This document shows, in pieces, positions 1-64,000 of a stretch of 64,000 bases of DNA (the stretch's first letter is position 1; the number at the start of each line of letters is the position of its first letter). The position numbers were made by a program, and so were the translations under genes. Origin of the DNA: Paenibacillus sp. FSL H8-0537 (GTDB lineage: Bacteria; Bacillota; Bacilli; Paenibacillales; Paenibacillaceae); assembly GCF_038051995.1 (NCBI RefSeq), contig NZ_CP150290.1, positions 4,702,001 to 4,766,000 of the forward strand, written 5' to 3'. The notes below the pieces were generated by a model, which saw only the letters and a program-made list of their open reading frames with translations, searched no databases and had not been told where the DNA came from.

Positions 1-222
1 ACCTGTTCACTAGATTAGGCGGCAAATTTGACAAGGGGTTTTAATTCGTTTTAACTAGAGATAACTGGTTTTTTTAATATAAGAATTTATAAGTTTCACA
101 CTTATAAAACGGCTTATATTTCTCGGATTGAAACGCGCCGCGCCGCCAAAGGACGGCGAAAGCCTTTTCACCTTGGCAGAGAATCATTTCGCAAAATTCA
201 TATAGATCGGAGCTATTTCAAC

Positions 223-2055
223 ATGTATCGCCACTTGGAACAATGTGTACTGGATTTGGAGCAGAACGGACATCTCGTCCGGATAAAAGAAGAGGTCGAC
301 CCCCATTTGGAAATGGCGGCGATTCATATGAAGGTATTTGAAGCTGGTGGTCCCGCCCTATTATTTGAAAATGTAAAAGGCTCCAAATTTCGTGCCGTCT
401 CGAATTTGTTTGGAACGGTTGAGCGGAGCAAATTTATGTTTCGCCATACATGGAACGCAGTCGAGCGCGTCATGGACTTGCGCGGCGACCCCATGAAAGC
501 GATAAAAAACCCGTTTGGACATATTGGAACAGGTCTCGCAGCATGGAAAGCACTGCCGAAGCAAAGCTCGGGCAGCGTGCCAGTAGCCGCGCAGGAAATT
601 CAAATTTCCGACCTGCCGCTCATTAAGCATTGGCCGGATGACGGCGGCGCTTTCGTGACGCTGCCGCAGGTGTTTACCGAGGAGCCGGGCAAGCCGGGAC
701 TCATGAATGCGAATCTCGGCATGTACCGCGTTCAGCTTAGCGGCAATGATTATGAGCTGAATAAGGAAATCGGCGTTCATTACCAGATTCACCGTGGTAT
801 CGGCATTCATCAGGATATGGCGAATAAGCTGGGCAAGCCGCTTAAGGTCAGCATTTTCGTTGGCGGTCCGCCAGCCCATACGCTGGCGGCTGTTATGCCG
901 CTGCCAGAAGGCTTAAGCGAGATGACCTTTGCCGGCTTGCTGGCGGGACGCCGTTTCCGCTACAGCTACCGGGACGGCTTCGTGCTTAGCAATGACGCAG
1001 ATTTCGTCATTACTGGGGAAATCCATCCCGGCGAGACGAAGCCGGAAGGTCCGTTTGGCGACCACCTGGGCTATTACAGTCTGACGCATCCGTTTCCGCT
1101 AATGAAGGTGCATAAAGTGTATGCAAAGCCCCATGCAATCTGGCCGTTTACCGTTGTCGGCAGGCCACCGCAGGAGGATACCGCCTTCGGAGCACTTATC
1201 CATGAACTTACGGGAGATGCGATCAAGCAGGAAATTCCCGGCGTGAAGGAAGTCCACGCCGTCGATGCAGCAGGCGTGCATCCTCTGCTGTTCGCGATTG
1301 GCAGCGAGCGGTATACGCCGTATCAGCAGGTTAAACGTCCAACGGAAATTTTGACGCTGGCGAACCGGATTTTGGGCACGGGGCAGCTTAGCCTAGCCAA
1401 ATATTTATTTATTACAGCGGAGGACAAGCAGCCTGTAACGACGCATCATGAGGCGGAATTTCTCGTCTATGTGCTGGAACGGCTGGAGCTGCGCCGCGAT
1501 ATTCATTTTTATACGAATACGACGATTGATACGCTCGATTATTCGGGAACGGGGCTTAATGAAGGCAGCAAGGTCGTTTTTGCCGCCTATGGAGAGAAGA
1601 TTCGCGAGCTGTGCCGCGAAACGCCTGAGGCGCTGAAGGAACTGCGCGGATTTGAGAATGCACGTCTCGTTATGCCTGGCATCGTAGCGATTCAAGGGCC
1701 AGCTTTCACAAGCTATGCCGACGCGAAGGTCCAATTACAGAGCTTGAGCGAAGCAATTGCCGAGAAGGGGCCGCTGCCGTCCTGCCCAATGATTATTTTA
1801 TGCGACGACAGCACGTTTTTAAGCGCGAAGGTGGACAACTTCCTGTGGGCAACGTTTACGCGCAGCAACCCATCCCATGATATTTACGGGGTAAATAGCG
1901 GGTACGAGCATAAGCACTGGGCCTGCGATAACGTTATTATTGATGCGCGGACGAAGCCGCATCAAGCGCCGCCGCTCATCGCCGATCCTGCGGTGGAGAA
2001 GCGAATTGAGCGCTTGTTCACAACTGGCGCGAGCCTCGGCGGGCTTAAGCTCTAG
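223..2055 (+). CDS. UbiD family decarboxylase
   Basis: A 610-residue protein of the UbiD family, prenylated-FMN-dependent (de)carboxylases that act on aromatic or alpha,beta-unsaturated acids in the cytosol. The family signature is visible around residues 277-288 (PEGPFGDHLGYY), which carries an acidic residue of the active-site region, and the N-terminal part has the usual fold-defining stretches. At 610 residues it is longer than the E. coli UbiD/BsdC type (about 470-500) and nearer the long menaquinone-type members, but the substrate cannot be read from sequence. No UbiX-type prenyltransferase is adjacent. The ATG follows a GGAG-type ribosome-binding site near 209. A strong hairpin follows the gene. 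Confidence 0.9.
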   Translation: MYRHLEQCVLDLEQNGHLVRIKEEVDPHLEMAAIHMKVFEAGGPALLFENVKGSKFRAVSNLFGTVERSKFMFRHTWNAVERVMDLRGDPMKAIKNPFGHIGTGLAAWKALPKQSSGSVPVAAQEIQISDLPLIKHWPDDGGAFVTLPQVFTEEPGKPGLMNANLGMYRVQLSGNDYELNKEIGVHYQIHRGIGIHQDMANKLGKPLKVSIFVGGPPAHTLAAVMPLPEGLSEMTFAGLLAGRRFRYSYRDGFVLSNDADFVITGEIHPGETKPEGPFGDHLGYYSLTHPFPLMKVHKVYAKPHAIWPFTVVGRPPQEDTAFGALIHELTGDAIKQEIPGVKEVHAVDAAGVHPLLFAIGSERYTPYQQVKRPTEILTLANRILGTGQLSLAKYLFITAEDKQPVTTHHEAEFLVYVLERLELRRDIHFYTNTTIDTLDYSGTGLNEGSKVVFAAYGEKIRELCRETPEALKELRGFENARLVMPGIVAIQGPAFTSYADAKVQLQSLSEAIAEKGPLPSCPMIILCDDSTFLSAKVDNFLWATFTRSNPSHDIYGVNSGYEHKHWACDNVIIDARTKPHQAPPLIADPAVEKRIERLFTTGASLGGLKL

Positions 2056-2087
2056 GCTGGTTGAATGCCGAATGATCAATAGACAAA

Positions 2088-2122
2088 CAAAGGAGTACAG
2101 GCTCATGTCCTGTACTCCTTTG
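2088..2122. terminator. Hairpin terminator between ubiD-like gene and its convergent neighbour
   Basis: A perfect 14-bp stem (CAAAGGAGTACAGG at 2088-2101, complement at 2109-2122) has a 7-nt loop. It lies between the stop codons of two convergent genes, so it probably serves both strands. The T-tract is weak. Confidence 0.6.
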
Positions 2123-2152
2123 CCTGTATTTGACTAATATGTGGCTGTCGCC

Positions 2153-2950
2153 TTAATCGCGAATAATATAGCCTTGACTAGGCTCAAGCTCCACGAATCC
2201 AGCCATGTGGCGAGCTTGAAAGATGATGGGCCGGCTGCTGCTTATTATGACGATATTTTGCAAGTCAGCTGCTCCACCCGTTGGCAAAATAAAAGCTTTA
2301 GTATAATCAAACAGCTCATGCAGCGTAGTTATAATCGCATGTATTTGCCCATCTCGTGCTCCCTTGCCCATCAGATTCAAAATCACTGATCCTCCTTCAC
2401 TCAGCTTCTGCTGAATCAAGAAAAAAAACTCCAACGACACAAGCCGCCGCGGCGTCCCCTCACGGGTGAAAGCATCCACAATGACGTAATCATAAGCACG
2501 ATCCGCTTCGTCTTCAAGCAAAGCACGTCCATCCCCAATGAAGACATTATCCTGATTATAGTCAAAATACGTCCGACTCAGCTCCACGACTGTTTCATCA
2601 AGCTCAGCGACCTTGAACGTCTTCTCTACAAAATAACTTGCTATCGTGCCAATACCATGCCCAATGAGAAAAACCTTATCGAAAGCTTGCTGATTGCTTT
2701 CCATTAAATGAATGATTGCCCGCGGATATTCGAACAATATACGCCTCGGGCGTTCCAGATCAACCGCTCCCTGCGTTGCATCTCTGGCAAATTGCAGAAC
2801 GCGAAAGCGTCCTTTTTCCCCATCCAGCTCTGTCGTGTCGTAGACGGCTATATCGTGATGAGCAGTATGCTCCTCAAACCAAACGCGTTCTATTTTAGTT
2901 CCTGAATGATCCATATCATCATGTTCTTCCTTTTCCCTACTGAGCTTCAT
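2153..2950 (-). CDS. Spermidine-synthase-like (methyltransferase-fold) protein
   Basis: A 265-residue protein with a Rossmann fold of the spermidine synthase/polyamine aminopropyltransferase type. It has a glycine-rich loop (FLIGHGIGTIASYF), an acidic residue at the end of the next strand (VAELDETVVELS), then a GDGRALL stretch and a DYVIVDAF strand. Spermidine synthases use GGGDG in the first loop; here it reads GHGIG, so true aminopropyl transfer is doubtful. The start is placed at ATG 2950 because GGAGG lies 5 nt before it; a TTG 12 nt upstream would overlap that site. It stands alone between convergent ubiD-like and co-directional bioB. Function is inferred from fold only. Confidence 0.7.
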   Translation of the reverse strand: MKLSREKEEHDDMDHSGTKIERVWFEEHTAHHDIAVYDTTELDGEKGRFRVLQFARDATQGAVDLERPRRILFEYPRAIIHLMESNQQAFDKVFLIGHGIGTIASYFVEKTFKVAELDETVVELSRTYFDYNQDNVFIGDGRALLEDEADRAYDYVIVDAFTREGTPRRLVSLEFFFLIQQKLSEGGSVILNLMGKGARDGQIHAIITTLHELFDYTKAFILPTGGAADLQNIVIISSSRPIIFQARHMAGFVELEPSQGYIIRD

Positions 2951-3022
2951 TTGCACCTCCAAAAATTCGACAATATTCTACGGATTCCTTTTCAAAGCTT
3001 AGAGGACTGGGGCAATACTTCA

Positions 3023-4027
3023 TTATAATGCGTTTCGTTCAATTTCAAAGCCCAGATCTTCAATCATTTGATGATCGGCAGTAATATCTTGTCCCCCTGT
3101 CGTCAAGTAATCGCCCACAAACAGCGAATTCGCGGCATATAGGGCTAAAGGCTGAAGCGATCGCAAGCTGCGCTCTCGTCCCCCGGCGACGCGAATTTCC
3201 CGCGACGGGCAAATGAAACGAAACAGGGCCAGCACCTTTAAAGCTTGCAAGGGCGGTACGCAGCCCGCATCTGCAAGCGGCGTACCTTTTATCGCATGAA
3301 GAAAGTTAATGGGGATGGAGTCCGCTTCAAGCTCGCGCAGGGCGAATGCCATTTCAACTATTTCCTCGTTTGTTTCCCCCATTCCGATAATCACGCCAGA
3401 GCACGGCGAGAGACCGTGGACTTTAGCGGTTTGTAACGTATGTACACGCTGTTCATAAGTATGTGTCGTTGTAATGGAAGAATAATGCTTTGGGCTCGTA
3501 TTCAAATTATGATTGTATCGATGAACGCCTGCATCAGCTAAACGCTTCGCCTGCTCCTCCTTCAACAGCCCGAGGCAGGCACAAATTTTCAGGGGCATCG
3601 TCGCGCGAATTTCCCGCACCGCTTCCACCACTTGACTGATCTCCTTGTCTGTAGGTCCCCGGCCTGCTGCAACGATGCAGTAGGTTCCCGCCTTGCGGGC
3701 CAATGCTTCGCGTGCGCCAGCTAGCAGCGTCGTTTTATCAAGCAAGGTGTATTTGGGAATGGAAGCAGTTGACACAATCGATTGCGAGCAGTAGCCGCAG
3801 TCTTCGGGACAGAGCCCGCTTTTCGCATTAATGAGCATATTAAGCTTTACCTTCCTGCCAAAAAAATGCTGCCTCACCCGAAATGCCGCCTGCAAAAGAG
3901 GCAGCAGCTCCTCCTGCTGCGCCTCAAGAATAGACCGCCCCTCCGCTAACGTTAGACGTTCCCCAGCAAGCGCTTTTTGCGCCATTGCCTCCCACATACT
4001 CCAACTAAGGTGCTGCTCCTTCATCAT
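3023..4027 (-). CDS. bioB: Biotin synthase
   Basis: A 334-residue radical-SAM biotin synthase, which inserts sulfur into dethiobiotin in the last step of biotin synthesis. The radical-SAM cluster motif CPEDCGYC is at C73, C77 and C80. The YNHNLNT stretch and the GGRE motif (VAGGRERSL) that help ligate the auxiliary cluster and bind substrate are present. Length is typical. The ATG at 4027 is preceded by GGGAGG (4036-4041), 8 nt upstream. No other bio genes are in the window. Control by biotin is expected from the BirA-type operator just upstream. Confidence 0.96.
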   Translation of the reverse strand: MMKEQHLSWSMWEAMAQKALAGERLTLAEGRSILEAQQEELLPLLQAAFRVRQHFFGRKVKLNMLINAKSGLCPEDCGYCSQSIVSTASIPKYTLLDKTTLLAGAREALARKAGTYCIVAAGRGPTDKEISQVVEAVREIRATMPLKICACLGLLKEEQAKRLADAGVHRYNHNLNTSPKHYSSITTTHTYEQRVHTLQTAKVHGLSPCSGVIIGMGETNEEIVEMAFALRELEADSIPINFLHAIKGTPLADAGCVPPLQALKVLALFRFICPSREIRVAGGRERSLRSLQPLALYAANSLFVGDYLTTGGQDITADHQMIEDLGFEIERNAL

Positions 4028-4097
4028 ACTACCTGCCTCCCACCAAATAAAAAACTACCCCTTGTTTATCTGGACATAGTCCTTTTATTTTAAGCTT

Positions 4098-4143
4098 GAT
4101 TAATTGTTAACCAAAATTAATAATCATAAGTTAACAATTAATC
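4098..4143 (-). promoter_or_regulatory. BirA (biotin repressor) operator upstream of bioB
   Basis: A perfect 14-bp inverted repeat (GATTAATTGTTAAC at 4098-4111, complement at 4130-4143) has an 18-bp spacer. The core half-sites TTGTTAACC (4104-4112) and AGTTAACAA (4129-4137) are separated by 16 bp. This matches the Firmicute BirA box, a TTGTTAAC dyad with about 14-16 bp between arms. It sits about 70-115 nt before the bioB start, where the promoter must be. Confidence 0.85.
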
Positions 4144-4280
4144 TTTGTTATTTTAGCAAAACATGCCGCCGCTGTAAAGATCGCCTTCATTTCTTGCCTG
4201 AGCATTGCATAACAAAAAGACTATCCCCTTTGCAGCTTGCACTGCGAAAGAAATAGCCTTCTGGTGTTTATTAAATAGAC

Positions 4281-4778
4281 TTAGCCTGCCTGAACCTCTT
4301 TCAAATAAGCTTCAAGCTGGTCGAATGTTCCGCCAAAGCCTTGTCTCATGGAATCGAACATGCCAATGAAAAATTGGCGTTCTTCCTCCGTCGCATTAAC
4401 CGGTCCTCCGCGCAAGGTAAGAATCGTTTTGCCATCCTGCTCGGTGAATGTTAACGTATTGGAAATTTCAATCGGGAACGTTTCGCTGAAAGGGGCACGT
4501 ACGGCATTGCCATCCTTGTCCGAAAAAGAGTTAACAAAAACGATTTTTTCCGGCTCTACAATTTCTCCAAACACGAATCTGCCCCACATTTCAGCACCAT
4601 CCGGCGCCGTCATCTTGTAATGGAACATGCCGCCCGGTCTAAAATCCAGCTTGGCATAGCTAATTTCAAGCCCGGTTGGTCCCCACCACTTTTTCAAATG
4701 CTCTACCTCAGACCATACTTTAAATACAAGCTCGCGCGGCGCATGCAGTTCCCTTCTAATTTCCAATTGCTCAGTCAT
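4281..4778 (-). CDS. SRPBCC/AHSA1-domain protein
   Basis: A 165-residue START/SRPBCC-fold protein of the AHSA1 (Aha1 C-terminal-like) group. It opens with the typical EIRRELHAPRELVFKVWSE segment and continues with WWGPTGLEI, FRPGGMFHY and a C-terminal helix ending in FDQLEAYLKE. These proteins have a hydrophobic cavity and often sit beside an ArsR regulator, as here. The start is set at ATG 4778, 6 nt after GGAGG (4785-4789); the ATG at 4784 directly abuts that site. It overlaps the end of the upstream arsR-like gene by 8 nt, so the two are co-translated. The ligand is unknown. Confidence 0.85.
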   Translation of the reverse strand: MTEQLEIRRELHAPRELVFKVWSEVEHLKKWWGPTGLEISYAKLDFRPGGMFHYKMTAPDGAEMWGRFVFGEIVEPEKIVFVNSFSDKDGNAVRAPFSETFPIEISNTLTFTEQDGKTILTLRGGPVNATEEERQFFIGMFDSMRQGFGGTFDQLEAYLKEVQAG

Positions 4779-5145
4779 GTTCATCCTCCGTCTTTAGATT
4801 AGTCATCGGCTGCTGTGCTTGTGCTGCCTCTTGCTTCTGAAGCTCCTTCAAATAAGCATCCAAATTGTCGAAGCGCTGCTCCCACATACTGCGGAACGTC
4901 TCCGACCATTCATTTAATTGCTGTAAAGATTGTGGTCGCAGCTTGTAAATTCGCTTATTGGCAGCCGGCTGCACCTCCACCAGTCCCGCGTCACTGAGCA
5001 CGCGAAGATGCTTCGACGTCTGGGGCTGGTTCAGTTCCAGCTGCTGGGCAATAGCGCCTACGGGCAGCGGCCCGTCACGCAGAAGCTCCACGATACTTAG
5101 GCGGTTCGGCTCGGCTAAAGCGCTGAAGGTCATCGCTTTCATCAT
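4771..5145 (-). CDS. ArsR family transcriptional regulator
   Basis: A 124-residue winged-helix repressor. The N-terminal half holds the ArsR HTH (LAEPNRLSIVELLRDGPLPV, then QLELNQPQTSKHLRVLSDAGLV) and the wing follows (VQPAANKRIYKLRP). The metal-binding ELCVCDL motif of ArsR/SmtB sensors is absent, so this is the non-metal type commonly paired with SRPBCC proteins. It is first in a two-gene operon with the downstream SRPBCC gene (8-nt overlap). It probably represses its own promoter, where repeated TACTCCA words are seen. The ribosome-binding site is weak (GGAG about 10 nt upstream). Confidence 0.88.
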   Translation of the reverse strand: MMKAMTFSALAEPNRLSIVELLRDGPLPVGAIAQQLELNQPQTSKHLRVLSDAGLVEVQPAANKRIYKLRPQSLQQLNEWSETFRSMWEQRFDNLDAYLKELQKQEAAQAQQPMTNLKTEDEHD

Positions 5146-5153
5146 TATAAATC

Positions 5154-5222
5154 TACTCCAGACTTGTTATCCATTAAAGTATACTCCAAAAGGAATATTC
5201 CTGTAAATGCATGTTTACTCCA
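5154..5222 (-). promoter_or_regulatory. Candidate ArsR operator region with three TACTCCA repeats
   Basis: The word TACTCCA occurs at 5154-5160, 5182-5188 and 5216-5222, directly upstream of the ArsR start. The 12-bp palindrome AGGAATATTCCT lies at 5191-5202. These could be repressor-binding sites; the assignment is inference. Confidence 0.35.
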
Positions 5223-5414
5223 AAATGTTTTGCAGGTATTCTCTTCATCATAACAAGCCCTGCCGATTTGTACCACAGCAGAAGGAAAATAAACACAAGA
5301 AACGGCCGTCCACGGAAAAATACCGAGAACGACCGACTTGATTGCCCATTATTATCCTGATCAATCTATTAAAAGGATAAGGTTTGTTTAATCTAATACT
5401 CCCCTAGTTAAATA

Positions 5415-5699
5415 CTAAAGAATATTAGCGCTTCCCCACAGGACCGAGATAATGTCTGCTATTTTCCCTGCTGGCGTTAAACTCAAAATGAATTCTCCTA
5501 GATCAAGAATGACGCCGCCCAGATCTGCCCAAGAAAAATTACCCCCAAATGAATTGTAAATAGCGCGGAACTTCCATAACAAGGAGTTATAAAGTGAAAC
5601 AGCATCCCCCGCAACATTAAGCTTTCTGAAAATTAATTGCGCAATAGACCAAGCTGCATCGGCAAGACTCGACGTACCAGTAAAAGCATTGTATAACAT
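5415..5699 (-). CDS. Small hydrophobic peptide, candidate bacteriocin-like product
   Basis: A 94-residue protein with no cysteine, few charges and at least two amphipathic or hydrophobic helices (WSIAQLIFRKL, then GGVILDLGEFILSL and GKIADIISVLWG). It has no recognisable signal peptide or double-glycine leader. The ATG has a perfect AGGAGG (5710-5715) 10 nt upstream, which supports a real, well-translated gene. It is divergent from a cluster of membrane proteins, a LytTR regulator and a BcrAB-type ABC transporter, the usual company of circular or leaderless bacteriocins. I do not recognise the family; a toxin, holin-like or structural role remains possible. Confidence 0.5.
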   Translation of the reverse strand: MLYNAFTGTSSLADAAWSIAQLIFRKLNVAGDAVSLYNSLLWKFRAIYNSFGGNFSWADLGGVILDLGEFILSLTPAGKIADIISVLWGSANIL

Positions 5700-5812
5700 A
5701 ATCCAATTTCCTCCTAAAAAATATGTTTTTGATTACAAACCCATCGTAACCTGATTATTACTATTTTTTTTCAAATCTAATCGAACTGGTTAGTTTGATA
5801 CTTAAAACAATC

Positions 5813-5836
5813 ATTTACCATTACGTAATGGTAAAT
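5813..5836. promoter_or_regulatory. Perfect 24-bp palindrome in divergent promoter region
   Basis: ATTTACCATTAC (5813-5824) is followed directly by its exact complement (5825-5836). A second imperfect dyad, AATAATCA/TGATTATT, lies at 5848-5867. Both sit between the small hydrophobic peptide gene and the divergent membrane-protein cluster, so they are likely operators for one or both promoters. The cognate regulator is unknown. Confidence 0.55.
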
Positions 5837-5916
5837 AAAATAATCTAAATAATCATTATTGATTATTTTGGTCATTTTTGTTATTATTAATTTCAAGATG
5901 AAAGGGGGTGTATTTG

Positions 5917-6138
5917 TTGAAAAAACCATGGCTAGCTATATTACTTTCTTTTATTTATCCGGGTCTCGGCCATTTATATTTAGGATATGTCAAAAAGGGA
6001 ATTGTTTTGCTTGTTGTAGAATTTATTTCTATTCTTCTTATTTCAGTCGTTGTCGGAATTTTTTTATACCCTATTATCTGGATTTATAGCATTGTTAATG
6101 CTTATCAATTATCCACAAAATCGCAAGTGGCTTCATAG
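5917..6138 (+). CDS. Small TM2-like membrane protein
   Basis: A 73-residue protein with two hydrophobic segments (residues about 5-20 and 28-55). It has the IYPGLGHLYLGY motif and a KKG turn, a pattern typical of TM2-domain or DUF5683-like small membrane proteins. A TTG at 5917 is taken as start because GGGGG (5903-5907) is well spaced from it; TTG 5914 and GTG 5908 are alternatives, the latter overlapping the site. It is first in the plus-strand cluster, 41 nt before the SpoIIM-like gene. The specific role is unknown. Confidence 0.6.
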   Translation: MKKPWLAILLSFIYPGLGHLYLGYVKKGIVLLVVEFISILLISVVVGIFLYPIIWIYSIVNAYQLSTKSQVAS

Positions 6139-6179
6139 TTCGGCCATGCTTCTATATTCATTGAAGGGTAATCCAAATT

Positions 6180-6695
6180 ATGAATTTTCGAAAAAAAATG
6201 ATTTTATTTTTCTGCATTTTGTCCTTTATTTTTTTCCTAATCGGCTTTTTTTCGCCAGGACAATCTGAACATCATGAAATAAATCAACTGGGTTTCAATG
6301 ATGCTCTATTTATCTTTGTTTTCAATAGTATCAATCTATTAATTTGGTTCATGCTTTCTTTGTCGGGCTTGTCCCCATTGCTTATATTAAAAGCGATTTT
6401 CGGTATGGGCACAGGCTGGCATGCGTTATCTATCTCTCCCTTACTCTATTACGGTACTTCATTTTCACACGGTGTTTTGGAATGGATAGCCTGTCTTATT
6501 GTCTTTCTTTTTACAATCGATCATCTTTATCATTTAACTTCATATTTCAGGAAAAAAATCTCTTATGAACAATTGAAAAGCTTTTACTGGGTCACTGTAA
6601 AGAAAACGATTCCAATGGCCCTTTTCATACTTTTCGCCGCAGCTTTTTTTGAAGTATATGTATCTAATAGGCTGTTGCTCATTCTGGTTCAATAA
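6180..6695 (+). CDS. SpoIIM/DUF95-family membrane protein
   Basis: A 171-residue integral membrane protein with about four to five hydrophobic segments. The region SHGVLEWIACLIVF resembles the conserved H-G-x-x-E motif of the SpoIIM/DUF95 family. DUF95 proteins occur in sporulation but also as standard members of circular-bacteriocin clusters (As-48C type), where they take part in maturation or immunity. Here the neighbours are a small hydrophobic peptide, a LytTR regulator and a BcrAB-like transporter, which favours the second context. The assignment rests on one motif and topology. Confidence 0.55.
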   Translation: MNFRKKMILFFCILSFIFFLIGFFSPGQSEHHEINQLGFNDALFIFVFNSINLLIWFMLSLSGLSPLLILKAIFGMGTGWHALSISPLLYYGTSFSHGVLEWIACLIVFLFTIDHLYHLTSYFRKKISYEQLKSFYWVTVKKTIPMALFILFAAAFFEVYVSNRLLLILVQ

Positions 6696-6707
6696 GAAGG
6701 GTGTCCT

Positions 6708-7232
6708 ATGATTTATAAAACTACTTTACCTTTTCTAAGGCTGAGTACCTCATCGTCAATACTAGAAGATGAGAACGGCAGCACTGTTGGGAGTATGCAG
6801 CGTTATTACTCAAACAAGAAACAAAAGCTAATGAATTATTTATTTGATAACATGGTAAATAATGTACATGCCTACGATGAATATAACAATCTAATCGTTG
6901 ATATTAAAGAAATAAATACAATGAAAACGCTTGTAACAGAAAAATGGCATGTACAAATTGGTGAAGATCAGTTCGTTTGCGAGAAAAAAACAAAAATTAA
7001 AACCAATCCACAATTTTTATATAAAAAACATAATGCAGAGATTTGGATCAAAAAAGATTTTGCTGATAAAACTGTCCGCTTTACTTTAAATGGACAGATT
7101 ATTGCTGAAGCTGTGCCAGACGGTCTAATACCGCCGAAATCCAATCACATTACATTCAAAATATTCGACTCTCGATTTGAAGTTCATGAAATTGCGTCTT
7201 TATATTATGTTTTCTCTCTAAAAAATAGCTAA
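6708..7232 (+). CDS. Tubby C-terminal/LURP-one-like protein (tentative)
   Basis: A 174-residue, largely beta-strand protein without membrane segments. Its run of short strands (WHVQIGEDQFVCEK, HNAEIWIKKDF, VRFTLNGQIIAEAV, NHITFKIFDSRFEVHEIASLYYVF) recalls the tubby-C-like/LURP-one (YxjI) barrel, but no diagnostic motif can be named. The ATG is preceded by AAGGGTG. It begins 13 nt after the SpoIIM-like gene and is followed 17 nt later by the LytTR gene, so it belongs to the same transcript. The role is unknown. Confidence 0.45.
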   Translation: MIYKTTLPFLRLSTSSSILEDENGSTVGSMQRYYSNKKQKLMNYLFDNMVNNVHAYDEYNNLIVDIKEINTMKTLVTEKWHVQIGEDQFVCEKKTKIKTNPQFLYKKHNAEIWIKKDFADKTVRFTLNGQIIAEAVPDGLIPPKSNHITFKIFDSRFEVHEIASLYYVFSLKNS

Positions 7233-7248
7233 TATTTAGGAGTTAATA

Positions 7249-7599
7249 ATGAATATTCAACTAGTGCTTAATCGACTGATTATTGCGAAAAGAGATCAGA
7301 TTATTTACCTTGACCTATCTGAAATTATTTTTATTGAGCGTATTGGACAAAAGACCTTGATACACACGGATACACAGGAAATTAATGTATATGTCTCTTT
7401 GAAAGATTTAATGGGCATATTGCCCGATATGTTTGTAAGGTCGCATAAGTCTTTTATAGTAAATGTCTTTAATTTAAAAGAGCTAAATTTTTTCAACCGT
7501 AATACATATGAAGCTTACTATAAAAACCGTAAAACCGCTTTAGTAAGTAAACGTGTAATACGACAATCTATTACATTGAGCCAGGTGGGAACTCAGTGA
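7249..7599 (+). CDS. Stand-alone LytTR DNA-binding regulator
   Basis: A 116-residue protein that consists almost only of a LytTR domain: DLSEIIFIERIGQKTLIHT, VYVSLKDLMGILPDMFVRSHKSFIVNV and a terminal basic strand region (KRVIRQSITL). The FVRSHKSFIVN stretch is the family hallmark. No receiver domain or membrane segment is attached, unlike AgrA/LytR. LytTR proteins often control bacteriocin and quorum-type loci by binding direct repeats. AGGAG lies 7 nt before the ATG. Its stop overlaps the GTG start of the next gene (GTGA), so it is translationally coupled to the ABC ATPase it probably regulates. Confidence 0.8.
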   Translation: MNIQLVLNRLIIAKRDQIIYLDLSEIIFIERIGQKTLIHTDTQEINVYVSLKDLMGILPDMFVRSHKSFIVNVFNLKELNFFNRNTYEAYYKNRKTALVSKRVIRQSITLSQVGTQ

Positions 7600-8543
7600 C
7601 CATTCATCCATTACAAATCGAAAATGTGAGTAAGACCATTCGAGGAAAAAGCATATTGCAAAATATTTCACTTGAGGTAAGAAGAGGCGAAATTTTCGGA
7701 TTACTTGGGCCCAATGGAGCAGGTAAAACAACGCTATTTCGCCTAATTGCCAACCTGATATTTCCAACACAAGGCTCCATCTATATAAATGGAATAAATG
7801 CTAATCAAAATCATGTTCTCGCCGCAACGTACATCGGGGCTGTCATTGAAACACCGCATATGTACCCTTTTTTGACCGCCTATCAAAATCTGGTTCATTT
7901 TTCTCTCTACAGCCAACAGGAACCAGATAAAAACAACATTTTGGAAATTTTAAAAGTCGTCGGCCTGCAAGAAGCTGCAAGAAAAAAAGTGAAAACCTTC
8001 TCGCTAGGGATGAAACAACGGCTCGGACTAGCACAGGCACTGCTTCATAATCCCGACCTTATTTTGCTTGATGAGCCAACCAATGGCATGGACCCTGTCG
8101 GTATGAAGGAGTTCCGAGATTATCTCCATCATTTGACCAAGGAGCAGAACAAAACCGTCATTATTTCAAGCCATTTGTTAAATGAAATGGAAATGATTTG
8201 TGATCGTGTTGCGTTTATAGTGGATGGTGAAGTCAAATCGATTGAATCCATGCAAAAAACAGAAAACGTTAGGCAAGTCGTTACAATGGAGATAGACTCA
8301 ACCGAACGAGCGTTAGAAGTACTTCATAAGCATGAACGAACGTCGAACTTGCTCAAAGTAGAGGAATCCGAATTGGTTTTCCTGTTGCTTCGCGAAGAAA
8401 TTTCGGAAATGCTTTATCTCCTTATTCATCATCAGATCAGTGTATATGCTGTTCAAAGCAAACAGTTGAGCCTGGAAGACAAGTTCATGAGCTTGACAGA
8501 GGAGGCTTCCATTGATAAGGCTTATAAGAGCAGAGCAACTTAA
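7596..8543 (+). CDS. ABC transporter ATP-binding protein, BcrA/lantibiotic-immunity type
   Basis: A 315-residue ABC ATPase with Walker A (GPNGAGKTTLF), signature (FSLGMKQRLG), Walker B (LILLDEPTNGMDP) and switch histidine (ISSHLLNEM). The C-terminal 90 residues form the extra domain common in BcrA/LanF-type exporters, which pump bacitracin or lantibiotics out of the membrane for self-protection. The GTG start overlaps the LytTR stop and has AGGTGGGA (7583-7590) upstream. It overlaps the permease gene by 32 nt. With that permease it forms a complete ABC-2 exporter, here probably the immunity or export device of the cluster. Confidence 0.9.
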   Translation: MTIHPLQIENVSKTIRGKSILQNISLEVRRGEIFGLLGPNGAGKTTLFRLIANLIFPTQGSIYINGINANQNHVLAATYIGAVIETPHMYPFLTAYQNLVHFSLYSQQEPDKNNILEILKVVGLQEAARKKVKTFSLGMKQRLGLAQALLHNPDLILLDEPTNGMDPVGMKEFRDYLHHLTKEQNKTVIISSHLLNEMEMICDRVAFIVDGEVKSIESMQKTENVRQVVTMEIDSTERALEVLHKHERTSNLLKVEESELVFLLLREEISEMLYLLIHHQISVYAVQSKQLSLEDKFMSLTEEASIDKAYKSRAT

Positions 8544-9450
8544 AATATACAGCCGTCCTATGGTATGGGCCATAGCTATCATTTTTGTAATCATTGTTTT
8601 GATGACGGCACTGTTTAATATCGATAAAAGGAACGATTCTCAAACAGACACTTGGAAAACCGTTATAAACGAAGAAAATCAATTGTTAAAAGAACAAATG
8701 AAGGAGGCTCCAGAGGATGTTCTGCCCTATTTAAATTCACAAATTCAACGTAACGAGTATGCCTTGGAAAATGGAGTGTCTCCCCATCGCATGACTTCTT
8801 GGAAATTTGTAAGCCTAGTCTCCAATTTCCTTCCATTCGTCACGTTATTTACGCTTATTGTTGCCAGTGATATCGTAGCTAGTGAATTTAAATGGGACAC
8901 CATGAAGCTGCTGCTCATACGTCCAGTTAGCCGATATAAAATATTGTTAGCCAAATATTGTTCCGTCCTTATGTTCTCAGCCTTGCTTATCTGTATGATA
9001 TTTCTTTCATCTTGGATTATTGGAGCCATTTTATTTGGGATCGATGGTGCATCAGAACCATTCATATTTTCAAAGGATAAACAAAATTATCAGGATATCC
9101 CTATGGTTATGCATGTATTAATTTCATATGGATTAAAAATCATTACCCTTTGCGTTATTGTCACTATGGCATTTGTCATCTCTATACTGTTTCGAAGTAA
9201 TTCTCTTGCCATTGCTTTCTCAGTATTCATCTTGTTTGGCGGCAATATGATCTCTGCCTTTTTAAGTCGAATTCAACCGGAATTCGCAAAATATTTTTTA
9301 TTTTCTCATTTGAATCTAGAAACTTACTTTACAGGTACCCCAACGGTAGAAGGTGTTACCTTGTCATTTTCACTGATTGTTCTTTCTGGTTATATGCTAT
9401 GTTTTTACGCAGCCGGCTGGTTCGTATTCACTAGAAGGGAAATGAGCTAA
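8512..9450 (+). CDS. ABC-2 type permease, BcrB-like
   Basis: A 312-residue membrane protein with a first transmembrane segment near residues 15-35, a soluble loop of about 70 residues, then five more segments from about residue 100 to the C-terminus. The opening IRLIRAEQLKIYSRPMVWAI and the later FKWDTMKLLLIRPVSRYKIL are typical of ABC-2 permeases. The TTG start is supported by GAGGAGG about 6 nt upstream, inside the ATPase gene. It is the partner of the preceding ATPase and the last gene of the cluster; a hairpin follows. Confidence 0.85.
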   Translation: MIRLIRAEQLKIYSRPMVWAIAIIFVIIVLMTALFNIDKRNDSQTDTWKTVINEENQLLKEQMKEAPEDVLPYLNSQIQRNEYALENGVSPHRMTSWKFVSLVSNFLPFVTLFTLIVASDIVASEFKWDTMKLLLIRPVSRYKILLAKYCSVLMFSALLICMIFLSSWIIGAILFGIDGASEPFIFSKDKQNYQDIPMVMHVLISYGLKIITLCVIVTMAFVISILFRSNSLAIAFSVFILFGGNMISAFLSRIQPEFAKYFLFSHLNLETYFTGTPTVEGVTLSFSLIVLSGYMLCFYAAGWFVFTRREMS

Positions 9451-9472
9451 AACTCACGTATAAACAAAATGA

Positions 9473-9520
9473 GGCAATTCCTAAAGTCACCTTACATGAC
9501 AAAAGGAATTGCCCTTATTT
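9473..9520 (+). terminator. Hairpin terminator after the ABC cluster
   Basis: GGCAATTCCT (9473-9482) pairs with AGGAATTGCC (9504-9513), followed by CTTATTT. The loop is long (21 nt). It lies between the permease stop and the convergent glycerol kinase gene. Confidence 0.5.
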
Positions 9521-9551
9521 ATGACTGCTCCGGCAACCCGAGGCAGCTCTA

Positions 9552-11084
<1,533 letters not shown>

Positions 11085-11092
11085 TCATCGAT

Positions 11093-11635
11093 TTATAATT
11101 TCCAAAGCGCCGCATTGCTGGATGAAACTGCAATGGCCCCAGAGCCGAACAAGGCGGGCAAATCCTCGCGCGTATGCACAAAGCCGCCCAAAATAATTTC
11201 TGTATTCGTCTCCTGCCTGATTTTGCCGACCATGGAGTGGGCGAAGCTTGGCAGCAGCTCGATGTAATCGGGCTTCACATGCGCCGCCGTATTAATAATC
11301 GTCTTGACCGAATGCGAATCAATGAGAAATCCGCGTTGGATCGCCGCCAGCTTATGTTTCTTGGCAAGCAGAAGGCTGGATGTTCTTGTGCTGATGACGC
11401 CATCAATCTTGATTGCCTTGGCTAAATAATGAATGGAGGCCTCATCGTCCTTAATGCCCTTGACCATATCCAGATGCAAAAACAGCTTTTTGCCCGCACT
11501 TCTCACCGCATCCGCGATGCCCTGCAATTGTATAAGCTCGCCCTCGAGCAAAAATAAGATCTGCTGCGGCGAGGCCAGCGCCTGCTCTAATTCCTTGAAA
11601 TTCCGAATCGCTGGAATAACCGTATTCGGCTGCAT
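11093..11635 (-). CDS. glpP: Glycerol uptake operon antiterminator
   Basis: A 180-residue GlpP protein. In Bacillus it binds glycerol-3-phosphate and prevents termination in glp leader RNAs. The family is recognisable from LFLLEGELIQLQGI, FLHLDMVKGIKDDE and the IDGVISTR segment, followed by DYIELLP and a TIM-barrel-like end (LGGFVHTREDLPALFGSGA). The start is placed at ATG 11635, with GGAGGG (11643-11648) 7 nt upstream, rather than 24 nt further upstream. It is first in a glpP-glpK operon. Its own leader carries a hairpin with a T-run and a cre site, suggesting autoregulated antitermination plus catabolite repression. Confidence 0.9.
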   Translation of the reverse strand: MQPNTVIPAIRNFKELEQALASPQQILFLLEGELIQLQGIADAVRSAGKKLFLHLDMVKGIKDDEASIHYLAKAIKIDGVISTRTSSLLLAKKHKLAAIQRGFLIDSHSVKTIINTAAHVKPDYIELLPSFAHSMVGKIRQETNTEIILGGFVHTREDLPALFGSGAIAVSSSNAALWKL

Positions 11636-11699
11636 GCTTGTTCCCTCCAAACCTCGCAACCATTCACGGCTGCTAAAATCACTGCTTCGGCTGTAAAGC

Positions 11700-11713
11700 T
11701 GTAAACGATTTCA
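11700..11713 (-). promoter_or_regulatory. CcpA cre site in glpP leader
   Basis: On the minus strand TGAAATCGTTTACA matches the cre consensus TGWAANCGNTNWCA at every position. It lies inside the transcribed leader about 65 nt before the glpP start, a position consistent with road-block catabolite repression of glpPK. Confidence 0.75.
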
Positions 11714-11726
11714 ACGGCTATCAATT

Positions 11727-11767
11727 AAAAAAAGCCGACAGAAAGAATGTATACACCCCATCTTCGG
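11727..11767 (-). terminator. Putative leader terminator (GlpP-type attenuator)
   Basis: On the minus strand CCGAAGA pairs with TCTGTCGG (one bulged G), followed by CTTTTTTT. It sits in the untranslated leader between the promoter and glpP. Such leader terminators are the targets of GlpP antitermination in Bacillus. The short stem makes this tentative. Confidence 0.5.
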
Positions 11768-11837
11768 AATTTATATACTCAATCCAGCGGCTGTTCTCAT
11801 TAGTCTCACAGCGAGTTTTATTTACTTGTCAGTGACG

Positions 11838-11866
11838 ATTATAATATACTAAGGTCAAGCTGTAAA
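11838..11866 (-). promoter_or_regulatory. Sigma-A promoter of glpP-glpK
   Basis: On the minus strand TTTACA (11861-11866), a 17-bp spacer and TATAAT (11838-11843) form a near-consensus promoter. It lies directly downstream of the stop of the preceding minus-strand gene and gives a leader of about 195 nt before glpP. Confidence 0.8.
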
Positions 11867-11878
11867 CCCACTCATTCC

Positions 11879-12526
11879 TTAAGAAAGCTTAAGAAGGCCA
11901 AGCTCTTCCAGTTCCTCAAGCGCTTCCTCAGCGTCCCGCTGCGGATTCAGGCTGGCAATGAGTTCTTGTGTGATTTCGGCGCCTTCAAAAACCGCGCGCA
12001 CGGCTGCCAATTCCAGCTTCTCCTCGAAATAGTCCTGCGCCCATTCCTGATAGCTCTCAGGGGAATCGCACAAATAACCCAGCAGAAAATCTGCTCCATT
12101 TTCCCAGCCTTCTGGCTGCTCATATTCGCTAGTGTGCCACGCAGAATCGCCATTTTCCCGCCAAATGCAAAAGGTGACATCCTCGTGGGTGAATGCCACA
12201 TCCTGTATACGATGCAGCAGCGCTTCCGGCACCTCATTATAAATACCCGGCCAAGTACCGTATTCCTCCTGCGCATGCGGACTGTACGGGGATTCATGGT
12301 CAAAGCCCTTAATAACGGCCCCTTCCGGTGCAAAAACAACAAATACAACATCGCCCGAGCCATTGTTCAAGCTGCCCATCGTTTCATCATCCGACCATGT
12401 GGAATCATAGCGATGAACGCGAAGCCAGTCTTCCTCACACATAATCAAATCCAGCGCAGCGAGTATGCGCATTTGCTTCTCCAATTGCTTCGGTGCGGGC
12501 AACCGCGGCTTCTCCCATATTATCAT
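11879..12526 (-). CDS. Conserved hypothetical protein, acidic
   Basis: A 215-residue acidic, cytosolic protein that I do not recognise. It is rich in Trp, Glu and Asp (RVHRYDSTWSDDETMGSL, FCIWRENGDSAWHT) and ends in a Glu/Leu-rich helix (ALEELEELGLLKLS). No transmembrane segment or signal is seen. The pattern of short strands and helices, with repeated WEN/WHT-type aromatic clusters, resembles small adaptor or immunity-like proteins, but no family can be named. GAGGT precedes the ATG by about 9 nt. It is divergent from the ECF sigma factor operon and ends just before the glpP promoter. Confidence 0.6.
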   Translation of the reverse strand: MIIWEKPRLPAPKQLEKQMRILAALDLIMCEEDWLRVHRYDSTWSDDETMGSLNNGSGDVVFVVFAPEGAVIKGFDHESPYSPHAQEEYGTWPGIYNEVPEALLHRIQDVAFTHEDVTFCIWRENGDSAWHTSEYEQPEGWENGADFLLGYLCDSPESYQEWAQDYFEEKLELAAVRAVFEGAEITQELIASLNPQRDAEEALEELEELGLLKLS

Positions 12527-12753
12527 TCGTATCTACCTCTTTCTCGGTGATCCTATTTAAGCTGTATATTTCCCATTATACAGCAAAAGCACCCGACGTA
12601 CCGCCCGCTCCGAAATACGAGTACTGGCAGTATTATTTCGATTGGGCTGGAAAAAGTTTTTTTCTGCCAAACTATTTTACGCTACACTACGAATATATAC
12701 ATAAGCGGCGAAAAATGACTGGCAACTTAACGTTTGAGGAAAAGAGAGGGCGC

Positions 12754-13311
12754 ATGAAGACGGAAGCAGCATGGATTAAGCAAATTCAAAAGCAATCAAG
12801 CGAGGCGGCAGCGAATGCGCTGGTCCGCCATTATTACAAAGAAATGTACAGCTATGTATATAGACAGACGACAAATAAACAGCTGTCCATGGATCTCACA
12901 CAGGACATCTTTATCCATATGCTGCAGGCGATCGGAAGCTATGATGGAGGCAAGGGTTCCTTCCGCTCATGGCTGTACAAGCTTGCAACGAACCGGATCG
13001 TCGACTATTACCGTTCGCGTTATTATCGCTACGATCAACGGACGACAGCGATGGATGCAGAGCTCGCCGGGGATGAGGATTTCACACTGGAATTTGAGCA
13101 AAAAGAACAGGTCGAAGCCGTTTTGCAGCTTGTCAATGAGATGGATGCTGCCGCTCAGCATATTTTCCGGCTCAAATTTTTCGCCGAATATACGTTTGCC
13201 GACATTGCGCCGCTGCTGCATATGCCGGAGTCGACCGTCAAAACGAAATATTACACTATGCTCAGAAAGCTGAAATACAGATTGGGAGACGATCATGATG
13301 AAAACCGATAA
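12754..13311 (+). CDS. ECF-type RNA polymerase sigma factor
   Basis: A 185-residue sigma-70 family member of the ECF type. Region 2 is visible as YVYRQTTNKQLSMDLTQDIFIHMLQAI and FRSWLYKLATNRIVDYYRSR, and region 4 as AAQHIFRLKFFAEYTFADIAPLLHMPESTVKTKYYTMLRKLK. The start is placed at ATG 12754, after GAGAGGG; an ATG at 12715 is a weaker alternative, and the reading frame is open further upstream. It overlaps the next gene, a membrane protein that may serve as anti-sigma factor, and heads an ABC-exporter operon, an arrangement like the Bacillus sigY operon. Confidence 0.88.
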   Translation: MKTEAAWIKQIQKQSSEAAANALVRHYYKEMYSYVYRQTTNKQLSMDLTQDIFIHMLQAIGSYDGGKGSFRSWLYKLATNRIVDYYRSRYYRYDQRTTAMDAELAGDEDFTLEFEQKEQVEAVLQLVNEMDAAAQHIFRLKFFAEYTFADIAPLLHMPESTVKTKYYTMLRKLKYRLGDDHDENR

Positions 13312-14062
13312 AAGGGAGACGATTGAGCTGCCAAGCGAGCTGGAAATGGAGCAGCAAGTGAATAGGATTGTGGCATACGGACTTGTGCCAAAGCAAACCT
13401 TTTTAGCCTATTTACGCTTGATGCACGCTCGTCTGGGCTTTCGCTATATATTTCATGACTGGACGGAAATTGTCTTTGCGCTCTCTGCCGGCTCCCTGCT
13501 TATGCTATTCGCCCTATATGTGAAATCAAGCCATTCACAGGTCATGATTGAGGAGGTTTATGCAGCTATCTTTATGGGGTCGCCCGTCCTCTACCTCCTT
13601 GTATCCACCCTCTTCTTCATCCTCCCTAAGCATAGCGAAACGTATGAGACGGAAATGGTGTGCAAATACAATGTGTACCAGCTTGCTTCGCTGCGGATGC
13701 TGGCTTTCAGCATAATCTGTCTGGCGCTAAATGCAGCGCTCGTGCTTGCTGCTTCCGCTATGTTTCAGCAAATTCAATTGCTGTTTGCGCTGGCTCTGTC
13801 AGCCTCGTCGCTGTTTCTGTTTTCCATTGTTTTTCTCTATATCGTTCTCCGCATTCGCTCGGACATGATGAAATATGTGCTGATTTCGCTCTGGTTCGCT
13901 GGCAATATCGGCTTGAAAGCTTTGTACAGCACAGGTTATATGCAGCTGCTTCAAACGATACCTGTCTCCGTTTATTTGCTTTTAACAGCTGTCTGCGGGG
14001 CGTTATATATCAAAAGCCTAAACCAATTGCGAAAATTGCAAAATCCGGAAGGAGCGATTTAA
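13295..14062 (+). CDS. Polytopic membrane protein, possible anti-sigma partner
   Basis: A 255-residue protein with a soluble N-terminus of about 55 residues followed by about six transmembrane segments. Its ATG lies inside the end of the sigma gene (17-nt overlap), with GGGAG upstream. Overlap with an ECF sigma gene and a cytoplasmic N-terminal segment fit a membrane anti-sigma factor, but no zinc-binding HxxxCxxC motif is seen. It could instead be part of the ABC exporter encoded downstream. The stop is 1 nt before the ATPase start. Confidence 0.6.
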   Translation: MMKTDKRETIELPSELEMEQQVNRIVAYGLVPKQTFLAYLRLMHARLGFRYIFHDWTEIVFALSAGSLLMLFALYVKSSHSQVMIEEVYAAIFMGSPVLYLLVSTLFFILPKHSETYETEMVCKYNVYQLASLRMLAFSIICLALNAALVLAASAMFQQIQLLFALALSASSLFLFSIVFLYIVLRIRSDMMKYVLISLWFAGNIGLKALYSTGYMQLLQTIPVSVYLLLTAVCGALYIKSLNQLRKLQNPEGAI

Positions 14063-14063
14063 G

Positions 14064-14945
14064 ATGCTGACTGTACAGCAGGTTTCCAAACGCTTCGGCA
14101 GCTTTAGCGCGCTGGAGGACATTAATCTTGAATTTACAAATGGCGTATATGGGCTGCTTGCCCCGAATGGCGCTGGCAAAACAACGCTCATTAAAATGCT
14201 CGTCACGCTGCTGTTTCCAAGCGAAGGCGAAATTTTATACAACGGTGAAAATATTATTAAAGCGGATGAGCGCTATCGCGAGCAGCTCGGCTATCTTCCG
14301 CAGCAATTCGGCTATTACAAGCACTACAGCCCGCGCAACTATTTGCTGTATATCGCTGCCTTGAAAGGCATGCGCGCAGCAGACGCCAAACCGCGAATTG
14401 CCGAGCTACTGAAGCTCGTTGCGCTGGAGGATGTCATGGATAAAAAGATGCGCAAGTTTTCCGGCGGCATGATACAGCGCGTAGGCATTGCACAGGCGAT
14501 GCTGAATGATCCGCGCATTCTCATCCTTGACGAGCCAACCGCGGGGCTTGATCCGAAGGAGCGCGTCCGTTTCCGCAATATGCTGGCGCAGCTGGCGCGC
14601 AATCGCATCGTCATTTTATCGACCCATATCGTCTCTGATGTGGAATCGATTGCCGATGAAATTATTATGATCAAGGACAAGCGGGTGCTGCACAAACGCC
14701 CGATCGCGGACATTTGCCGCTTGCTTGCGGGAATGGTATACGAAACGACTGTCGATTATGAGGAAGCTGATCACTTTCGCGGCAACTATTTATCCATCTC
14801 GGAGCGGCAGGAGCAAGGAAGGCTAAAAATCCGTTTTATCAGCAGCGGCGAGCCGCAGCCGGATTGGACGATAGCTATTCCCAATTTGGAGGACGTGTTT
14901 ATTTATATTTACCAGGATGAGGCGCAGGCGGATGAAACGCCATGA
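14064..14945 (+). CDS. ABC transporter ATP-binding protein
   Basis: A 293-residue ABC-2 exporter ATPase: Walker A (APNGAGKTTLIKML), signature (FSGGMIQRVG), Walker B (ILILDEPTAGLDP) and switch histidine (LSTHIVSDVE). A C-terminal domain of about 80 residues follows. GGAG lies upstream, within the previous gene. It overlaps the following permease gene by 4 nt (ATGA). With the two large permeases downstream it forms an exporter expected to be under control of the ECF sigma factor at the head of the operon. The substrate is unknown. Confidence 0.9.
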   Translation: MLTVQQVSKRFGSFSALEDINLEFTNGVYGLLAPNGAGKTTLIKMLVTLLFPSEGEILYNGENIIKADERYREQLGYLPQQFGYYKHYSPRNYLLYIAALKGMRAADAKPRIAELLKLVALEDVMDKKMRKFSGGMIQRVGIAQAMLNDPRILILDEPTAGLDPKERVRFRNMLAQLARNRIVILSTHIVSDVESIADEIIMIKDKRVLHKRPIADICRLLAGMVYETTVDYEEADHFRGNYLSISERQEQGRLKIRFISSGEPQPDWTIAIPNLEDVFIYIYQDEAQADETP

Positions 14946-16231
14946 GGTCAGTCATCTGGCGATATGAGCTAAGAAAAGCGCTGCTGTCCCCCGTCCTTTT
15001 AGCGCTGCTAGGTCTCTTCATCGCGTTCAATTTGCTGCTCATTGTCCAGCAGCTTCATAAACGACCGGATATGACCGTGTTGAATGCAATGGCAGAACAG
15101 TTTGGCGTACAGATAACCGATCAGATGCAGGCCAAGCTTGAGCGTTATGATCAGCAGCAGCTCGCGGAAATGAACGCGCTGACCAAGGAACGTGCGGGAA
15201 AAATATATGCACAGGCCGATGATTTCTTCATCTATGATAATTTCAACGAGGTCGTTTATGAGCAGCCGGGCCTATTTCTGGAGCAGGAAATTGCCCGCTT
15301 TCATCGGCTGAGCCTTGTGCAGCATTATGCTGCGAGAATGCAGAGCATCGATGAAGCCTATGCCAAGCTGGATACGAGCCAGTTGGCTAAAGGCCAAATT
15401 CAATTGCACGGCCTTAGCGGGCAAGCTGCCGAAGTCTTGAAAGAGCGTTATGCCGGGCTGGACACACGGCTGCAGCAGCTTGAGGCAAGCGGCGAACATA
15501 AGCATTTATTTTTCGATGGCCAGGTGTATGGCACACATTCCATGTTATTTAAAAGCCTGTTTCGAACGCTGCTGTTCGAGCTTATGATTATAGCGGTGCT
15601 CCTTTCCGTCTTTTTGAGTAAAAATGAATTTGAGCAGCATACGCATTTATTGTTTTATTCATCCAAGCATGGGCGAAAGCTGCAAACAGACAAGCTGCTT
15701 GCCGCGCTTGCTTCTACAGCAGTATTCACAACTATAGTGGTTGGGATTACCCTTTCCGTCTACTTTCTCACATTCAGCTACAAGGGACTGTGGGAGGTGC
15801 CGATCAGCAGCTTTTTCACTTGGGAGCCCGGCATGATCTTTCCGTTTCTGACCTGGCGCAATCTTACGTTCGGCGAGTATTTTGGCTGCGCTGTAGCACT
15901 TATGTATGGGCTTCAGCTGATTTTCGCTGCCTTGGCCTTTGTACTCGGCTCTTTTATCCGCAGCAGCTACCTTGTATATGGAAGCTTTGCCGTGCTATTC
16001 GGCAGCCTGCTGCTGCTAGGAAGAGTCGTACCCGCGAGCTCGGAGCTGTTATTTTATGCGAGCTTTACTCCATTTCACCTCATGCTCAATCCACATATAT
16101 GGTTCACAGCAGGCGGTGCGTTCAATATGATCCGAGATTGGGAATGGATGACCGCAGGCGGCTGGGCCGTTGTGCTGACTGTTCTCTGTTACACATGCCT
16201 AAAGCAATTTAAACGCCAAAATATTCATTAA
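14942..16231 (+). CDS. ABC-2 type permease with large extracytoplasmic loop
   Basis: A 429-residue membrane protein. One segment lies near residues 17-35, then a soluble domain of about 160 residues rich in Gln, Glu and Leu, then five or six segments from about residue 205. This layout is typical of YxlG/ABC2_membrane-type permeases. The start overlaps the ATPase stop (ATGA). A second, different permease gene follows after 14 nt, so the transporter is probably a heterodimer of two permeases with one ATPase. Confidence 0.8.
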   Translation: MRSVIWRYELRKALLSPVLLALLGLFIAFNLLLIVQQLHKRPDMTVLNAMAEQFGVQITDQMQAKLERYDQQQLAEMNALTKERAGKIYAQADDFFIYDNFNEVVYEQPGLFLEQEIARFHRLSLVQHYAARMQSIDEAYAKLDTSQLAKGQIQLHGLSGQAAEVLKERYAGLDTRLQQLEASGEHKHLFFDGQVYGTHSMLFKSLFRTLLFELMIIAVLLSVFLSKNEFEQHTHLLFYSSKHGRKLQTDKLLAALASTAVFTTIVVGITLSVYFLTFSYKGLWEVPISSFFTWEPGMIFPFLTWRNLTFGEYFGCAVALMYGLQLIFAALAFVLGSFIRSSYLVYGSFAVLFGSLLLLGRVVPASSELLFYASFTPFHLMLNPHIWFTAGGAFNMIRDWEWMTAGGWAVVLTVLCYTCLKQFKRQNIH

Positions 16232-16245
16232 TCGGAGGTGCAGCT

Positions 16246-17400
16246 GTGAGGATCGTCCTTCACGAGATGAAAAAGCTTTTTAGCCTGAAAATGATCGTTT
16301 TAGTCAGTGTGCTGAACGTCCTTTTTTATTTGATGTACATCCAGTTTTATTTTGAACATTTTGCGAACGGCAGGCCCGATAAAGATACGTATAAGGTTGT
16401 CATTGAGATGCAGCAGCAATATGGGCTGGAGCTTGATGAAGCGGAATTCGTACAGTTCAAGCAGAGCTATCACGAAAGAGTTCAGGAAGCTGAGCAGTTT
16501 ATGCATGATGACCCGCAGTTTATGAAGGCCGGCATTTCTACTTATGAGGCTTTTCGTGAAATGGACGTGTTCATCGACAATAAGGAATGGGATGAATTGA
16601 ACAGCTACGCCATGTTCAACCCCGGCATCGATCTGTTCTGGGAGCTGCAAGGCAGAGCGTATTTAATCGAGAATTATGAACGCAGGCTGGAGCGACCTTA
16701 TGCAAATCTTTCAAATGAGGATGCGGCGACTCTACAGCGGATGGATGAAATGGTGGCGTCTGGCACGCTGAATACGATTTTCCCATCGATGATTTATGGC
16801 AATTTTAAAAATGTGATGTTTTATGTTTATGCCATAAGCATAATCAGCATTTTGCTAATCGTATCTCCGATTTTTTTGCGTGACAGGCGCAGCCGGGTCG
16901 TTCATCTCCAGCATGCCTCGCGAATCGGACGCAGCCTGTTCCGCAGCAAGCTGATTGCGGCAATGCTGTCCGCTGTGCTTATTATTACCTTACAGCTCGG
17001 CTGCTTCTTTCTATTGTACAGTCAGCAGCCAGGCATTGATTTATTTTATGATGCGCCCATTAATTCGGCCTTTAATTTCCCCTACTTCTGGTATGATCTT
17101 ACGTTTGTCCAGTTTATGATGCTTACGGTCGCGATCCTTTATGTTCTTGGCTTAATTACCGCTCTGGCGGCAGCTTTCTTCTCCAGCATCTCGGCAAATT
17201 ACATGGCGCTCGTTGCGCTGCAAATCCCTTATATTTATCTCATTACACAGCCGCTTTCCCGCGTGCTGATTGAAGAGCTCATTATGTTGTATAGACCAAA
17301 GTACGTACAGCCACTCGCTTATGGGTTGTTTTTCGCCATCGTCGCTGGCTTGCTCGCGTACCGGTGGCATCGGGAACGAAAAGGAGATTTGCTCCTATAA
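16246..17400 (+). CDS. ABC-2 type permease, second subunit
   Basis: A 384-residue membrane protein with the same layout as its neighbour: one N-terminal segment (about residues 12-30), an acidic soluble region of about 150 residues, then five or six segments. The GTG start is chosen because CGGAGGTG lies 6-7 nt upstream; no nearby ATG fits. It is the last gene of the sigma-ABC operon and is followed by a strong terminator. Confidence 0.8.
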   Translation: MRIVLHEMKKLFSLKMIVLVSVLNVLFYLMYIQFYFEHFANGRPDKDTYKVVIEMQQQYGLELDEAEFVQFKQSYHERVQEAEQFMHDDPQFMKAGISTYEAFREMDVFIDNKEWDELNSYAMFNPGIDLFWELQGRAYLIENYERRLERPYANLSNEDAATLQRMDEMVASGTLNTIFPSMIYGNFKNVMFYVYAISIISILLIVSPIFLRDRRSRVVHLQHASRIGRSLFRSKLIAAMLSAVLIITLQLGCFFLLYSQQPGIDLFYDAPINSAFNFPYFWYDLTFVQFMMLTVAILYVLGLITALAAAFFSSISANYMALVALQIPYIYLITQPLSRVLIEELIMLYRPKYVQPLAYGLFFAIVAGLLAYRWHRERKGDLLL

Positions 17401-17428
17401 TACATGTTTTAAGGATCGAACAGCAACA

Positions 17429-17470
17429 AAGGCTTGGCTCCTGTCGTCTTCCAGGAAGCCAAGCCTTTTA
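17429..17470 (+). terminator. Rho-independent terminator of the ECF-ABC operon
   Basis: AAGGCTTGGCT (17429-17439) pairs with AGCCAAGCCTT (17457-17467). The pairing extends inward by four more base pairs past one bulged A and is followed by TTATTATTT. Confidence 0.85.
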
Positions 17471-17685
17471 TTATTTCCGCTAGGAGCACCTTTCGACAGT
17501 TATCCACAATTTCCAGCAGCAATTTACAAAATAATACTTTCCCATTTTTTTAATCTATTGTAAAATGATAGAAGAAATGATATTTTCCTAGATGTATCCA
17601 TAATTTCAAAATCAAAGTATACGAAGGGATGAGGATCAACTAGCGTTTTAAAGCAAATCTAATTTCAGAATATGGAGGAATACAA

Positions 17686-19089
17686 ATGTTTAAGAAAACC
17701 AGCCTCACCTTGACTTCCTTCTTGCTCTCGGCTTCCCTGCTTGCAAGCAGTCTTACAGTCGCAGCAGGCGCAGCCTCAGCAGCTCCAACGATTACGCCAG
17801 CGGTCGCTTACCAAGCTTCAGCCGCGGCGGTCAGCAGCATTACGCTTGCCGACATGCCTGCCAATCTCAAAAACTCCATTGAATGGGTATGGACCAATCG
17901 CATGGTAACGGAAGGCTCGACGACTCGCAAAAACTTGATTTTCGATCAAATATTTGCTGGAAAAGGTACGATTAATTACGTCGTGCGCTGGCAATCAGGC
18001 AAAAACTTGACGCTTCAGCAGCGCAAGGACCTTGCCGCCATGCTGCAGCGCCAGATGAACAACTGGACGAAGCATTTGAAAGATTATGACGGCTGGCCTT
18101 ACGGAGACATTCAAGTGAAAATCGTTGGCTGGGCCGTAGCCAATTCTGCGCAAATTTTAAATAAGCAAGCAGATGAAATCATCTATACAGACTATATAAC
18201 GGACCAACTGAGCACCTCTAATCCTGCTATCCCATCGAAGCTGCCTGTCGCACCGAGCGCTTTGTCGCGCTTTGATCATTTTACGAACCCCAACTATGTT
18301 TATCCGGGCGGACTCGACAAGCGCTTTGATATGTATTTATGGGCAACGTCAGGCTTTGGCGGCGGAGCAGGCGGCGATTGGGGACAGCGTATGTCCGATG
18401 ATTACATTTTGAGCACCGTTAACTCCAATGAAATTCAAATTACAGAGCATGAAATCGGCCATGGCTTCGGTTTAACCGACTTTTATGAAGTGAATGAGCG
18501 TCCTCCTGGCGGCTTCCCAGTTCCAACGATTATGTGGGCAGGAAATTCACCAACGATTACGAGCTGGGACATTTGGATGCTGCGATATACGTGGAGCCAA
18601 ATTAAAAAGGATGCTTCCCGCTTCCCAGCTACAACCGATAATGGCAATACGAATTTGAGCAACATTGCGCTTAGCGCTTCCGTTACATCCTCTTATGTGT
18701 CCCCTTGGGAAAGTATAAGCGCGTTAAATGACGGCTTTGATCCGATTCATTCCAATGACCGCAACCATGCTGTTTATGGAAACTGGCCGGAAACGGGGAC
18801 GCAATGGGTCCAATATACATTTAATAAAAGCTACACCGTTACACAATCCGATGTTTACTGGTTCAAGGACAATGGCGGCATCGACGTGCCAAGCTCATAT
18901 AAAATCAAATATTGGACTGGCAGCGCCTGGGTTGACGTCCAAAACGCCGTTGGCCTTGGAACGAGCATCAACCAATACAATACAACAACGTTTACTCCCG
19001 TAACAACGACATCGCTGCGAATCGAAATGGTATCGAAAAACCCGGCATCCACCGGCATTTTAGAGTGGAAGGTCAAAGCTTCCAGCTAG
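17686..19089 (+). CDS. Secreted metzincin-like metalloprotease with discoidin (F5/8C) domain
   Basis: A 467-residue exported protein. The signal peptide covers about residues 1-30 (KKTSLTLTSFLLSASLLASS, then an AAGAASAAP cleavage region). The zinc motif HEIGHGFGLTD (H255, E256, H259, D265) fits HExxHxxGxxD, the metzincin form in which Asp replaces the third His. M283 in PTIMWAG, 18 residues later, is a plausible Met-turn. Residues about 323-467 look like an F5/8 type C carbohydrate-binding beta-sandwich. The ATG is preceded by GGAGGA. It stands alone between terminators. Likely substrates are extracellular proteins or glycoproteins; specificity is unknown. Confidence 0.75.
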   Translation: MFKKTSLTLTSFLLSASLLASSLTVAAGAASAAPTITPAVAYQASAAAVSSITLADMPANLKNSIEWVWTNRMVTEGSTTRKNLIFDQIFAGKGTINYVVRWQSGKNLTLQQRKDLAAMLQRQMNNWTKHLKDYDGWPYGDIQVKIVGWAVANSAQILNKQADEIIYTDYITDQLSTSNPAIPSKLPVAPSALSRFDHFTNPNYVYPGGLDKRFDMYLWATSGFGGGAGGDWGQRMSDDYILSTVNSNEIQITEHEIGHGFGLTDFYEVNERPPGGFPVPTIMWAGNSPTITSWDIWMLRYTWSQIKKDASRFPATTDNGNTNLSNIALSASVTSSYVSPWESISALNDGFDPIHSNDRNHAVYGNWPETGTQWVQYTFNKSYTVTQSDVYWFKDNGGIDVPSSYKIKYWTGSAWVDVQNAVGLGTSINQYNTTTFTPVTTTSLRIEMVSKNPASTGILEWKVKASS

Positions 19090-19119
19090 CATTAAAGCCT
19101 AGAAGTGCAGCAGAAAAGG

Positions 19120-19157
19120 AACGCCAAAGGAGACTTTCCCCCTTTCGGCGTTTTTTT
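19120..19157 (+). terminator. Rho-independent terminator after the metalloprotease gene
   Basis: AACGCCAAAGG (19120-19130) pairs with CCTTTCGGCGTT (19141-19152), with one bulged C, and continues into a run of T residues. Confidence 0.85.
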
Positions 19158-19279
19158 GCCTTCTATATTATATGTCTTCTAAAAGAGCTGCTAACCTCCC
19201 CTCCATCTTGCATGCTATTGACATGACGGCTTAATCGATCGAATATACTGATAAGCATCCTAATGTGGAGGCCTATTCA

Positions 19280-20089
19280 ATGAACGAGCTCCTAGTAATT
19301 GACCGTCGCCTGCGGTATCGCAATAGCAGCATTTTTTATCAATTCATGCCCAACCCTGGCAAACAAACGCTGCTGTTTCTCCATCCAGCCTTCACGGATC
19401 ATCGGGTCTTTTGCAGGCAGATAAGCTATTTTAAGGACGGCTACCAGGTGATAGCTGTTGATATGCCAGGGCATGGACGCAGCCAAGTTCAAGGCACCAA
19501 AGTGACGTTAAAAGACATGCCGCACATTGTAGCTGGGATTTTAGCTAAGCATAACATTGCCGCCTGCCATGTGGTCGGCGTTTCCCTCGGCTCACTAGCA
19601 GCCCAAGCTTTCGCAGAACGTTATAACGAGCGGTTGCATTCTGTTACAATCGTCGGAGGCTACTCCATTCATCGCGAACATGCAGAAATTTGGAAGGAGC
19701 AGAAGCTTGCGGGGCTGCGTTGGCTGTTTTATTTTTTATTTTCCATGGGGCGATTTCGCCGCCATGTGACTAGCTTTTCCTGCGCCAGCAGCTATGGCCG
19801 GGATATATTTGCCCAAGGCGCGAAGCTGTTTAATCGGAGCTCTATCGCAGCGATGACGGGTCTAGGCGATTTTTTCACGAAGAAAGAGTCGCCCGTCCCC
19901 TACCAAATGCTAATCGTATACGGGGATCAAGATTTAAAGGTGCTTTTGGATAACGCGCGCAATTGGCACATGGCAGAAACATTTTCACAGCTCGTGCTGC
20001 TGCCCGGTGCCGGCCATTGCGCCCAGCTTGATGCGCCAGAGTCGTTTAATCGCATATTGGAGCGTTTTATCACATCTATAACGTGTTGA
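19280..20089 (+). CDS. Alpha/beta hydrolase
   Basis: A 269-residue alpha/beta-hydrolase-fold enzyme. The oxyanion/strand-3 region is LLFLHPAFTDH, the nucleophile elbow is GVSLGS (S102), an acidic residue follows in VYGDQDLKV and the catalytic His lies in GAGHCAQLDAP. The DMPGHGRS motif after strand 4 is typical of the group. It is cytosolic, with no signal. The start is set at ATG 19280, 8 nt after GGAGG (19267-19271); the GTG at 19265 overlaps that site. It is monocistronic. The substrate cannot be inferred. Confidence 0.85.
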   Translation: MNELLVIDRRLRYRNSSIFYQFMPNPGKQTLLFLHPAFTDHRVFCRQISYFKDGYQVIAVDMPGHGRSQVQGTKVTLKDMPHIVAGILAKHNIAACHVVGVSLGSLAAQAFAERYNERLHSVTIVGGYSIHREHAEIWKEQKLAGLRWLFYFLFSMGRFRRHVTSFSCASSYGRDIFAQGAKLFNRSSIAAMTGLGDFFTKKESPVPYQMLIVYGDQDLKVLLDNARNWHMAETFSQLVLLPGAGHCAQLDAPESFNRILERFITSITC

Positions 20090-20305
20090 GCATGAGACTT
20101 TCCAGTGCTCAGGCTGCAAAGAAATCAGCGAAGAAACACTGCAACTATGCTACTTTCCATTACGTATGATTTGAAATATCCCCTTTGATGTTTCGGCGAT
20201 GTGTCCGAGGCGTAATAATAGGTGATAGACCAAGGTGAAACGGCTGTCGCCGTCCTCTGGCGGAGCGGCTCGTTTCATTCCAAGAAATATAAGGGGGAGC
20301 CTATT

Positions 20306-21460
20306 TTGAGCTTGAAACGAATATCGACTGTGCTTACGCTGAGCGTATGCATAGGATTGCTCACGGCCTGTGGGCAAAATGAAGAGCCGGGGGCAATACC
20401 GCCCTCCACGACTGCATCACCAGAAGCGACGTCGGATACAGCAACTACTGAGGCAACGGCTGCACCGGAAGCAAACGCTGAATCAACTGAACCGTATGAG
20501 GTCGTTGCAGAGGAGCTGCGAGCTCCATGGGTCATTGCGTTTTCCGGTGACGTTATTTACGTTAGTGAGCGGGAAGGTAATGTCGTCCAAATCGATGGCG
20601 AGCAAAGAACGAGACAAACCGTTAATTTGACTAAATCGGTTCAGGGAGTTGGCGAGAGCGGATTTCTGGGCTTCTTGCTTGCTCCGGATTTCGAACAGTC
20701 GCAGCAGGCCTATGCTTACCATACTTATGAGGAAGATGGAAAAATGCTTAACCGCGTCGTGCAGCTGAAGTTTACGGGCGAGAGCTGGGATGAGACATAT
20801 GCATTGCTGGAGGGTATTCCAGGCGCCTATAATCATGATGGCGGAAGAATGGCCTATGGACCGGACAAGCTGCTGTATATTACGACAGGCGATGCTCAGC
20901 AGCCTGAGCTATCACAGGATAAAGGCAGTCTGGCAGGCAAAATACTGCGCATGACGCTCGATGGCAAAGTACCGGCAGACAATCCATTCCCGGACTCCTA
21001 CGTTTATTCGTATGGGCACCGCAATCCGCAGGGACTGGCTTGGACAGATAAAGGCGTTATGCTTGTTACGGAGCATGGCCCATCGGGCTCGCCTGGCGGA
21101 CATGATGAAATTAACGTCATTGAGCCTGGCGGCAATTATGGATGGCCGAATGTATACGGCAATCAGACGGGGAGCGGTTTGATTCCGCCTGTCTATCATA
21201 CCGGCGAGCCGGCTATCGCCCCTTCCGGTGCGGCAATCGACGGCCAGAATCGGATGCTGATTGCTACGCTCGCGGGCAGTGCGCTGTATCGCTATGACCC
21301 GGCGACAAAGGATATGTCTGTCGTCTTTGATGGAGAGGGACGACTCCGCGATGTAAAGATGAAGGATGGCCGCGTATATGTCATCACCAATAATACCGAT
21401 GGCAGAGGAAATCCTTCAAATACAGATGATCGCTTGCTGATCGTGAACGGATTGAAGTAA
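20306..21460 (+). CDS. PQQ-type glucose/sorbosone dehydrogenase-like lipoprotein
   Basis: A 384-residue lipoprotein. The signal ends in the lipobox LLTAC, followed by a Thr/Ala/Glu-rich spacer of about 60 residues. The rest is a six-bladed propeller of the soluble glucose/sorbosone dehydrogenase family: HDGGRMAYGPDKLLYITTGD, YGHRNPQGLAWT and GGHDEINVIEPGGNYGWP are characteristic. The TTG at 20306 is taken as start because AAGGGGGAG lies 6 nt upstream and it gives a proper lipoprotein signal; the frame is open a further 84 nt upstream. It would act on sugars or aldoses outside the membrane if PQQ is available; no pqq genes are present here. Confidence 0.82.
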   Translation: MSLKRISTVLTLSVCIGLLTACGQNEEPGAIPPSTTASPEATSDTATTEATAAPEANAESTEPYEVVAEELRAPWVIAFSGDVIYVSEREGNVVQIDGEQRTRQTVNLTKSVQGVGESGFLGFLLAPDFEQSQQAYAYHTYEEDGKMLNRVVQLKFTGESWDETYALLEGIPGAYNHDGGRMAYGPDKLLYITTGDAQQPELSQDKGSLAGKILRMTLDGKVPADNPFPDSYVYSYGHRNPQGLAWTDKGVMLVTEHGPSGSPGGHDEINVIEPGGNYGWPNVYGNQTGSGLIPPVYHTGEPAIAPSGAAIDGQNRMLIATLAGSALYRYDPATKDMSVVFDGEGRLRDVKMKDGRVYVITNNTDGRGNPSNTDDRLLIVNGLK

Positions 21461-21550
21461 ACGTACAGAGCTGCTTTTTGCTCGGGCGGAGAGAATAGCT
21501 GAAGTGACGCAGCAGGAGCGGCAGCAATAACCCGCCGCTTGGCGGACGAT

Positions 21551-21590
21551 GCACAGTACCCCCGTTTCTAACTGAACGGGGGTACTGTGC
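21551..21590. terminator. 16-bp stem-loop between convergent genes
   Basis: GCACAGTACCCCCGTT (21551-21566) pairs perfectly with 21575-21590 around an 8-nt loop. It lies between the dehydrogenase-like gene and the convergent carbohydrate operon. No T-tract follows on the plus strand, so termination may be partly Rho-dependent, or the hairpin may protect 3-prime ends. Confidence 0.55.
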
Positions 21591-21633
21591 TAAATATAGA
21601 ATTAGACTACGAAAAACAACCATTTTACTTCCG

Positions 21634-23325
21634 TTACATTCGGCTGAGCAAAAATTTCATCGTAGTAGGAGTAGCTGGAGTCGCGGGAGCCGCTGTTGCA
21701 TGTTTCGCTTGTGCCAAATAGATGATTTCCAGACGATTGTCAAAAGCTTGTACAACAGGAATCGGAGCATCCACCTCCACTCCAAGCGTTAGCCCAGGCA
21801 GCATCCAGCGATTGGCTGAAACACCGCGTGCGTCTACCCCTTGCCCCGTAATTTCAAAATAAAATTCAATGTCGACAGCGGCGCTGCATTGAACCTCTAT
21901 CTCAAGCTGGCGTTCGTTCACTGCCGCTTCATAATAGACACCTCGCAAATGGGTGTTCCAATGCTTGCCGACTTCACGCCGAATGAGCCGGAGATCGTAT
22001 TTATGCCCATCAGCCGTTTTCCAATGAATCGTGGCGGGATGGAGCTGACCGTTCGTATTTTTGCTGCCTGACATGGCGCCCATCATGATCTCTTTCTCAA
22101 TCCAGGCTCTCGCTGTACATAAATTTGTATTTACATCCGGCTGATCCCGCTCACACAACTCCCGGAACGGCTGCTCCACAAGCCGGTCGCGCTGATGCTC
22201 GGCAAGCTGTGGAAGCCATTCCTTCGGCACGTCTACTCCGACTAGGGCGATCATAATATCATGCTCCGTCTCGCAGTTGATTGCGGTAAAATGCTCATAG
22301 CCTTTGCCGAGTGCCAAATACAGCATAACGCCCAGCGAGCTGTGAGCAGTCATTTCCATTTCGTAGGCACGGGCAAACGGGCCGGAAAGATTTTCGATAT
22401 AAGGATTATAAAAGTCGGCGATGTTGGACCAAAGCCCCTTCTCCATTGCATGGCCGAGCTGCTGGAAGGCTGCCGTCTTGCCATATTGCCGCCATAAACC
22501 AAGCACCGTCAGATCGACGCCGTAATAGGTCGTAGTATTGAATTCAGACAGGGAGCCAAACTCTGCATAACGGGCGTGAAGCTTCTCCGCCTCGCGGTCA
22601 GCATGCTCCATCCAATCGCTGCGCTGCAAGCGCGTTCCGTAGTAATGGGTAATAAACGTATGCATCAGCTCAATATTGGAATTCATCGGAACGACATCCG
22701 ACAATCGGCGCTCAATAGAGCCGGTAACGGCCTTGATCATCGACTGCTCCATGCGCCCAAGCAGCGGCTGCGGCAGCTTGCCTTCGAAATGCTCCAGGAT
22801 GACCGCAAAAATACAGCTGATGAACTCCCGCCAGTTCGGATCATAGCTCTTCCAAACCGGTGGCAGCACTTCATCTACAGCCGTCACAAGCCGGTCAGTC
22901 CATTCCTTCTTCGCTTGCTCGCCTTCTATGCCGCTTACCAAGCGCTGCGTTATTTTTTCAAAGGTTTGCGCCAAAAAATAAGCATGACCCGGCCCTAAGC
23001 TTTTCCAAGGATAGTTGCCGGCTGGCGGGTCGATCGATTGCAGTGCGCTTTTGAAGGTGCCATGGTAAATTTCATCTGGCGCATCAAGCTGCAAATCGAT
23101 AATTTTATGGAGCACTTCGCAAGCCCGCTCTACGTCGCCCGGCTCGCCTCGCAGCAGCAGTCCAAGCGCGTAATGTCCGCTGCCCCTCGTGCCATGCTTG
23201 CCGTACTCCTCGCTGTCGCCAATCAGCTTAGCCTCCTCATCATACTTTGCATCCATATATGCCAGCGCTTGATCGACCAAATAACGGCGCTCCTCCGACA
23301 ACTGGCTCCACTCATTCAATGCCAT
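21634..23325 (-). CDS. Unknown 563-residue protein of a carbohydrate operon
   Basis: A 563-residue cytosolic protein, helix-rich to about residue 390, then beta-rich (HWKTADGHKYDLRLIRREV to LEIIYLAQAK). This layout, an alpha/alpha toroid followed by a beta-sandwich, is common among polysaccharide lyases and unsaturated-glycan hydrolases. No family motif is certain, and conserved-looking stretches such as GTRGSGHYALGLLLRGE and FNTTTYYGVDLTVLGLW cannot be assigned. It is last in an operon with a sugar ABC importer and an MFS transporter, so action on an imported oligosaccharide is the best inference. It has no signal peptide. The C-terminus has an Ala/Thr/Pro-rich low-complexity stretch before the end. 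Confidence 0.55.
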   Translation of the reverse strand: MALNEWSQLSEERRYLVDQALAYMDAKYDEEAKLIGDSEEYGKHGTRGSGHYALGLLLRGEPGDVERACEVLHKIIDLQLDAPDEIYHGTFKSALQSIDPPAGNYPWKSLGPGHAYFLAQTFEKITQRLVSGIEGEQAKKEWTDRLVTAVDEVLPPVWKSYDPNWREFISCIFAVILEHFEGKLPQPLLGRMEQSMIKAVTGSIERRLSDVVPMNSNIELMHTFITHYYGTRLQRSDWMEHADREAEKLHARYAEFGSLSEFNTTTYYGVDLTVLGLWRQYGKTAAFQQLGHAMEKGLWSNIADFYNPYIENLSGPFARAYEMEMTAHSSLGVMLYLALGKGYEHFTAINCETEHDIMIALVGVDVPKEWLPQLAEHQRDRLVEQPFRELCERDQPDVNTNLCTARAWIEKEIMMGAMSGSKNTNGQLHPATIHWKTADGHKYDLRLIRREVGKHWNTHLRGVYYEAAVNERQLEIEVQCSAAVDIEFYFEITGQGVDARGVSANRWMLPGLTLGVEVDAPIPVVQAFDNRLEIIYLAQAKHATAAPATPATPTTMKFLLSRM

Positions 23326-23379
23326 GCCCTTTCTCCCCCTAGAAGTTCAGCCATTTGCTGCCCTGCTTCCATATCTAAA

Positions 23380-24543
23380 TTAATGCCCAGGCACAGAACG
23401 ACTTCTTTTATTCACGCCATGTAACAGCAACAAGCCCATTATAGCACTGACCGTGCATGCCAGATACATCAATTGTGCGCCACCCGCATTGTACAAAAAT
23501 CCATTAAGCAGGTTGCCAATAATGCCTCCCAGCCCGACAAAAACCATATTAAATACACTTTGTCCGGTCGCCTGCATTTCCTTGCCCGACACGTTCGCTA
23601 CATACTCGACCGCTGCGACATAAAAGAGTCCGAACGACAGACCATGCAGCGCTTGGATGCCGATCATGACAGGCGGGTACGGAAACAGCCATTGCACAGC
23701 CCAGCGCAGCGCATAAGCAAAAGCGGCAATGACGAGCGTTCGTTCCCTGCCAAGCTTGGCAATAATTTTAGCGGCAAGCAGCATCGAGGGCACATTGGTC
23801 ATCGAAGCGAGCAGCAGCGCAAAGCCGACCATGGAGAAGCTTCCCCCTGCCTCCTGAAAGGAAAGCACAAAAAAGGAATTGTATGCGGTCAGCGTCTGAT
23901 TGACAAAAAAACAGGCCACGAGAAACCAGAGGAAATTGCGATTGCTGAGCATTTTTTTGAACCCTTCGGTCAAGCTCACCGTCGTTCGATAACTATCCGA
24001 CTTATTCGAAAGCGTCAGCACCATTGCCACTCCAGCCGCACTGAATATAAAAAACGGCAGCCATAGCTGGGTAATGTGAAAAAAAGATAAATACAAGCCG
24101 CCCGCATAACCGCCAAGCGCCGTTCCTAAACTCCCGAGGCTGCGAATCGTGCCATAGGAGGTGTGTCCTTCGCGGGCAGCGGTAACGGCATAGGAATCGG
24201 CAATCGGGCTTTGCGTCACGCTGAAAATAATCGACGTCGTATACACGATGACGAGCAGCGCAAATAGTTGAACATTGTAAAAGTAAGCAAGCACAGCGGG
24301 CATGCCGATGCTGCATATGAGTACCAGCTTTGTCTGGCGGTAACGATCCACCATGTAGCCCCAGAACGGCTGAACGATGATGGACAGCAGCGTGCCAAGC
24401 GACATCATCATGCCTACCTGACCCGCCGACATGCCTTGATGAACGAGCAGCGTCGTTAAATAAGGGTTGAATAAACCGCCAGCGAGCCCTGTAAACAAGT
24501 ACAAGGCTCGCAGCTTTAGCAGCATTTTTTTCGCGTCATTCAT
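23380..24543 (-). CDS. MFS transporter, LacY/MFS_1-like
   Basis: A 387-residue protein with 12 hydrophobic segments and MFS features: an early loop 2-3 motif (GYMVDRYRQTKLV) and a glycine-rich central segment. It resembles the sugar-type MFS_1-like/LacY group. The start is set at ATG 24543 (MNDAKKMLLKL), giving a normal N-terminal cytosolic end; the open frame continues upstream through the end of the permease gene and is less likely to be used. It overlaps or abuts the ABC permease gene within the carbohydrate operon. An MFS carrier beside an ABC importer may export a product or take up a second sugar. Confidence 0.8.
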   Translation of the reverse strand: MNDAKKMLLKLRALYLFTGLAGGLFNPYLTTLLVHQGMSAGQVGMMMSLGTLLSIIVQPFWGYMVDRYRQTKLVLICSIGMPAVLAYFYNVQLFALLVIVYTTSIIFSVTQSPIADSYAVTAAREGHTSYGTIRSLGSLGTALGGYAGGLYLSFFHITQLWLPFFIFSAAGVAMVLTLSNKSDSYRTTVSLTEGFKKMLSNRNFLWFLVACFFVNQTLTAYNSFFVLSFQEAGGSFSMVGFALLLASMTNVPSMLLAAKIIAKLGRERTLVIAAFAYALRWAVQWLFPYPPVMIGIQALHGLSFGLFYVAAVEYVANVSGKEMQATGQSVFNMVFVGLGGIIGNLLNGFLYNAGGAQLMYLACTVSAIMGLLLLHGVNKRSRSVPGH

Positions 24544-24554
24544 GATGAGGTTGA

Positions 24555-25430
24555 TTATCCTTTCACTGCTCCAAGCATGACGCCGCTGACAAAATAACGC
24601 TGCAGCCATGGGTATACGAGCAAAATCGGAACAGTAGCAAAAATGACACTCGCTGATTTCAAGCTTTCTGGTGTAATTTGCTGCGCGCCACCGTGGCCTT
24701 CAAGGATCGCTAGCTCTGAAACCATATTGTTCTGAATCATTTGATACAGCTTGAGCTGAATCGGATACAGCTCCGGCTTGGAAATATACATAAGCGTATC
24801 CTGAAAGCCATTCCAGCGCCCAACGGCGTAAAAGAGACAAAGCGTCGCCATAACAGGCAGGGAAAGCGGCAATATGATGCGCATCAGCGTTCCAAAATGC
24901 GAGCTGCCATCAATTTCAGCTGCTTCCTCCAAGCTTTTCGGAATACCATTAAAGAAAGAAATCAGAATAATCAGATAAAAAGGGCTAATCAGACCCGGCA
25001 GCACAAGCGCCCACACTGTATTGAGCAAATTCAAGTCGCGCACGAGAATATATTCAGGAATGATGCCGCCTGTGAAAAACATCGTGATGACGATTAAAAT
25101 CATAAATACCTTGCGTCCTTTAAGCTGCGATTTTGTTAACGGATAGGCGGCCACAATCGTCATCGCCATACATAGCGCAGCGCAAAGCGCCGTCAGAAAT
25201 ACAGTAAAGCCTAATGAGCGAATCATCGTCATATCCGAAAAAACCTTGCCATACGCATCCCAGTTGAACCCGACAGGGAAAAGGGTTACCTTGCCCGACG
25301 TAATCGCAAGGTTGGAGCTGAGCGATACCGCAATAATATGCATAAACGGTAAAATACAAACAACAACTGCCAATGTAAGCAAAACCATATTTACCGTGTC
25401 AAATACGCGGTTAGCCGTACGTTCATTCAT
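24555..25430 (-). CDS. Carbohydrate ABC transporter permease, LplC/CUT1 type
   Basis: A 291-residue inner-membrane permease with six segments. The EAA loop reads EEAAEIDGSSHFGTLMRIILPLSLP. The start FDTVNMVLLTLAVVVCILPFMHIIAVSLSS and the end QRYFVSGVMLGAVKG are typical of the LplC/YtcP group. With the upstream permease and binding protein it forms a CUT1 importer, whose ATPase is usually a shared MsmX-type protein encoded elsewhere; none is present here. It is third in the operon. Confidence 0.92.
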   Translation of the reverse strand: MNERTANRVFDTVNMVLLTLAVVVCILPFMHIIAVSLSSNLAITSGKVTLFPVGFNWDAYGKVFSDMTMIRSLGFTVFLTALCAALCMAMTIVAAYPLTKSQLKGRKVFMILIVITMFFTGGIIPEYILVRDLNLLNTVWALVLPGLISPFYLIILISFFNGIPKSLEEAAEIDGSSHFGTLMRIILPLSLPVMATLCLFYAVGRWNGFQDTLMYISKPELYPIQLKLYQMIQNNMVSELAILEGHGGAQQITPESLKSASVIFATVPILLVYPWLQRYFVSGVMLGAVKG

Positions 25431-25456
25431 TAATCCTCCGCACCTTTCCGTAAGAG

Positions 25457-26359
25457 CTATAATATGCTCTCATCTGTTAGTTTTTTAGATGCATAATTGG
25501 CACCTAGGACGAAGATCAGTCCTACAATAGCCTGAAACAAGCCGACGACTGTCGCCAGCGTATATTCGCCAGACTGAATACCGACGCGGTACACGAAGGT
25601 GCTGAGCACATCCGAATACTCGCGAACCGCCAAATTGCCTATTATATACGGCCGTTCAAAGCCTATTGTAATCATATTGCCAAGATTGATAATGAGCAGT
25701 GTTACAATTGTCGTTTTGAGGCCTGGAAGGGTAATATGCCAAATCCGTTTGAAGCGCCCCGCTCCATCAACCTCCGCCGCTTCGAACAGCTCGCGGTTAA
25801 TGCCCGTCAATGCGGCCAAATATAAAATCGTTCCCCAGCCTGCGCTTTGCCACACGCCAGTTGCCAAATACGTAACGAGCCAATCCTTTTTATCCGTCAG
25901 AAACGGAATCGCATCAAAGCCAAGCGAGCTTAATACATTGTTAATCATGCCGGATTGCGTGCCAAACACTTGATAAACAATGCCGCCTATAATGACCCAT
26001 GAGATAAAATGGGGAATATACAAAATCGTTTGCGATATTTTTTTGAACCAAACCCATTTCGCTTCATATAGCATGATCGCTAAAATCAATGGAGCCGGGA
26101 AGGATACGATTAAATCCAAAATATTAAGCATTAACGTATTTCGAAGCGTCAAATAAAAATCCTTCATTTTGAAAACTTCAACAAAAGCATCGAAGCCAAT
26201 CCATTCACTGCCCGAAATGCCTTGAAACAGGTTAAAATCCTTGAATGCGATTTGCACGCCCCACATCGGTCCATATTTGAACACCAGAAAATAAAGGAGC
26301 GGGAGTGAAATCAGCGCGTAAAGCTGCCAATACCTGCGTAAATAAATGTTTGTGTTCAA
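25457..26359 (-). CDS. Carbohydrate ABC transporter permease, LplB/CUT1 type
   Basis: A 300-residue permease with six segments. The EAA loop reads EAAEVDGAGRFKRIWHITLPGLK, and the N-terminal YGPMWGVQIAFKDF segment is a hallmark of the LplB/YteP group. A TTG start with AAGGGG about 10 nt upstream is used because no in-frame ATG fits. It is encoded 26 nt before the second permease and about 119 nt after the binding protein gene, so it belongs to the same operon. Confidence 0.92.
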   Translation of the reverse strand: MNTNIYLRRYWQLYALISLPLLYFLVFKYGPMWGVQIAFKDFNLFQGISGSEWIGFDAFVEVFKMKDFYLTLRNTLMLNILDLIVSFPAPLILAIMLYEAKWVWFKKISQTILYIPHFISWVIIGGIVYQVFGTQSGMINNVLSSLGFDAIPFLTDKKDWLVTYLATGVWQSAGWGTILYLAALTGINRELFEAAEVDGAGRFKRIWHITLPGLKTTIVTLLIINLGNMITIGFERPYIIGNLAVREYSDVLSTFVYRVGIQSGEYTLATVVGLFQAIVGLIFVLGANYASKKLTDESIL

Positions 26360-26478
26360 TGTTGTTCGCCCCTTCTTTCCTTCATATGCAGTTGGCGCAG
26401 AGGGAGCCTGCTTCGGCTCGCCCTGTCCTCCTGCTCTTTACTTGTCCTCATAACCTAAAACCCAAAACGCAAATAGCT

Positions 26479-28077
26479 TTATTTCGCTTCTGTATAAGCC
26501 TTTGTACGCTCGTCCATTACTTCCTTACCGCCACGAGACATGTAATCTGCCATTGCCGCATCATAAATGCTGTCGAATTTATCTGGGGCCGCCATCGTCG
26601 TTTTCACAATCATTTCGTCAAGCTTACCGTCAAGCGTAGTGCCATATTTGGTTTTACTAGCGATTGGGCGGTTAAATATGACCGGTGCAATCGTATCGGT
26701 ATCAGCAAATTCCATCGATTGCGCAAAATCCTTTTGGAATTTTGACTCCACACTGAAAGTAAAGGCCTTCTTGTTTTTCTCTTCATCGCCTCCGATTTTA
26801 CCGTTAGCTACTATGACAATATCGCCAAAGTTATAGATTCTGTCCGTCGCTTCCTTCGATGCATTGTCTAAGGTAACCGGTATGCCATCCTTCAGCTCGT
26901 AGTTCTCGCCTAATACACCATTTTGCATATCAATAAGCACATTTGTCGCGGACATCCAGTCCAAATATTTAATCGCTTCGACTGCGTGCTTGCTTGATTT
27001 CGGAACCATAATGTACAGGGCATTAGGTGCATATTCCGGTTTTGCATGCAAGCCTTCTGCATTCGTAAACGGATCGATTGGTGCGAGAATAGCATTCGGA
27101 CTGTTAGCCACTAGGCTGTCATATACCCCATCTTTGTAATAAATGTTAGGATAATCGTCGCTGAACATCCCAATTTTGCCGCTTTGAATATCCTGCGTCA
27201 GCTGCTTTTTATCTTGGTCAAGTCCAAAATCCTTGCTCATCAGCCCTTCATTGTACAGCTTGTTCATAAAGCGCAGTCCTTCTTTAAAGCCCGGAAGCAC
27301 TGGCAAATAATCACGGTTCGCCAACTGCTCATCCGTCGTTAAGGCGTTTTGCGGCTGAATGAATGACCAGAGAAGAGGCTCAAGCTGAGCTGGCTCAATC
27401 GTCATACCGAGAGGAATAACGCTGCCCCCCGTTTCACCGGGATCTTTTTCTTTAAAGGCTTTAAGCGCTTCATAAAGCTCGTCTGTTGACGAAGGCATCG
27501 GCAAGCCCACCTTGTCCAACCAATCCTTACGAATCCAGGAGGAGTATCTTTCGGTTAACATTCTTTTGCCAGGGATGGCAAATTGCTTTCCTTCCAGTTG
27601 ACCATAGGCCAGCGTATCGTCTCCCAGAAACTTCTTAAGGTTTTGTCCATGCTCATTTAACAAATCCGTTAAATCTGCAAGACCACCTTGCTCAGCGTAG
27701 CGCTCGAATACCGCTTGATCATACGTAAAAACAATATCCGGCACATCGTCGCCGCTTGCCATGAGTACATTCAGCTTGGCAATTTCCTCTGAACGGGGAA
27801 TCGGCACGAATTGAACATCAATATTGCTCGTTTTGCTGAAGTTGTCTTTCACGTAACGGGTTAAGTAGCTGTCTGTAATCGTGTAGCCCTGCGGCGTATT
27901 GCCGCGGTCGAAAATTTCTACTTTTAATGAAGAAGCTGCTGCACCGCCTGCATTCGAGCTTGAGCTTGCGCCAGGTGTTGCTCCTCCTCCGTTCGAACAG
28001 CCCGTAACCAATACAGTTAATGCGAACGTACCCGCCATCCATTTTCTAATCGCCATTTTACTTTTGCTACGCTTCAT
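26479..28077 (-). CDS. Extracellular solute-binding lipoprotein, LplA-like
   Basis: A 532-residue lipoprotein that captures the sugar for the adjacent permeases. The signal contains a Lys/Arg-rich start and the lipobox LVTGC, followed by a Gly/Ser/Ala linker (NGGGATPGASSSSNAGG). The binding-protein fold shows VQFVPIPRSEEIAKLNVLMASGDDVPDIVF near the N-terminus. The length matches the large LplA-type proteins of Paenibacillus. The start is ATG 28077, after AAGGGGC; the frame is open about 100 nt upstream but without a signal peptide. It is first among the transport genes, downstream of the AraC sensor. Confidence 0.92.
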   Translation of the reverse strand: MKRSKSKMAIRKWMAGTFALTVLVTGCSNGGGATPGASSSSNAGGAAASSLKVEIFDRGNTPQGYTITDSYLTRYVKDNFSKTSNIDVQFVPIPRSEEIAKLNVLMASGDDVPDIVFTYDQAVFERYAEQGGLADLTDLLNEHGQNLKKFLGDDTLAYGQLEGKQFAIPGKRMLTERYSSWIRKDWLDKVGLPMPSSTDELYEALKAFKEKDPGETGGSVIPLGMTIEPAQLEPLLWSFIQPQNALTTDEQLANRDYLPVLPGFKEGLRFMNKLYNEGLMSKDFGLDQDKKQLTQDIQSGKIGMFSDDYPNIYYKDGVYDSLVANSPNAILAPIDPFTNAEGLHAKPEYAPNALYIMVPKSSKHAVEAIKYLDWMSATNVLIDMQNGVLGENYELKDGIPVTLDNASKEATDRIYNFGDIVIVANGKIGGDEEKNKKAFTFSVESKFQKDFAQSMEFADTDTIAPVIFNRPIASKTKYGTTLDGKLDEMIVKTTMAAPDKFDSIYDAAMADYMSRGGKEVMDERTKAYTEAK

Positions 28078-28315
28078 TTGTTCACAGCCCCTTTTTGTTT
28101 GGTTGCCTCGCCTATTGAGGTGAGCTTTCCTAACCTCTCGTTGACGATGCCGCTTGTGGAGATGAGCCAAGTATGACACGATGACAGGAAATCTGACAAT
28201 AAACAGAATTCCGCCTCAAAAATCGGGTGGAAAATCGTCGCAAGCCCTGTATTTCCGCTGATGTGACGCTATTCCTGTAAACATACCTTTTTCCGATTCG
28301 CTTGAATTAGCCATC

Positions 28316-28345
28316 AAAAAAGCCCCCGAACTTGTTCGGGAGCCA
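28316..28345 (-). terminator. Rho-independent terminator after the AraC sensor gene
   Basis: On the minus strand GGCTCCCGAAC pairs with GTTCGGGGGC (one mismatch), followed by TTTTTT. It separates the regulator transcript from the transport genes. Confidence 0.8.
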
Positions 28346-28360
28346 CCTTCTAGCTTCTGC

Positions 28361-30628
28361 TTATTCACTTGCAGGTTCTGGCTTCATTTCATATTTTCTA
28401 TAGTCTCCCGGTGTGACACCGACTATTCTTTTAAACACCCGTCCGAAGGTAACGGAATTGGCGTAGCCGACCTGCAAAGCGATTTGCTGGATAACCTCGT
28501 CGGTTTGGCTCAGTAAATTTTGGGCGTGCACAATGCGCAGCTGCGCCAGAAAATCAACGAATTTTGTATTAAACTCTTCCTTGAACAAATGGCTCGCATA
28601 TTTCGCAGACACTTGGAAGCGATCGCTCAATATCGTAAGGGACAAATCCGGATTCGTATAATGCTCTTCAATGTAAGCTTTCATCTCACTAATCATCGCC
28701 CGATAGCTTTTATTTTCGTTAGTGGACACATAGACCCGGTAAACCTCGTTCATCATTTCCAGCAGCAAGGCTTCCATCTCCGGCAGCCGCTGCGCCTTAT
28801 CCAGCTCCGAACGCCACAGCTGTGCCTGCTCGCCCACAAAGTAATCCTTCAGACTGTCGGAGAGATCCATCAGCTCTCTGCCCAGCATTTGGCGCAGCCA
28901 ATGAATAAGCATTCGGATGTCCTGATCCGCAAGCAGCTCGGAGCCGACCCTTTGAAACAGCGTGTGCACCTGCTCCCGCCATTCCTGATTGGTCAAGCGA
29001 AACATTTTGACGATACCAGCCATGATAGGGAAATATTTATAAGACTCCATATGCGGCTGCAGCGGCACATCTGAGCCAAACACCATTTCATTTTCACCCA
29101 GAGACAATACATATTGCAGCGCTGATCCAGCAGATTGGTAGGATTCCTTTAAGCTGCCGTCCAGATTCGTCACAATGCCAATACCGAATTGCATCGTCAG
29201 CTCAAATTGGCTTGTGGCCCACTGGTGAGAGCTCCTGACGGCCAAGCGCAGCCTCTTTTTGAAATTTTCAACTTCTTCCTCTTCCTCTGCGGCACCACTT
29301 GTAAAAATAATGCCCAACTGGCTGCTGCTTATCCATTCCGCCCAGCTGTCCAGTTCTCTTTCCCGTGCCAGCTCCTGAAAAAGATTCATGAGCGTCAAAC
29401 GGAACGTTTGCTGATCCTGATGAGAGAAGTCGCCGTAGGCGACCTCAAAATCATGCATTTCCGCAATAACGACTGCGGCGTGCACAGCATGCTCCGACGC
29501 TTGCAGTACGGCTAAGGAGTGGCATTTTTTAGCCCTCTCCCCTTGAGCCTCAGCATGACCTTCGATTAAATCGATAAAAAACTGCCGCCTGCGTATAAGC
29601 AAATTCTCATGATGCTGCTGCTCATAATCTGCGGTCTGCTGGATAAGCTGCTCCAGCGCATGATCGATTAACGTCAGCTCATCTCTAGTCGTGACATCGA
29701 GGGAGCGCACCGGAAGCGCCTGAATTCGGTTCATCATGATTTTAATCGGCCTATAGTTTTTGCGGGTAATATAAATGATGTAGAGGACGGCTAACAACAA
29801 GGTAGCAAGCCCAATAATAATCCATACATAAGAAATGACAGATACCCAGGCGAACAGTTGACCCGCGCGGAGGCCGCTGCTGAACGTCCAGCCCAGCTTT
29901 GGCGACACTAGCGTCGTTAGCACAGTGCCTTTCTCGTCGATACTACCCAGCCCTAAATTACCTTTAGGAAAAATAGTTTCGCCTTCCTGGCCCGTTACAT
30001 GAAGAAAGGAAACGCTACTGCGTGTCATATCATCTATCATTCGGCCTAAAGGATAGGCGCCGAGATTAATGACTAAAACGCCTTCCTGACCGAAGGGAAG
30101 CGGCAGCCGTTTATGCATGCTGATCACTTCCTCCGGCTTATCGGATTCCAGCAGCTTGAAGGAACGGATTTGCGACCAGCGCTGAAAGGATGGTTCATCC
30201 AGCGCATTCTCCAAATAAGCGCGATCAGCAAACGCCTCCTGCGTCGTAAATCCATATTTACTAACGATACGCTGATCGGACAGACGGTATATATACATGG
30301 AATCCAGCAGTTCATTATTACTTTCCATGATCCACAGCTTTTTGGCGAGCTCCATAAATTCGGGACTGCCCTTCTCCACATCACCCGCGAGAAAATGTCC
30401 GTAAACCGGGTCATTTTCCATTTGGCGCAATATTTCCATCTCCACTTGATTGACCGCTCTGTCGAGACTATCGACGACGTAGGAAGTCGAAATGCGGCCC
30501 GCCTTCTCCGTTTCGTTCCGTGAAATCTCATTTACAATGAGGAAGGAGAGGAAAATGACCATAGATATCGTCAAGATGAAAATCGGAAAATAGGAGAAAA
30601 GCAATCTGCGATACCAATTCTTTGACAT
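28361..30628 (-). CDS. Membrane-bound AraC-family regulator (two transmembrane segments, extracellular sensor)
   Basis: A 755-residue one-component sensor of the kind common in Paenibacillus sugar loci. The first membrane segment is near residues 10-33. An extracellular Cache-like domain follows (about 35-255), then a second segment (about 265-290). The cytosolic part ends in an AraC HTH (about 650-750): ISEMKAYIEEHYTNPDLSLTILSDRF, SAKYASHLFKEEFNTKF and the second helix pair ending GVTPGDYRKYEM. The start is ATG 30628 with GGAG 8 nt upstream, rather than GTG 30637. It lies directly upstream of the LplABC-type operon and probably activates it on sensing the external sugar. Confidence 0.88.
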   Translation of the reverse strand: MSKNWYRRLLFSYFPIFILTISMVIFLSFLIVNEISRNETEKAGRISTSYVVDSLDRAVNQVEMEILRQMENDPVYGHFLAGDVEKGSPEFMELAKKLWIMESNNELLDSMYIYRLSDQRIVSKYGFTTQEAFADRAYLENALDEPSFQRWSQIRSFKLLESDKPEEVISMHKRLPLPFGQEGVLVINLGAYPLGRMIDDMTRSSVSFLHVTGQEGETIFPKGNLGLGSIDEKGTVLTTLVSPKLGWTFSSGLRAGQLFAWVSVISYVWIIIGLATLLLAVLYIIYITRKNYRPIKIMMNRIQALPVRSLDVTTRDELTLIDHALEQLIQQTADYEQQHHENLLIRRRQFFIDLIEGHAEAQGERAKKCHSLAVLQASEHAVHAAVVIAEMHDFEVAYGDFSHQDQQTFRLTLMNLFQELARERELDSWAEWISSSQLGIIFTSGAAEEEEEVENFKKRLRLAVRSSHQWATSQFELTMQFGIGIVTNLDGSLKESYQSAGSALQYVLSLGENEMVFGSDVPLQPHMESYKYFPIMAGIVKMFRLTNQEWREQVHTLFQRVGSELLADQDIRMLIHWLRQMLGRELMDLSDSLKDYFVGEQAQLWRSELDKAQRLPEMEALLLEMMNEVYRVYVSTNENKSYRAMISEMKAYIEEHYTNPDLSLTILSDRFQVSAKYASHLFKEEFNTKFVDFLAQLRIVHAQNLLSQTDEVIQQIALQVGYANSVTFGRVFKRIVGVTPGDYRKYEMKPEPASE

Positions 30629-30995
30629 AATCCTCACTCCATATCTGACAGCATTGAAATTGGCTTGTAATTATTCATTACCAACGCCATTCAATGATAG
30701 GTTTTCTAACATTGTATCAGATATATCGAGAAAACAAAGCTTAATTCTAAAAATGATGGCAGGAAAACCCTTACATTTGCAGTATAGGCTGGCTGCAAAA
30801 ATGGACAAAGAAAAAAGGAATGCCTCCAGGCCTCGATAAGCCCGCACATTCCCTTGAAATGGTTCCACTTGCTTCTGCAAATTTGAAGTCAAATCATTTA
30901 TTTTCAAAGAAAAGAATGTAATATGTAGAACTTTGTAGTATAAAGGAAGTAGCGCATGATAAATTACCCATATTCAAGAAGAAAGCAGAGGTTCT
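30629..30995. other. Intergenic region, divergent promoters and a minus-strand hairpin
   Basis: AT-rich gap between the AraC sensor gene and the Maf-like gene. On the minus strand a hairpin (GGAATG at 30847-30852 with CATTCC at 30817-30822, plus an inner GGC/GCC pair) is followed by TTTTTTCTTT, resembling a terminator or attenuator in the leader of the AraC gene. No small gene is convincing. Confidence 0.4.
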
Positions 30996-32831
30996 ATGTT
31001 CCTACAAAATTTAACCATCATCAAAGAACATCGTCCAGATCTATTCCAAACGTTGCAAACCGTAGAAAAACTCTCTCATGTCGACCCTTTGTCAATGAAG
31101 AGGCTTGCAACCCCCCCTCCCAACCTTATATGTGAAGTGAATGAGCTGGTAATTAGCTTACATCACCCTGACAATCCTGTTATGGAAGCTTCACAAATTT
31201 TAATGAAATTAGAGAACGAATTTAAAAAAAATGATCCATATGTTATTTTTTTCGGTGTAGGTCTAGGATACCACATTAAACAATTCACCTCGGCATATCC
31301 CAACATTCCTTACTCTATTTTTGAACCATCAGCCAAGATTATGCATACTTTTTTATCCTCTGTCTCTATGAGCGAAATTAATCTACCTTTGCTGCGCAAT
31401 ATCAGTATCGGTACAGCGGATAGTCGTTTTTCTTTGGAGGAAATTAAATCTATGCTCTATCAAATTCCAAAGAGCTTTACGCTGATTACGCTTCCATCTT
31501 ATTTGAAATTATTTCAAAAATCTCATGGATATTTCATTCAATTTATACAGCATACGATCAAACAAAAGCAGCTGAGCCTTGGTATAAATCATCATTTTGA
31601 AAAAAAATGGATAACCAACAGCTTTGAAAATTTTGGTGCCACACTGAATACACCTAGTTTTTTCGATTTTCATGCTCATTTTCATAAGAAACCGGTATTG
31701 CTTGTAGCTGCCGGCCCTTCTTTACAGGATGAAATTGACCATTTACGCGTCATTAAGCAAAGTCGTTCCGCTTATATTGTATCTGTCGGCTCTGCCATTA
31801 ACACCTTGGTTGAATATGGCATTTTACCGGATGCCGCCTTTACCTATGACCCGGGAGATTTTAACCGCAATGTGTTTTCTCGGGCAATTAATGAGAATAC
31901 AATACCTTTTCCCATGATTTTTGGAACCTCTGTCGGAAAAGGAACCGTCTCGCAATTCCCTTGGACCAAAATTCATATGCCAATTAATCAGGATATGTTA
32001 TATGGATTTTATCTTAGCGGAAACAAGCAATCGCCTGTGTTGAGCGATGCCAGCAGTATTGCCAATGTGACACTACAAGCATTGATGTTTATGAACTGCT
32101 CTGCCATTATTTTAGTTGGTCAAAATTTCGCTTATCGCAACAAAAATTACTACGCTGCTGGCGTTCCTTATGGAGAAAACAAAGGGGTTGTAGCAGAGCA
32201 AAGCATCGGTGTAGATGGCACTATACTTGAAAGCAACAACAGCTTTAATGCAATGCGTAGGGAAATGGAGCATTTCATACGTCTTAATCCACAGCAAACT
32301 ATAATCAACACGACTCGAGAAGGAGCTAAAATTGAAGGAGCCCCCTATCAAACTTTATCTTCTGTTATGGATAGCCTGTTGGTCGAACAAACAATAGACA
32401 ACGAATGGTATTTGAAGCCAAGGAGAATGGCTGTTCCACACACCTTCTTAAAGCAGCGTCAACAAAAAATGCTAGAACAGGCAGGTCAAATAGAGGCTAT
32501 ATTTACAGCGCTGCAGCGAGCTATGGCTACTATCAAGAGCAAGCCTGAGATAGAAAAGTTTCATGCTTTCGACCAGATATTCAAATCCCTTCAGGACAAT
32601 TTGTTTTTCAAATTTATACTTCATCCGCTTAGCCGAGTGAAGTATGAAATTTTATACAGTCATATTGTAAATATTAAAGTTAAAACCGATATAAACAGTA
32701 AAGCAAATTTACTATTGTCTGGGTTTGGAGAATATTTATATGAATGCTTTGAGGATTACAAACTTATCCAACCATTTTTTCAAAAGCTAAACCAAGAAAT
32801 CGACACTTTTGTTACTACAGAAAAGGGGTAG
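30996..32831 (+). CDS. Maf/DUF115 (MptE-like) family protein, putative surface-glycan transferase
   Basis: A 611-residue protein with the DUF115/Maf core: PVLLVAAGPSLQDEIDHL, VSVGSAINTLVEYGILPDAAFTYDPGD and the later SSIANVTLQALMFMNCSAIILVGQNFAY. Maf proteins (motility accessory factors) transfer nonulosonic acids or related sugars to flagellins. Here no flagellar gene is present. Instead the next gene, 9 nt downstream, encodes a giant S-layer-anchored protein, so that protein is the likely acceptor. No signal or membrane segment is seen; the enzyme should act in the cytosol before export. Base composition is more AT-rich than the flanks. Transferase activity is inferred. Confidence 0.7.
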   Translation: MFLQNLTIIKEHRPDLFQTLQTVEKLSHVDPLSMKRLATPPPNLICEVNELVISLHHPDNPVMEASQILMKLENEFKKNDPYVIFFGVGLGYHIKQFTSAYPNIPYSIFEPSAKIMHTFLSSVSMSEINLPLLRNISIGTADSRFSLEEIKSMLYQIPKSFTLITLPSYLKLFQKSHGYFIQFIQHTIKQKQLSLGINHHFEKKWITNSFENFGATLNTPSFFDFHAHFHKKPVLLVAAGPSLQDEIDHLRVIKQSRSAYIVSVGSAINTLVEYGILPDAAFTYDPGDFNRNVFSRAINENTIPFPMIFGTSVGKGTVSQFPWTKIHMPINQDMLYGFYLSGNKQSPVLSDASSIANVTLQALMFMNCSAIILVGQNFAYRNKNYYAAGVPYGENKGVVAEQSIGVDGTILESNNSFNAMRREMEHFIRLNPQQTIINTTREGAKIEGAPYQTLSSVMDSLLVEQTIDNEWYLKPRRMAVPHTFLKQRQQKMLEQAGQIEAIFTALQRAMATIKSKPEIEKFHAFDQIFKSLQDNLFFKFILHPLSRVKYEILYSHIVNIKVKTDINSKANLLLSGFGEYLYECFEDYKLIQPFFQKLNQEIDTFVTTEKG

Positions 32832-32840
32832 ACATCTAGA

Positions 32841-35800
32841 ATGAAAAATAAGAATCAAAATAGGCTTGGCAGAGCTAAAAAAATTATTACCCTTACTGCA
32901 GCCTCCACACAAATAGCGAATATATTCGCTCCTTTTGTTATGCATGCAGCACCCCGCGCTCCGTTGGCAGCACCTGCTTTGATGAGCACTGTCACCGAAG
33001 TAACTTACTCCCCAGGCTTAATTTATTCTCTTAGCTCATCTTCCAGCCTGGAGCTCACTCAGTATTCTCCTATTTATAGCGGAATCCCTGTAGATTCCAA
33101 TTTGACGCTTTCCTTTAACGATTCCTTTGAACTTGGTGACGGTATTATATCGATTCGACGTTATAATGATGATTTCTCTGAACAATTTTTCAACATTGCA
33201 AGCGGAGTTATTCATGGCGCAGCTATTACCTTTAGCGGGAATAGTGTTGTTATAGATCCTGATGTTGACCTTAATGAAAATACATCTTATTATGTCTATA
33301 TTTCCAGCGGAGCCTTTGTTTCAAGCAATGGGACCGCTTTTTCAGGTGTTTCCCCATATTCGTGGACATTTATGACGGAGGACACTACTCCGCCTGTGCT
33401 GATTTCTACAACACCGGGAAGCGGAATCGTTTCTCAGTATGATCCGTACTACCTGACTTTCAACGAAAGTGTCCAATTGGGATACGGACAAATTCAAATT
33501 ATTAAACAAGGCGAAGTCATTCCTGAATATGTCATATCCATATCTGGCAGCGAAGTAAGTAATGCCAATTATTATTTTTATACAGATGACCATCAAGTCG
33601 AATTTTTACCTTATTTTAATTTAGATGAAGATACCTCCTATTATGTGAATATTACATCAGGCGCCTTTACAGATTGGAGTTCTAATGCCTACGGCGGTCT
33701 GCTAGACCCAACCTCTTGGCAGTTTACAACCACGCATGAGGATCCTTATGTTAGATATATGGAGCAGAATTTGGAAATGAATCTCCGTAACGACACGGAT
33801 CTCACTTTCCACTTTAATAAACCTATGCTGTTTGCAGATGGCTTTATTACGATTAAAAATGCACAAAATAATTCGGTGTACCAGCAGTTTGTTATTTCAA
33901 GCGGAAACATTCATGGGGCAACTGCAGCTATTTCTTCCAGTGGTTATTCTTTCACCCTTAATCCAGACATGGACTTTGAAGATTTTACAACCTATTATGT
34001 TAATTTCTCCAGCGGAGCTTTTACTGATTTAAATGGCCGTCCTTCCTTTGGATTGTTTAATACTAAAATGAGCTTTACTACAGGAGATTTTACCCCTCCA
34101 GAAGCCATTGCAACTTATCCGATGAACAGTGGATTATCATCAATTTATGGATATTATGATATCACTTTTAATGAGGACGTTAAATTTGGATATGGAGAGA
34201 TTCAGTTTTTCAAACAAGGGGACAATCTTCCTGTCGGTACAATCACCATATCCGGAAACAATATGTACAATGGAGACTACTATTCGTATAGTAAAAGCTA
34301 CTATACCTTCTACCCTAACTTTAGTTTCGAAGATGGCACTTCTTATTATATAAATATCACTTCAGGCGCTTTTGTGGACTTACATGGCAATAACTATAGA
34401 GGGATCAATGATACAACTTCTTGGAACTTCACAACAATAATGGAAAACCCCTTTATAGAGTATTTCTCGCTACGAGGTCTAAGTGAGCTCCAGCCTAATG
34501 TCAATTTAACATTTACATTTAACGAATTGGTACAACTATCTAATGGTGCCATCTCTATAATGCGTGCCGATAATCAATCCGTTGCTAGGCAATTTCTTGT
34601 CTCCAGCGGTGTTATTCAAGGTGCAACTGCGACTTTCAGCGGTACATCCTTGACAATCGATCCGTACCTTAATCTAGACAGTTCGACTGATTATTATCTT
34701 AATATTTCCAGCGGTACTTTTGTAGATCTTAAAGGGAACTTGTTCTCTGGTCTAACACACTCACGTTGGGGTTTCTCGACTGGTGATTTTGCGCCTCCAT
34801 CTATTGTTAATACTTATCCAAATGGAAACGAAGTATCCATCTATGACAAGATTAGCTTAGATTTTAATGAAAAAATTAAACTGGGACATGGAAATATACA
34901 ATTATTCGAAAAAGGCACCAACGCCCTTCTCCATACAATTACGGTTGACGGAGACAATGTTTCTAATGCCAGATTCTTTTCTTACAACGGGAAACGGGCC
35001 GACTTTTATTTAGAGTTTCTTTTGGAACAAGATACACAGTATTATATTACAGCTGATCCGAATGTCTTTTTAGATTTAGATAATAATCCTTTTGATGGAA
35101 TATTAGATTCCGATATCTGGAGTTTTAAAACAGCGGATGTTCGTCCATTTCTAACAAACAACGAGCCTAACAATCTTTCCGGACTACCAATTGACACCAA
35201 TCTCACTTTTTATTTTAATGAGACTGTACAACTAAACAACGGTGCCATTTCCTTAATCCGACAACAGGACGGCTCTGTAGCACAAGAATTTGTCATTTCG
35301 AGCGGTCACATTAACGGTGCTGCCGTTTCCTTCAGCGGTCGTACAATGACGCTTAATCCTGATTTTGATTTGGAAAACGCCACAAGCTACTTTGTTAAAA
35401 TATCCAGTGGTTCTTTTATAGATACTACGGGAAATCTTTTTTCGGGAACAGATTTTAGCAGTTGGTATTTTTCTATTGGAGATTTTGAATCGCCAGTTAT
35501 CGTTTCCGGTTCTCCTATGAGCGATAACACTTATCTTGACGAACCCATCTCTTTTAATTTCAACGAAAATATTAAGTTAGGTTATGGAGAAATTCAAATT
35601 TTCAAACAAGGAGCCGTTACTCCTGATCACATTATTACGATTTCAGGTAATCATGTATCAAACGCCTACTTTTATCGCGCAAATGCAGCAAAAGAAAATA
35701 CAGCCTATTTCTTGCCCTATTTTACACTCGATCAAGATTCGAGCTATTATATCCATGTTACCTCTGGTGCTTTTGTCGATAAAAGTAATAACAAATTCAC

Positions 35801-38800
35801 TGGGTTGCTTGATTCAACGACCTGGAATTTTACAACCATTGATGTATCGCCTTATTTGTTGAGATATTACCCAAGCGATCTTTCAGGACTGCCTGCTGAC
35901 ACGAATCTTTTCTTCTACTTCAGTGAGCCAACGCAGCTTGCTAATGGAGAAATAACCTTGAGACGCGAGCAGGATGGCACAATTGCAAGAGAGTTTACGA
36001 TTTCCAGCGGTCCTATCAACGGCGCTACTATTTTCTATAGCGGTAATACGATGATTTTAGATCCTGATTTCGATTTGGAAGAGTTGACCAGCTACTATGT
36101 TCAGATTTCAAGCGGTTCCTTTGTCGACCTTAAAAACAATCCGTTCTCAGGGCTATATCATTCATCGTGGTCTTTCTCTGTTGGAGATTTCTCACCACCA
36201 GTCATGTTGGACGCTTCGCCTATTAGTGGTGCTGCCGCATTGAAAGGTCCTTACTCCTTTATTTTTAATGAGGATATCGAATTAGGCTATGGAGAAATTC
36301 AATTTTTCAAACAAGGTGAAGTCACGCCTGTTCATACGATTTCGATTTCTGGAGATACGGTCAGCAATGCTGTGTTTTATCGCAGCTCCGGCAATACTGC
36401 TTATTTCCATCCTCATTTTGTACTGGATCAATCCACGGATTATTATGTTCATGTGACATCCGGCACATTTGTAGACTTATATAATAATCAGTTTGCTGGC
36501 CTGCTCGATTCTACAACTTGGAGCTTTACAACAGTTGATTATGAGCCCTATTTAGCAGAAATCTCTGTGAGCTATGAATCTAATTTACCGGTAGATACTA
36601 ATATTACTTTGAGTTTTAGTGAAGACATCCGATTAGCTCATGGTATTATTTCTCTTATCAACAAGCAGAACAATAATGTCGCTCGTGAATTTATCATTTC
36701 AAGCGGTCTCATTAGTAATGCTGCCTTTTCCTTGAGCGGAAATATATTGGTTTTGGATCCTGATGCGGATCTTAACGATTCTACTGAGTATTTTATTTCT
36801 ATTACAAGCGGGGCTTTCGTTGATCTGAACGGTAATCCTTCTAGAATGTTTTACGACACTAATATGAGCTTTAAAACAGGTGATTTCACAGCACCAACTA
36901 TCGTTTCTGTTTCTCCTGTGAGCGATAACACTTATCTTGACGAAGCCATCTCTTTTAATTTTAACGAAAATATTAAGTTAGGTTATGGAGAAATTCAAAT
37001 TTTCAAACAAGGAGCCGTTACTCCTGATCACATTATTACGATTTCAGGTAATCAGGTATCAAACGCCTACTTTTATCGCGCAAATGCAGCAGAAGAAAAT
37101 ACGGCCTATTTCTTGCCCTATTTTACACTCGATCAAGATTCGAGCTATTACATCCATGTTACCTCTGGTGCTTTTGTCGATAAAAGTAATAACAAATTCA
37201 CTGGGTTGCTTGATTCAACGACCTGGAATTTTACAACCATTAATGTATCGCCATATTTGTTGAATTATTATCCAACTGCCATTTCGGGACTGCCTATTGA
37301 CACGAACCTTACTTTCTATTTCAGTGAGTATGTTAATCTCGCTAAAGGCAACGTCGCAATCATTCGGGCAGCAGATGATTCCGTTGCGCAGCAGTTCACC
37401 ATTTCCAGCGGGCAAATTCAAGGGGCGGCTATTTCCTTTAGCGGCAGTACGATGACCCTTGACCCAAATCTGAACTTGGAGCCGTCAACATCCTACTACA
37501 TTCAGATTTCCAGCGGGGCCTTTGTCGATATAAAAGGCAAGCCTTTCTCTGGCTTGCATACTTCAAACTGGAATTTCACAACTGCTAATTTGACGCCGCC
37601 AGCTCTTGTCTTCACTTCTCCTATGAATGAAGACGCCGCTTATTACGGGCCATATTCCTTTGCCTTTGATGAAGATGTCAAGCTAGGACAGGGTGAAATT
37701 CAATTTTTCAAGCAAGGAGAAACTGTACCTGTACAGACCATTTCCATTGCTAATAATCAAGCTACTCATGCTTCCTTTGAGCAATATTCCGGGAGAGTTT
37801 TCTACTTCTACCCAGAATTTCTATTGGAGCAGGATACACGCTATTATGTCAACATTACTTCCGGTACGTTTGTCGATCTCAGCAGCACTCCGTTCACAGG
37901 TCTGCTAGACTCCACTACTTGGAGCTTTACAACTTATAACGAAGCACCTTATCTCACAGACTACAGCCCAAGCAATCTTTCCGGCTTGCCTGTAGATACC
38001 AATCTCACTTTCTATTTCAGTGAGTATGTTAATCTCGCTAATGGTAACGTCTCTATCGTTCGGGCAGCAGATGATTCGGTTGCACAGCAGTTCACCATTT
38101 CCAGCGGACAAATTCAAGGAGCGGCTATTTCCTTCAGCGGCAATGTGATGACCCTTGATCCGAATCTGGACTTGGAGCAGGATACGACTTACTATGTTCA
38201 AATTTCTAGCGGGGCCTTTGTCGATATAAAAGGCAAGCCTTTCTCTGGTTTTTATCATTTGGACTGGAGCTTTACTATCGGTGATTTCACACCTCCGGCT
38301 CTTGTATCCACGTCTCCGGTGAGTGGCAATGTTTCTAATTATGAGCCTTTATCCCTTGCCTTCAATGAGGAGGTCAAGCTTGGTCACGGTGAAATTCAGA
38401 TTTTCAAACAAGGAGAAGCGACGCCTGCACACACCATATCTATTGCCAACAATAAGGTTAACAATGCTTATTACGAGCAGGTTTCTGGTCGATTTTTCTC
38501 TTTTAATCCATTTTTCCACCTTGAACAAGATACAAACTACTATATTCATATTACTTCTGGGACCTTTGTCGATCTCAGCAACAATCTATTCGCTGGGTTG
38601 TTAGATTCCACTTCTTGGAGCTTTACGACAATTGATGAGAAGCCATCTTTATGGTACTATTCACCACGCCAAGAATCTGGCATCCCTATCGACACGAACT
38701 TATCATTCTATTTTAGCGAGCCTATAAAACTTGCCAACGGCTCTATTTCCCTGATTCGGGAGAGAGATGATTCTGTTGCACAGGAGTTCGTCATTTCCAG

Positions 38801-40577
38801 CGGGCACATTAATGGCGCTGCAGTTACCTTCAGTGGCAATCTGATGACCCTTGATCCTGATACCAATTTGGATAGTTCTACCTCCTACTATGTCACGATT
38901 ACTAGCGGTGCCTTTAGCGACCTGAAAGGCCAACTATTCTCTGGCTTCCCTGCCTCCCATTGGAGCTTTACAACCGGCGATTTCACACCGCCAGTTGTAG
39001 TCTATACTTCGCCAGTAAGTAATGAGGCATCCTATTACGGACCGTATTCTGTGACCTTCAATGAGAGCGTGGAGCTGGGACAAGGCGAAATTCAAATCTT
39101 TAAGCAGGGAGAGTCTGCACCTGTGCAGGTCATTTCCATTGCTAATAATCAGGCCATTAATGCTACTTTCGATCATTATTCCGGTGGTTATTTCAATTTC
39201 TATCCCGAATTTGGATTGGAGCAGGATACGAGCTATTATGTTCACATTACTTCCGGAACGTTCGTCGATCTCAGCAGTAATCCGTTCATGGGCTTGCTAG
39301 ACTCTACTACTTGGAGCTTTACAACTTATAACGATGCACCCTATCTCACAGGCTTCAGCCCAAGCAATCTTTCCGGCTTGCCTGTAGATACCAATCTCAC
39401 TTTCTATTTCAGTGAGTATGTTAATCTCGCTAATGGTAACGTCTCTATCGTTCGGGCAGCAGATGATTCGGTTGCGCAGCAGTTCACCATTTCCAGCGGG
39501 CAAATTCAAGGGGCCGCTATTTCCTTCAGCGGCAATGCGATGACCCTTGACCCAAATCTGAACTTGGAGCCGTCAACATCCTACTACGTTCAGATTTCTA
39601 GCGGAGCCTTTGTCGATATAAAAGGCAAGCCTTTCTCTGGCTTGCATCATTCGTACTGGAACTTCACGACGGCTGCCCAAACCAATAACGGAGGAAATAA
39701 CGGTGGAAATACTGGCGGCAGTCAACCGAGTCAGCCAAGCCCAACAACGACACCATCCAATCCTGTAGTCGTCTCAAGCGAAGCTGCACCAGTAATTCCA
39801 AATTCTGCGCAGGCTAATGTAGTAGCTGCACCATTTAAAACTGGACAAGAAAAAAGCATTACTTTGCCTGCCGGTCAGACTAGTTCATCCGCTCTTGTAT
39901 ACTACTACGATGATAAATACAAGAAATGGATTGCACTTCCTACGCAGCATGATGGCAATACGCTCACTGCCAATATGCCTCCAGAAAGCTGGGTTGCCGT
40001 TATGGACAATCCAGCGGTCTATCAGCCCGTAGATACAGTAAGCAATTGGGCCAATGAAGACATAATGAAGCTAATGAGCTTAAATATCATTCAAGGCTAC
40101 GAGGATCAAACCTTCAAGCCTAATCAAGTGACCAACCGCTATGAAATGGCTGTTATGGTGGCGAAGGTACTCGGCTTGCCGCTGGATAACACAAATGCAT
40201 CAATGCTAAACAGCCTTCCCGACTCTGGCAGCATTCCAGAATGGGCAAAACCGGCCGTCGCCGCCCTGCTGCAAAATAATATTATGCTCGGCAGCGCGCA
40301 AGGCTTCCAAGGCAGTGAATCCATAACACGCGCACAGCTTGCTGCCATGCTGGGACGGATTTTGCCAGAAGCACAAAATAATACAGCTTCATCGTTCAAA
40401 GATCAATCCACCATTCCAGCTTGGGCCTCTGATGGTATTCAGAAAGCTATCGAGCTTGGCATCTTCAAAGGCTACCCGGACGGAAGCTTCCAACCGGATA
40501 AAACGTTGACGCGCGCTGAAATGGCGGCCGTCATCACGCGATTGATGGATTATTTGATCCAACAGCCGAATCAATAA
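32841..40577 (+). CDS. Giant surface protein: 19 Ig-like repeats and three SLH motifs
   Basis: A 2578-residue exported protein. The signal peptide spans about residues 1-37. From about 55 to 2277 it has 19 Ig-like (Big_5/SbsA-type) domains in strict alternation: ten of type A (NLTFYFSE..., ending YYVQISSGAFVD) and nine of type B (FNE.VKLGYGEIQIFKQGE..., ending LLDSTTWSFTT). An Asn/Gly then Ser/Pro/Thr-rich linker follows, then a small beta domain (about 2320-2390). Three SLH motifs (about 2397-2575: WANEDIMKL, WAKPAVAALLQNN, WASDGIQKAIELGIFKGYPDG) bind pyruvylated cell-wall polymer. Likely a fibrous adhesin or S-layer-associated stalk. Two B domains four repeats apart are nearly identical in DNA. 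Confidence 0.88.
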   Translation: MKNKNQNRLGRAKKIITLTAASTQIANIFAPFVMHAAPRAPLAAPALMSTVTEVTYSPGLIYSLSSSSSLELTQYSPIYSGIPVDSNLTLSFNDSFELGDGIISIRRYNDDFSEQFFNIASGVIHGAAITFSGNSVVIDPDVDLNENTSYYVYISSGAFVSSNGTAFSGVSPYSWTFMTEDTTPPVLISTTPGSGIVSQYDPYYLTFNESVQLGYGQIQIIKQGEVIPEYVISISGSEVSNANYYFYTDDHQVEFLPYFNLDEDTSYYVNITSGAFTDWSSNAYGGLLDPTSWQFTTTHEDPYVRYMEQNLEMNLRNDTDLTFHFNKPMLFADGFITIKNAQNNSVYQQFVISSGNIHGATAAISSSGYSFTLNPDMDFEDFTTYYVNFSSGAFTDLNGRPSFGLFNTKMSFTTGDFTPPEAIATYPMNSGLSSIYGYYDITFNEDVKFGYGEIQFFKQGDNLPVGTITISGNNMYNGDYYSYSKSYYTFYPNFSFEDGTSYYINITSGAFVDLHGNNYRGINDTTSWNFTTIMENPFIEYFSLRGLSELQPNVNLTFTFNELVQLSNGAISIMRADNQSVARQFLVSSGVIQGATATFSGTSLTIDPYLNLDSSTDYYLNISSGTFVDLKGNLFSGLTHSRWGFSTGDFAPPSIVNTYPNGNEVSIYDKISLDFNEKIKLGHGNIQLFEKGTNALLHTITVDGDNVSNARFFSYNGKRADFYLEFLLEQDTQYYITADPNVFLDLDNNPFDGILDSDIWSFKTADVRPFLTNNEPNNLSGLPIDTNLTFYFNETVQLNNGAISLIRQQDGSVAQEFVISSGHINGAAVSFSGRTMTLNPDFDLENATSYFVKISSGSFIDTTGNLFSGTDFSSWYFSIGDFESPVIVSGSPMSDNTYLDEPISFNFNENIKLGYGEIQIFKQGAVTPDHIITISGNHVSNAYFYRANAAKENTAYFLPYFTLDQDSSYYIHVTSGAFVDKSNNKFTGLLDSTTWNFTTIDVSPYLLRYYPSDLSGLPADTNLFFYFSEPTQLANGEITLRREQDGTIAREFTISSGPINGATIFYSGNTMILDPDFDLEELTSYYVQISSGSFVDLKNNPFSGLYHSSWSFSVGDFSPPVMLDASPISGAAALKGPYSFIFNEDIELGYGEIQFFKQGEVTPVHTISISGDTVSNAVFYRSSGNTAYFHPHFVLDQSTDYYVHVTSGTFVDLYNNQFAGLLDSTTWSFTTVDYEPYLAEISVSYESNLPVDTNITLSFSEDIRLAHGIISLINKQNNNVAREFIISSGLISNAAFSLSGNILVLDPDADLNDSTEYFISITSGAFVDLNGNPSRMFYDTNMSFKTGDFTAPTIVSVSPVSDNTYLDEAISFNFNENIKLGYGEIQIFKQGAVTPDHIITISGNQVSNAYFYRANAAEENTAYFLPYFTLDQDSSYYIHVTSGAFVDKSNNKFTGLLDSTTWNFTTINVSPYLLNYYPTAISGLPIDTNLTFYFSEYVNLAKGNVAIIRAADDSVAQQFTISSGQIQGAAISFSGSTMTLDPNLNLEPSTSYYIQISSGAFVDIKGKPFSGLHTSNWNFTTANLTPPALVFTSPMNEDAAYYGPYSFAFDEDVKLGQGEIQFFKQGETVPVQTISIANNQATHASFEQYSGRVFYFYPEFLLEQDTRYYVNITSGTFVDLSSTPFTGLLDSTTWSFTTYNEAPYLTDYSPSNLSGLPVDTNLTFYFSEYVNLANGNVSIVRAADDSVAQQFTISSGQIQGAAISFSGNVMTLDPNLDLEQDTTYYVQISSGAFVDIKGKPFSGFYHLDWSFTIGDFTPPALVSTSPVSGNVSNYEPLSLAFNEEVKLGHGEIQIFKQGEATPAHTISIANNKVNNAYYEQVSGRFFSFNPFFHLEQDTNYYIHITSGTFVDLSNNLFAGLLDSTSWSFTTIDEKPSLWYYSPRQESGIPIDTNLSFYFSEPIKLANGSISLIRERDDSVAQEFVISSGHINGAAVTFSGNLMTLDPDTNLDSSTSYYVTITSGAFSDLKGQLFSGFPASHWSFTTGDFTPPVVVYTSPVSNEASYYGPYSVTFNESVELGQGEIQIFKQGESAPVQVISIANNQAINATFDHYSGGYFNFYPEFGLEQDTSYYVHITSGTFVDLSSNPFMGLLDSTTWSFTTYNDAPYLTGFSPSNLSGLPVDTNLTFYFSEYVNLANGNVSIVRAADDSVAQQFTISSGQIQGAAISFSGNAMTLDPNLNLEPSTSYYVQISSGAFVDIKGKPFSGLHHSYWNFTTAAQTNNGGNNGGNTGGSQPSQPSPTTTPSNPVVVSSEAAPVIPNSAQANVVAAPFKTGQEKSITLPAGQTSSSALVYYYDDKYKKWIALPTQHDGNTLTANMPPESWVAVMDNPAVYQPVDTVSNWANEDIMKLMSLNIIQGYEDQTFKPNQVTNRYEMAVMVAKVLGLPLDNTNASMLNSLPDSGSIPEWAKPAVAALLQNNIMLGSAQGFQGSESITRAQLAAMLGRILPEAQNNTASSFKDQSTIPAWASDGIQKAIELGIFKGYPDGSFQPDKTLTRAEMAAVITRLMDYLIQQPNQ
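35521..35862 (+). repeat. Near-identical internal repeat, copy 1 (type-B Ig domain)
   Basis: About 340 bp that recurs 1401 bp downstream (exactly 467 codons, four domains) with only a handful of substitutions. Other B domains in the gene are far more diverged, which points to recent duplication or gene conversion. Confidence 0.85.
36922..37263 (+). repeat. Near-identical internal repeat, copy 2 (type-B Ig domain)
   Basis: Second copy of the repeat at 35521-35862, offset by 1401 bp. Differences include C to G in the DEP/DEA codon region, CAT to CAG and AAA to GAA. Confidence 0.85.
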
Positions 40578-40591
40578 ATATTCAAACCAAA

Positions 40592-40621
40592 AAAGCTCAA
40601 GACCGCGAGGTCTTGAGCTTT
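40592..40621 (+). terminator. Terminator hairpin, left copy (IS target duplication)
   Basis: AAAGCTCAAGACC and its complement form a 13-bp stem around GCGA. It follows the giant surface gene but is cut off from a T-tract by the inserted IS. It duplicates 42180-42209 with a single base difference in the loop (G at 40605, A at 42193). Confidence 0.75.
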
Positions 40622-40713
40622 CAGATTGTCGAGAAACCCTACGTCTTGTTCCAAGACGCTTGGGTTTCTCTTTGTTTTGGGGATCCAAACGAAGCTAAAG
40701 GAGGAGGATTCCT

Positions 40714-41502
40714 CTATTGCGCCCTCCTTTCAAGATAGAGGGCGATCTTCTTCATGTTTTGCACGGCTGCGGTCATCAGCGCTTGCTCCGTAGCATTGCG
40801 CAGTCCCCGCAACCGGCAATAGCGAAACCCATGGAGCTGTTTAGCATCCGCGAAGCTTCGCTCAATCGTCTCTTTTCGTTTTCGGTATAGCCTTTTGCCT
40901 GACTTGCTGAGGCGGTTTAATCGCACTTGCTCCTTACTATTCTCCCAGATGTGCCGCGTGACGATCTTTCGCTTGTTGCGAGATCGCGTACATTTTTCCA
41001 GGACAGGACAAGCGGCACACCTCTTCGGATCCGAAGCATAATGTCGGTACCCGTGACGATCCGTCGTGCGGTACACCAGTTCCTGCTGCTCGGGACAGCG
41101 GTACACGTTTCGCTCGGCCTCATACGTGAATTTCCACTTCGGGTACAACCCTTGCGTGGGATGAAATCTGCGATGCGCGATGACACCAAAGATTTTACGT
41201 TCTTCCAGCCCTTTGCAAATGGGCGTGGTCATGTAGCCTGAATCTAAAGCAACGGCTTCTACCTCAAAACCAAAACGTTTACGCTGACGGTCTAATCGAG
41301 AGAGATACGGGACGGAATCATGGACGTTGCCTGCGGTTACGAAAACATCGGTAATGAGGTTGTACTTCACATCAACGGTGCGATGATCCAAATAAAAGAA
41401 GCCTTCTGGCTTGCCTTCCCGAAACATATATCCGCTGTCCGGATCCGTTGTGCTCACCTTCACTTCCTTGTCCTCGTTCACCTCCTCCCGTGGTTTTAGT
41501 GC
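40714..41502 (-). CDS. IS1182-like transposase, C-terminal frame (orfB)
   Basis: A 262-residue continuation in the minus-one frame. It holds the rest of the DDE catalytic core: EAVALDSGYMTTPICK (second Asp) and KETIERSFADAKQLHGFRYCRLRG (Glu of the DDE_Tnp_1_6 signature), with a CxxC...C zinc-like insert (RCAACPVLEKCTRS). Read from the slip point at 41502, it completes the transposase begun upstream. A GTG at 41481 has an overlapping GGGAGGAG and is a poor independent start, so translation by frameshift is more plausible. Confidence 0.78.
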   Translation of the reverse strand, partial: ALKPREEVNEDKEVKVSTTDPDSGYMFREGKPEGFFYLDHRTVDVKYNLITDVFVTAGNVHDSVPYLSRLDRQRKRFGFEVEAVALDSGYMTTPICKGLEERKIFGVIAHRRFHPTQGLYPKWKFTYEAERNVYRCPEQQELVYRTTDRHGYRHYASDPKRCAACPVLEKCTRSRNKRKIVTRHIWENSKEQVRLNRLSKSGKRLYRKRKETIERSFADAKQLHGFRYCRLRGLRNATEQALMTAAVQNMKKIALYLERRAQ

Positions 41503-42068
41503 TTTTTTCCTTGGGTTTGACGATCCGTTTCAACGGCTGCATTTAGCTCATCGAGATAATCTCTTGTGTTTTGCTTGACTTGTTCTTTCGTGTATTTGTT
41601 TTTGTTCGCGTTCGCTTTGACATGGGTCGAATCCGAAACCAGCACACGGCCGCCAACCATGCGATGCGAGACGGCTTGCAGCACAATCTCATCAAAGATG
41701 TCTTGAAAAACAGAAGTATCTTTAAACCGGGTACGCCGGTTCCAACTAATCGTTGTATGGTCAGGCACACGATCCGTTAATCCCAGTCCTAAAAACCAAC
41801 GATACGCGAGATTCGTTTGCACTTCGCGTTCAAGCTGACGTTCGGAACGAATCCCGTAGAAATAGCCCAGAAAGATCATCTTGAAAAGAACAAGCGGATC
41901 AATGGCTGGACGCCCGTTATCTTGTGAATACAGATGTCGAACCTTTTCATCAATAAAGGAAAAATCAATATACTTGTCGATCTTGCGAAGCATATGATCA
42001 ACAGGCACTAAGTCTTCTATGGAAACGAACTCGTAACTTTGTTGTTTATCTCGATTAGAACGCAGCAT
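41496..42068 (-). CDS. IS1182-like transposase, N-terminal frame (orfA)
   Basis: A 190-residue frame holding the DUF772-type N-terminal domain (FVSIEDLVPVDHMLRKIDKYIDF, GRPAIDPLVLFKMIFLGYFYGIRSERQLERE) and the first catalytic Asp (VSDSTHVKANANKNK). The start is ATG 42068 with AAGGTG 8 nt upstream. The frame ends soon after an A-AAA-AAG heptamer (plus-strand 41502-41508). A minus-one slip there would fuse it to the downstream frame and give a protein of about 451 residues, the normal family size. Whether this is programmed frameshifting or a one-base lesion cannot be decided from one copy. Confidence 0.8.
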   Translation of the reverse strand: MLRSNRDKQQSYEFVSIEDLVPVDHMLRKIDKYIDFSFIDEKVRHLYSQDNGRPAIDPLVLFKMIFLGYFYGIRSERQLEREVQTNLAYRWFLGLGLTDRVPDHTTISWNRRTRFKDTSVFQDIFDEIVLQAVSHRMVGGRVLVSDSTHVKANANKNKYTKEQVKQNTRDYLDELNAAVETDRQTQGKKH

Positions 42069-42179
42069 AGGGCGACACCTTCCGTTCGTATAAGTTATCT
42101 TTATTATACCATAGTAACGCGGTGTCGTGTTAAACCAAATGCTTATAAAGATGGCTGTCGAGACTTTCTCGACAGCCTG

Positions 42180-42209
42180 AAAGCTCAAGACCACGAGGTC
42201 TTGAGCTTT
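42180..42209 (+). terminator. Terminator hairpin, right copy (original terminator of the surface protein gene)
   Basis: The same 13-bp stem as 40592-40621 around ACGA, followed by CTTTTTCTC. Before the IS inserted, this was presumably the terminator of the giant surface protein gene; it also faces the end of the urease operon. Confidence 0.75.
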
Positions 42210-42249
42210 CTTTTTCTCAAATCGCAAATACACCAAGGCTTCTAATAAG

Positions 42250-42918
42250 CTAAACCCATAATCCGAACAATCCTTCATTCACACCTAGATTATACATATA
42301 ATACAAGCCAAATACAGCGCTAACGATGCCGGTTGCCCCAATTAGGACGCGATTGAGCTTAAAGCGGCTGGAAGAGAGAATAAACGGAATGCTGATGAAG
42401 GTGGTAAAGCACAGCATGCCGATTACCGTACCAACACCAAATACAGCGATATAGATCAGCCCTTCGCTAATACTGTTCACAGTGCTCATCGTGAGGATGA
42501 CCATCGCTCCACTGCCAGCGAGGCCATGAATGATGCCAATCAGCAAAGATTTACGATAGGAGCCATGAAAATGCTGGCTTTCCTTAGCACTCGCATCCAC
42601 ATTCGCATTCGCTCGCATGCTTCTAAGCGAAATAATCGTATTCACTCCCAGTACTACGATCATCACTCCAACGAGAAACTCTAAGGACATCGCCCATTTT
42701 TCCGTCATTTCACTTCTCATGGCCATGAGGATAAACCCGACAATAAACAGCGTCAGCGAATGTCCGATCCCCCAAAATACGCCAGAAAAAGCGGATTTGC
42801 CGATATGCTTGCTTTTAATCGCAATCGTGGATACCGCAATAACATGATCCGGCTCAAGCGCATGCTTGATGCCGAGCAGAAACCCGATGGCCAGCACAGA
42901 GAGTATACCCGCGTCCAT
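42250..42918 (-). CDS. ureH: UreH/NiCoT-like nickel permease
   Basis: A 222-residue membrane protein with six hydrophobic segments. The first carries the nickel/cobalt transporter signature HALEPDH (H19, D24, H25: Hx4DH), and the second region SGVFWGIGHSLTLFIVGF has the next conserved histidine. Two further segments follow a His-containing loop (ESQHFHGSYRKSLLIG). It matches UreH of Bacillus urease operons, which supplies nickel for urease. It is last in the operon, 35 nt after ureD. Confidence 0.88.
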   Translation of the reverse strand: MDAGILSVLAIGFLLGIKHALEPDHVIAVSTIAIKSKHIGKSAFSGVFWGIGHSLTLFIVGFILMAMRSEMTEKWAMSLEFLVGVMIVVLGVNTIISLRSMRANANVDASAKESQHFHGSYRKSLLIGIIHGLAGSGAMVILTMSTVNSISEGLIYIAVFGVGTVIGMLCFTTFISIPFILSSSRFKLNRVLIGATGIVSAVFGLYYMYNLGVNEGLFGLWV

Positions 42919-42953
42919 CTCCCATAACCCCCTGTTTTTAATGCCTAAAACAA

Positions 42954-43793
42954 TTACTTCCGCAGCTTAAAAGCATCCTTACCCAGCAGCAGTGGACGCA
43001 GCTCGCTCCAAATGACATGGAACAGCGCCTCAAGCTCTGCCCCGCTATATCCAAGGCAGCGCACGACTAGCCCGTTCGCCTCCAAGAGCGACACTCCGCC
43101 GTAAACCCTCTGCCCTGCTCCTCCTCCACTTGACGTCTTCACGTTTAGATAACGATCAAGCACCCGCCGCACCGCATCCACATGCTCTGCCCCGACAGCC
43201 TCGGATAAGCACCAGAAGCTTCCGAAATGAGAATATCCCCCGAGTACCGATTCAGGCGAAAATCTCAAAGGCTCCAGACGCAGCGAGTCCCACACCACCA
43301 GCCGATCCCCCCAATAGATCGACAGCTCGCTATGCAGCATTTCGTATTCAAACATCTCCCCAAAACCTGCGCGGCCGGGCGTCAGCATATCGCTCATAAA
43401 CAGCTGCGCCCCCTGCTCCATATGTACCGACGTAATTCCTCTATAGCGAACATCCTTATAAGGAACGAGCGGACCGGGAAAATACTCCAGCACTGCATCT
43501 TTCCCGACTCGAAAAAGATTGCTCTGTCCACTCGTTGTCCCGCCCATTCCCGGATGCAGCTTGCATGACGACTGTGTCGTAAGCAGAAGATGAGCATTTT
43601 CCCCAACTGTGCAATCCAACTCCTGAACATCTCCGCCAAACAGGCCGGGAGACGATTCCATTAAATAAATAATCATCTCGCCGGACGGCCCCTTGAACGG
43701 GCGGGTAATTTTCAGCGGTGCTTGATGAGCCGAATAGCTCAAAACATTTTTTTCATTAATATAATCAATCTCACCCTGCCATCGGCTATGCAT
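42954..43793 (-). CDS. ureD: Urease accessory protein UreD
   Basis: A 279-residue UreD/UreH-type chaperone that binds apo-urease and channels nickel with UreF and UreG. The family motif [30 protein letters not shown] is visible near residue 45. The start is ATG 43793, which overlaps the end of ureG by 8 nt; the open frame runs about 100 nt further into ureG but the extra residues do not resemble UreD. It is followed by the nickel permease gene. Confidence 0.93.
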
Positions 43794-44502
43794 GGTCGTG
43801 ATGATGCTCGTGATGGTGGTGATGAGTATGACTTTGCTTAAGGGCTGGGCAAGCTGCGATAATCCATTCCACGACTTTAGCGGCACTTTCTTCACTTTTG
43901 AGATTGGTCATTACAAATGGACGATCACCGCGCATCCGCTTGGAATCCTCGCTCATCACCTCTAGGCTGGCGCCAACATAGGGGGCGAGGTCAATTTTAT
44001 TAATGACGAGCAGATCGGAGCGGGTAATGCCCGGCCCGCCTTTGCGCGGAATTTTCTCGCCTTGGGCAACATCAATGATGTAGATAAACATATCGACCAG
44101 CTCAGGGCTGAATGCTGCCGCCAAATTATCGCCGCCGCTTTCAATGAACAGCAGATCCAGGTCGCTAAAACGCGCCTCCAGATCCTCGACCGCTTCCATA
44201 TTCATCGATACATCCTCGCGCACAGCAGTATGCGGGCAGCCTCCTGTTTCCACGCCAATGATGCGCTCCTGCGGCAAAACACCTGTTTTGGTCAAAATGA
44301 CCGCGTCCTCTTTCGTATAAATATCGTTCGTAATAATACCAATGCTGTAGTCCGGATACATGATTCCACTGATTTTCTCCAGCAGCGCTGTTTTCCCCGA
44401 GCCTACAGGACCGCCAACTCCAATTCGAAGCGCTCTTCCTCCTTGAAACGGCGTGCTGCTCCAGCTGTCATGGGCATGGCTATGATTTGCTCCTCCACAC
44501 AT
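43786..44502 (-). CDS. ureG: Urease accessory GTPase UreG with His-rich tails
   Basis: A 238-residue nickel-chaperone GTPase. The P-loop is [13 protein letters not shown], the CPH nickel site lies in [23 protein letters not shown] is the G3-like region and NKIDL the guanine-specificity motif. It is longer than the usual 200 residues because of extensions: an N-terminal [12 protein letters not shown] and a C-terminal run of about 11 His/Glu/Asp residues ([14 protein letters not shown]). These probably store or pass nickel, which may compensate for the missing ureE. GGAGAG precedes the ATG. Confidence 0.95.
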
Positions 44503-44558
44503 ACAATCATCTCTCCTTCATCTTTTTTTATTGCCAACATGGCTAGCCTTCTCCACAA

Positions 44559-45281
44559 TCAGGACATAAATAAACGGGAATACAAGCTCTCATGGCGCAT
44601 CGCCGCAATTTCCTGCATGACGTTCGCGGTATACATCTGTTTTGGCAAAAGCGGCTTTGCCTCTATCGCTGCCGCCTCACGCTCCAGAAGCGGGAACAAG
44701 GCCGTCATCATTTTTTGACCATCTGTCTGGCCCAAGCTCCACATTCGAATTAAATTTTGCAGCATGCTGTTAACCGTCTGATATAAAAAGCTGAGCACCG
44801 CCATATGAGGCGTCAGCTGCAAATAGGCGCAAATCCAGCCATGAACGATCGCCGCGTTTGCGTCCCCGCGCTCCTGCTTAATCCAAGCCGCATAATCGCC
44901 CAGCAGCGATTCGGGATATACCGCCTGCACGGTATGCAAATACCGTTTGCCGATTTTGCTTGCCCCTTCTCTTGACTCCCGCGCCAGGCGCGCCCCCGTC
45001 ATCCTGCGCGATAAATCCAGCAGCTTCGCTTTAATCGTTTCCTGCTCCTGCTGCTCAGGCTGCTGCAAGTAAGCAGGCACCCATATCGCGCTCCAATACA
45101 CGCCAGTTCCTTCAATGGGGGCAACCGTAGCGCAAATGTAGCTATCCATCCACGCCAAAAAATCGGGAATGGTGCGAATCCGCTCCTCCTGCACATACGT
45201 TTCCAAGCCGAACGAATGGGAAAAGGCCCCTGTTGGAAAGGCCGAGTCCACCAGCTGCGCCACCTGCAAAAAAGATATCAT
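44559..45281 (-). CDS. ureF: Urease accessory protein UreF
   Basis: A 240-residue all-helical UreF, recognisable from LVDSAFPTGAFSHSFGLETYVQEE at the N-terminus and the later GDYAAWIKQERGDANAAIVHGWICAYLQL. It forms the UreD-UreF-UreG activation complex on apo-urease. GGAGGG precedes the ATG. It follows the fused structural gene by 27 nt and precedes ureG by 56 nt. In most Firmicute urease operons ureE lies between ureC and ureF; here it does not. Confidence 0.93.
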   Translation of the reverse strand: MISFLQVAQLVDSAFPTGAFSHSFGLETYVQEERIRTIPDFLAWMDSYICATVAPIEGTGVYWSAIWVPAYLQQPEQQEQETIKAKLLDLSRRMTGARLARESREGASKIGKRYLHTVQAVYPESLLGDYAAWIKQERGDANAAIVHGWICAYLQLTPHMAVLSFLYQTVNSMLQNLIRMWSLGQTDGQKMMTALFPLLEREAAAIEAKPLLPKQMYTANVMQEIAAMRHESLYSRLFMS

Positions 45282-45308
45282 TCTCGGCTTCTCCCTCCAA
45301 GCGAGCTG

Positions 45309-47375
45309 CTAAAACAAGTAATACCGCTGTGCCATCGGCAGCTCGCTTAGCGGCTCACATATCGCCTGCTCGCCATCTACGAGTACCTCATACGTATCTG
45401 GGTTAACGGTAATTTCCGGCGTTAAATCATTCAACAGCATGTCACGCTTGCCGATGTTTCGGCAGCCCGATACCGGCAGTACCTGCTTTGCAAGGCCCAG
45501 CTGCTGCTTAATGCCAGCATCGGCAGCAGCCTTCGATACGAAGGTAATACAGCTGCTGTATTTGGCCTTCCCATGCGCTCCGAACATGAGCCGACCGATT
45601 TTTGGTTCCGGTGTTGGAATCGAAGCATTAGGATCGCCCATGATCGCGAAAGCAGGCATGCCGCCCTTCAGCACCATTTCCGGCTTCGTCCCGAAAAATT
45701 CCGGCTTCCACAAGACGAGATCCGCCCATTTCCCCGCCTCGACCGAGCCTACATATTTCGAAATGCCATGGGCAACGGCAGGATTTATCGTATATTTAGC
45801 TACAAAACGCTTTACCCTGCTGTTGTCGTTAGCACTCACCTCTCCGGCTTTGCCATCCGCAACAGCCTCGACATCCGTGCCAGCCCCGCCATCTCCAGCC
45901 AATGGACCGCGCTGGCGCTTCATTTTATCGGCTGTCTGCCACGTACGGGAAATGACCTCTCCCACTCGGCCCATCGCCTGCGAATCGGAGCTAATAATGC
46001 TAAGCGCTCCTAAATCATGCAAAATATCTTCAGCGGCAATCGTTTCAGGGCGTATGCGAGAGTCAGCAAAAGCGACATCCTCGGGAATGTTGCGATCGAG
46101 GTGATGGCAAACCATCAGCATATCCAAATGCTCTTCTATCGTATTAATCGTAAAAGGCTTTGTAGGGTTCGTCGAAGATGGAATGACGTTCGGATGGCCT
46201 GCGAGCGTAATAATATCCGGCGCATGGCCGCCACCCGCCCCTTCGGTATGGTACGTATGAATCGTCCGTCCGTTAATGGCTTTAATCGTCTCTTCCACAA
46301 AACCCGCTTCATTCAGCGTATCGGTATGAATCGCTACCTGGATGTCCATTTCATCCGCGACTGTGAGTGCCGCGTCGATAACAGCTGGCGTTGAGCCCCA
46401 ATCCTCATGAATTTTAAGACCAATCGCCCCCGCAGCTACTTGCTCGCGCAGCGTATCCAGACCGGATGAGTTGCCTTTGCCGAGAAAACCAATATTCATC
46501 GGGTATTCCTCAGCCGCCTCCAGCATGCGGTGGATATGCCAGCTGCCCGGCGTACAGGTCGTTGCTTTCGTCCCCTCGGCCGGCCCCGTTCCTCCGCCAA
46601 TCATCGTCGTCACGCCTGAAGACAGCGCCGTCTCTATTTGCTGAGGGCAAATAAAATGAATATGCGTATCAATGCCGCCTGCAGTGATGAGCTTCCCTTC
46701 CCCCGCAATAACCTCTGTCGAAGCGCCAACGATGAGTTCAGGATGAACGCCGTCCATCGTGTCCGGATTGCCCGCCTTGCCAATGGCAACGATTTTCCCA
46801 TTTTTGATGCCAATATCACCCTTTACAATCCCGGTGTAATCAATAATAACGGCATTGGTAATGACCGTATCGAGCACATTCTCATCCCGTGTACGAAATG
46901 CGGACTGTCCCATCCCGTCGCGCAGCACCTTGCCTCCGCCGAACTTGCATTCATCGCCATAATGGGCATAATCGCGTTCAATCTCTATAAACAGTTCTGT
47001 ATCTGCAAGCCTAACCCGGTCGCCTATCGTCGGCCCAAACATGCTGACATAGGCTTCTCTAGAGATTGGCAAGCCTACCTGTTTATCCTCTCCTTCCGTG
47101 CTGAGCGGCGCAGCCCCCCCGCCATAAGCTACGAGCTGTATCAGCTTCTCCTCGCCCGGCTCGAAGCGCACAGCCGTGCCTGATGGAATATTGAGGCGAA
47201 AGCCTTCTGCTGCCGCACGGTCAAAATCCAGCTTCGGATTCACCTGTGCAAAAGGAAAATGCGACCCGACCTGAATCGGACGATCCCCGCGGTTCATAAC
47301 TAATATGTCTCTTACGATGCGACCTGTATTTTGCCATACCATATCCTGCTTTGGAACCACCTCACCGGGAATCAT
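45309..47375 (-). CDS. ureC: Urease beta-alpha fusion (UreB-UreC in one reading frame)
   Basis: A 688-residue frame. Residues 1-about 91 are the urease beta subunit ([19 protein letters not shown]..., [13 protein letters not shown]). A linker ([12 protein letters not shown]) follows and from about 104 the catalytic alpha subunit. Active-site residues are intact: HIHF, the carbamylated Lys at 321 (GLKIHED; offset 104 from the usual 217), [18 protein letters not shown], the flap CHHL and SDSQAMGR. Beta and alpha are normally separate genes in bacteria. An AAGGAGAGG at 47087-47095 and a TTG at 47070-47072 before ISREAY leave open internal initiation of a separate alpha chain. It overlaps ureA by 4 nt. 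Confidence 0.9.
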
Positions 47376-47698
47376 GCTTGACTCTCCTTCCTTCGCGGAA
47401 CGATTGGATCATGAATCGTTACCAGCTTCGTTCCATCCGGAAAGGTAGCCTCAACCTGTACCTCATGAATCATCGACGAGATGCCCTCCATGACTTCATC
47501 TTCAGCAAGAATGGTGCGGCCGTAACTCATGAGCTCAGCTACCGTCTTCCCATCCCTTGCGCCTTCCATAATTTCATAAGTAATAATGGCAACGGCTTCG
47601 GGATAATTAAGACGCAGGCCGCGAGCCTGCCTTCTCCGTGCCAAATCAGCCGCCAAAACGATAAACAGCTTTTCCTTCTCTCTCTCCAGCAAATACAT
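47372..47698 (-). CDS. ureA: Urease gamma subunit
   Basis: A 108-residue UreA, slightly longer than the usual 100. Typical segments are [73 protein letters not shown]. The ATG has AGGGAG upstream. It is first in the operon, and its stop overlaps the start of the fused beta-alpha gene (ATGA). A GlnR/TnrA-like box lies about 57-73 nt before its start, so nitrogen limitation probably drives expression. Confidence 0.95.
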
Positions 47699-47754
47699 AG
47701 CTACACTCCCTTTATAGCGTCATCTTCGTCATGTTGTATAAACTACAAGTTACT

Positions 47755-47771
47755 TGTCATATATACTAACA
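47755..47771 (-). promoter_or_regulatory. GlnR/TnrA-like box upstream of ureA
   Basis: TGTCATATATACTAACA agrees with TGTNANAWWWTMTNACA except at one position, and the reverse complement also has only one mismatch. In Bacillus the urease promoter is controlled by TnrA and GlnR. A 13-bp dyad (ACAAGTTACTTGT, 47745-47757) overlaps its edge. Confidence 0.6.
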
Positions 47772-47841
47772 TGAAAATCCTTATTTTTGGATATTTTGAA
47801 TAAAAAAATAAATATTGCGTCCGAACGCCAGCCAGCCTCAT

Positions 47842-47896
47842 AAAAAAAAGCCTCCAGCCCCACGAAATCCGTGGTTCTGAAAGCTGGGCAAAGGCG
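47842..47896 (-). terminator. Terminator after the TetR gene
   Basis: On the minus strand CGCCTTTGCCCAGC folds with GCTGGAGGC, enclosing a CCACGGATTTCGTGG hairpin, followed by TTTTTTT. It separates tetR from the urease operon. Confidence 0.75.
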
Positions 47897-47931
47897 CTTC
47901 TTCCCTATCCTTCTACCTGTTTTCATATCGG

Positions 47932-48516
47932 TTATGAATCTAGCAAACTTAATATCATATTCATGCTATTGTCAACAAAAGAACGATCTGGGCGAGCTTT
48001 CATCAAAACCGTAAGTCCAATTAACGACACGACCAGCGTCTGCGCCAAAACCTTAGCGTTGATATTGCGATTAAGCTCGCCCGTGCTAATGCCGCGTTCA
48101 ATCGTCTCCTCAAAAATAACCGAAAGGTACATCTGATGCTCTCTCGTCAAAATTTCAAATTTCTCATCGTGAGGGGACAGCTCCACCATCGTATTGATGC
48201 AAAAGCACCCCAACTTTAAGCCTTCCCGGTATTCTATATCCAGCTTTTGCTCAAAAAAATCACGAAACGCTGCTTTAACCGAAGTCTTCTTCTGCAGGCT
48301 CGCACGTACTTGAGCAGCATGTTCTCTTGTATATTTTCGCAGCGCAGCTTCAAACAGCGATTTCTTATCCCCAAAGGCCGCATAAATGCTTGGACGCTGA
48401 ACGCCCATCGCCGCGGTCAAGTCACTTAAGGAAGTCGCTTCAAAGCCCTTCTCCCAAAAAATCCGCAGTGCTGCATCCAATGCCTGCTCCTCATTAAATT
48501 CGCGTAAACGAGCCAT
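47932..48516 (-). CDS. TetR/AcrR family transcriptional repressor
   Basis: A 194-residue TetR protein. The HTH is at about residues 6-50 (EQALDAALRIFWEKGFEATSLSDLTAAMGVQRPSIYAAFGDKKSLFEAAL), followed by a helical ligand domain with a DFFEQKLDIEY...CFCINTMVEL stretch resembling the YxaF/TetR_C group. The start is ATG 48516 with GGAGG 5 nt upstream; an upstream TTG overlaps that site. It is divergent from an MFS exporter, and the intergenic palindrome at 48642-48663 is its probable operator. Confidence 0.9.
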   Translation of the reverse strand: MARLREFNEEQALDAALRIFWEKGFEATSLSDLTAAMGVQRPSIYAAFGDKKSLFEAALRKYTREHAAQVRASLQKKTSVKAAFRDFFEQKLDIEYREGLKLGCFCINTMVELSPHDEKFEILTREHQMYLSVIFEETIERGISTGELNRNINAKVLAQTLVVSLIGLTVLMKARPDRSFVDNSMNMILSLLDS

Positions 48517-48599
48517 AGAAACCTCCAATTAAACAACGATCAGTATACTATTATATTAAAATCTAATAGGAGAATTGTCAACGTAAAATCAATTAAACC

Positions 48600-48629
48600 T
48601 TGACAATATTCCACCTTTAATTTTATAGT
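48600..48629 (+). promoter_or_regulatory. Promoter of the MFS exporter gene
   Basis: TTGACA (48600-48605), an 18-bp spacer and TATAGT (48624-48629). The TetR-type palindrome begins 13 bp downstream, over the expected start of transcription. On the other strand TTGACA followed 17 bp later by TAATAT (about 48550-48582) is a likely tetR promoter. Confidence 0.65.
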
Positions 48630-48641
48630 AATCAAGCATAA

Positions 48642-48663
48642 TTATGTACTGTTCAGTACATAA
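48642..48663. promoter_or_regulatory. TetR-type palindromic operator
   Basis: TTATGTACTG (48642-48651) and CAGTACATAA (48654-48663) form a perfect dyad with a 2-bp spacer. It is placed just after the MFS promoter, where a bound repressor would block initiation. Confidence 0.75.
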
Positions 48664-48691
48664 AAACACATTCATAAAGGAGTTATTTTTG

Positions 48692-49936
48692 ATGCTGAAA
48701 AAAGAATCACCATTTGCGGATCACGCCGCCACAACCGTACTAGCTCAAGCAAACGACAACCCTGCCCCGGCTTTATCGCGAAAAACAGCTCTACTATTCG
48801 CTTTCGCCTGCGGACTTGCCGTAGCAAATATTTATTTTGCCCAGCCCTTGCTGGACACTATTTCGGGCGAGTTTGGCATTGCTGCCTCTTCAATAGGTGC
48901 GGTCATTACCGTTACCCAAATTTGCTATGCGCTTGGCTTGCTATTGCTTGTGCCGCTTGGCGATTTCTTGAATCGCCGCACACTTGTTGCCTCGCAAATG
49001 CTATTATCCGTCATCGCCTTACTTGTCGTCGGCTTCTCCACAAACTCAGCTGTTCTGTTTGCAGGCATTGCCGTCGTCGGACTGCTTGCTGTTGTCACCC
49101 AAACCTTGGTCGCTTTCGCAGCCGCGCTAGCTTCACCTTCTGAACGCGGACAAATCGTTGGAGTCGTTACGAGCGGCATCGTGATGGGTATATTGCTGGC
49201 TCGCACCTTTGCTGGAATTTTGACAGACATCGCTGGCTGGCGCTCTGTTTATTTAGCTTCTGCAGCCCTTACTCTCCTGATGGCCGTCACGCTGTACCGC
49301 ATATTGCCACGCGATGACCGGCAGCGTGACAGCCTATCGTACTGGCAGCTGCTGCGCTCTGTACTCACCTTATTTGCCGAAGAACGGGTGCTTCGGGTCC
49401 GTGCTGTGCTCGCGCTGCTCATTTTTGCCGCCTTCAGCATATTGTGGACGTCTTTGGTACTGCCGCTTAGCGCTCAGCCCTTCTCGCTTTCGCACACTGC
49501 TATTGGCGCCTTCGGTCTAGCCGGCGCAGCCGGAGCTTTAGCAGCAGCGAGAGCAGGACGGCTTGCTGACCGCGGCTTTGGCCAACGAACAACAGGCATC
49601 GCGCTTGTCCTGCTGCTTATTTCCTGGTTGGCCATTCGTTATGCCGACCAATCCCTTTTCCCATTAATAATAGGTATTATCTTGCTCGATTTAGCCGTAC
49701 AGGCCGTACATGTCACCAATCAGAGCATGATCCTCAGCGTTCGACCGGAGGCGCGAAGCAGACTAACCGCTGGTTATATGGTGTTTTATTCCATTGGAAG
49801 CGCAGCTGGTTCGATTGCTTCTACCAGCATTTACGCTTATGCAGGCTGGAGCGGCGTATGCTGGCTAGGAGCAGGCGTTAGCGCCATAGCACTTCTATTT
49901 TGGGCGGCAACCCGCTTGCCGAAAGTAGCTTCCTAG
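48692..49936 (+). CDS. MFS efflux transporter
   Basis: A 414-residue protein with 12 hydrophobic segments after a soluble N-terminus of about 35 residues. MFS motifs are seen in the loop 2-3 (PLGDFLNRRTLV) and in the later repeat (AGRLADRGFGQRTTG). The early FACGLAVANIYFAQPLLDTIS segment is typical of the YgaY/drug-efflux-like group. The start is ATG 48692 with AAAGGAG upstream; the frame opens 48 nt earlier, within the operator. It is divergent from and probably repressed by the adjacent TetR protein. The substrate is unknown. Confidence 0.85.
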   Translation: MLKKESPFADHAATTVLAQANDNPAPALSRKTALLFAFACGLAVANIYFAQPLLDTISGEFGIAASSIGAVITVTQICYALGLLLLVPLGDFLNRRTLVASQMLLSVIALLVVGFSTNSAVLFAGIAVVGLLAVVTQTLVAFAAALASPSERGQIVGVVTSGIVMGILLARTFAGILTDIAGWRSVYLASAALTLLMAVTLYRILPRDDRQRDSLSYWQLLRSVLTLFAEERVLRVRAVLALLIFAAFSILWTSLVLPLSAQPFSLSHTAIGAFGLAGAAGALAAARAGRLADRGFGQRTTGIALVLLLISWLAIRYADQSLFPLIIGIILLDLAVQAVHVTNQSMILSVRPEARSRLTAGYMVFYSIGSAAGSIASTSIYAYAGWSGVCWLGAGVSAIALLFWAATRLPKVAS

Positions 49937-50357
49937 CTCTCCATTTTTCCACGGTGCATCCGCCAATTGTATTGGGGTTTCCATTGCTTTAGGCCCTTAT
50001 CCCCTTAGCTCAGAAAAAAATATCGGCTCACCATTTGACACAAAGTTTCTGAGCTAAGGGGATAACTTAGCAAAGCGCAAAAAACAGCATCAGCGTTTTG
50101 CATTAATGAACGATACAATTGCGGCGGAAAGGCGCAAAACAATATGAATTGTCAGCACTAGTCGCGATGAAACCTTTAATGCAAATTCAGTTGTTCCAAA
50201 CCATCTGTTTAAATACATAGGAAAAGCTTATGCGAACAAGCTAGTAATTCCCCAGGAAATAAATGAGCATATAACGGCTACTGTAACAAGCTTGCGAATG
50301 CTTTTAGCTAGCCATTTTTATTTAGCGTTCAATTGGCTATTACTAAATACCGCTCAT
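49937..50357. other. Intergenic region with a 20-bp perfect inverted repeat
   Basis: No gene is convincing. TTATCCCCTTAGCTCAGAAA (49997-50016) pairs exactly with 50046-50065 across a 29-nt spacer. It could be a large-loop terminator between the convergent MFS and leucine dehydrogenase genes, or the ends of a small repeat element. The remainder (50066-50357) shows no pattern I can name. Confidence 0.5.
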
Positions 50358-51401
50358 TTATACCCGATGTTTATTTATCCGCATCTCCGCCAGTCGATCC
50401 GCTGCACGGAAAGAAGGAATTTGCTGCTCTTTCGATAGTTCAAAAATACGCTGGAGCTGGCTGTAAATTCCCTCTACCTTGCTGAGCACTCGCTCCCTGT
50501 TATAGCCATATAATTCGTCAGCGACATTCATTAAGCCGCCGGAGTTGACGACGTAGTCTGGAGCATATAATATGCCTTGAGCCGCGAGCTGATCTCCATG
50601 CTTTTCTTCCTTTAGCTGATTATTGGCAGCACCCGCAACCACTTTCGCCTTAAGCAGCGGAAGGGTATCATCATTAATTATTCCCCCCATCGCGCATGGG
50701 GCAAAAATATCGCATTCGACGCCATAAATATTATCCACGCCGACCGCTTTTGCCCCAAACTCAAGCACTGCACGCTCTGCATTTGCTTGCACGACATCAG
50801 TCACAATCAGCTTAGCACCCGCTTCATGCAAATAGCGGCATAAATGATAGGCAACACTGCCTACACCCTGTACCGCAATCGTTTTCCCCAACAGATCAGT
50901 TGACCCGAAAACCTCAAGGGCAGCGGCTCTGATGCTGTGAAATACACCGAGTGCTGTAAATGGCGAAGGATTGCCCCCACTTCCAAATTCTGGAGATACT
51001 CCTGTAACGAACTTCGTCTTCTGACGAATAAAATCCATATCCGCCACAGTCGTCCCTACATCCTCCGCCGTGATGTATCGGCCGTTCAATGTTCCAATGA
51101 ATCGTCCAAACGCATGAAACAGCTCCTCGCTTTTATCCGTCATGGGGTTGCCGATAATGACCGCCTTGCCCCCACCCAGATTAAGCCCTGCTACGGACGA
51201 TTTATAGGTCATGCCTCGCGCAAGCCGGACGACATCGTGGACGGCGGCCTCCTCCGTTGCATAGGGATACATGCGAGTACCGCCAAGCGCCGGTCCAAGT
51301 GTCGTATCATGAATAGCGATAATTGCCCTTAAGCCCGATTTGTGATCATAACAAAAAACGAGCTGCTCCACATCATATTGCTCCAACCGCTCAAAATACA
51401 A
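50358..51401 (-). CDS. Leucine (branched-chain amino acid) dehydrogenase
   Basis: A 347-residue Glu/Leu/Phe/Val dehydrogenase that reversibly deaminates branched-chain amino acids with NAD. The catalytic region is GPALGGTRM, with K67 (GMTYKSS) and K79 ([10 protein letters not shown]) in the positions known from Bacillus leucine dehydrogenase; the NAD fold follows ([30 protein letters not shown]). The start is placed at TTG 51401, 7 nt after AGGAG, which aligns the N-terminus with the family; upstream GTG codons are alternatives. It stands alone. Products feed branched-chain fatty-acid synthesis. Confidence 0.88.
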
Positions 51402-51801
51402 AACACCCACTCCTATCTCCACGGAAATATGCCGGATTAGACTACATCATCTCTCTCTATTTAATCTATTCTTCAAAGCTATGAAGTGACTCATTCGCTT
51501 GCCTAACCAATCATAATAAGTTTTACTAGAAATGTTGCCTTTAACTTCAACATGTTGCTACGAACATTTATGACTAATAATCGTTACGATGCCGCTATAA
51601 CCTAGCGACAGCATATTCATACGATCACATTAGTTTTCGCAAGATCGTAGAGCTACCCCATCTCAACTTGGGTGATTCCTGGGATTCGATGAAGGTTAAT
51701 TTAGCCGGCCATTTAAGCGAAGCATATTAACAGTAGATACATTTTGTTATAAAATAGGATACAACTGTTCTTTTCACATTTCTCACACAAGGAGTGTACG
51801 T
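51402..51801 (+). promoter_or_regulatory. Intergenic region with the candidate promoter of the MTase-like/ATPase/HNH operon
   Basis: AT-rich divergent spacer. TTAACA (51727-51732), a 17-bp spacer and TAAAAT (51750-51755) make a plausible sigma-A promoter about 45 nt before the ATG at 51802. AAGGAG lies near 51790. No dedicated regulator gene or obvious operator is present. Confidence 0.4.
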
Positions 51802-53811
51802 ATGCTATCGGATGAACTAAAAAAAGAAGCACAGCGCCTTTGCAGACTTTTCACCAAACGCGGTTTCAAGACAGATGCCGCTCTCGATCATATCGCTTTT
51901 TTATTTTTCCTACATAGTCTTGATGTTATGAGTCTTTATGCAGAACTCGAGGATGAAACTTACCCAATTAATTGGCCTAAGAATTCCCCGTTGCGCTGGA
52001 GTTCATTAACACAGTTAGAGGGCAATAGCATCGTTGAGCAAATCAATGATCGGGTTTTACCCTCTCTTAAAAATGTAAGAGCAATAACTAGCAGCGATTC
52101 GTTAACAACAGCAATGGGCACTTTCCGTTATTTTCAGGCACCTCCTTCGCTGGCTAAACTGGCATTTAATCAGATTGAAAAACTTGAGAAGCTTTTGGTA
52201 AGTATGTTCAATGAAAACACGCATTCAAATATATTTGTATCAGCACAGATACCTTCGCATTTATTAAGAGGAGAACTGTTTAATTATATTGTGCAGCAGC
52301 TTGATGATAATAATGAGCAATATACTGCCCTTCCACGCAGCATGACTCTCTCCATTATTGAAATGCTGCAACCGGAGCCTGAAAATCAAATCCTTAACCT
52401 CTGCTGCGGTAACGGTAATTTTCTCGCAGACGCTTACGTCTATATAAATAATCATACCAATAATTATCCTAATTCGGATTCGGATGGAATTGTATTTACA
52501 GGATATGATTTAGATAGCTTACGGGTGAGAATTGCCAATGTACATCTCATGCAATTTGGACTATACGGTGATAGCCTCAGCCTCTTCAATTTATGCCATT
52601 TTGAAATTTTCCAAGATGATATATTGTCCGAGCAATTCAAGGATCGTTTCCCATATAAACAGAAATTCCCAATAATTATAGCCCATTTACCAATTCAGCA
52701 TAAAATTAATACTGCGACTTTATCTAATTCTTTCGAAAACTATAATAACTCTACAGTTATGTTTATAAATCGTGTTATCTCATTGCTCGCCGATAACGGA
52801 CGCGCCGCCGTTATCGTACCTAATTCCTTCCTTTTTTCAAACGATTCTGAATCCGTTGCTTGTCGTAAAGAGCTTATCACCAAACTGATTCTAGAGGCCG
52901 TCGTGTCATTGCCTTCCGAAAATGATATAATGCCGAAATCTTCTCTTCTATTGCTACATAAACCTAGAAAAAACAGCGCTTCGCCACAAATCAATAAAAG
53001 AACCTTATTCTATCAAATTGATCAATACAATAAACATAAAAATCTCGTCATTCAATGGAAAAAAAGAAACCACTTCTGGAAAAGCTGGTCGATGCTTCTG
53101 GACAAAGAACGGCAGATATCTGATGATTACAGCTTACAAATTCCAACAAAGTGGCAACATCGTGCCTTCTGGTTCGCTTCCTATGATCAATTACAAAAAC
53201 AAAACTATTCATTAAGACCAGAAACATATAAACCTTTTTTAAAATCTGGTCCTGATGCTACAGCATCTACACAAATTAAGGAATTGAAACAGGAAATTTT
53301 GCAACAAATAAAAATGAATGGAACGTGGCGAACACAAGATAAGGTTCACACACGACTTCGCTCCATACTGACCCATACAGCTTTAATAGAGCTTTTGTCT
53401 GATGGAACTATCTTTTTATCACTTGAAGGCTTGAATGAATCAGCATATCGTTTGAGTGAAAATACCGAGCCTTATCCACTTGATACTGTGTTGAAGATGA
53501 AAATCAAAAAGGAGCTTTCAGAGGAGCAGTACCAATTGTATAAAAATTATAGAGACAGGGTTCCACCACAAGCTATTCATATCGCCGCTAAGCAGCAAAC
53601 TGAGTCTTTGCTGTCGGATACCACTAATTCAGATAAAAAGATCGATGTACAGTTAGCAAAACAAACCGTGGAGCTTCTGCTGGCATTCGGTCTAATCCAG
53701 CGACTAAATGCATCGACTTCCCATTCCAAGACTGTCTGGTATGACAGCATCGCGACCGACTCCTATTCAATTGAACTTTATCAAATCCCAAGAAGGAGCA
53801 AGCATACATGA
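51802..53811 (+). CDS. HsdM-like N6-adenine methyltransferase homologue, probably catalytically dead
   Basis: A 669-residue protein with the HsdM layout: an N-terminal helical domain (LFTKRGFKTDAALDHIAFLFFLHSLD, about 1-150), a SAM-binding Rossmann core (about 170-390) and a C-terminal region of unknown fold (about 430-669). Motif I survives as NLCCGNGNFLADA (about 199-210) and the next strand as GYDLDSLRVRIANVHLMQFG. At the place of catalytic NPPF the sequence is AHLPI (A294-I298), so the catalytic Asn is gone, while flanking GRAAVIVPNSFLF and LEAVVSLP are kept. It starts a tightly coupled operon with an ATPase and an HNH protein. Likely a structural or sensing subunit rather than a modification enzyme. 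Confidence 0.75.
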   Translation: MLSDELKKEAQRLCRLFTKRGFKTDAALDHIAFLFFLHSLDVMSLYAELEDETYPINWPKNSPLRWSSLTQLEGNSIVEQINDRVLPSLKNVRAITSSDSLTTAMGTFRYFQAPPSLAKLAFNQIEKLEKLLVSMFNENTHSNIFVSAQIPSHLLRGELFNYIVQQLDDNNEQYTALPRSMTLSIIEMLQPEPENQILNLCCGNGNFLADAYVYINNHTNNYPNSDSDGIVFTGYDLDSLRVRIANVHLMQFGLYGDSLSLFNLCHFEIFQDDILSEQFKDRFPYKQKFPIIIAHLPIQHKINTATLSNSFENYNNSTVMFINRVISLLADNGRAAVIVPNSFLFSNDSESVACRKELITKLILEAVVSLPSENDIMPKSSLLLLHKPRKNSASPQINKRTLFYQIDQYNKHKNLVIQWKKRNHFWKSWSMLLDKERQISDDYSLQIPTKWQHRAFWFASYDQLQKQNYSLRPETYKPFLKSGPDATASTQIKELKQEILQQIKMNGTWRTQDKVHTRLRSILTHTALIELLSDGTIFLSLEGLNESAYRLSENTEPYPLDTVLKMKIKKELSEEQYQLYKNYRDRVPPQAIHIAAKQQTESLLSDTTNSDKKIDVQLAKQTVELLLAFGLIQRLNASTSHSKTVWYDSIATDSYSIELYQIPRRSKHT

Positions 53812-55445
53812 GACTCATCTTTTTAAAAATAGCGAGATATAAGCAGCTTCATGATTTTGAAATTCGCTTCTCAAAACAAAGTGAACTTCTGGATGCCCCT
53901 TTCGTTCGATTTTTAATTGGTAAAAATGGTTCGGGGAAGTCAACGGTTCTGGAAGCGCTGGCTCTCATTTTCACTCGGATTATGCATGACGAAACCCCCG
54001 GCTTTGATTTTGAGTTGCAATACGCTGTACAGATTGGTAAAGAAGAACGGGTTATTCGCGTTACGCCAAACGATGCCCCGATCAGAACGTATCGGCTCAG
54101 TGTCCAAATTGCAATTAGCGAGAAACACTTGCTTGATGCTAAAAAAGAAGAGCAGCCATTCAGCAGATTAACGGACTATCATCCCTCAAAAATTATCGCT
54201 AGTTCTTCAGGACCCGCGCAACAAATGGAGGAAGCTTTAATTCATTCCCCTCTGTCCAGCCTGATTAGTGATATTTATGACCTTTCAAGGCGCTCTCCTG
54301 CTACGGCTAATGTAGGAGAGCTTGAGCGGTTGAAGACTAGCATCCGCCAGCATCATCAGGATCCGAAATTTTTATTTATGGGGCCACAGACAGCCCCCTT
54401 TGTCTTGATCGCACTTTGCGCAATGCTTCCGCAGGAACAAAGCGAACAAGGGGCCTACATTAACAAGCGTCATTCTTTGCTTCAAATTGTAAAAGACTTT
54501 CAACCCGTTTGGTTTACATTAACGGTGAATGAAGCTATTTTACAGCAGCTTGAACACGGAGAGTTGAAACCCACGGAAGAAGCTTTGCGAATATTTTGCC
54601 AATTAATAGGCTGCATGACTTCCGAAATGGACGATTCAGTAGGGGATTTGTATGACGCTTGTCAACGAACGGCTGCTTACAAAGAGGAGGAGCTTTTTCC
54701 AGCTATTAACCGAACATTTTATTATTTTTTTGAATCTTCGGACGAAACCCCATGCTGTGCCCCCAAGCTAAAAGATATCTGCTCCCCATTCACCCTGTTT
54801 GCGGCGTTAACGGCTGCTTGGCGTAATGGCTGGTTGAGCTCTGCCCATCTAGGTTTTCATCTGGATGAAGTAGATGGTTTGCTTTATGAAACAGCTTTAA
54901 GTGATGGTGAATTTATGTGGCTTGCCCGAATGGGCCTTTTATTGCTTGCCCGCGACAGCGTGCTACCGAATGTTCTTTTTCTGCTTGATGAACCGGATGT
55001 GCATCTTAATGAAGAATGGATTTCCCATTTTGTCAAATGGATTGATGATTTTACAACTATTGGCGACAATAGAGGAGGATTAGCTTTTGAACCTGTTCCA
55101 AGGTACAGTCATGAAATTGTCGTGTCAACCCATTCGACTTTAATGCTAACTGATGCTCTACCGCATCAGGTGTACCTGATTACTAAAAATGGTGTTCAAA
55201 TTGCTGGCGAGCATTTTATATCAACATTTGCCGCTGACCGCACTGAACTTTATGGAAATTTATATAAATTAAATGTAGAAGAAGAAAAATTTGCCGAATC
55301 TTATGTGAAACAAATGATACAATCAGGAACGCCTCAACAATTGAAAGAATTGCTTAACCAATTGGGCCCAGGATATAATCGCTTTCAGCTTCGTGATAAG
55401 GTCGTTTCTCTGAGACATTCAGAATCGACCAGAAGGGACGAATAA
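53808..55445 (+). CDS. SMC/ABC-like AAA ATPase of putative defence operon
   Basis: A 545-residue ATPase of the overcoming-lysogenization/PtuA-like AAA_15/AAA_21 type. Walker A is GKNGSGKST (38-46), the ABC-type signature LSDGEF lies near 364, Walker B LFLLDEPDVHL near 390-397, and the H-loop VVSTHSTL near 440. The N-terminal IARYKQLHDFEIRFSK is the usual first strand. Between the Walker motifs is an insert of about 300 residues that probably forms coiled or helical arms. No TOPRIM nuclease follows, so cleavage must come from the HNH partner. The ATG overlaps the methyltransferase-like stop (ATGA). Confidence 0.85.
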   Translation: MRLIFLKIARYKQLHDFEIRFSKQSELLDAPFVRFLIGKNGSGKSTVLEALALIFTRIMHDETPGFDFELQYAVQIGKEERVIRVTPNDAPIRTYRLSVQIAISEKHLLDAKKEEQPFSRLTDYHPSKIIASSSGPAQQMEEALIHSPLSSLISDIYDLSRRSPATANVGELERLKTSIRQHHQDPKFLFMGPQTAPFVLIALCAMLPQEQSEQGAYINKRHSLLQIVKDFQPVWFTLTVNEAILQQLEHGELKPTEEALRIFCQLIGCMTSEMDDSVGDLYDACQRTAAYKEEELFPAINRTFYYFFESSDETPCCAPKLKDICSPFTLFAALTAAWRNGWLSSAHLGFHLDEVDGLLYETALSDGEFMWLARMGLLLLARDSVLPNVLFLLDEPDVHLNEEWISHFVKWIDDFTTIGDNRGGLAFEPVPRYSHEIVVSTHSTLMLTDALPHQVYLITKNGVQIAGEHFISTFAADRTELYGNLYKLNVEEEKFAESYVKQMIQSGTPQQLKELLNQLGPGYNRFQLRDKVVSLRHSESTRRDE

Positions 55446-55449
55446 TGTT

Positions 55450-56625
55450 ATGCTATTAAAAGTCAGTCCTCCTAAACAGTTGGGCATCCGCTTGCAATTG
55501 GCTTCTTCCTTTATGATTCGATTGCTATACTACTGCGACGTAAAGGGTATACAACCCAAACAGTTTACCAAAAAGCAATTTCTCATTGATCATCCCGAGC
55601 TGAAAGCTTGCGTTTTTGCCAATAAAACAGCCACTACTTTTAAAAATCGCATTAATGATTTTTGGGATGCATGCAAAGCTAAAAAAGAACGGAAGACGGT
55701 TATCTTGGCCTTATGTGTCGATAATTTTTTTATGATGGGCCCCAAAGGTAAGACTCAGATAGCCAATTTCTCCTTTCAATCTTACCAATTAAATATACCT
55801 CAGTATAGCTTAGACTTATTGAAAACATTATTTACTCGATTTTATAACGATTTCTTTAATTATGAGGAAAATGGTTCTAACCTGCGATGGCACTTTAAAG
55901 AAGAATATAAACTAGAAAACCCTGATAATTTCTATTTATGTCCCGCGTGCCTAGGCGAACTGAACTTAGATAAAGCACAACTTGATCATTATTTTCCTAA
56001 ATCGACGCATCTTGCGCTTGTAATCCATCCAAATAATCTTATTCCATTATGTATTTCCTGCAATTCTACAACAGGCGGCGGCAAAGGAGATAAAATTCCG
56101 ACCAATCCGGCAATTCCTACTCAAGCGAACCGCATCGGGTGTCTGGAGGATGCGTATCTACCCTATGAGTCCTATGGTTTAGGGCGGGTGAAGATGCTAG
56201 TGGGTGGAACTCCAGGCAAACGAATGGCTCAGCTAACAACGATGAAAGCTGCGGATAGAACGCCCCTGCTTAACCACGCAGAAACATATGATTTGAATAG
56301 GGTATGGACAAGCCGCTTACATAATGCCAACACTACCCTTATTCACCGACTGGTAGACGCTTTCCGGCATACCTTCGAAACCGATGGGAAGCTTGATTCT
56401 GCTGCAATTGCTCACTTTCTACAGCACTCCATCATTCAGGGAGCAGAGTATAAGTCTTCAAAAATTGAAAATTATTTTATATTGGCTAATTATACTGTTT
56501 GGATATTGGGAGAACCCAATGCATGGATCACCCTTATTGATGAGTTACAGAAAAGGCTTGAAGAGGAAAAAAAACTAAACTTCAAACAAAAACAGCCTTA
56601 TTTTCTCGGCGATCCAGAACCGTAA
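55450..56625 (+). CDS. HNH endonuclease of putative defence operon
   Basis: A 391-residue protein with a central HNH nuclease: CPAC (C164, C167), LDHYFPKS (H180), HPNNLIPLCISCN (conserved Asn, C201, C204). The two CxxC pairs bind structural zinc and the His-Asn set is catalytic. An N-terminal domain of about 160 residues and a C-terminal domain of about 170 residues are of unknown fold, so it is larger than typical PtuB proteins. It starts 5 nt after the ATPase stop, with AAGGGA upstream. It is presumably the effector that cuts nucleic acid when the ATPase complex is triggered. Confidence 0.85.
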   Translation: MLLKVSPPKQLGIRLQLASSFMIRLLYYCDVKGIQPKQFTKKQFLIDHPELKACVFANKTATTFKNRINDFWDACKAKKERKTVILALCVDNFFMMGPKGKTQIANFSFQSYQLNIPQYSLDLLKTLFTRFYNDFFNYEENGSNLRWHFKEEYKLENPDNFYLCPACLGELNLDKAQLDHYFPKSTHLALVIHPNNLIPLCISCNSTTGGGKGDKIPTNPAIPTQANRIGCLEDAYLPYESYGLGRVKMLVGGTPGKRMAQLTTMKAADRTPLLNHAETYDLNRVWTSRLHNANTTLIHRLVDAFRHTFETDGKLDSAAIAHFLQHSIIQGAEYKSSKIENYFILANYTVWILGEPNAWITLIDELQKRLEEEKKLNFKQKQPYFLGDPEP

Positions 56626-56655
56626 TCGTTCTGGACGCGAGTAAACAAGGCTGTT
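56591..56655. terminator. Stem-loop at the end of the defence-like operon
   Basis: AACAGCCTT (56591-56599) pairs with AAGGCTGTT (56647-56655), enclosing CCAGAAC/GTTCTGG (56614-56620 and 56628-56634). It overlaps the last codons of the HNH gene and faces a convergent gene. Confidence 0.5.
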
Positions 56656-56683
56656 TAGGCAAGCAATTTCATCCTATCCCTCT

Positions 56684-57076
56684 TTATTTTTGAAAAGGAA
56701 TTAGCTTACGAACTTGCTCATTACGCAGCCAAATGCCGCCCCAAGCTAGCACAGCAAGATATACGGGAAATAAGGTGTTGCTGAATAATGGAGCATCCAG
56801 GCGCAGATGGGTTACGATGACCCCGCCGAAATACCCGGTCAGCAGTACAACGCCGAGGAATGACGTACGCGGCAGCGCATACAAAATCGTTGATATTAAC
56901 GCAAGAACACCCATAATAACAATATGATGCTCCTGAAATCCGAGCTGAATGGTCGACTCAACTACAACCGCAGGCTTAAACAGCTTCATTATGCCATCAA
57001 ACAGCATAAACAAAATAACCAATCCACTCATGATCCAAGATGTCCAGAGCCGTCCTTTTGAAATGCGCGTGTTCAT
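56684..57076 (-). CDS. DoxX-like membrane protein
   Basis: A 130-residue protein with four hydrophobic segments. The first carries WIMSGLVILFMLFDGIMKLFKP and the third LPRTSFLGVVLLTGYFGGVIVTHLR, both typical of DoxX-like (PF13564-type) proteins, whose function is not settled. AAGGGG lies upstream of the ATG. It stands alone, 53 nt upstream, in the direction of reading, from no obvious partner; the next gene on the right is an AraC regulator ending at 57130. Confidence 0.8.
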   Translation of the reverse strand: MNTRISKGRLWTSWIMSGLVILFMLFDGIMKLFKPAVVVESTIQLGFQEHHIVIMGVLALISTILYALPRTSFLGVVLLTGYFGGVIVTHLRLDAPLFSNTLFPVYLAVLAWGGIWLRNEQVRKLIPFQK

Positions 57077-57129
57077 CGTTATTTTCCCCTTACGTTTTTT
57101 TGAACATATTGTATCACATTTCTCAGCTG

Positions 57130-58791
57130 CTACGGCAAGCGGAAAATACGTGGCAGCGCGGGCAAAAGCCTGTCCCTTGTAATTGGATCATCGAAATTCC
57201 ATTTGGCCTCCGTTACATAAACCCGGCTGCTGTCAAACGACTTCCAATAAACGCTGTTTATAATTCGCGAAGCCTCGCTTCTGGAACGCTCGCTCTCACC
57301 TACTAATAAGAATAGGCGGTCAGCATAATATTCACTCATTTGCTCCTGATCAATCCCTTGAAATGGTATTCCTGCTTCAATTAATTGCTTCACCTTGACA
57401 GCTGGCTCAAACGCCATCGGATGATAAAGCGTTAAGGCGATGCCCCTCATGCCCATGACATACAAATCACCATCTACTAGAACGAAAATAGCAGCTGTTT
57501 CCCTCTCCATCGTGTGTAAATTCAAATGCCTCCACATTTCTCCGGCTTTGCGCTCATAACGTTCAATCCACCTCGTTGCCTGCTCTTCCTTTCCGAACAG
57601 CTCCGCCACCTGCATGAGCCGGTTATAGGTGGGCTGCAAGCGATCAATGGATACGGTAGGCGCTATTTTCGACAGTTCCTCCATTCGATCCTGGCGGAAG
57701 CTGCTGTAGAGTATCAAATCTGGGTACAGCGCTTTCACCTTGCCGAGCTCCCCCAGCAAGCCAATATCTGAAATATTTTTCAGCTCATTGCGATAAACGA
57801 CCTTTCTGCCGATGACCGTCATGTCCGCTCCTACAGGCCTAATACCCAGAGATAACAATTCGCCAAGCACATAACCCACTACAACGACTCGTGAAAAAGG
57901 GCTCACGTCCTGTTTTATTGTCTGATTGCTGACGCCGCGCGTTTTAGCATATTGCTTCGGAGTCAGCCCCATGGCATGCCGGAACCTGCGGGCAAAATAA
58001 TATTCGTCCTTGAACCCTGTCTGACGGGCAATTTCGCGCAAAGGATCATCTGTTAGCAGCAGCAGTTCCTTCGCGCGATTCAAACGAAGCTCCGTCAAAT
58101 AATCGAGCGGCTTCTTGCCCGTCAAGGTTTGGAACAAAGCGCTATATTGCCAGCGGGCTACACCGGACATTTTCGACAGCTGCTCCACGGTCATTTCCTC
58201 CCGGTAATGCTCTACCATATAAGCGATGCTTTCCTGAACAGCAAGCTTAGCATCCGACAAGGAGTGTGAAGCTGCAACATGCTCCATCAGCAGCACAAGA
58301 AGCTCCTGTAACCGAATCTGCTGCTTGAATTGATCCACTTGCTTGTCGCCTTGATTATTTGCGGAACCCTCAGCAGCCTGCTCCAACAAATCAATGAGCC
58401 GAGACATCGCTGCCACATCAATTCTCGTCTCGTAGGGCAAATTCAACCCGATCTCTAGCGCTGGCTCCCGTTCTCCCATACGATAGGCATCGAAAGCAAT
58501 AACATACACCGCTCCGCGATGCCCCTCCATATCCCTTGCTTCTATTTGTGCTTGTGCACCGGGAGCAAGCAGAAAGCACGCCCCTTTTTCGGCATAAATG
58601 GCGTGGCCCTCCAGATGGAGCTTCCCTCCGCTTTGAGCAAAGGCAACGATGCGATGCCCCTTGCTTTCTAATGAAGGGATGATTCGATCAAACCCACAAT
58701 CTACTATGTTAACCGACGTAAGGATATACAAGTAAGGCAGTGATAGGGAAGCTGTTGGTTCACCCGGTTTTAACAATGGAACGTCATCCAT
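57130..58791 (-). CDS. AraC regulator fused to siderophore-binding (FecB-like) domain
   Basis: A 553-residue chimera of the Bacillus Btr type. A cupin-like N-terminal part (about 1-180) is followed by an AraC HTH (about 190-290; MTVEQLSKMSGVARWQYSALF and DPLREIARQTGFKDEYYFARRFRHAMGLTPKQYAK) and a periplasmic-binding-like domain (about 310-553; VLGELLSLGIRPVGADMTVIG, DLILYSSFRQDRMEELSKIAPTVSI). No signal peptide is present, so it would sense a ferric siderophore in the cytosol, as Btr does for bacillibactin. AAGGGGG precedes the ATG. It is divergent from the Fur-box-controlled lipoprotein operon, its probable target. Confidence 0.88.
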   Translation of the reverse strand: MDDVPLLKPGEPTASLSLPYLYILTSVNIVDCGFDRIIPSLESKGHRIVAFAQSGGKLHLEGHAIYAEKGACFLLAPGAQAQIEARDMEGHRGAVYVIAFDAYRMGEREPALEIGLNLPYETRIDVAAMSRLIDLLEQAAEGSANNQGDKQVDQFKQQIRLQELLVLLMEHVAASHSLSDAKLAVQESIAYMVEHYREEMTVEQLSKMSGVARWQYSALFQTLTGKKPLDYLTELRLNRAKELLLLTDDPLREIARQTGFKDEYYFARRFRHAMGLTPKQYAKTRGVSNQTIKQDVSPFSRVVVVGYVLGELLSLGIRPVGADMTVIGRKVVYRNELKNISDIGLLGELGKVKALYPDLILYSSFRQDRMEELSKIAPTVSIDRLQPTYNRLMQVAELFGKEEQATRWIERYERKAGEMWRHLNLHTMERETAAIFVLVDGDLYVMGMRGIALTLYHPMAFEPAVKVKQLIEAGIPFQGIDQEQMSEYYADRLFLLVGESERSRSEASRIINSVYWKSFDSSRVYVTEAKWNFDDPITRDRLLPALPRIFRLP

Positions 58792-58906
58792 TGGCGAGCC
58801 CCCTTCTCTTCATAATTGTACTAGTATATCGGAATATAAAAGGGCTATCAACAAACATTCGAGCCCGCTCTTCATTTTGTCCAATAAAAAATCAGACATT
58901 TCTCTA

Positions 58907-58935
58907 TTGTTAGCTGCGATAATAATCCTTAGTAT
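58907..58935 (+). promoter_or_regulatory. Promoter of the NikA-like/MFS operon
   Basis: TTGTTA (58907-58912), a 17-bp spacer and TAGTAT (58930-58935). The Fur box begins 10 bp further on. Confidence 0.5.
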
Positions 58936-58944
58936 TATTGAACG

Positions 58945-58959
58945 TAATAATCATTCTCA
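58945..58959 (+). promoter_or_regulatory. Fur box
   Basis: TAATAATCATTCTCA matches the 7-1-7 Fur consensus TGATAATNATTATCA at 12 of 14 defined positions. It overlaps the expected transcription start, so iron-replete Fur should repress the lipoprotein-MFS operon. Confidence 0.75.
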
Positions 58960-58985
58960 ATTGATGAAAAGGGGTACCTGCTCAG

Positions 58986-60623
58986 ATGTCCAGAATAAAA
59001 GGAATTACCACCCTGCAGATGATTTTAGCTTTATTAGTATTAGTCATCCTCGCAATGGGATGCTCGCAGCAAGAGGCGTCATCTACGGGCAACAAGGCGG
59101 GAACGAATACAGCCGCCCCGCAGGAAAAAGCGATTACCGTGGCTTGGCTAAGAGATATAGGCCCGCTTAATCCTCATGTCTACTATCCATCGCAATTATT
59201 TGCACAGTCCATGCTCTATGAGCCATTGGTCAGCTACAATGAGGGCGGAGAGCTTAAACCGCAGCTCGCTGAGTCATGGGTCATTTCAGCCGATGGCAAG
59301 GAATATACGTTCAAGCTCCGCCAAAATGTCAAATTCGCGGATGGAACGCCTTTTAATGCAGCTATTGTCCAGAAAAACTTTGACGCTATTATGCTCAACA
59401 AAAGCGTCCACAGCTGGATTGGACTCGTCAAAGTGCTTGAAAAAACGGAAGCTGTCGACGAATATACGTTTAAAATAACGTTGTCCGCACCATACTATCC
59501 AACCTTGCAGGATTTGGCGATTGTGCGGCCTTTCCGTTTTCTTGCTGAAGCCGGATTCCCGGATGACGGAGATACGACGAAAGACATCAAGCAGCCGATT
59601 GGCACCGGGCCTTGGCAGCTCGCTGATTACAAGAAGGATGAATATGCGGTTTTCACCAGAAATCCAAATTACTGGGGAGAAATGCCCAAGCTAGACAAAA
59701 TTACGGTCAAAATCATACCGGATGGCGAAACACGAGTTCTCGCTTTTGAGAAAGGCGAGCTGGATCTGATTTTTGGAGAGGGCGCGATCAGTATGGATGC
59801 TTTTCAACAATTAAAGGATTCAGGCAAATATGAGACCGGGCTGTCCGAGCCTGTTGGCACAAGAAGCCTGCTGCTTAATACGCTAAACGACAAGCTGGCT
59901 GATCACCGGGTGCGGCTTGCGCTTCAGCAAGGCTTTGACAAAGCAACCATGGTAGATGGCGTAACGGGTGGCGTAGAGGAAGCTGCAAACAACATTTTAT
60001 CCAAAAACTATCCTTATTCCAATATCGACTTTGCGCCTATCGGTTACGATGCTGCCAAAGCAAATGACTATTTGGAGGAAGCCGGATGGAAGCTCGAAGC
60101 TGGTAAAACGGTACGGGAAAAAGACGGCCAGCCGCTCGAGCTTGAGTTAATGTACGATAAAGGCGATCTTATTCAGAAAGCGATGGCCGAAACGATTCAA
60201 TCCCAGTGGGCAGAAATCGGAGTCAAGCTGAACCTCAATGCCGTCGAGCTTGCCATGATTCCTCAGCGCTTGAGGGAAGGTACGTTCGACATCCACTTCT
60301 GGTTCAATTACGGCGTGCCTTATGATCCGCATACGCTTATTAATTCGGTCAGGGAACCTGGCTTCGGTATATCGGAAGCACATAGCAGCCTCCCAATGAA
60401 GGCGGAACTGGATCAGCAAATTGTCACAGCACTCGCTTCCACGGACGAAGTCGAACGCCAGCAGCTGTATACGACCATTTTGAAAACATTGAATGAACAG
60501 TCGGTTATTTTGCCAATCTCTTATATTAAACAAACCGTCGTTTACCAGAAAAGCTTGAAAAACTTCAAATTTCCAGCCAGCCGTTGGGATCATCCTTTTG
60601 AAGGGCTCGAACTAAATTCGTAA
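58986..60623 (+). CDS. NikA/OppA-like (SBP_bac_5) solute-binding lipoprotein
   Basis: A 545-residue lipoprotein. The signal ends in a lipobox (LAMGC), followed by a Ser/Thr/Ala-rich linker. The SBP_bac_5 fold is clear: LNPHVYYPSQLFAQSMLYEPLVSYN, LAESWVISADGKEYTFKLRQNVKFADGTPFNAAIVQKNF, GTGPWQLADYKKDEYAVFTRNPNYWG. These proteins bind oligopeptides, nickel or metallophore-nickel complexes (CntA, NikA). A Fur box and the neighbouring siderophore regulators suggest a metal-chelate ligand. No permease or ATPase is adjacent. AAGGGG lies upstream of the ATG. The downstream MFS gene begins 1 nt after its stop. Confidence 0.88.
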   Translation: MSRIKGITTLQMILALLVLVILAMGCSQQEASSTGNKAGTNTAAPQEKAITVAWLRDIGPLNPHVYYPSQLFAQSMLYEPLVSYNEGGELKPQLAESWVISADGKEYTFKLRQNVKFADGTPFNAAIVQKNFDAIMLNKSVHSWIGLVKVLEKTEAVDEYTFKITLSAPYYPTLQDLAIVRPFRFLAEAGFPDDGDTTKDIKQPIGTGPWQLADYKKDEYAVFTRNPNYWGEMPKLDKITVKIIPDGETRVLAFEKGELDLIFGEGAISMDAFQQLKDSGKYETGLSEPVGTRSLLLNTLNDKLADHRVRLALQQGFDKATMVDGVTGGVEEAANNILSKNYPYSNIDFAPIGYDAAKANDYLEEAGWKLEAGKTVREKDGQPLELELMYDKGDLIQKAMAETIQSQWAEIGVKLNLNAVELAMIPQRLREGTFDIHFWFNYGVPYDPHTLINSVREPGFGISEAHSSLPMKAELDQQIVTALASTDEVERQQLYTTILKTLNEQSVILPISYIKQTVVYQKSLKNFKFPASRWDHPFEGLELNS

Positions 60624-60624
60624 A

Positions 60625-61821
60625 ATGGGCAAAAGCATAGCTGTCTCCGTATCCCCGCCTTTTATAAGGCTTTATATTGTAACCTTTTTATTTTTCAGCG
60701 CAAATCCGATTATTAATATCGTTGTTCCGCTGCGCGGTGAAGCCGAAGGAGCAAGCAATGCCGAAATTGGCATAATGATGGGCGCTTATATGCTTACCAG
60801 CATGCTGCTTCGGCCCTGGGCGGGCAATGTGGTCGCCCGTTTGGGCCCACCGTTTGTACTGCGTTTGTTATTGCTCGCGAACGTTATCATTTTGGCGTTA
60901 TATGCGTTTCTCGGGCTGGAATGGTATTTTCTGCTGCGTGCGCTGCAGGGCGTGACGACCGCCTTTTTTTCCTTGGCACTGCAGATCGGCATTGTTGATG
61001 CACTGCCTGAAAAGGAGCGTTCGCAAGGACTTTCGCTATATTTGTTAGCTGGCATGCTCCCAACCGTTATCCTGCCAATGGCTGCACTTTACTTGTGGAA
61101 TTGGGGCGAAATGCATACATTCGCAGCCGCCATGCTTATTATCGGCGTTGCAGCAGGCTTCGTGGGGTATAGTTCCCTCCTTCCTTCCCGCTTGGCCAGT
61201 TCTAGCACTGGCGGGCAAACAAGCTCTACACTGGCACAGCTTAACCAGTTATGGAGCAATCGGGCTTTTCTCGTGTGCAGCATGGCCATGCTCATTGCTT
61301 CTATCGGCTTTGGTGCTGTCGTCACCTTTATTGCCCTGTATACGAAGCAAAGCGGGGTCGGCAATGCCGGTATTTATCTCATGATCCAGGCTGGCATCAT
61401 CGTAATCTCCCGCTTTGCGCTGCGGACAAAGCTGCCCTCCGATGGCAAGTGGCCTGCTGGCTTAACGATCAGCTTGCTGCTGTGTATGACGATAGGTACA
61501 GCGCTGCTAGCGATGTCGATTTATTGGGGTGCCGCCTATATGTATGTGGCAGCCGGATTTATAGGGCTTGGCATGGCCCTGCTTTATCCAACCTTAATGA
61601 GCTATTTGACCTTTGTGCTGCCAGCCGCCTCCCGAAATACGCTCATTGGCTTGTTTATTGCCATGTCCGACCTTGGCGTTGTGCTTGGCAACATGGCGAT
61701 GGGACCAATCGCCGATCATTTATCCTACTCCTTTATGTACAGCGTTTGCGCCTTATTATTACTTGCCGCTGCTGCCGTTGTGCATATTAGCGGCCGTCGC
61801 TTGGCATCGGAATCTCACTAA
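60625..61821 (+). CDS. MFS transporter, possible metallophore exporter
   Basis: A 398-residue protein with 12 hydrophobic segments. The MFS loop 2-3 region is MLLRPWAGNVVARLGPPFVL, the central loop between segments 6 and 7 is short and polar, and the second half mirrors the first. Coupling to a Fur-controlled NikA-like binding protein resembles the pairing of CntA with the CntE exporter for staphylopine-type metallophores; no nicotianamine-like synthase is in the window, so this is inference. It starts 1 nt after the lipoprotein stop and ends before a bidirectional terminator. Confidence 0.82.
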   Translation: MGKSIAVSVSPPFIRLYIVTFLFFSANPIINIVVPLRGEAEGASNAEIGIMMGAYMLTSMLLRPWAGNVVARLGPPFVLRLLLLANVIILALYAFLGLEWYFLLRALQGVTTAFFSLALQIGIVDALPEKERSQGLSLYLLAGMLPTVILPMAALYLWNWGEMHTFAAAMLIIGVAAGFVGYSSLLPSRLASSSTGGQTSSTLAQLNQLWSNRAFLVCSMAMLIASIGFGAVVTFIALYTKQSGVGNAGIYLMIQAGIIVISRFALRTKLPSDGKWPAGLTISLLLCMTIGTALLAMSIYWGAAYMYVAAGFIGLGMALLYPTLMSYLTFVLPAASRNTLIGLFIAMSDLGVVLGNMAMGPIADHLSYSFMYSVCALLLLAAAAVVHISGRRLASESH

Positions 61822-61834
61822 TACCTGTACGAAA

Positions 61835-61884
61835 AAAAACGCTCATTGATCGGCTATTTTGCCAGCAAATCAATGAGCGTTTTT
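61835..61884. terminator. Bidirectional terminator
   Basis: AAAAACGCTCATTGAT (61835-61850) pairs exactly with 61869-61884 across an 18-nt loop, with A and T runs on either side. It overlaps the last codons of the convergent AraC gene. Confidence 0.85.
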
Positions 61885-63434
61885 ATAATTTGCTGCCTTC
61901 CCAACGGCGTCCAGCTCATCACGAACCAATTAGGAATCGCATGTACATTCCCCTCATGAATAGCCACTGTCTCCTGCCACGCAGCTGTTTGTGTCATCAG
62001 ATTGAATATTTCCTCGCTGCCTGCCAAAACATGATGCTTCTGAATAAACAAATGCTCTGTCTCCAGTACAGGCAACGCTTCCGGCGGAATTTCCAGCCTC
62101 CACATCTCTTCTGGCACTTGTCCACCCGGCTTTAGAGCAAGCTCTTTATAAATCAGCTCATTAAGTGGATGGGCCGTTTTCCCTTGAATGCCGATTGCCC
62201 GGTGACTGACCTGCATAACTGTAATTCGTTCCTCGCCCATCGAATGGTGCAAAAGCTGCTTGGCATCTTCGATGCTCAAATCCAGACGAGTCAACACCGC
62301 TTCGGCTTCACGCTCCCGGTTTACAAGCTCGGCAATTTTCAAAAAATTCCGTTTCCAATCCCACACTGAAAAATCAAGAAAAAATGGTGTTGCGATCTGC
62401 TTAAAGCTGTCTTTAAAATGCAAATGGTAATGATCTGCAATAATTAAGTCGCAATTGGAACGCTTCAGCTCGCTAAGCTGCTCATCCAACTGTTTGCTAT
62501 ACGCCTGTTCCCCTATGCCTGGATATTGAAACAAATCGACGACGCATGCAGGCTCGATGCCAATGGACTGCAAATGCTCGTGAAAGCCAAGGGAAGAAGC
62601 TACCGCTATTTTCATCGTTCCGCGTTTCATATAAACGGTTGGCGATACGCCGACTAAACGCTGAAACATGCGGCTGAAATAAAACTCGCTGCGAAAGCCG
62701 ACATAATCGGCCACTTCCTTCACGCGCCGATCTTCCTGATCGAGTATTTGCTTCGCTTTATCCATCCGAATTTGACTCAAATATTCAATAGGGCTTGCGA
62801 CCTTCATTTTGCGAAAGAGGCGTGAGTAGGCGGTCGTCGTCATTTCGGCAGCCTCTGCCAAATGGTCGATGTTTATTTTCCGCATATAGTTTTCTTTCAT
62901 ATAAAGGATGCTGCGCTCAATCCGCTCATCGCTCGCTTCACGCTGCTCCGGTGCATTTGTAATAATAAAGCTTATAAACTCTTCCAACAGCAGCCGCAAG
63001 GAAAAAGCATCGGCCCTCGCTGCCCCTCTGCTTCGGTCATACATATGCAGCAATCGTTGAAGCACCTGCTGCGGCTGGCGAATAGGAATATGGCCCGGCA
63101 AAAAAGCGCCGGATAGCGATAATGATTTTACCCCTTCAAACTTTTTGCCTTCCTTCACAAGCATGACGGGCTCGAAAAAAAGACCATAATACGTAATCGT
63201 GCTGCAGCGGTCCGGAATATCAACGATCATTCCCGGCACCAACAGATACAGCTCAAAGGGGCGAATTCTGCACAATAGACCATCTATTAAAAGGCTTGCT
63301 TCGCCTTCTAAAATAAAACATAAGACATGCACGCCGATCCGATAGCTGCCTGCACCTTGATGAACGGGAAACTTACGTTTCCGTATATATGAAAATAAAT
63401 AGAGCTGATTCGTCTTCGAAGAACGCAGCGGCAT
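61854..63434 (-). CDS. AraC regulator fused to siderophore-binding domain, second copy
   Basis: A 526-residue Btr-like chimera with the same order as the gene at 57130: cupin-like N-terminus (about 20-150), AraC HTH (about 180-275; MRKINIDHLAEAAEMTTTAYSRLFRKM, RRVKEVADYVGFRSEFYFSRMFQRLVGVSPTVYMK) and binding-protein domain (about 280-526; SSLGFHEHLQSIGIEPACVVDL, DLIIADHYHLHFKDSF). No signal peptide. The start is placed at ATG 63434; a TTG at 63470 is an alternative. It lies directly downstream of a FecCD permease gene and is probably part of that transcript, which would link regulator and importer. Confidence 0.85.
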   Translation of the reverse strand: MPLRSSKTNQLYLFSYIRKRKFPVHQGAGSYRIGVHVLCFILEGEASLLIDGLLCRIRPFELYLLVPGMIVDIPDRCSTITYYGLFFEPVMLVKEGKKFEGVKSLSLSGAFLPGHIPIRQPQQVLQRLLHMYDRSRGAARADAFSLRLLLEEFISFIITNAPEQREASDERIERSILYMKENYMRKINIDHLAEAAEMTTTAYSRLFRKMKVASPIEYLSQIRMDKAKQILDQEDRRVKEVADYVGFRSEFYFSRMFQRLVGVSPTVYMKRGTMKIAVASSLGFHEHLQSIGIEPACVVDLFQYPGIGEQAYSKQLDEQLSELKRSNCDLIIADHYHLHFKDSFKQIATPFFLDFSVWDWKRNFLKIAELVNREREAEAVLTRLDLSIEDAKQLLHHSMGEERITVMQVSHRAIGIQGKTAHPLNELIYKELALKPGGQVPEEMWRLEIPPEALPVLETEHLFIQKHHVLAGSEEIFNLMTQTAAWQETVAIHEGNVHAIPNWFVMSWTPLGRQQIIKTLIDLLAK

Positions 63435-63479
63435 TCGGTTTAGCACCGACCTTTCGTAAAACCGTGACAATTTCTTCTA

Positions 63480-64000
63480 TTATATAGTATTACGCCTCAT
63501 CAGCAAATAGATCATATAAGGTGCACCAATACATGCGGTAACTAGACCCGCCGGTATTTCATAGGGGGAAAATACCATTCTCCCTATCAAATCCGCAACG
63601 ATAACGATTAAACCGCCAAGTAAAGCCGTAACGGGAAGACGCTTTAGGCTGCGCGTACCAACCAATCGCACTGCCATGTGAGGGGCGATAAGGCCAACGA
63701 ACGCAATCGTACCCGCCATAGATACGGCCGATCCCGCTAAGGCGACGCTTATGAGGATAAACCAAAATCTCATCCGCTCCAGGCGCAAACCCAGCCCTTT
63801 GGCCGAATCATCGGCTAATTGAAACAGATCAAGCTGGCGCACACTTAACAGCACTAAGGGGAGCAGCACCACCGTCCACGGCAGCAAAGGCCAAAAATGC
63901 TCCCATGTCCGCCCATACAAGCTGCCCGCCATCCATACGGAGGCTTGGGAAACGCGAAATATATTGCCAAGTGTCAGCAAATAGGTGATACATGCTGCTG
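63480..64000 (-). CDS. FecCD-type ferric-siderophore ABC permease, cut by window end
   Basis: The C-terminal 172 residues of an iron-siderophore permease; the N-terminus lies beyond the window. The BtuC/FecCD signature is clear: SAVSMAGTIAFVGLIAPHMAVRLVGT, then LLGGLIVIVADLIGRMVFSPYEIPAGLVTACIGAPYMIYLLMRR. About four membrane segments are covered. It imports a ferric chelate with a partner permease and ATPase that must be encoded upstream. The gene end is 9 nt from the first possible start of the AraC chimera. Confidence 0.92.
   Translation of the reverse strand, partial: AACITYLLTLGNIFRVSQASVWMAGSLYGRTWEHFWPLLPWTVVLLPLVLLSVRQLDLFQLADDSAKGLGLRLERMRFWFILISVALAGSAVSMAGTIAFVGLIAPHMAVRLVGTRSLKRLPVTALLGGLIVIVADLIGRMVFSPYEIPAGLVTACIGAPYMIYLLMRRNTI

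Follow-up and report, generated by a model that had tools for sequence, protein, structure and literature searches.

What does a methyltransferase-like protein do at the head of an operon whose two other products resemble the ATPase and the nuclease of an anti-phage system? Septu-like effectors are known both as stand-alone systems and in association with retrons, and the ATPase lineage analyzed here joins them to parts of type I methyltransferases. Its loci form a graded series, R-M-S-ATPase-HNH, S-M-ATPase-HNH and dead M-ATPase-HNH, which raises the question of whether the methyltransferase serves as a guide, a brake or a bait. In the last form, which has neither HsdS nor motif IV, these roles can be told apart, since it has already lost methylation and type I site recognition. 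We analyzed an operon of this form in a 64,000-nt stretch of the Paenibacillus sp. FSL H8-0537 genome (the window, meaning this whole stretch). The operon is real, inserted, recurrent and restriction-derived, and its dead HsdM is kept by selection in a sister pair of genomes; its anatomy and descent are well supported, while its function is one that we infer.

Anatomy of the operon

The features referred to below are:

51802-53811, + strand: gene A, HsdM-like protein of 669 aa (ORF and profile match)
53808-55445, + strand: gene B, PtuA-like ABC ATPase of 545 aa, nucleotide-binding motifs intact
55450-56625, + strand: gene C, HNH nuclease-like protein of 391 aa, HNH residues kept
53302-53808, + strand: C-terminal domain of A (residues 501-669), candidate domain for putative docking of the ATPase
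51542-56582, strand not applicable: inserted segment, operon plus upstream region, missing from the relative G013 (flank alignments)
51727-51755, + strand: promoter-like site TTAACA-17-TAAAAT, 10/12 match, weak evidence
56590-56656, strand not applicable: hairpin overlapping the end of gene C, flanking DNA

The three genes are real, which confirms the original observation, and their order is beyond chance because the same three-gene order is present in 7 other genomes. The 4-nt overlap of A and B (ATGA) given in the preliminary description holds, but the gap between B and C, given there as 5 nt, measures 4 nt. The operon is AT-richer than its flanks, as had been described (GC 0.402 versus 0.485-0.499 in the flanking genes), but only modestly, since 15 of 119 equal-length stretches of the window have a GC content as low or lower.

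The proposed boundaries fared less well. The promoter-like site is present but is no evidence on its own, the scan having found 13 such sites against a mean of 14.0 in shuffled sequences. At -34.9 kcal/mol (z -6.7) the hairpin is a strong one, but it overlaps the end of gene C and is followed by no T-run on the + strand; since its left part also occurs in G013, which has no operon, it belongs to the flanking DNA, and it probably serves the convergent neighbor. Promoter and terminator scans, with results at shuffle level, were set aside as support. Rfam gave no match at the gathering score between positions 51000 and 57200.

An HsdM protein without motif IV

Protein A matches N6_Mtase (PF02384) at 5.4e-23 and keeps the HsdM fold. 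Its cofactor motifs are partly kept: much of motif I (NLCCGNGNFL) is retained, and the motif after it (GYDLD) still has its acidic residue, which the corresponding protein of locus L037 has lost. Motif IV reads HLPI in place of NPPF/Y. The family match together with the lost catalytic motif agrees with the preliminary description of an HsdM-like protein that appears unable to methylate.

The genome of the window is a single contig with an estimated completeness of 99.99%, and A itself is its single PF02384 match. The HsdS domain PF01420 has no match in this genome at E 0.01, a family model that a divergent HsdS may escape (the HsdS of locus L036 scores 18.3 bits against a cut-off of 22). On this result, supply of HsdS in trans was rejected for the window genome. 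Among the window ORFs, neither the HsdS nor the HsdR profile found a match. The sister pair G922 and G902, whose operons also carry a dead HsdM, have HsdS genes elsewhere in the genome, ~46 and ~38 kb from the operons, and trans supply may occur there.

The ATPase and the HNH protein

B matches AAA_21 and AAA_15 in a Pfam scan that lists ATPase-type families only, and the PADLOC PtuA1 profile at 2.4e-42; against TIGR04435 it scores 106.3 bits, where the curated cut-off is 300. Its best fold matches in the PDB are retron and Septu PtuA chains, with TM-scores of only ~0.4, and these matches uphold the proposed Septu-like ATPase-HNH pair. C scores 19.9 bits against Pfam HNH, just under the cut-off of 21.4. 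It matches PtuB models weakly and locally (2.2e-5) with the HNH residues kept, and its best profile match is PADLOC PDC-M01B (1.7e-12), confined to the HNH core (residues 159-208).

Linkage to type I methyltransferase genes

We surveyed 27 loci, namely the window, four loci designated L096-L099, and a set of 22 that holds every distinct locus with an ATPase at 1e-20 or better plus three of four plasmid matches. Nine loci (L045, L047-L053, L055) were left out as contigs already included, and L039 and L040, two records with matching layouts, were both counted. As the loci were collected by their likeness to B, the survey says that relatives of B adjoin hsd genes and not that hsd loci usually carry B; seven of the HNH matches and several of the Hsd matches are the profile seeds themselves, labeled as such by construction.

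An HsdM gene is present in 27/27 loci (partial in L002) and HsdS in 24/27, the exceptions being the locus in the window, L037 and L038. HsdR occurs in 10/22 loci within the DNA covered, one of them (L024) having only a 291-aa piece, and in none of L096-L099. By profile, an HNH gene follows the ATPase gene in 17/27 loci: 12 of the 22 (split in L002), all four of L096-L099, and the window. In 8 further loci (L023, L039-L044, L046) the next gene has an HNH-type DH or EH motif, identified by eye only; L001 has HsdM, HsdS and the ATPase but no HNH gene downstream, and L054 stops at a contig edge.

Seven further genomes from the same taxonomic order (L036-L038, L096-L099) have M, ATPase and HNH side by side in this sequence. 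The idea of an arrangement seen once was therefore discarded, and the co-occurrence survey, set beforehand as the test that could refute the operon, found that the three genes do recur together. Two ATPases of the survey exceed the TIGR04435 cut-off of 300 (L029, 411 bits; L024, 395 bits). Plasmid records of Priestia, Hymenobacter, Sphingobium and Kovacikia list a methylase, then a 'restriction system-associated AAA family ATPase', then a hypothetical protein, and all but the Kovacikia record also have an annotated S subunit; the Kovacikia record (L108), the fourth plasmid match and outside the counts, has R, M, S in two ORFs, the ATPase and HNH. No Hsd gene was seen beside the weaker, uncounted ATPases (E >1e-20: L003, L006, L007, L010, L011, L013, L016, L026, L030, L056-L064, L066-L072, L074, L075), six of which (L057, L063, L068, L070, L072, L075) lie in loci with an HNH gene.

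The HsdM link is no peculiarity of this operon but the rule for its ATPase lineage, the better-known members of which already bear the NCBI name 'restriction system-associated AAA family ATPase' (TIGR04435). What changes along the lineage is the methyltransferase itself. Asn-Pro-Pro is intact in HsdM motif IV at 24/24 S-bearing loci (NPP[FY] in 22, NPPV in L001, NPPI in L096), whereas the Asn is lost at 3/3 S-less loci (HLPI in the window, LPPR in L037 and L038). With an HsdM identity of 95.4%, L037 and L038 are closely related, and the three S-less loci thus amount to two independent observations at most. Judged by these motifs and gene contents, the operon is set apart by lacking HsdS and the catalytic motif at once, and not by its HsdM link.

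These counts bear on the suggestion that A recognizes invader DNA or its modification state. A specific version would make A a non-methylating, DNA-recognizing subunit that binds phage DNA or its ends and recruits a DNA-cutting B-C pair as a substitute for HsdR. The retained HsdM fold would fit such a role, as would the S-bearing kin L036 and L096-L099, in which ATPase-HNH occupies the place of HsdR. However, the idea is weakened because the genome has no HsdS domain match, and at least 9 of the 22 loci (10 with the 291-aa partial) have a long HsdR as well, so that ATPase-HNH is not a simple substitute for it. We consider A as a DNA-recognizing subunit distinctly unlikely.

A candidate docking domain at the end of A

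The last ~170 residues of A resemble the HsdM tails in L036-L038 and L096-L099 and the HsdS tails in L001 and L002. Run against eight sequences, a profile of the HsdM tails finds both HsdS tails (2.6e-8 and 3.2e-8). In the opposite direction, a profile built from the HsdS tails scores A at just 0.0019, and the tie between A and the HsdS tails therefore rests on intermediates; tails of other HsdS proteins added no match below 0.05 (L028 at 9.5). The domain always closes the gene immediately 5' of the ATPase gene, whether that gene is hsdS or hsdM. From this position we regard it as a candidate docking domain through which A may contact the ATPase. In the predicted structure of A the domain is poorly modeled, with pLDDT <50 over much of 519-669.

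Insertion and distribution

In G013, a close relative with a 7.2-Mb genome in one contig, the flanks of the operon are contiguous, and the AraC-type flanking protein is 88% identical. Window positions 45000-51429 and 56583-63335 align to G013 at 88-95% in four long blocks and at 82% in one 99-nt block, and a close-up alignment extends the left homology to 51541. Consequently, 5041 nt of the window (51542-56582) stand against ~25 nt in G013, and the operon is a ~5.0-kb insertion relative to this genome. For its last ~13 codons, gene C shares its DNA with the empty site of G013 (the left part of the hairpin).

Relatives of B, with the own genome counted, were found at 1e-40 in at least 4 of 394 genomes of the family and at least 8 of 392 of the order. 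Further searches gave at least 2 of 60 relatives at 1e-20, at least 1 of 398 genomes in the class at 1e-30 and at least 2 of 299 in the phylum at 1e-40; all these frequencies are lower bounds, because, for most genomes, the searches scored just 3 to 24 candidates each. C has a relative at 1e-10 in 1 of 51 genus genomes, which is its own, and one relative besides itself (P0168) among the searched proteins. A tblastn search of B against plasmids and phages gave no match at 1e-10. The patchy distribution is as expected for defense genes and fits the defense-type setting proposed earlier.

We also weighed whether the operon might serve outside defense, with B as a DNA-repair or housekeeping SMC-like ATPase working with a nuclease. 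B does match Rad50-type ATPases as well, but PtuA chains are its best fold matches, its kin are restriction-linked, the operon is inserted at an empty site, and its distribution is patchy. A non-defense role is thus very improbable.

Selection and descent

Between G922 and G902, the dead HsdM gene has dN 0.020 and dS 0.114, giving a dN/dS of 0.175 (bootstrap 0.10-0.29); the MTase core alone gives 0.17, and an active HsdM pair (L036/L099) 0.21. Because of this low ratio, the dead HsdM of the sister pair is not decaying but under purifying selection, a result for the pair only and not for the gene in the window. In the C-terminal third omega is 0.66, but with dS at 0.015 the changes are too few for a judgment, and this pair lends no support to constraint on the putative docking part. 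Silent-site divergence is lower in the ATPase (dS 0.012) and HNH (dS 0.048) genes than in the flanks (0.18-0.28), a difference that suggests recent exchange of the ATPase-HNH part.

Selection on a dead HsdM matters for an alternative in which B and C act alone as a plain Septu-like pair and A is a roleless relic of an ancestral methyltransferase locus. Such a relic would be consistent with the loss of motif IV and HsdS, with the Hsd-free ATPase-HNH pairs among the distant ATPases, and with Septu itself, which acts with PtuA and PtuB only (PMC13096335). Against it stand the purifying selection in G922/G902, an A that is full length, heads the operon and overlaps B by 4 nt, and the HsdM gene in every locus of the closer lineage. 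On balance, we find a relic unlikely.

In the larger, midpoint-rooted tree, the window falls inside a 27-row group and, within it, in a six-row subgroup with P0047, P0048, P0105, L037 and L038; the source of P0047 gives it as Peribacillus sp. TH27. All rows of known context outside this subgroup (L001, L002, L022, L028, L036) are S-bearing, and the S-less state is therefore, most simply, derived. An exclusive clade of the window, L037 and L038 is rejected (p-AU 9.9e-5 and 3.7e-4 in two analyses), and the grouping with P0047, P0048 and P0105 has support of 80/45, 92/92 (as an unrooted split) and 79.9, in trees that have long branches (window end branch 1.1 and 1.55) and midpoint roots. Independent losses of HsdS were rejected as a demonstrated result: with this grouping, one loss or two would both fit.

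Proposed mechanism

Based on these observations, we propose, at a probability of roughly 45%, that the locus is a compact anti-phage operon whose PtuAB-like effector has a non-catalytic HsdM as its brake or trigger. Its ancestors would be ATPase-HNH systems linked to type I methyltransferases. B and C would constitute the effector, an ABC-type ATPase gating an HNH nuclease in the manner of Septu and retron PtuAB. A, a former HsdM with neither a catalytic motif nor an HsdS for sequence specificity, would persist in a structural role, as a sensor or brake keeping B-C inactive, probably by way of its C-terminal domain. A phage event would perturb A and release B-C, and the HNH protein would then cut nucleic acid (tRNA or DNA), stopping the infected cell. 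The defense role, the A-B contact via the C-terminal domain, the inhibition by A, the trigger and the target are steps that we infer. A brake, sensor or bait is favored because A, without motif IV and HsdS, cannot guide by sequence in the way of a type I enzyme. Since Septu needs no more than PtuA and PtuB, A may be dispensable.

The bait variant deserves separate mention. Here A would be an integrated decoy, a type I methyltransferase that has been deprived of recognition and catalysis and serves as bait. Phage anti-restriction proteins that attack HsdM-type proteins would either bind it, in the case of DNA mimics (Ocr, ArdA), or starve it, in the case of SAM-destroying enzymes, and the PtuAB-like killer would be freed. 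If true, phages would be punished for bringing anti-restriction. We rate this decoy low, as improbable, because L037 is without the cofactor motifs and no constraint could be measured on the docking part. More doubtful still is its narrow form, a guard for anti-restriction in which HsdM-aimed phage proteins or loss of SAM act on A to release B-C; the groove for a DNA mimic is incomplete without HsdS, and the state of L037 means that SAM sensing cannot be general.

The evidence taken together suggests an old restriction enzyme part turned sensor or brake for a killer module. Of the overall reading offered in the preliminary description, the Septu-like pair and the dead HsdM endure, and the patchy distribution agrees with a defense setting; the HsdM link turns out to be usual for the lineage, and DNA recognition by A is weakened.

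Comparison with known systems

No named defense system was found to match the whole operon over its full length, in line with the preliminary description, which could not assign the arrangement to one. Among open-licence PMC papers, a scope too narrow to show that the system is unpublished, we found none on TIGR04435 or the restriction system-associated AAA ATPase, none that combines HsdM, ATPase and HNH with type I restriction and Septu, and none on a catalytically inactive methyltransferase in an anti-phage context; PtuA, PtuB and HsdM are named together in just the retron-Eco7 paper.

The nearest relatives are the TIGR04435 loci (type I hsd genes, ATPase, HNH), which share with the operon a homologous ATPase beside hsd genes, followed by HNH. 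In contrast to these, B of the window reaches 106 bits against the cut-off of 300, hsdR and hsdS are missing, and HsdM lacks motif IV. Closer in layout is an R-less module found here, hsdS - hsdM with the C-terminal domain - ATPase - HNH, in L036, L096, L097 and L099, and in L098 with an extra hsdM before hsdS. The module and the operon have the M-ATPase-HNH order, the HsdM C-terminal domain and the ATPase lineage in common, but the module has HsdS and an Asn-Pro-Pro motif IV (NPPF in four loci, NPPI in L096). Compared with type I restriction-modification, the operon has no NPP[F/Y/W] motif IV, no HsdS and no HsdR in the locus. Its match to the MAD2 methyltransferase of MADS, the methylation-associated defense system, is 44.1 bits, against a cut-off of 720.

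Septu PtuA-PtuB and retron I-A PtuAB are likewise pairs of an ABC ATPase and an HNH protein, but the first gene of the operon is HsdM-derived, C matches PtuB weakly and locally, and, whereas Septu is a two-gene stand-alone system, the operon's lineage has an HsdM gene throughout. The best profile match of C, to the HNH core of PDC-M01B, leads to the PADLOC candidates PDC-M01 and PDC-M62, which in a B. cereus survey are called where Septu is called as well (PMC11811056). Septu Ec-B88 is reported to depend on its Walker and HNH residues and to cleave tRNA-Tyr (PMC13096335).

As a working analogy only, PrrC in EcoprrI is a nuclease effector in a type I locus that is set off when the enzyme is inhibited. 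PrrC carries an ATPase part of its own within a single polypeptide, whereas the ATPase and HNH of the operon are separate proteins and its methyltransferase lacks the catalytic motif. PrrC, encoded inside the type I locus, is an anticodon nuclease for tRNA-Lys that becomes active upon inhibition of the restriction enzyme by T4 Stp (PMC12707154), and retron-Eco7 PtuAB is described as a toxin restrained by the other retron parts (PMC11555353). By analogy with such arrangements, the HsdM-derived A would hold or trigger B-C.

ATPase and HNH genes of the sister loci

In the two sister hsdS-less loci, L037 of genome G922 and L038 of genome G902, silent-site divergence (dS) is 0.012 for the ATPase gene and 0.048 for the HNH gene. 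Because these values lie far below those of the flanks (0.18–0.28), the sequence comparison points to a recent exchange of both genes:

L037:9033-11846, ATPase–HNH pair in G922
L038:8535-11348, ATPase–HNH pair in G902

Identity between the window's HsdM-like protein and P0001, encoded on a 2.5-kb contig, ends at an A-rich run (window 53040-53080), beyond which P0001 follows another frame; this switch reflects either sequencing error or strain variation.

Related ATPase loci

An hsdR-less module, hsdS, hsdM with the C-terminal domain, ATPase and HNH, occurs in five genomes of the window's taxonomic order (L036, L096, L097, L098 and L099), with an extra canonical hsdM ahead of hsdS in L098; we found no name for it in the open-licence PMC papers searched. 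Motif IV of HsdM, canonically NPPF/Y, reads NPPV in L001 (5500-6888) and NPPI in L096 (6386-8128), where HsdS is present in both. The aromatic residue of the motif is gone, and HsdM activity in these two loci is doubtful. Type I loci with a linked ATPase were also found on contigs classed as viral (L023, L039-L044 and L046), where the gene 3' of the ATPase encodes a more divergent HNH-like protein that escapes the HNH profile.

A second ATPase gene in the window's genome

The window's genome (G000) carries a further ATPase gene, whose product has 499 aa; the gene after it encodes 436 aa and shows zinc-finger and EH residues:

G000:C1:6235412-6238202 (= L030:7413-10203), - strand, ATPase and 436-aa gene

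Together, these two genes possibly form a Septu-like pair.
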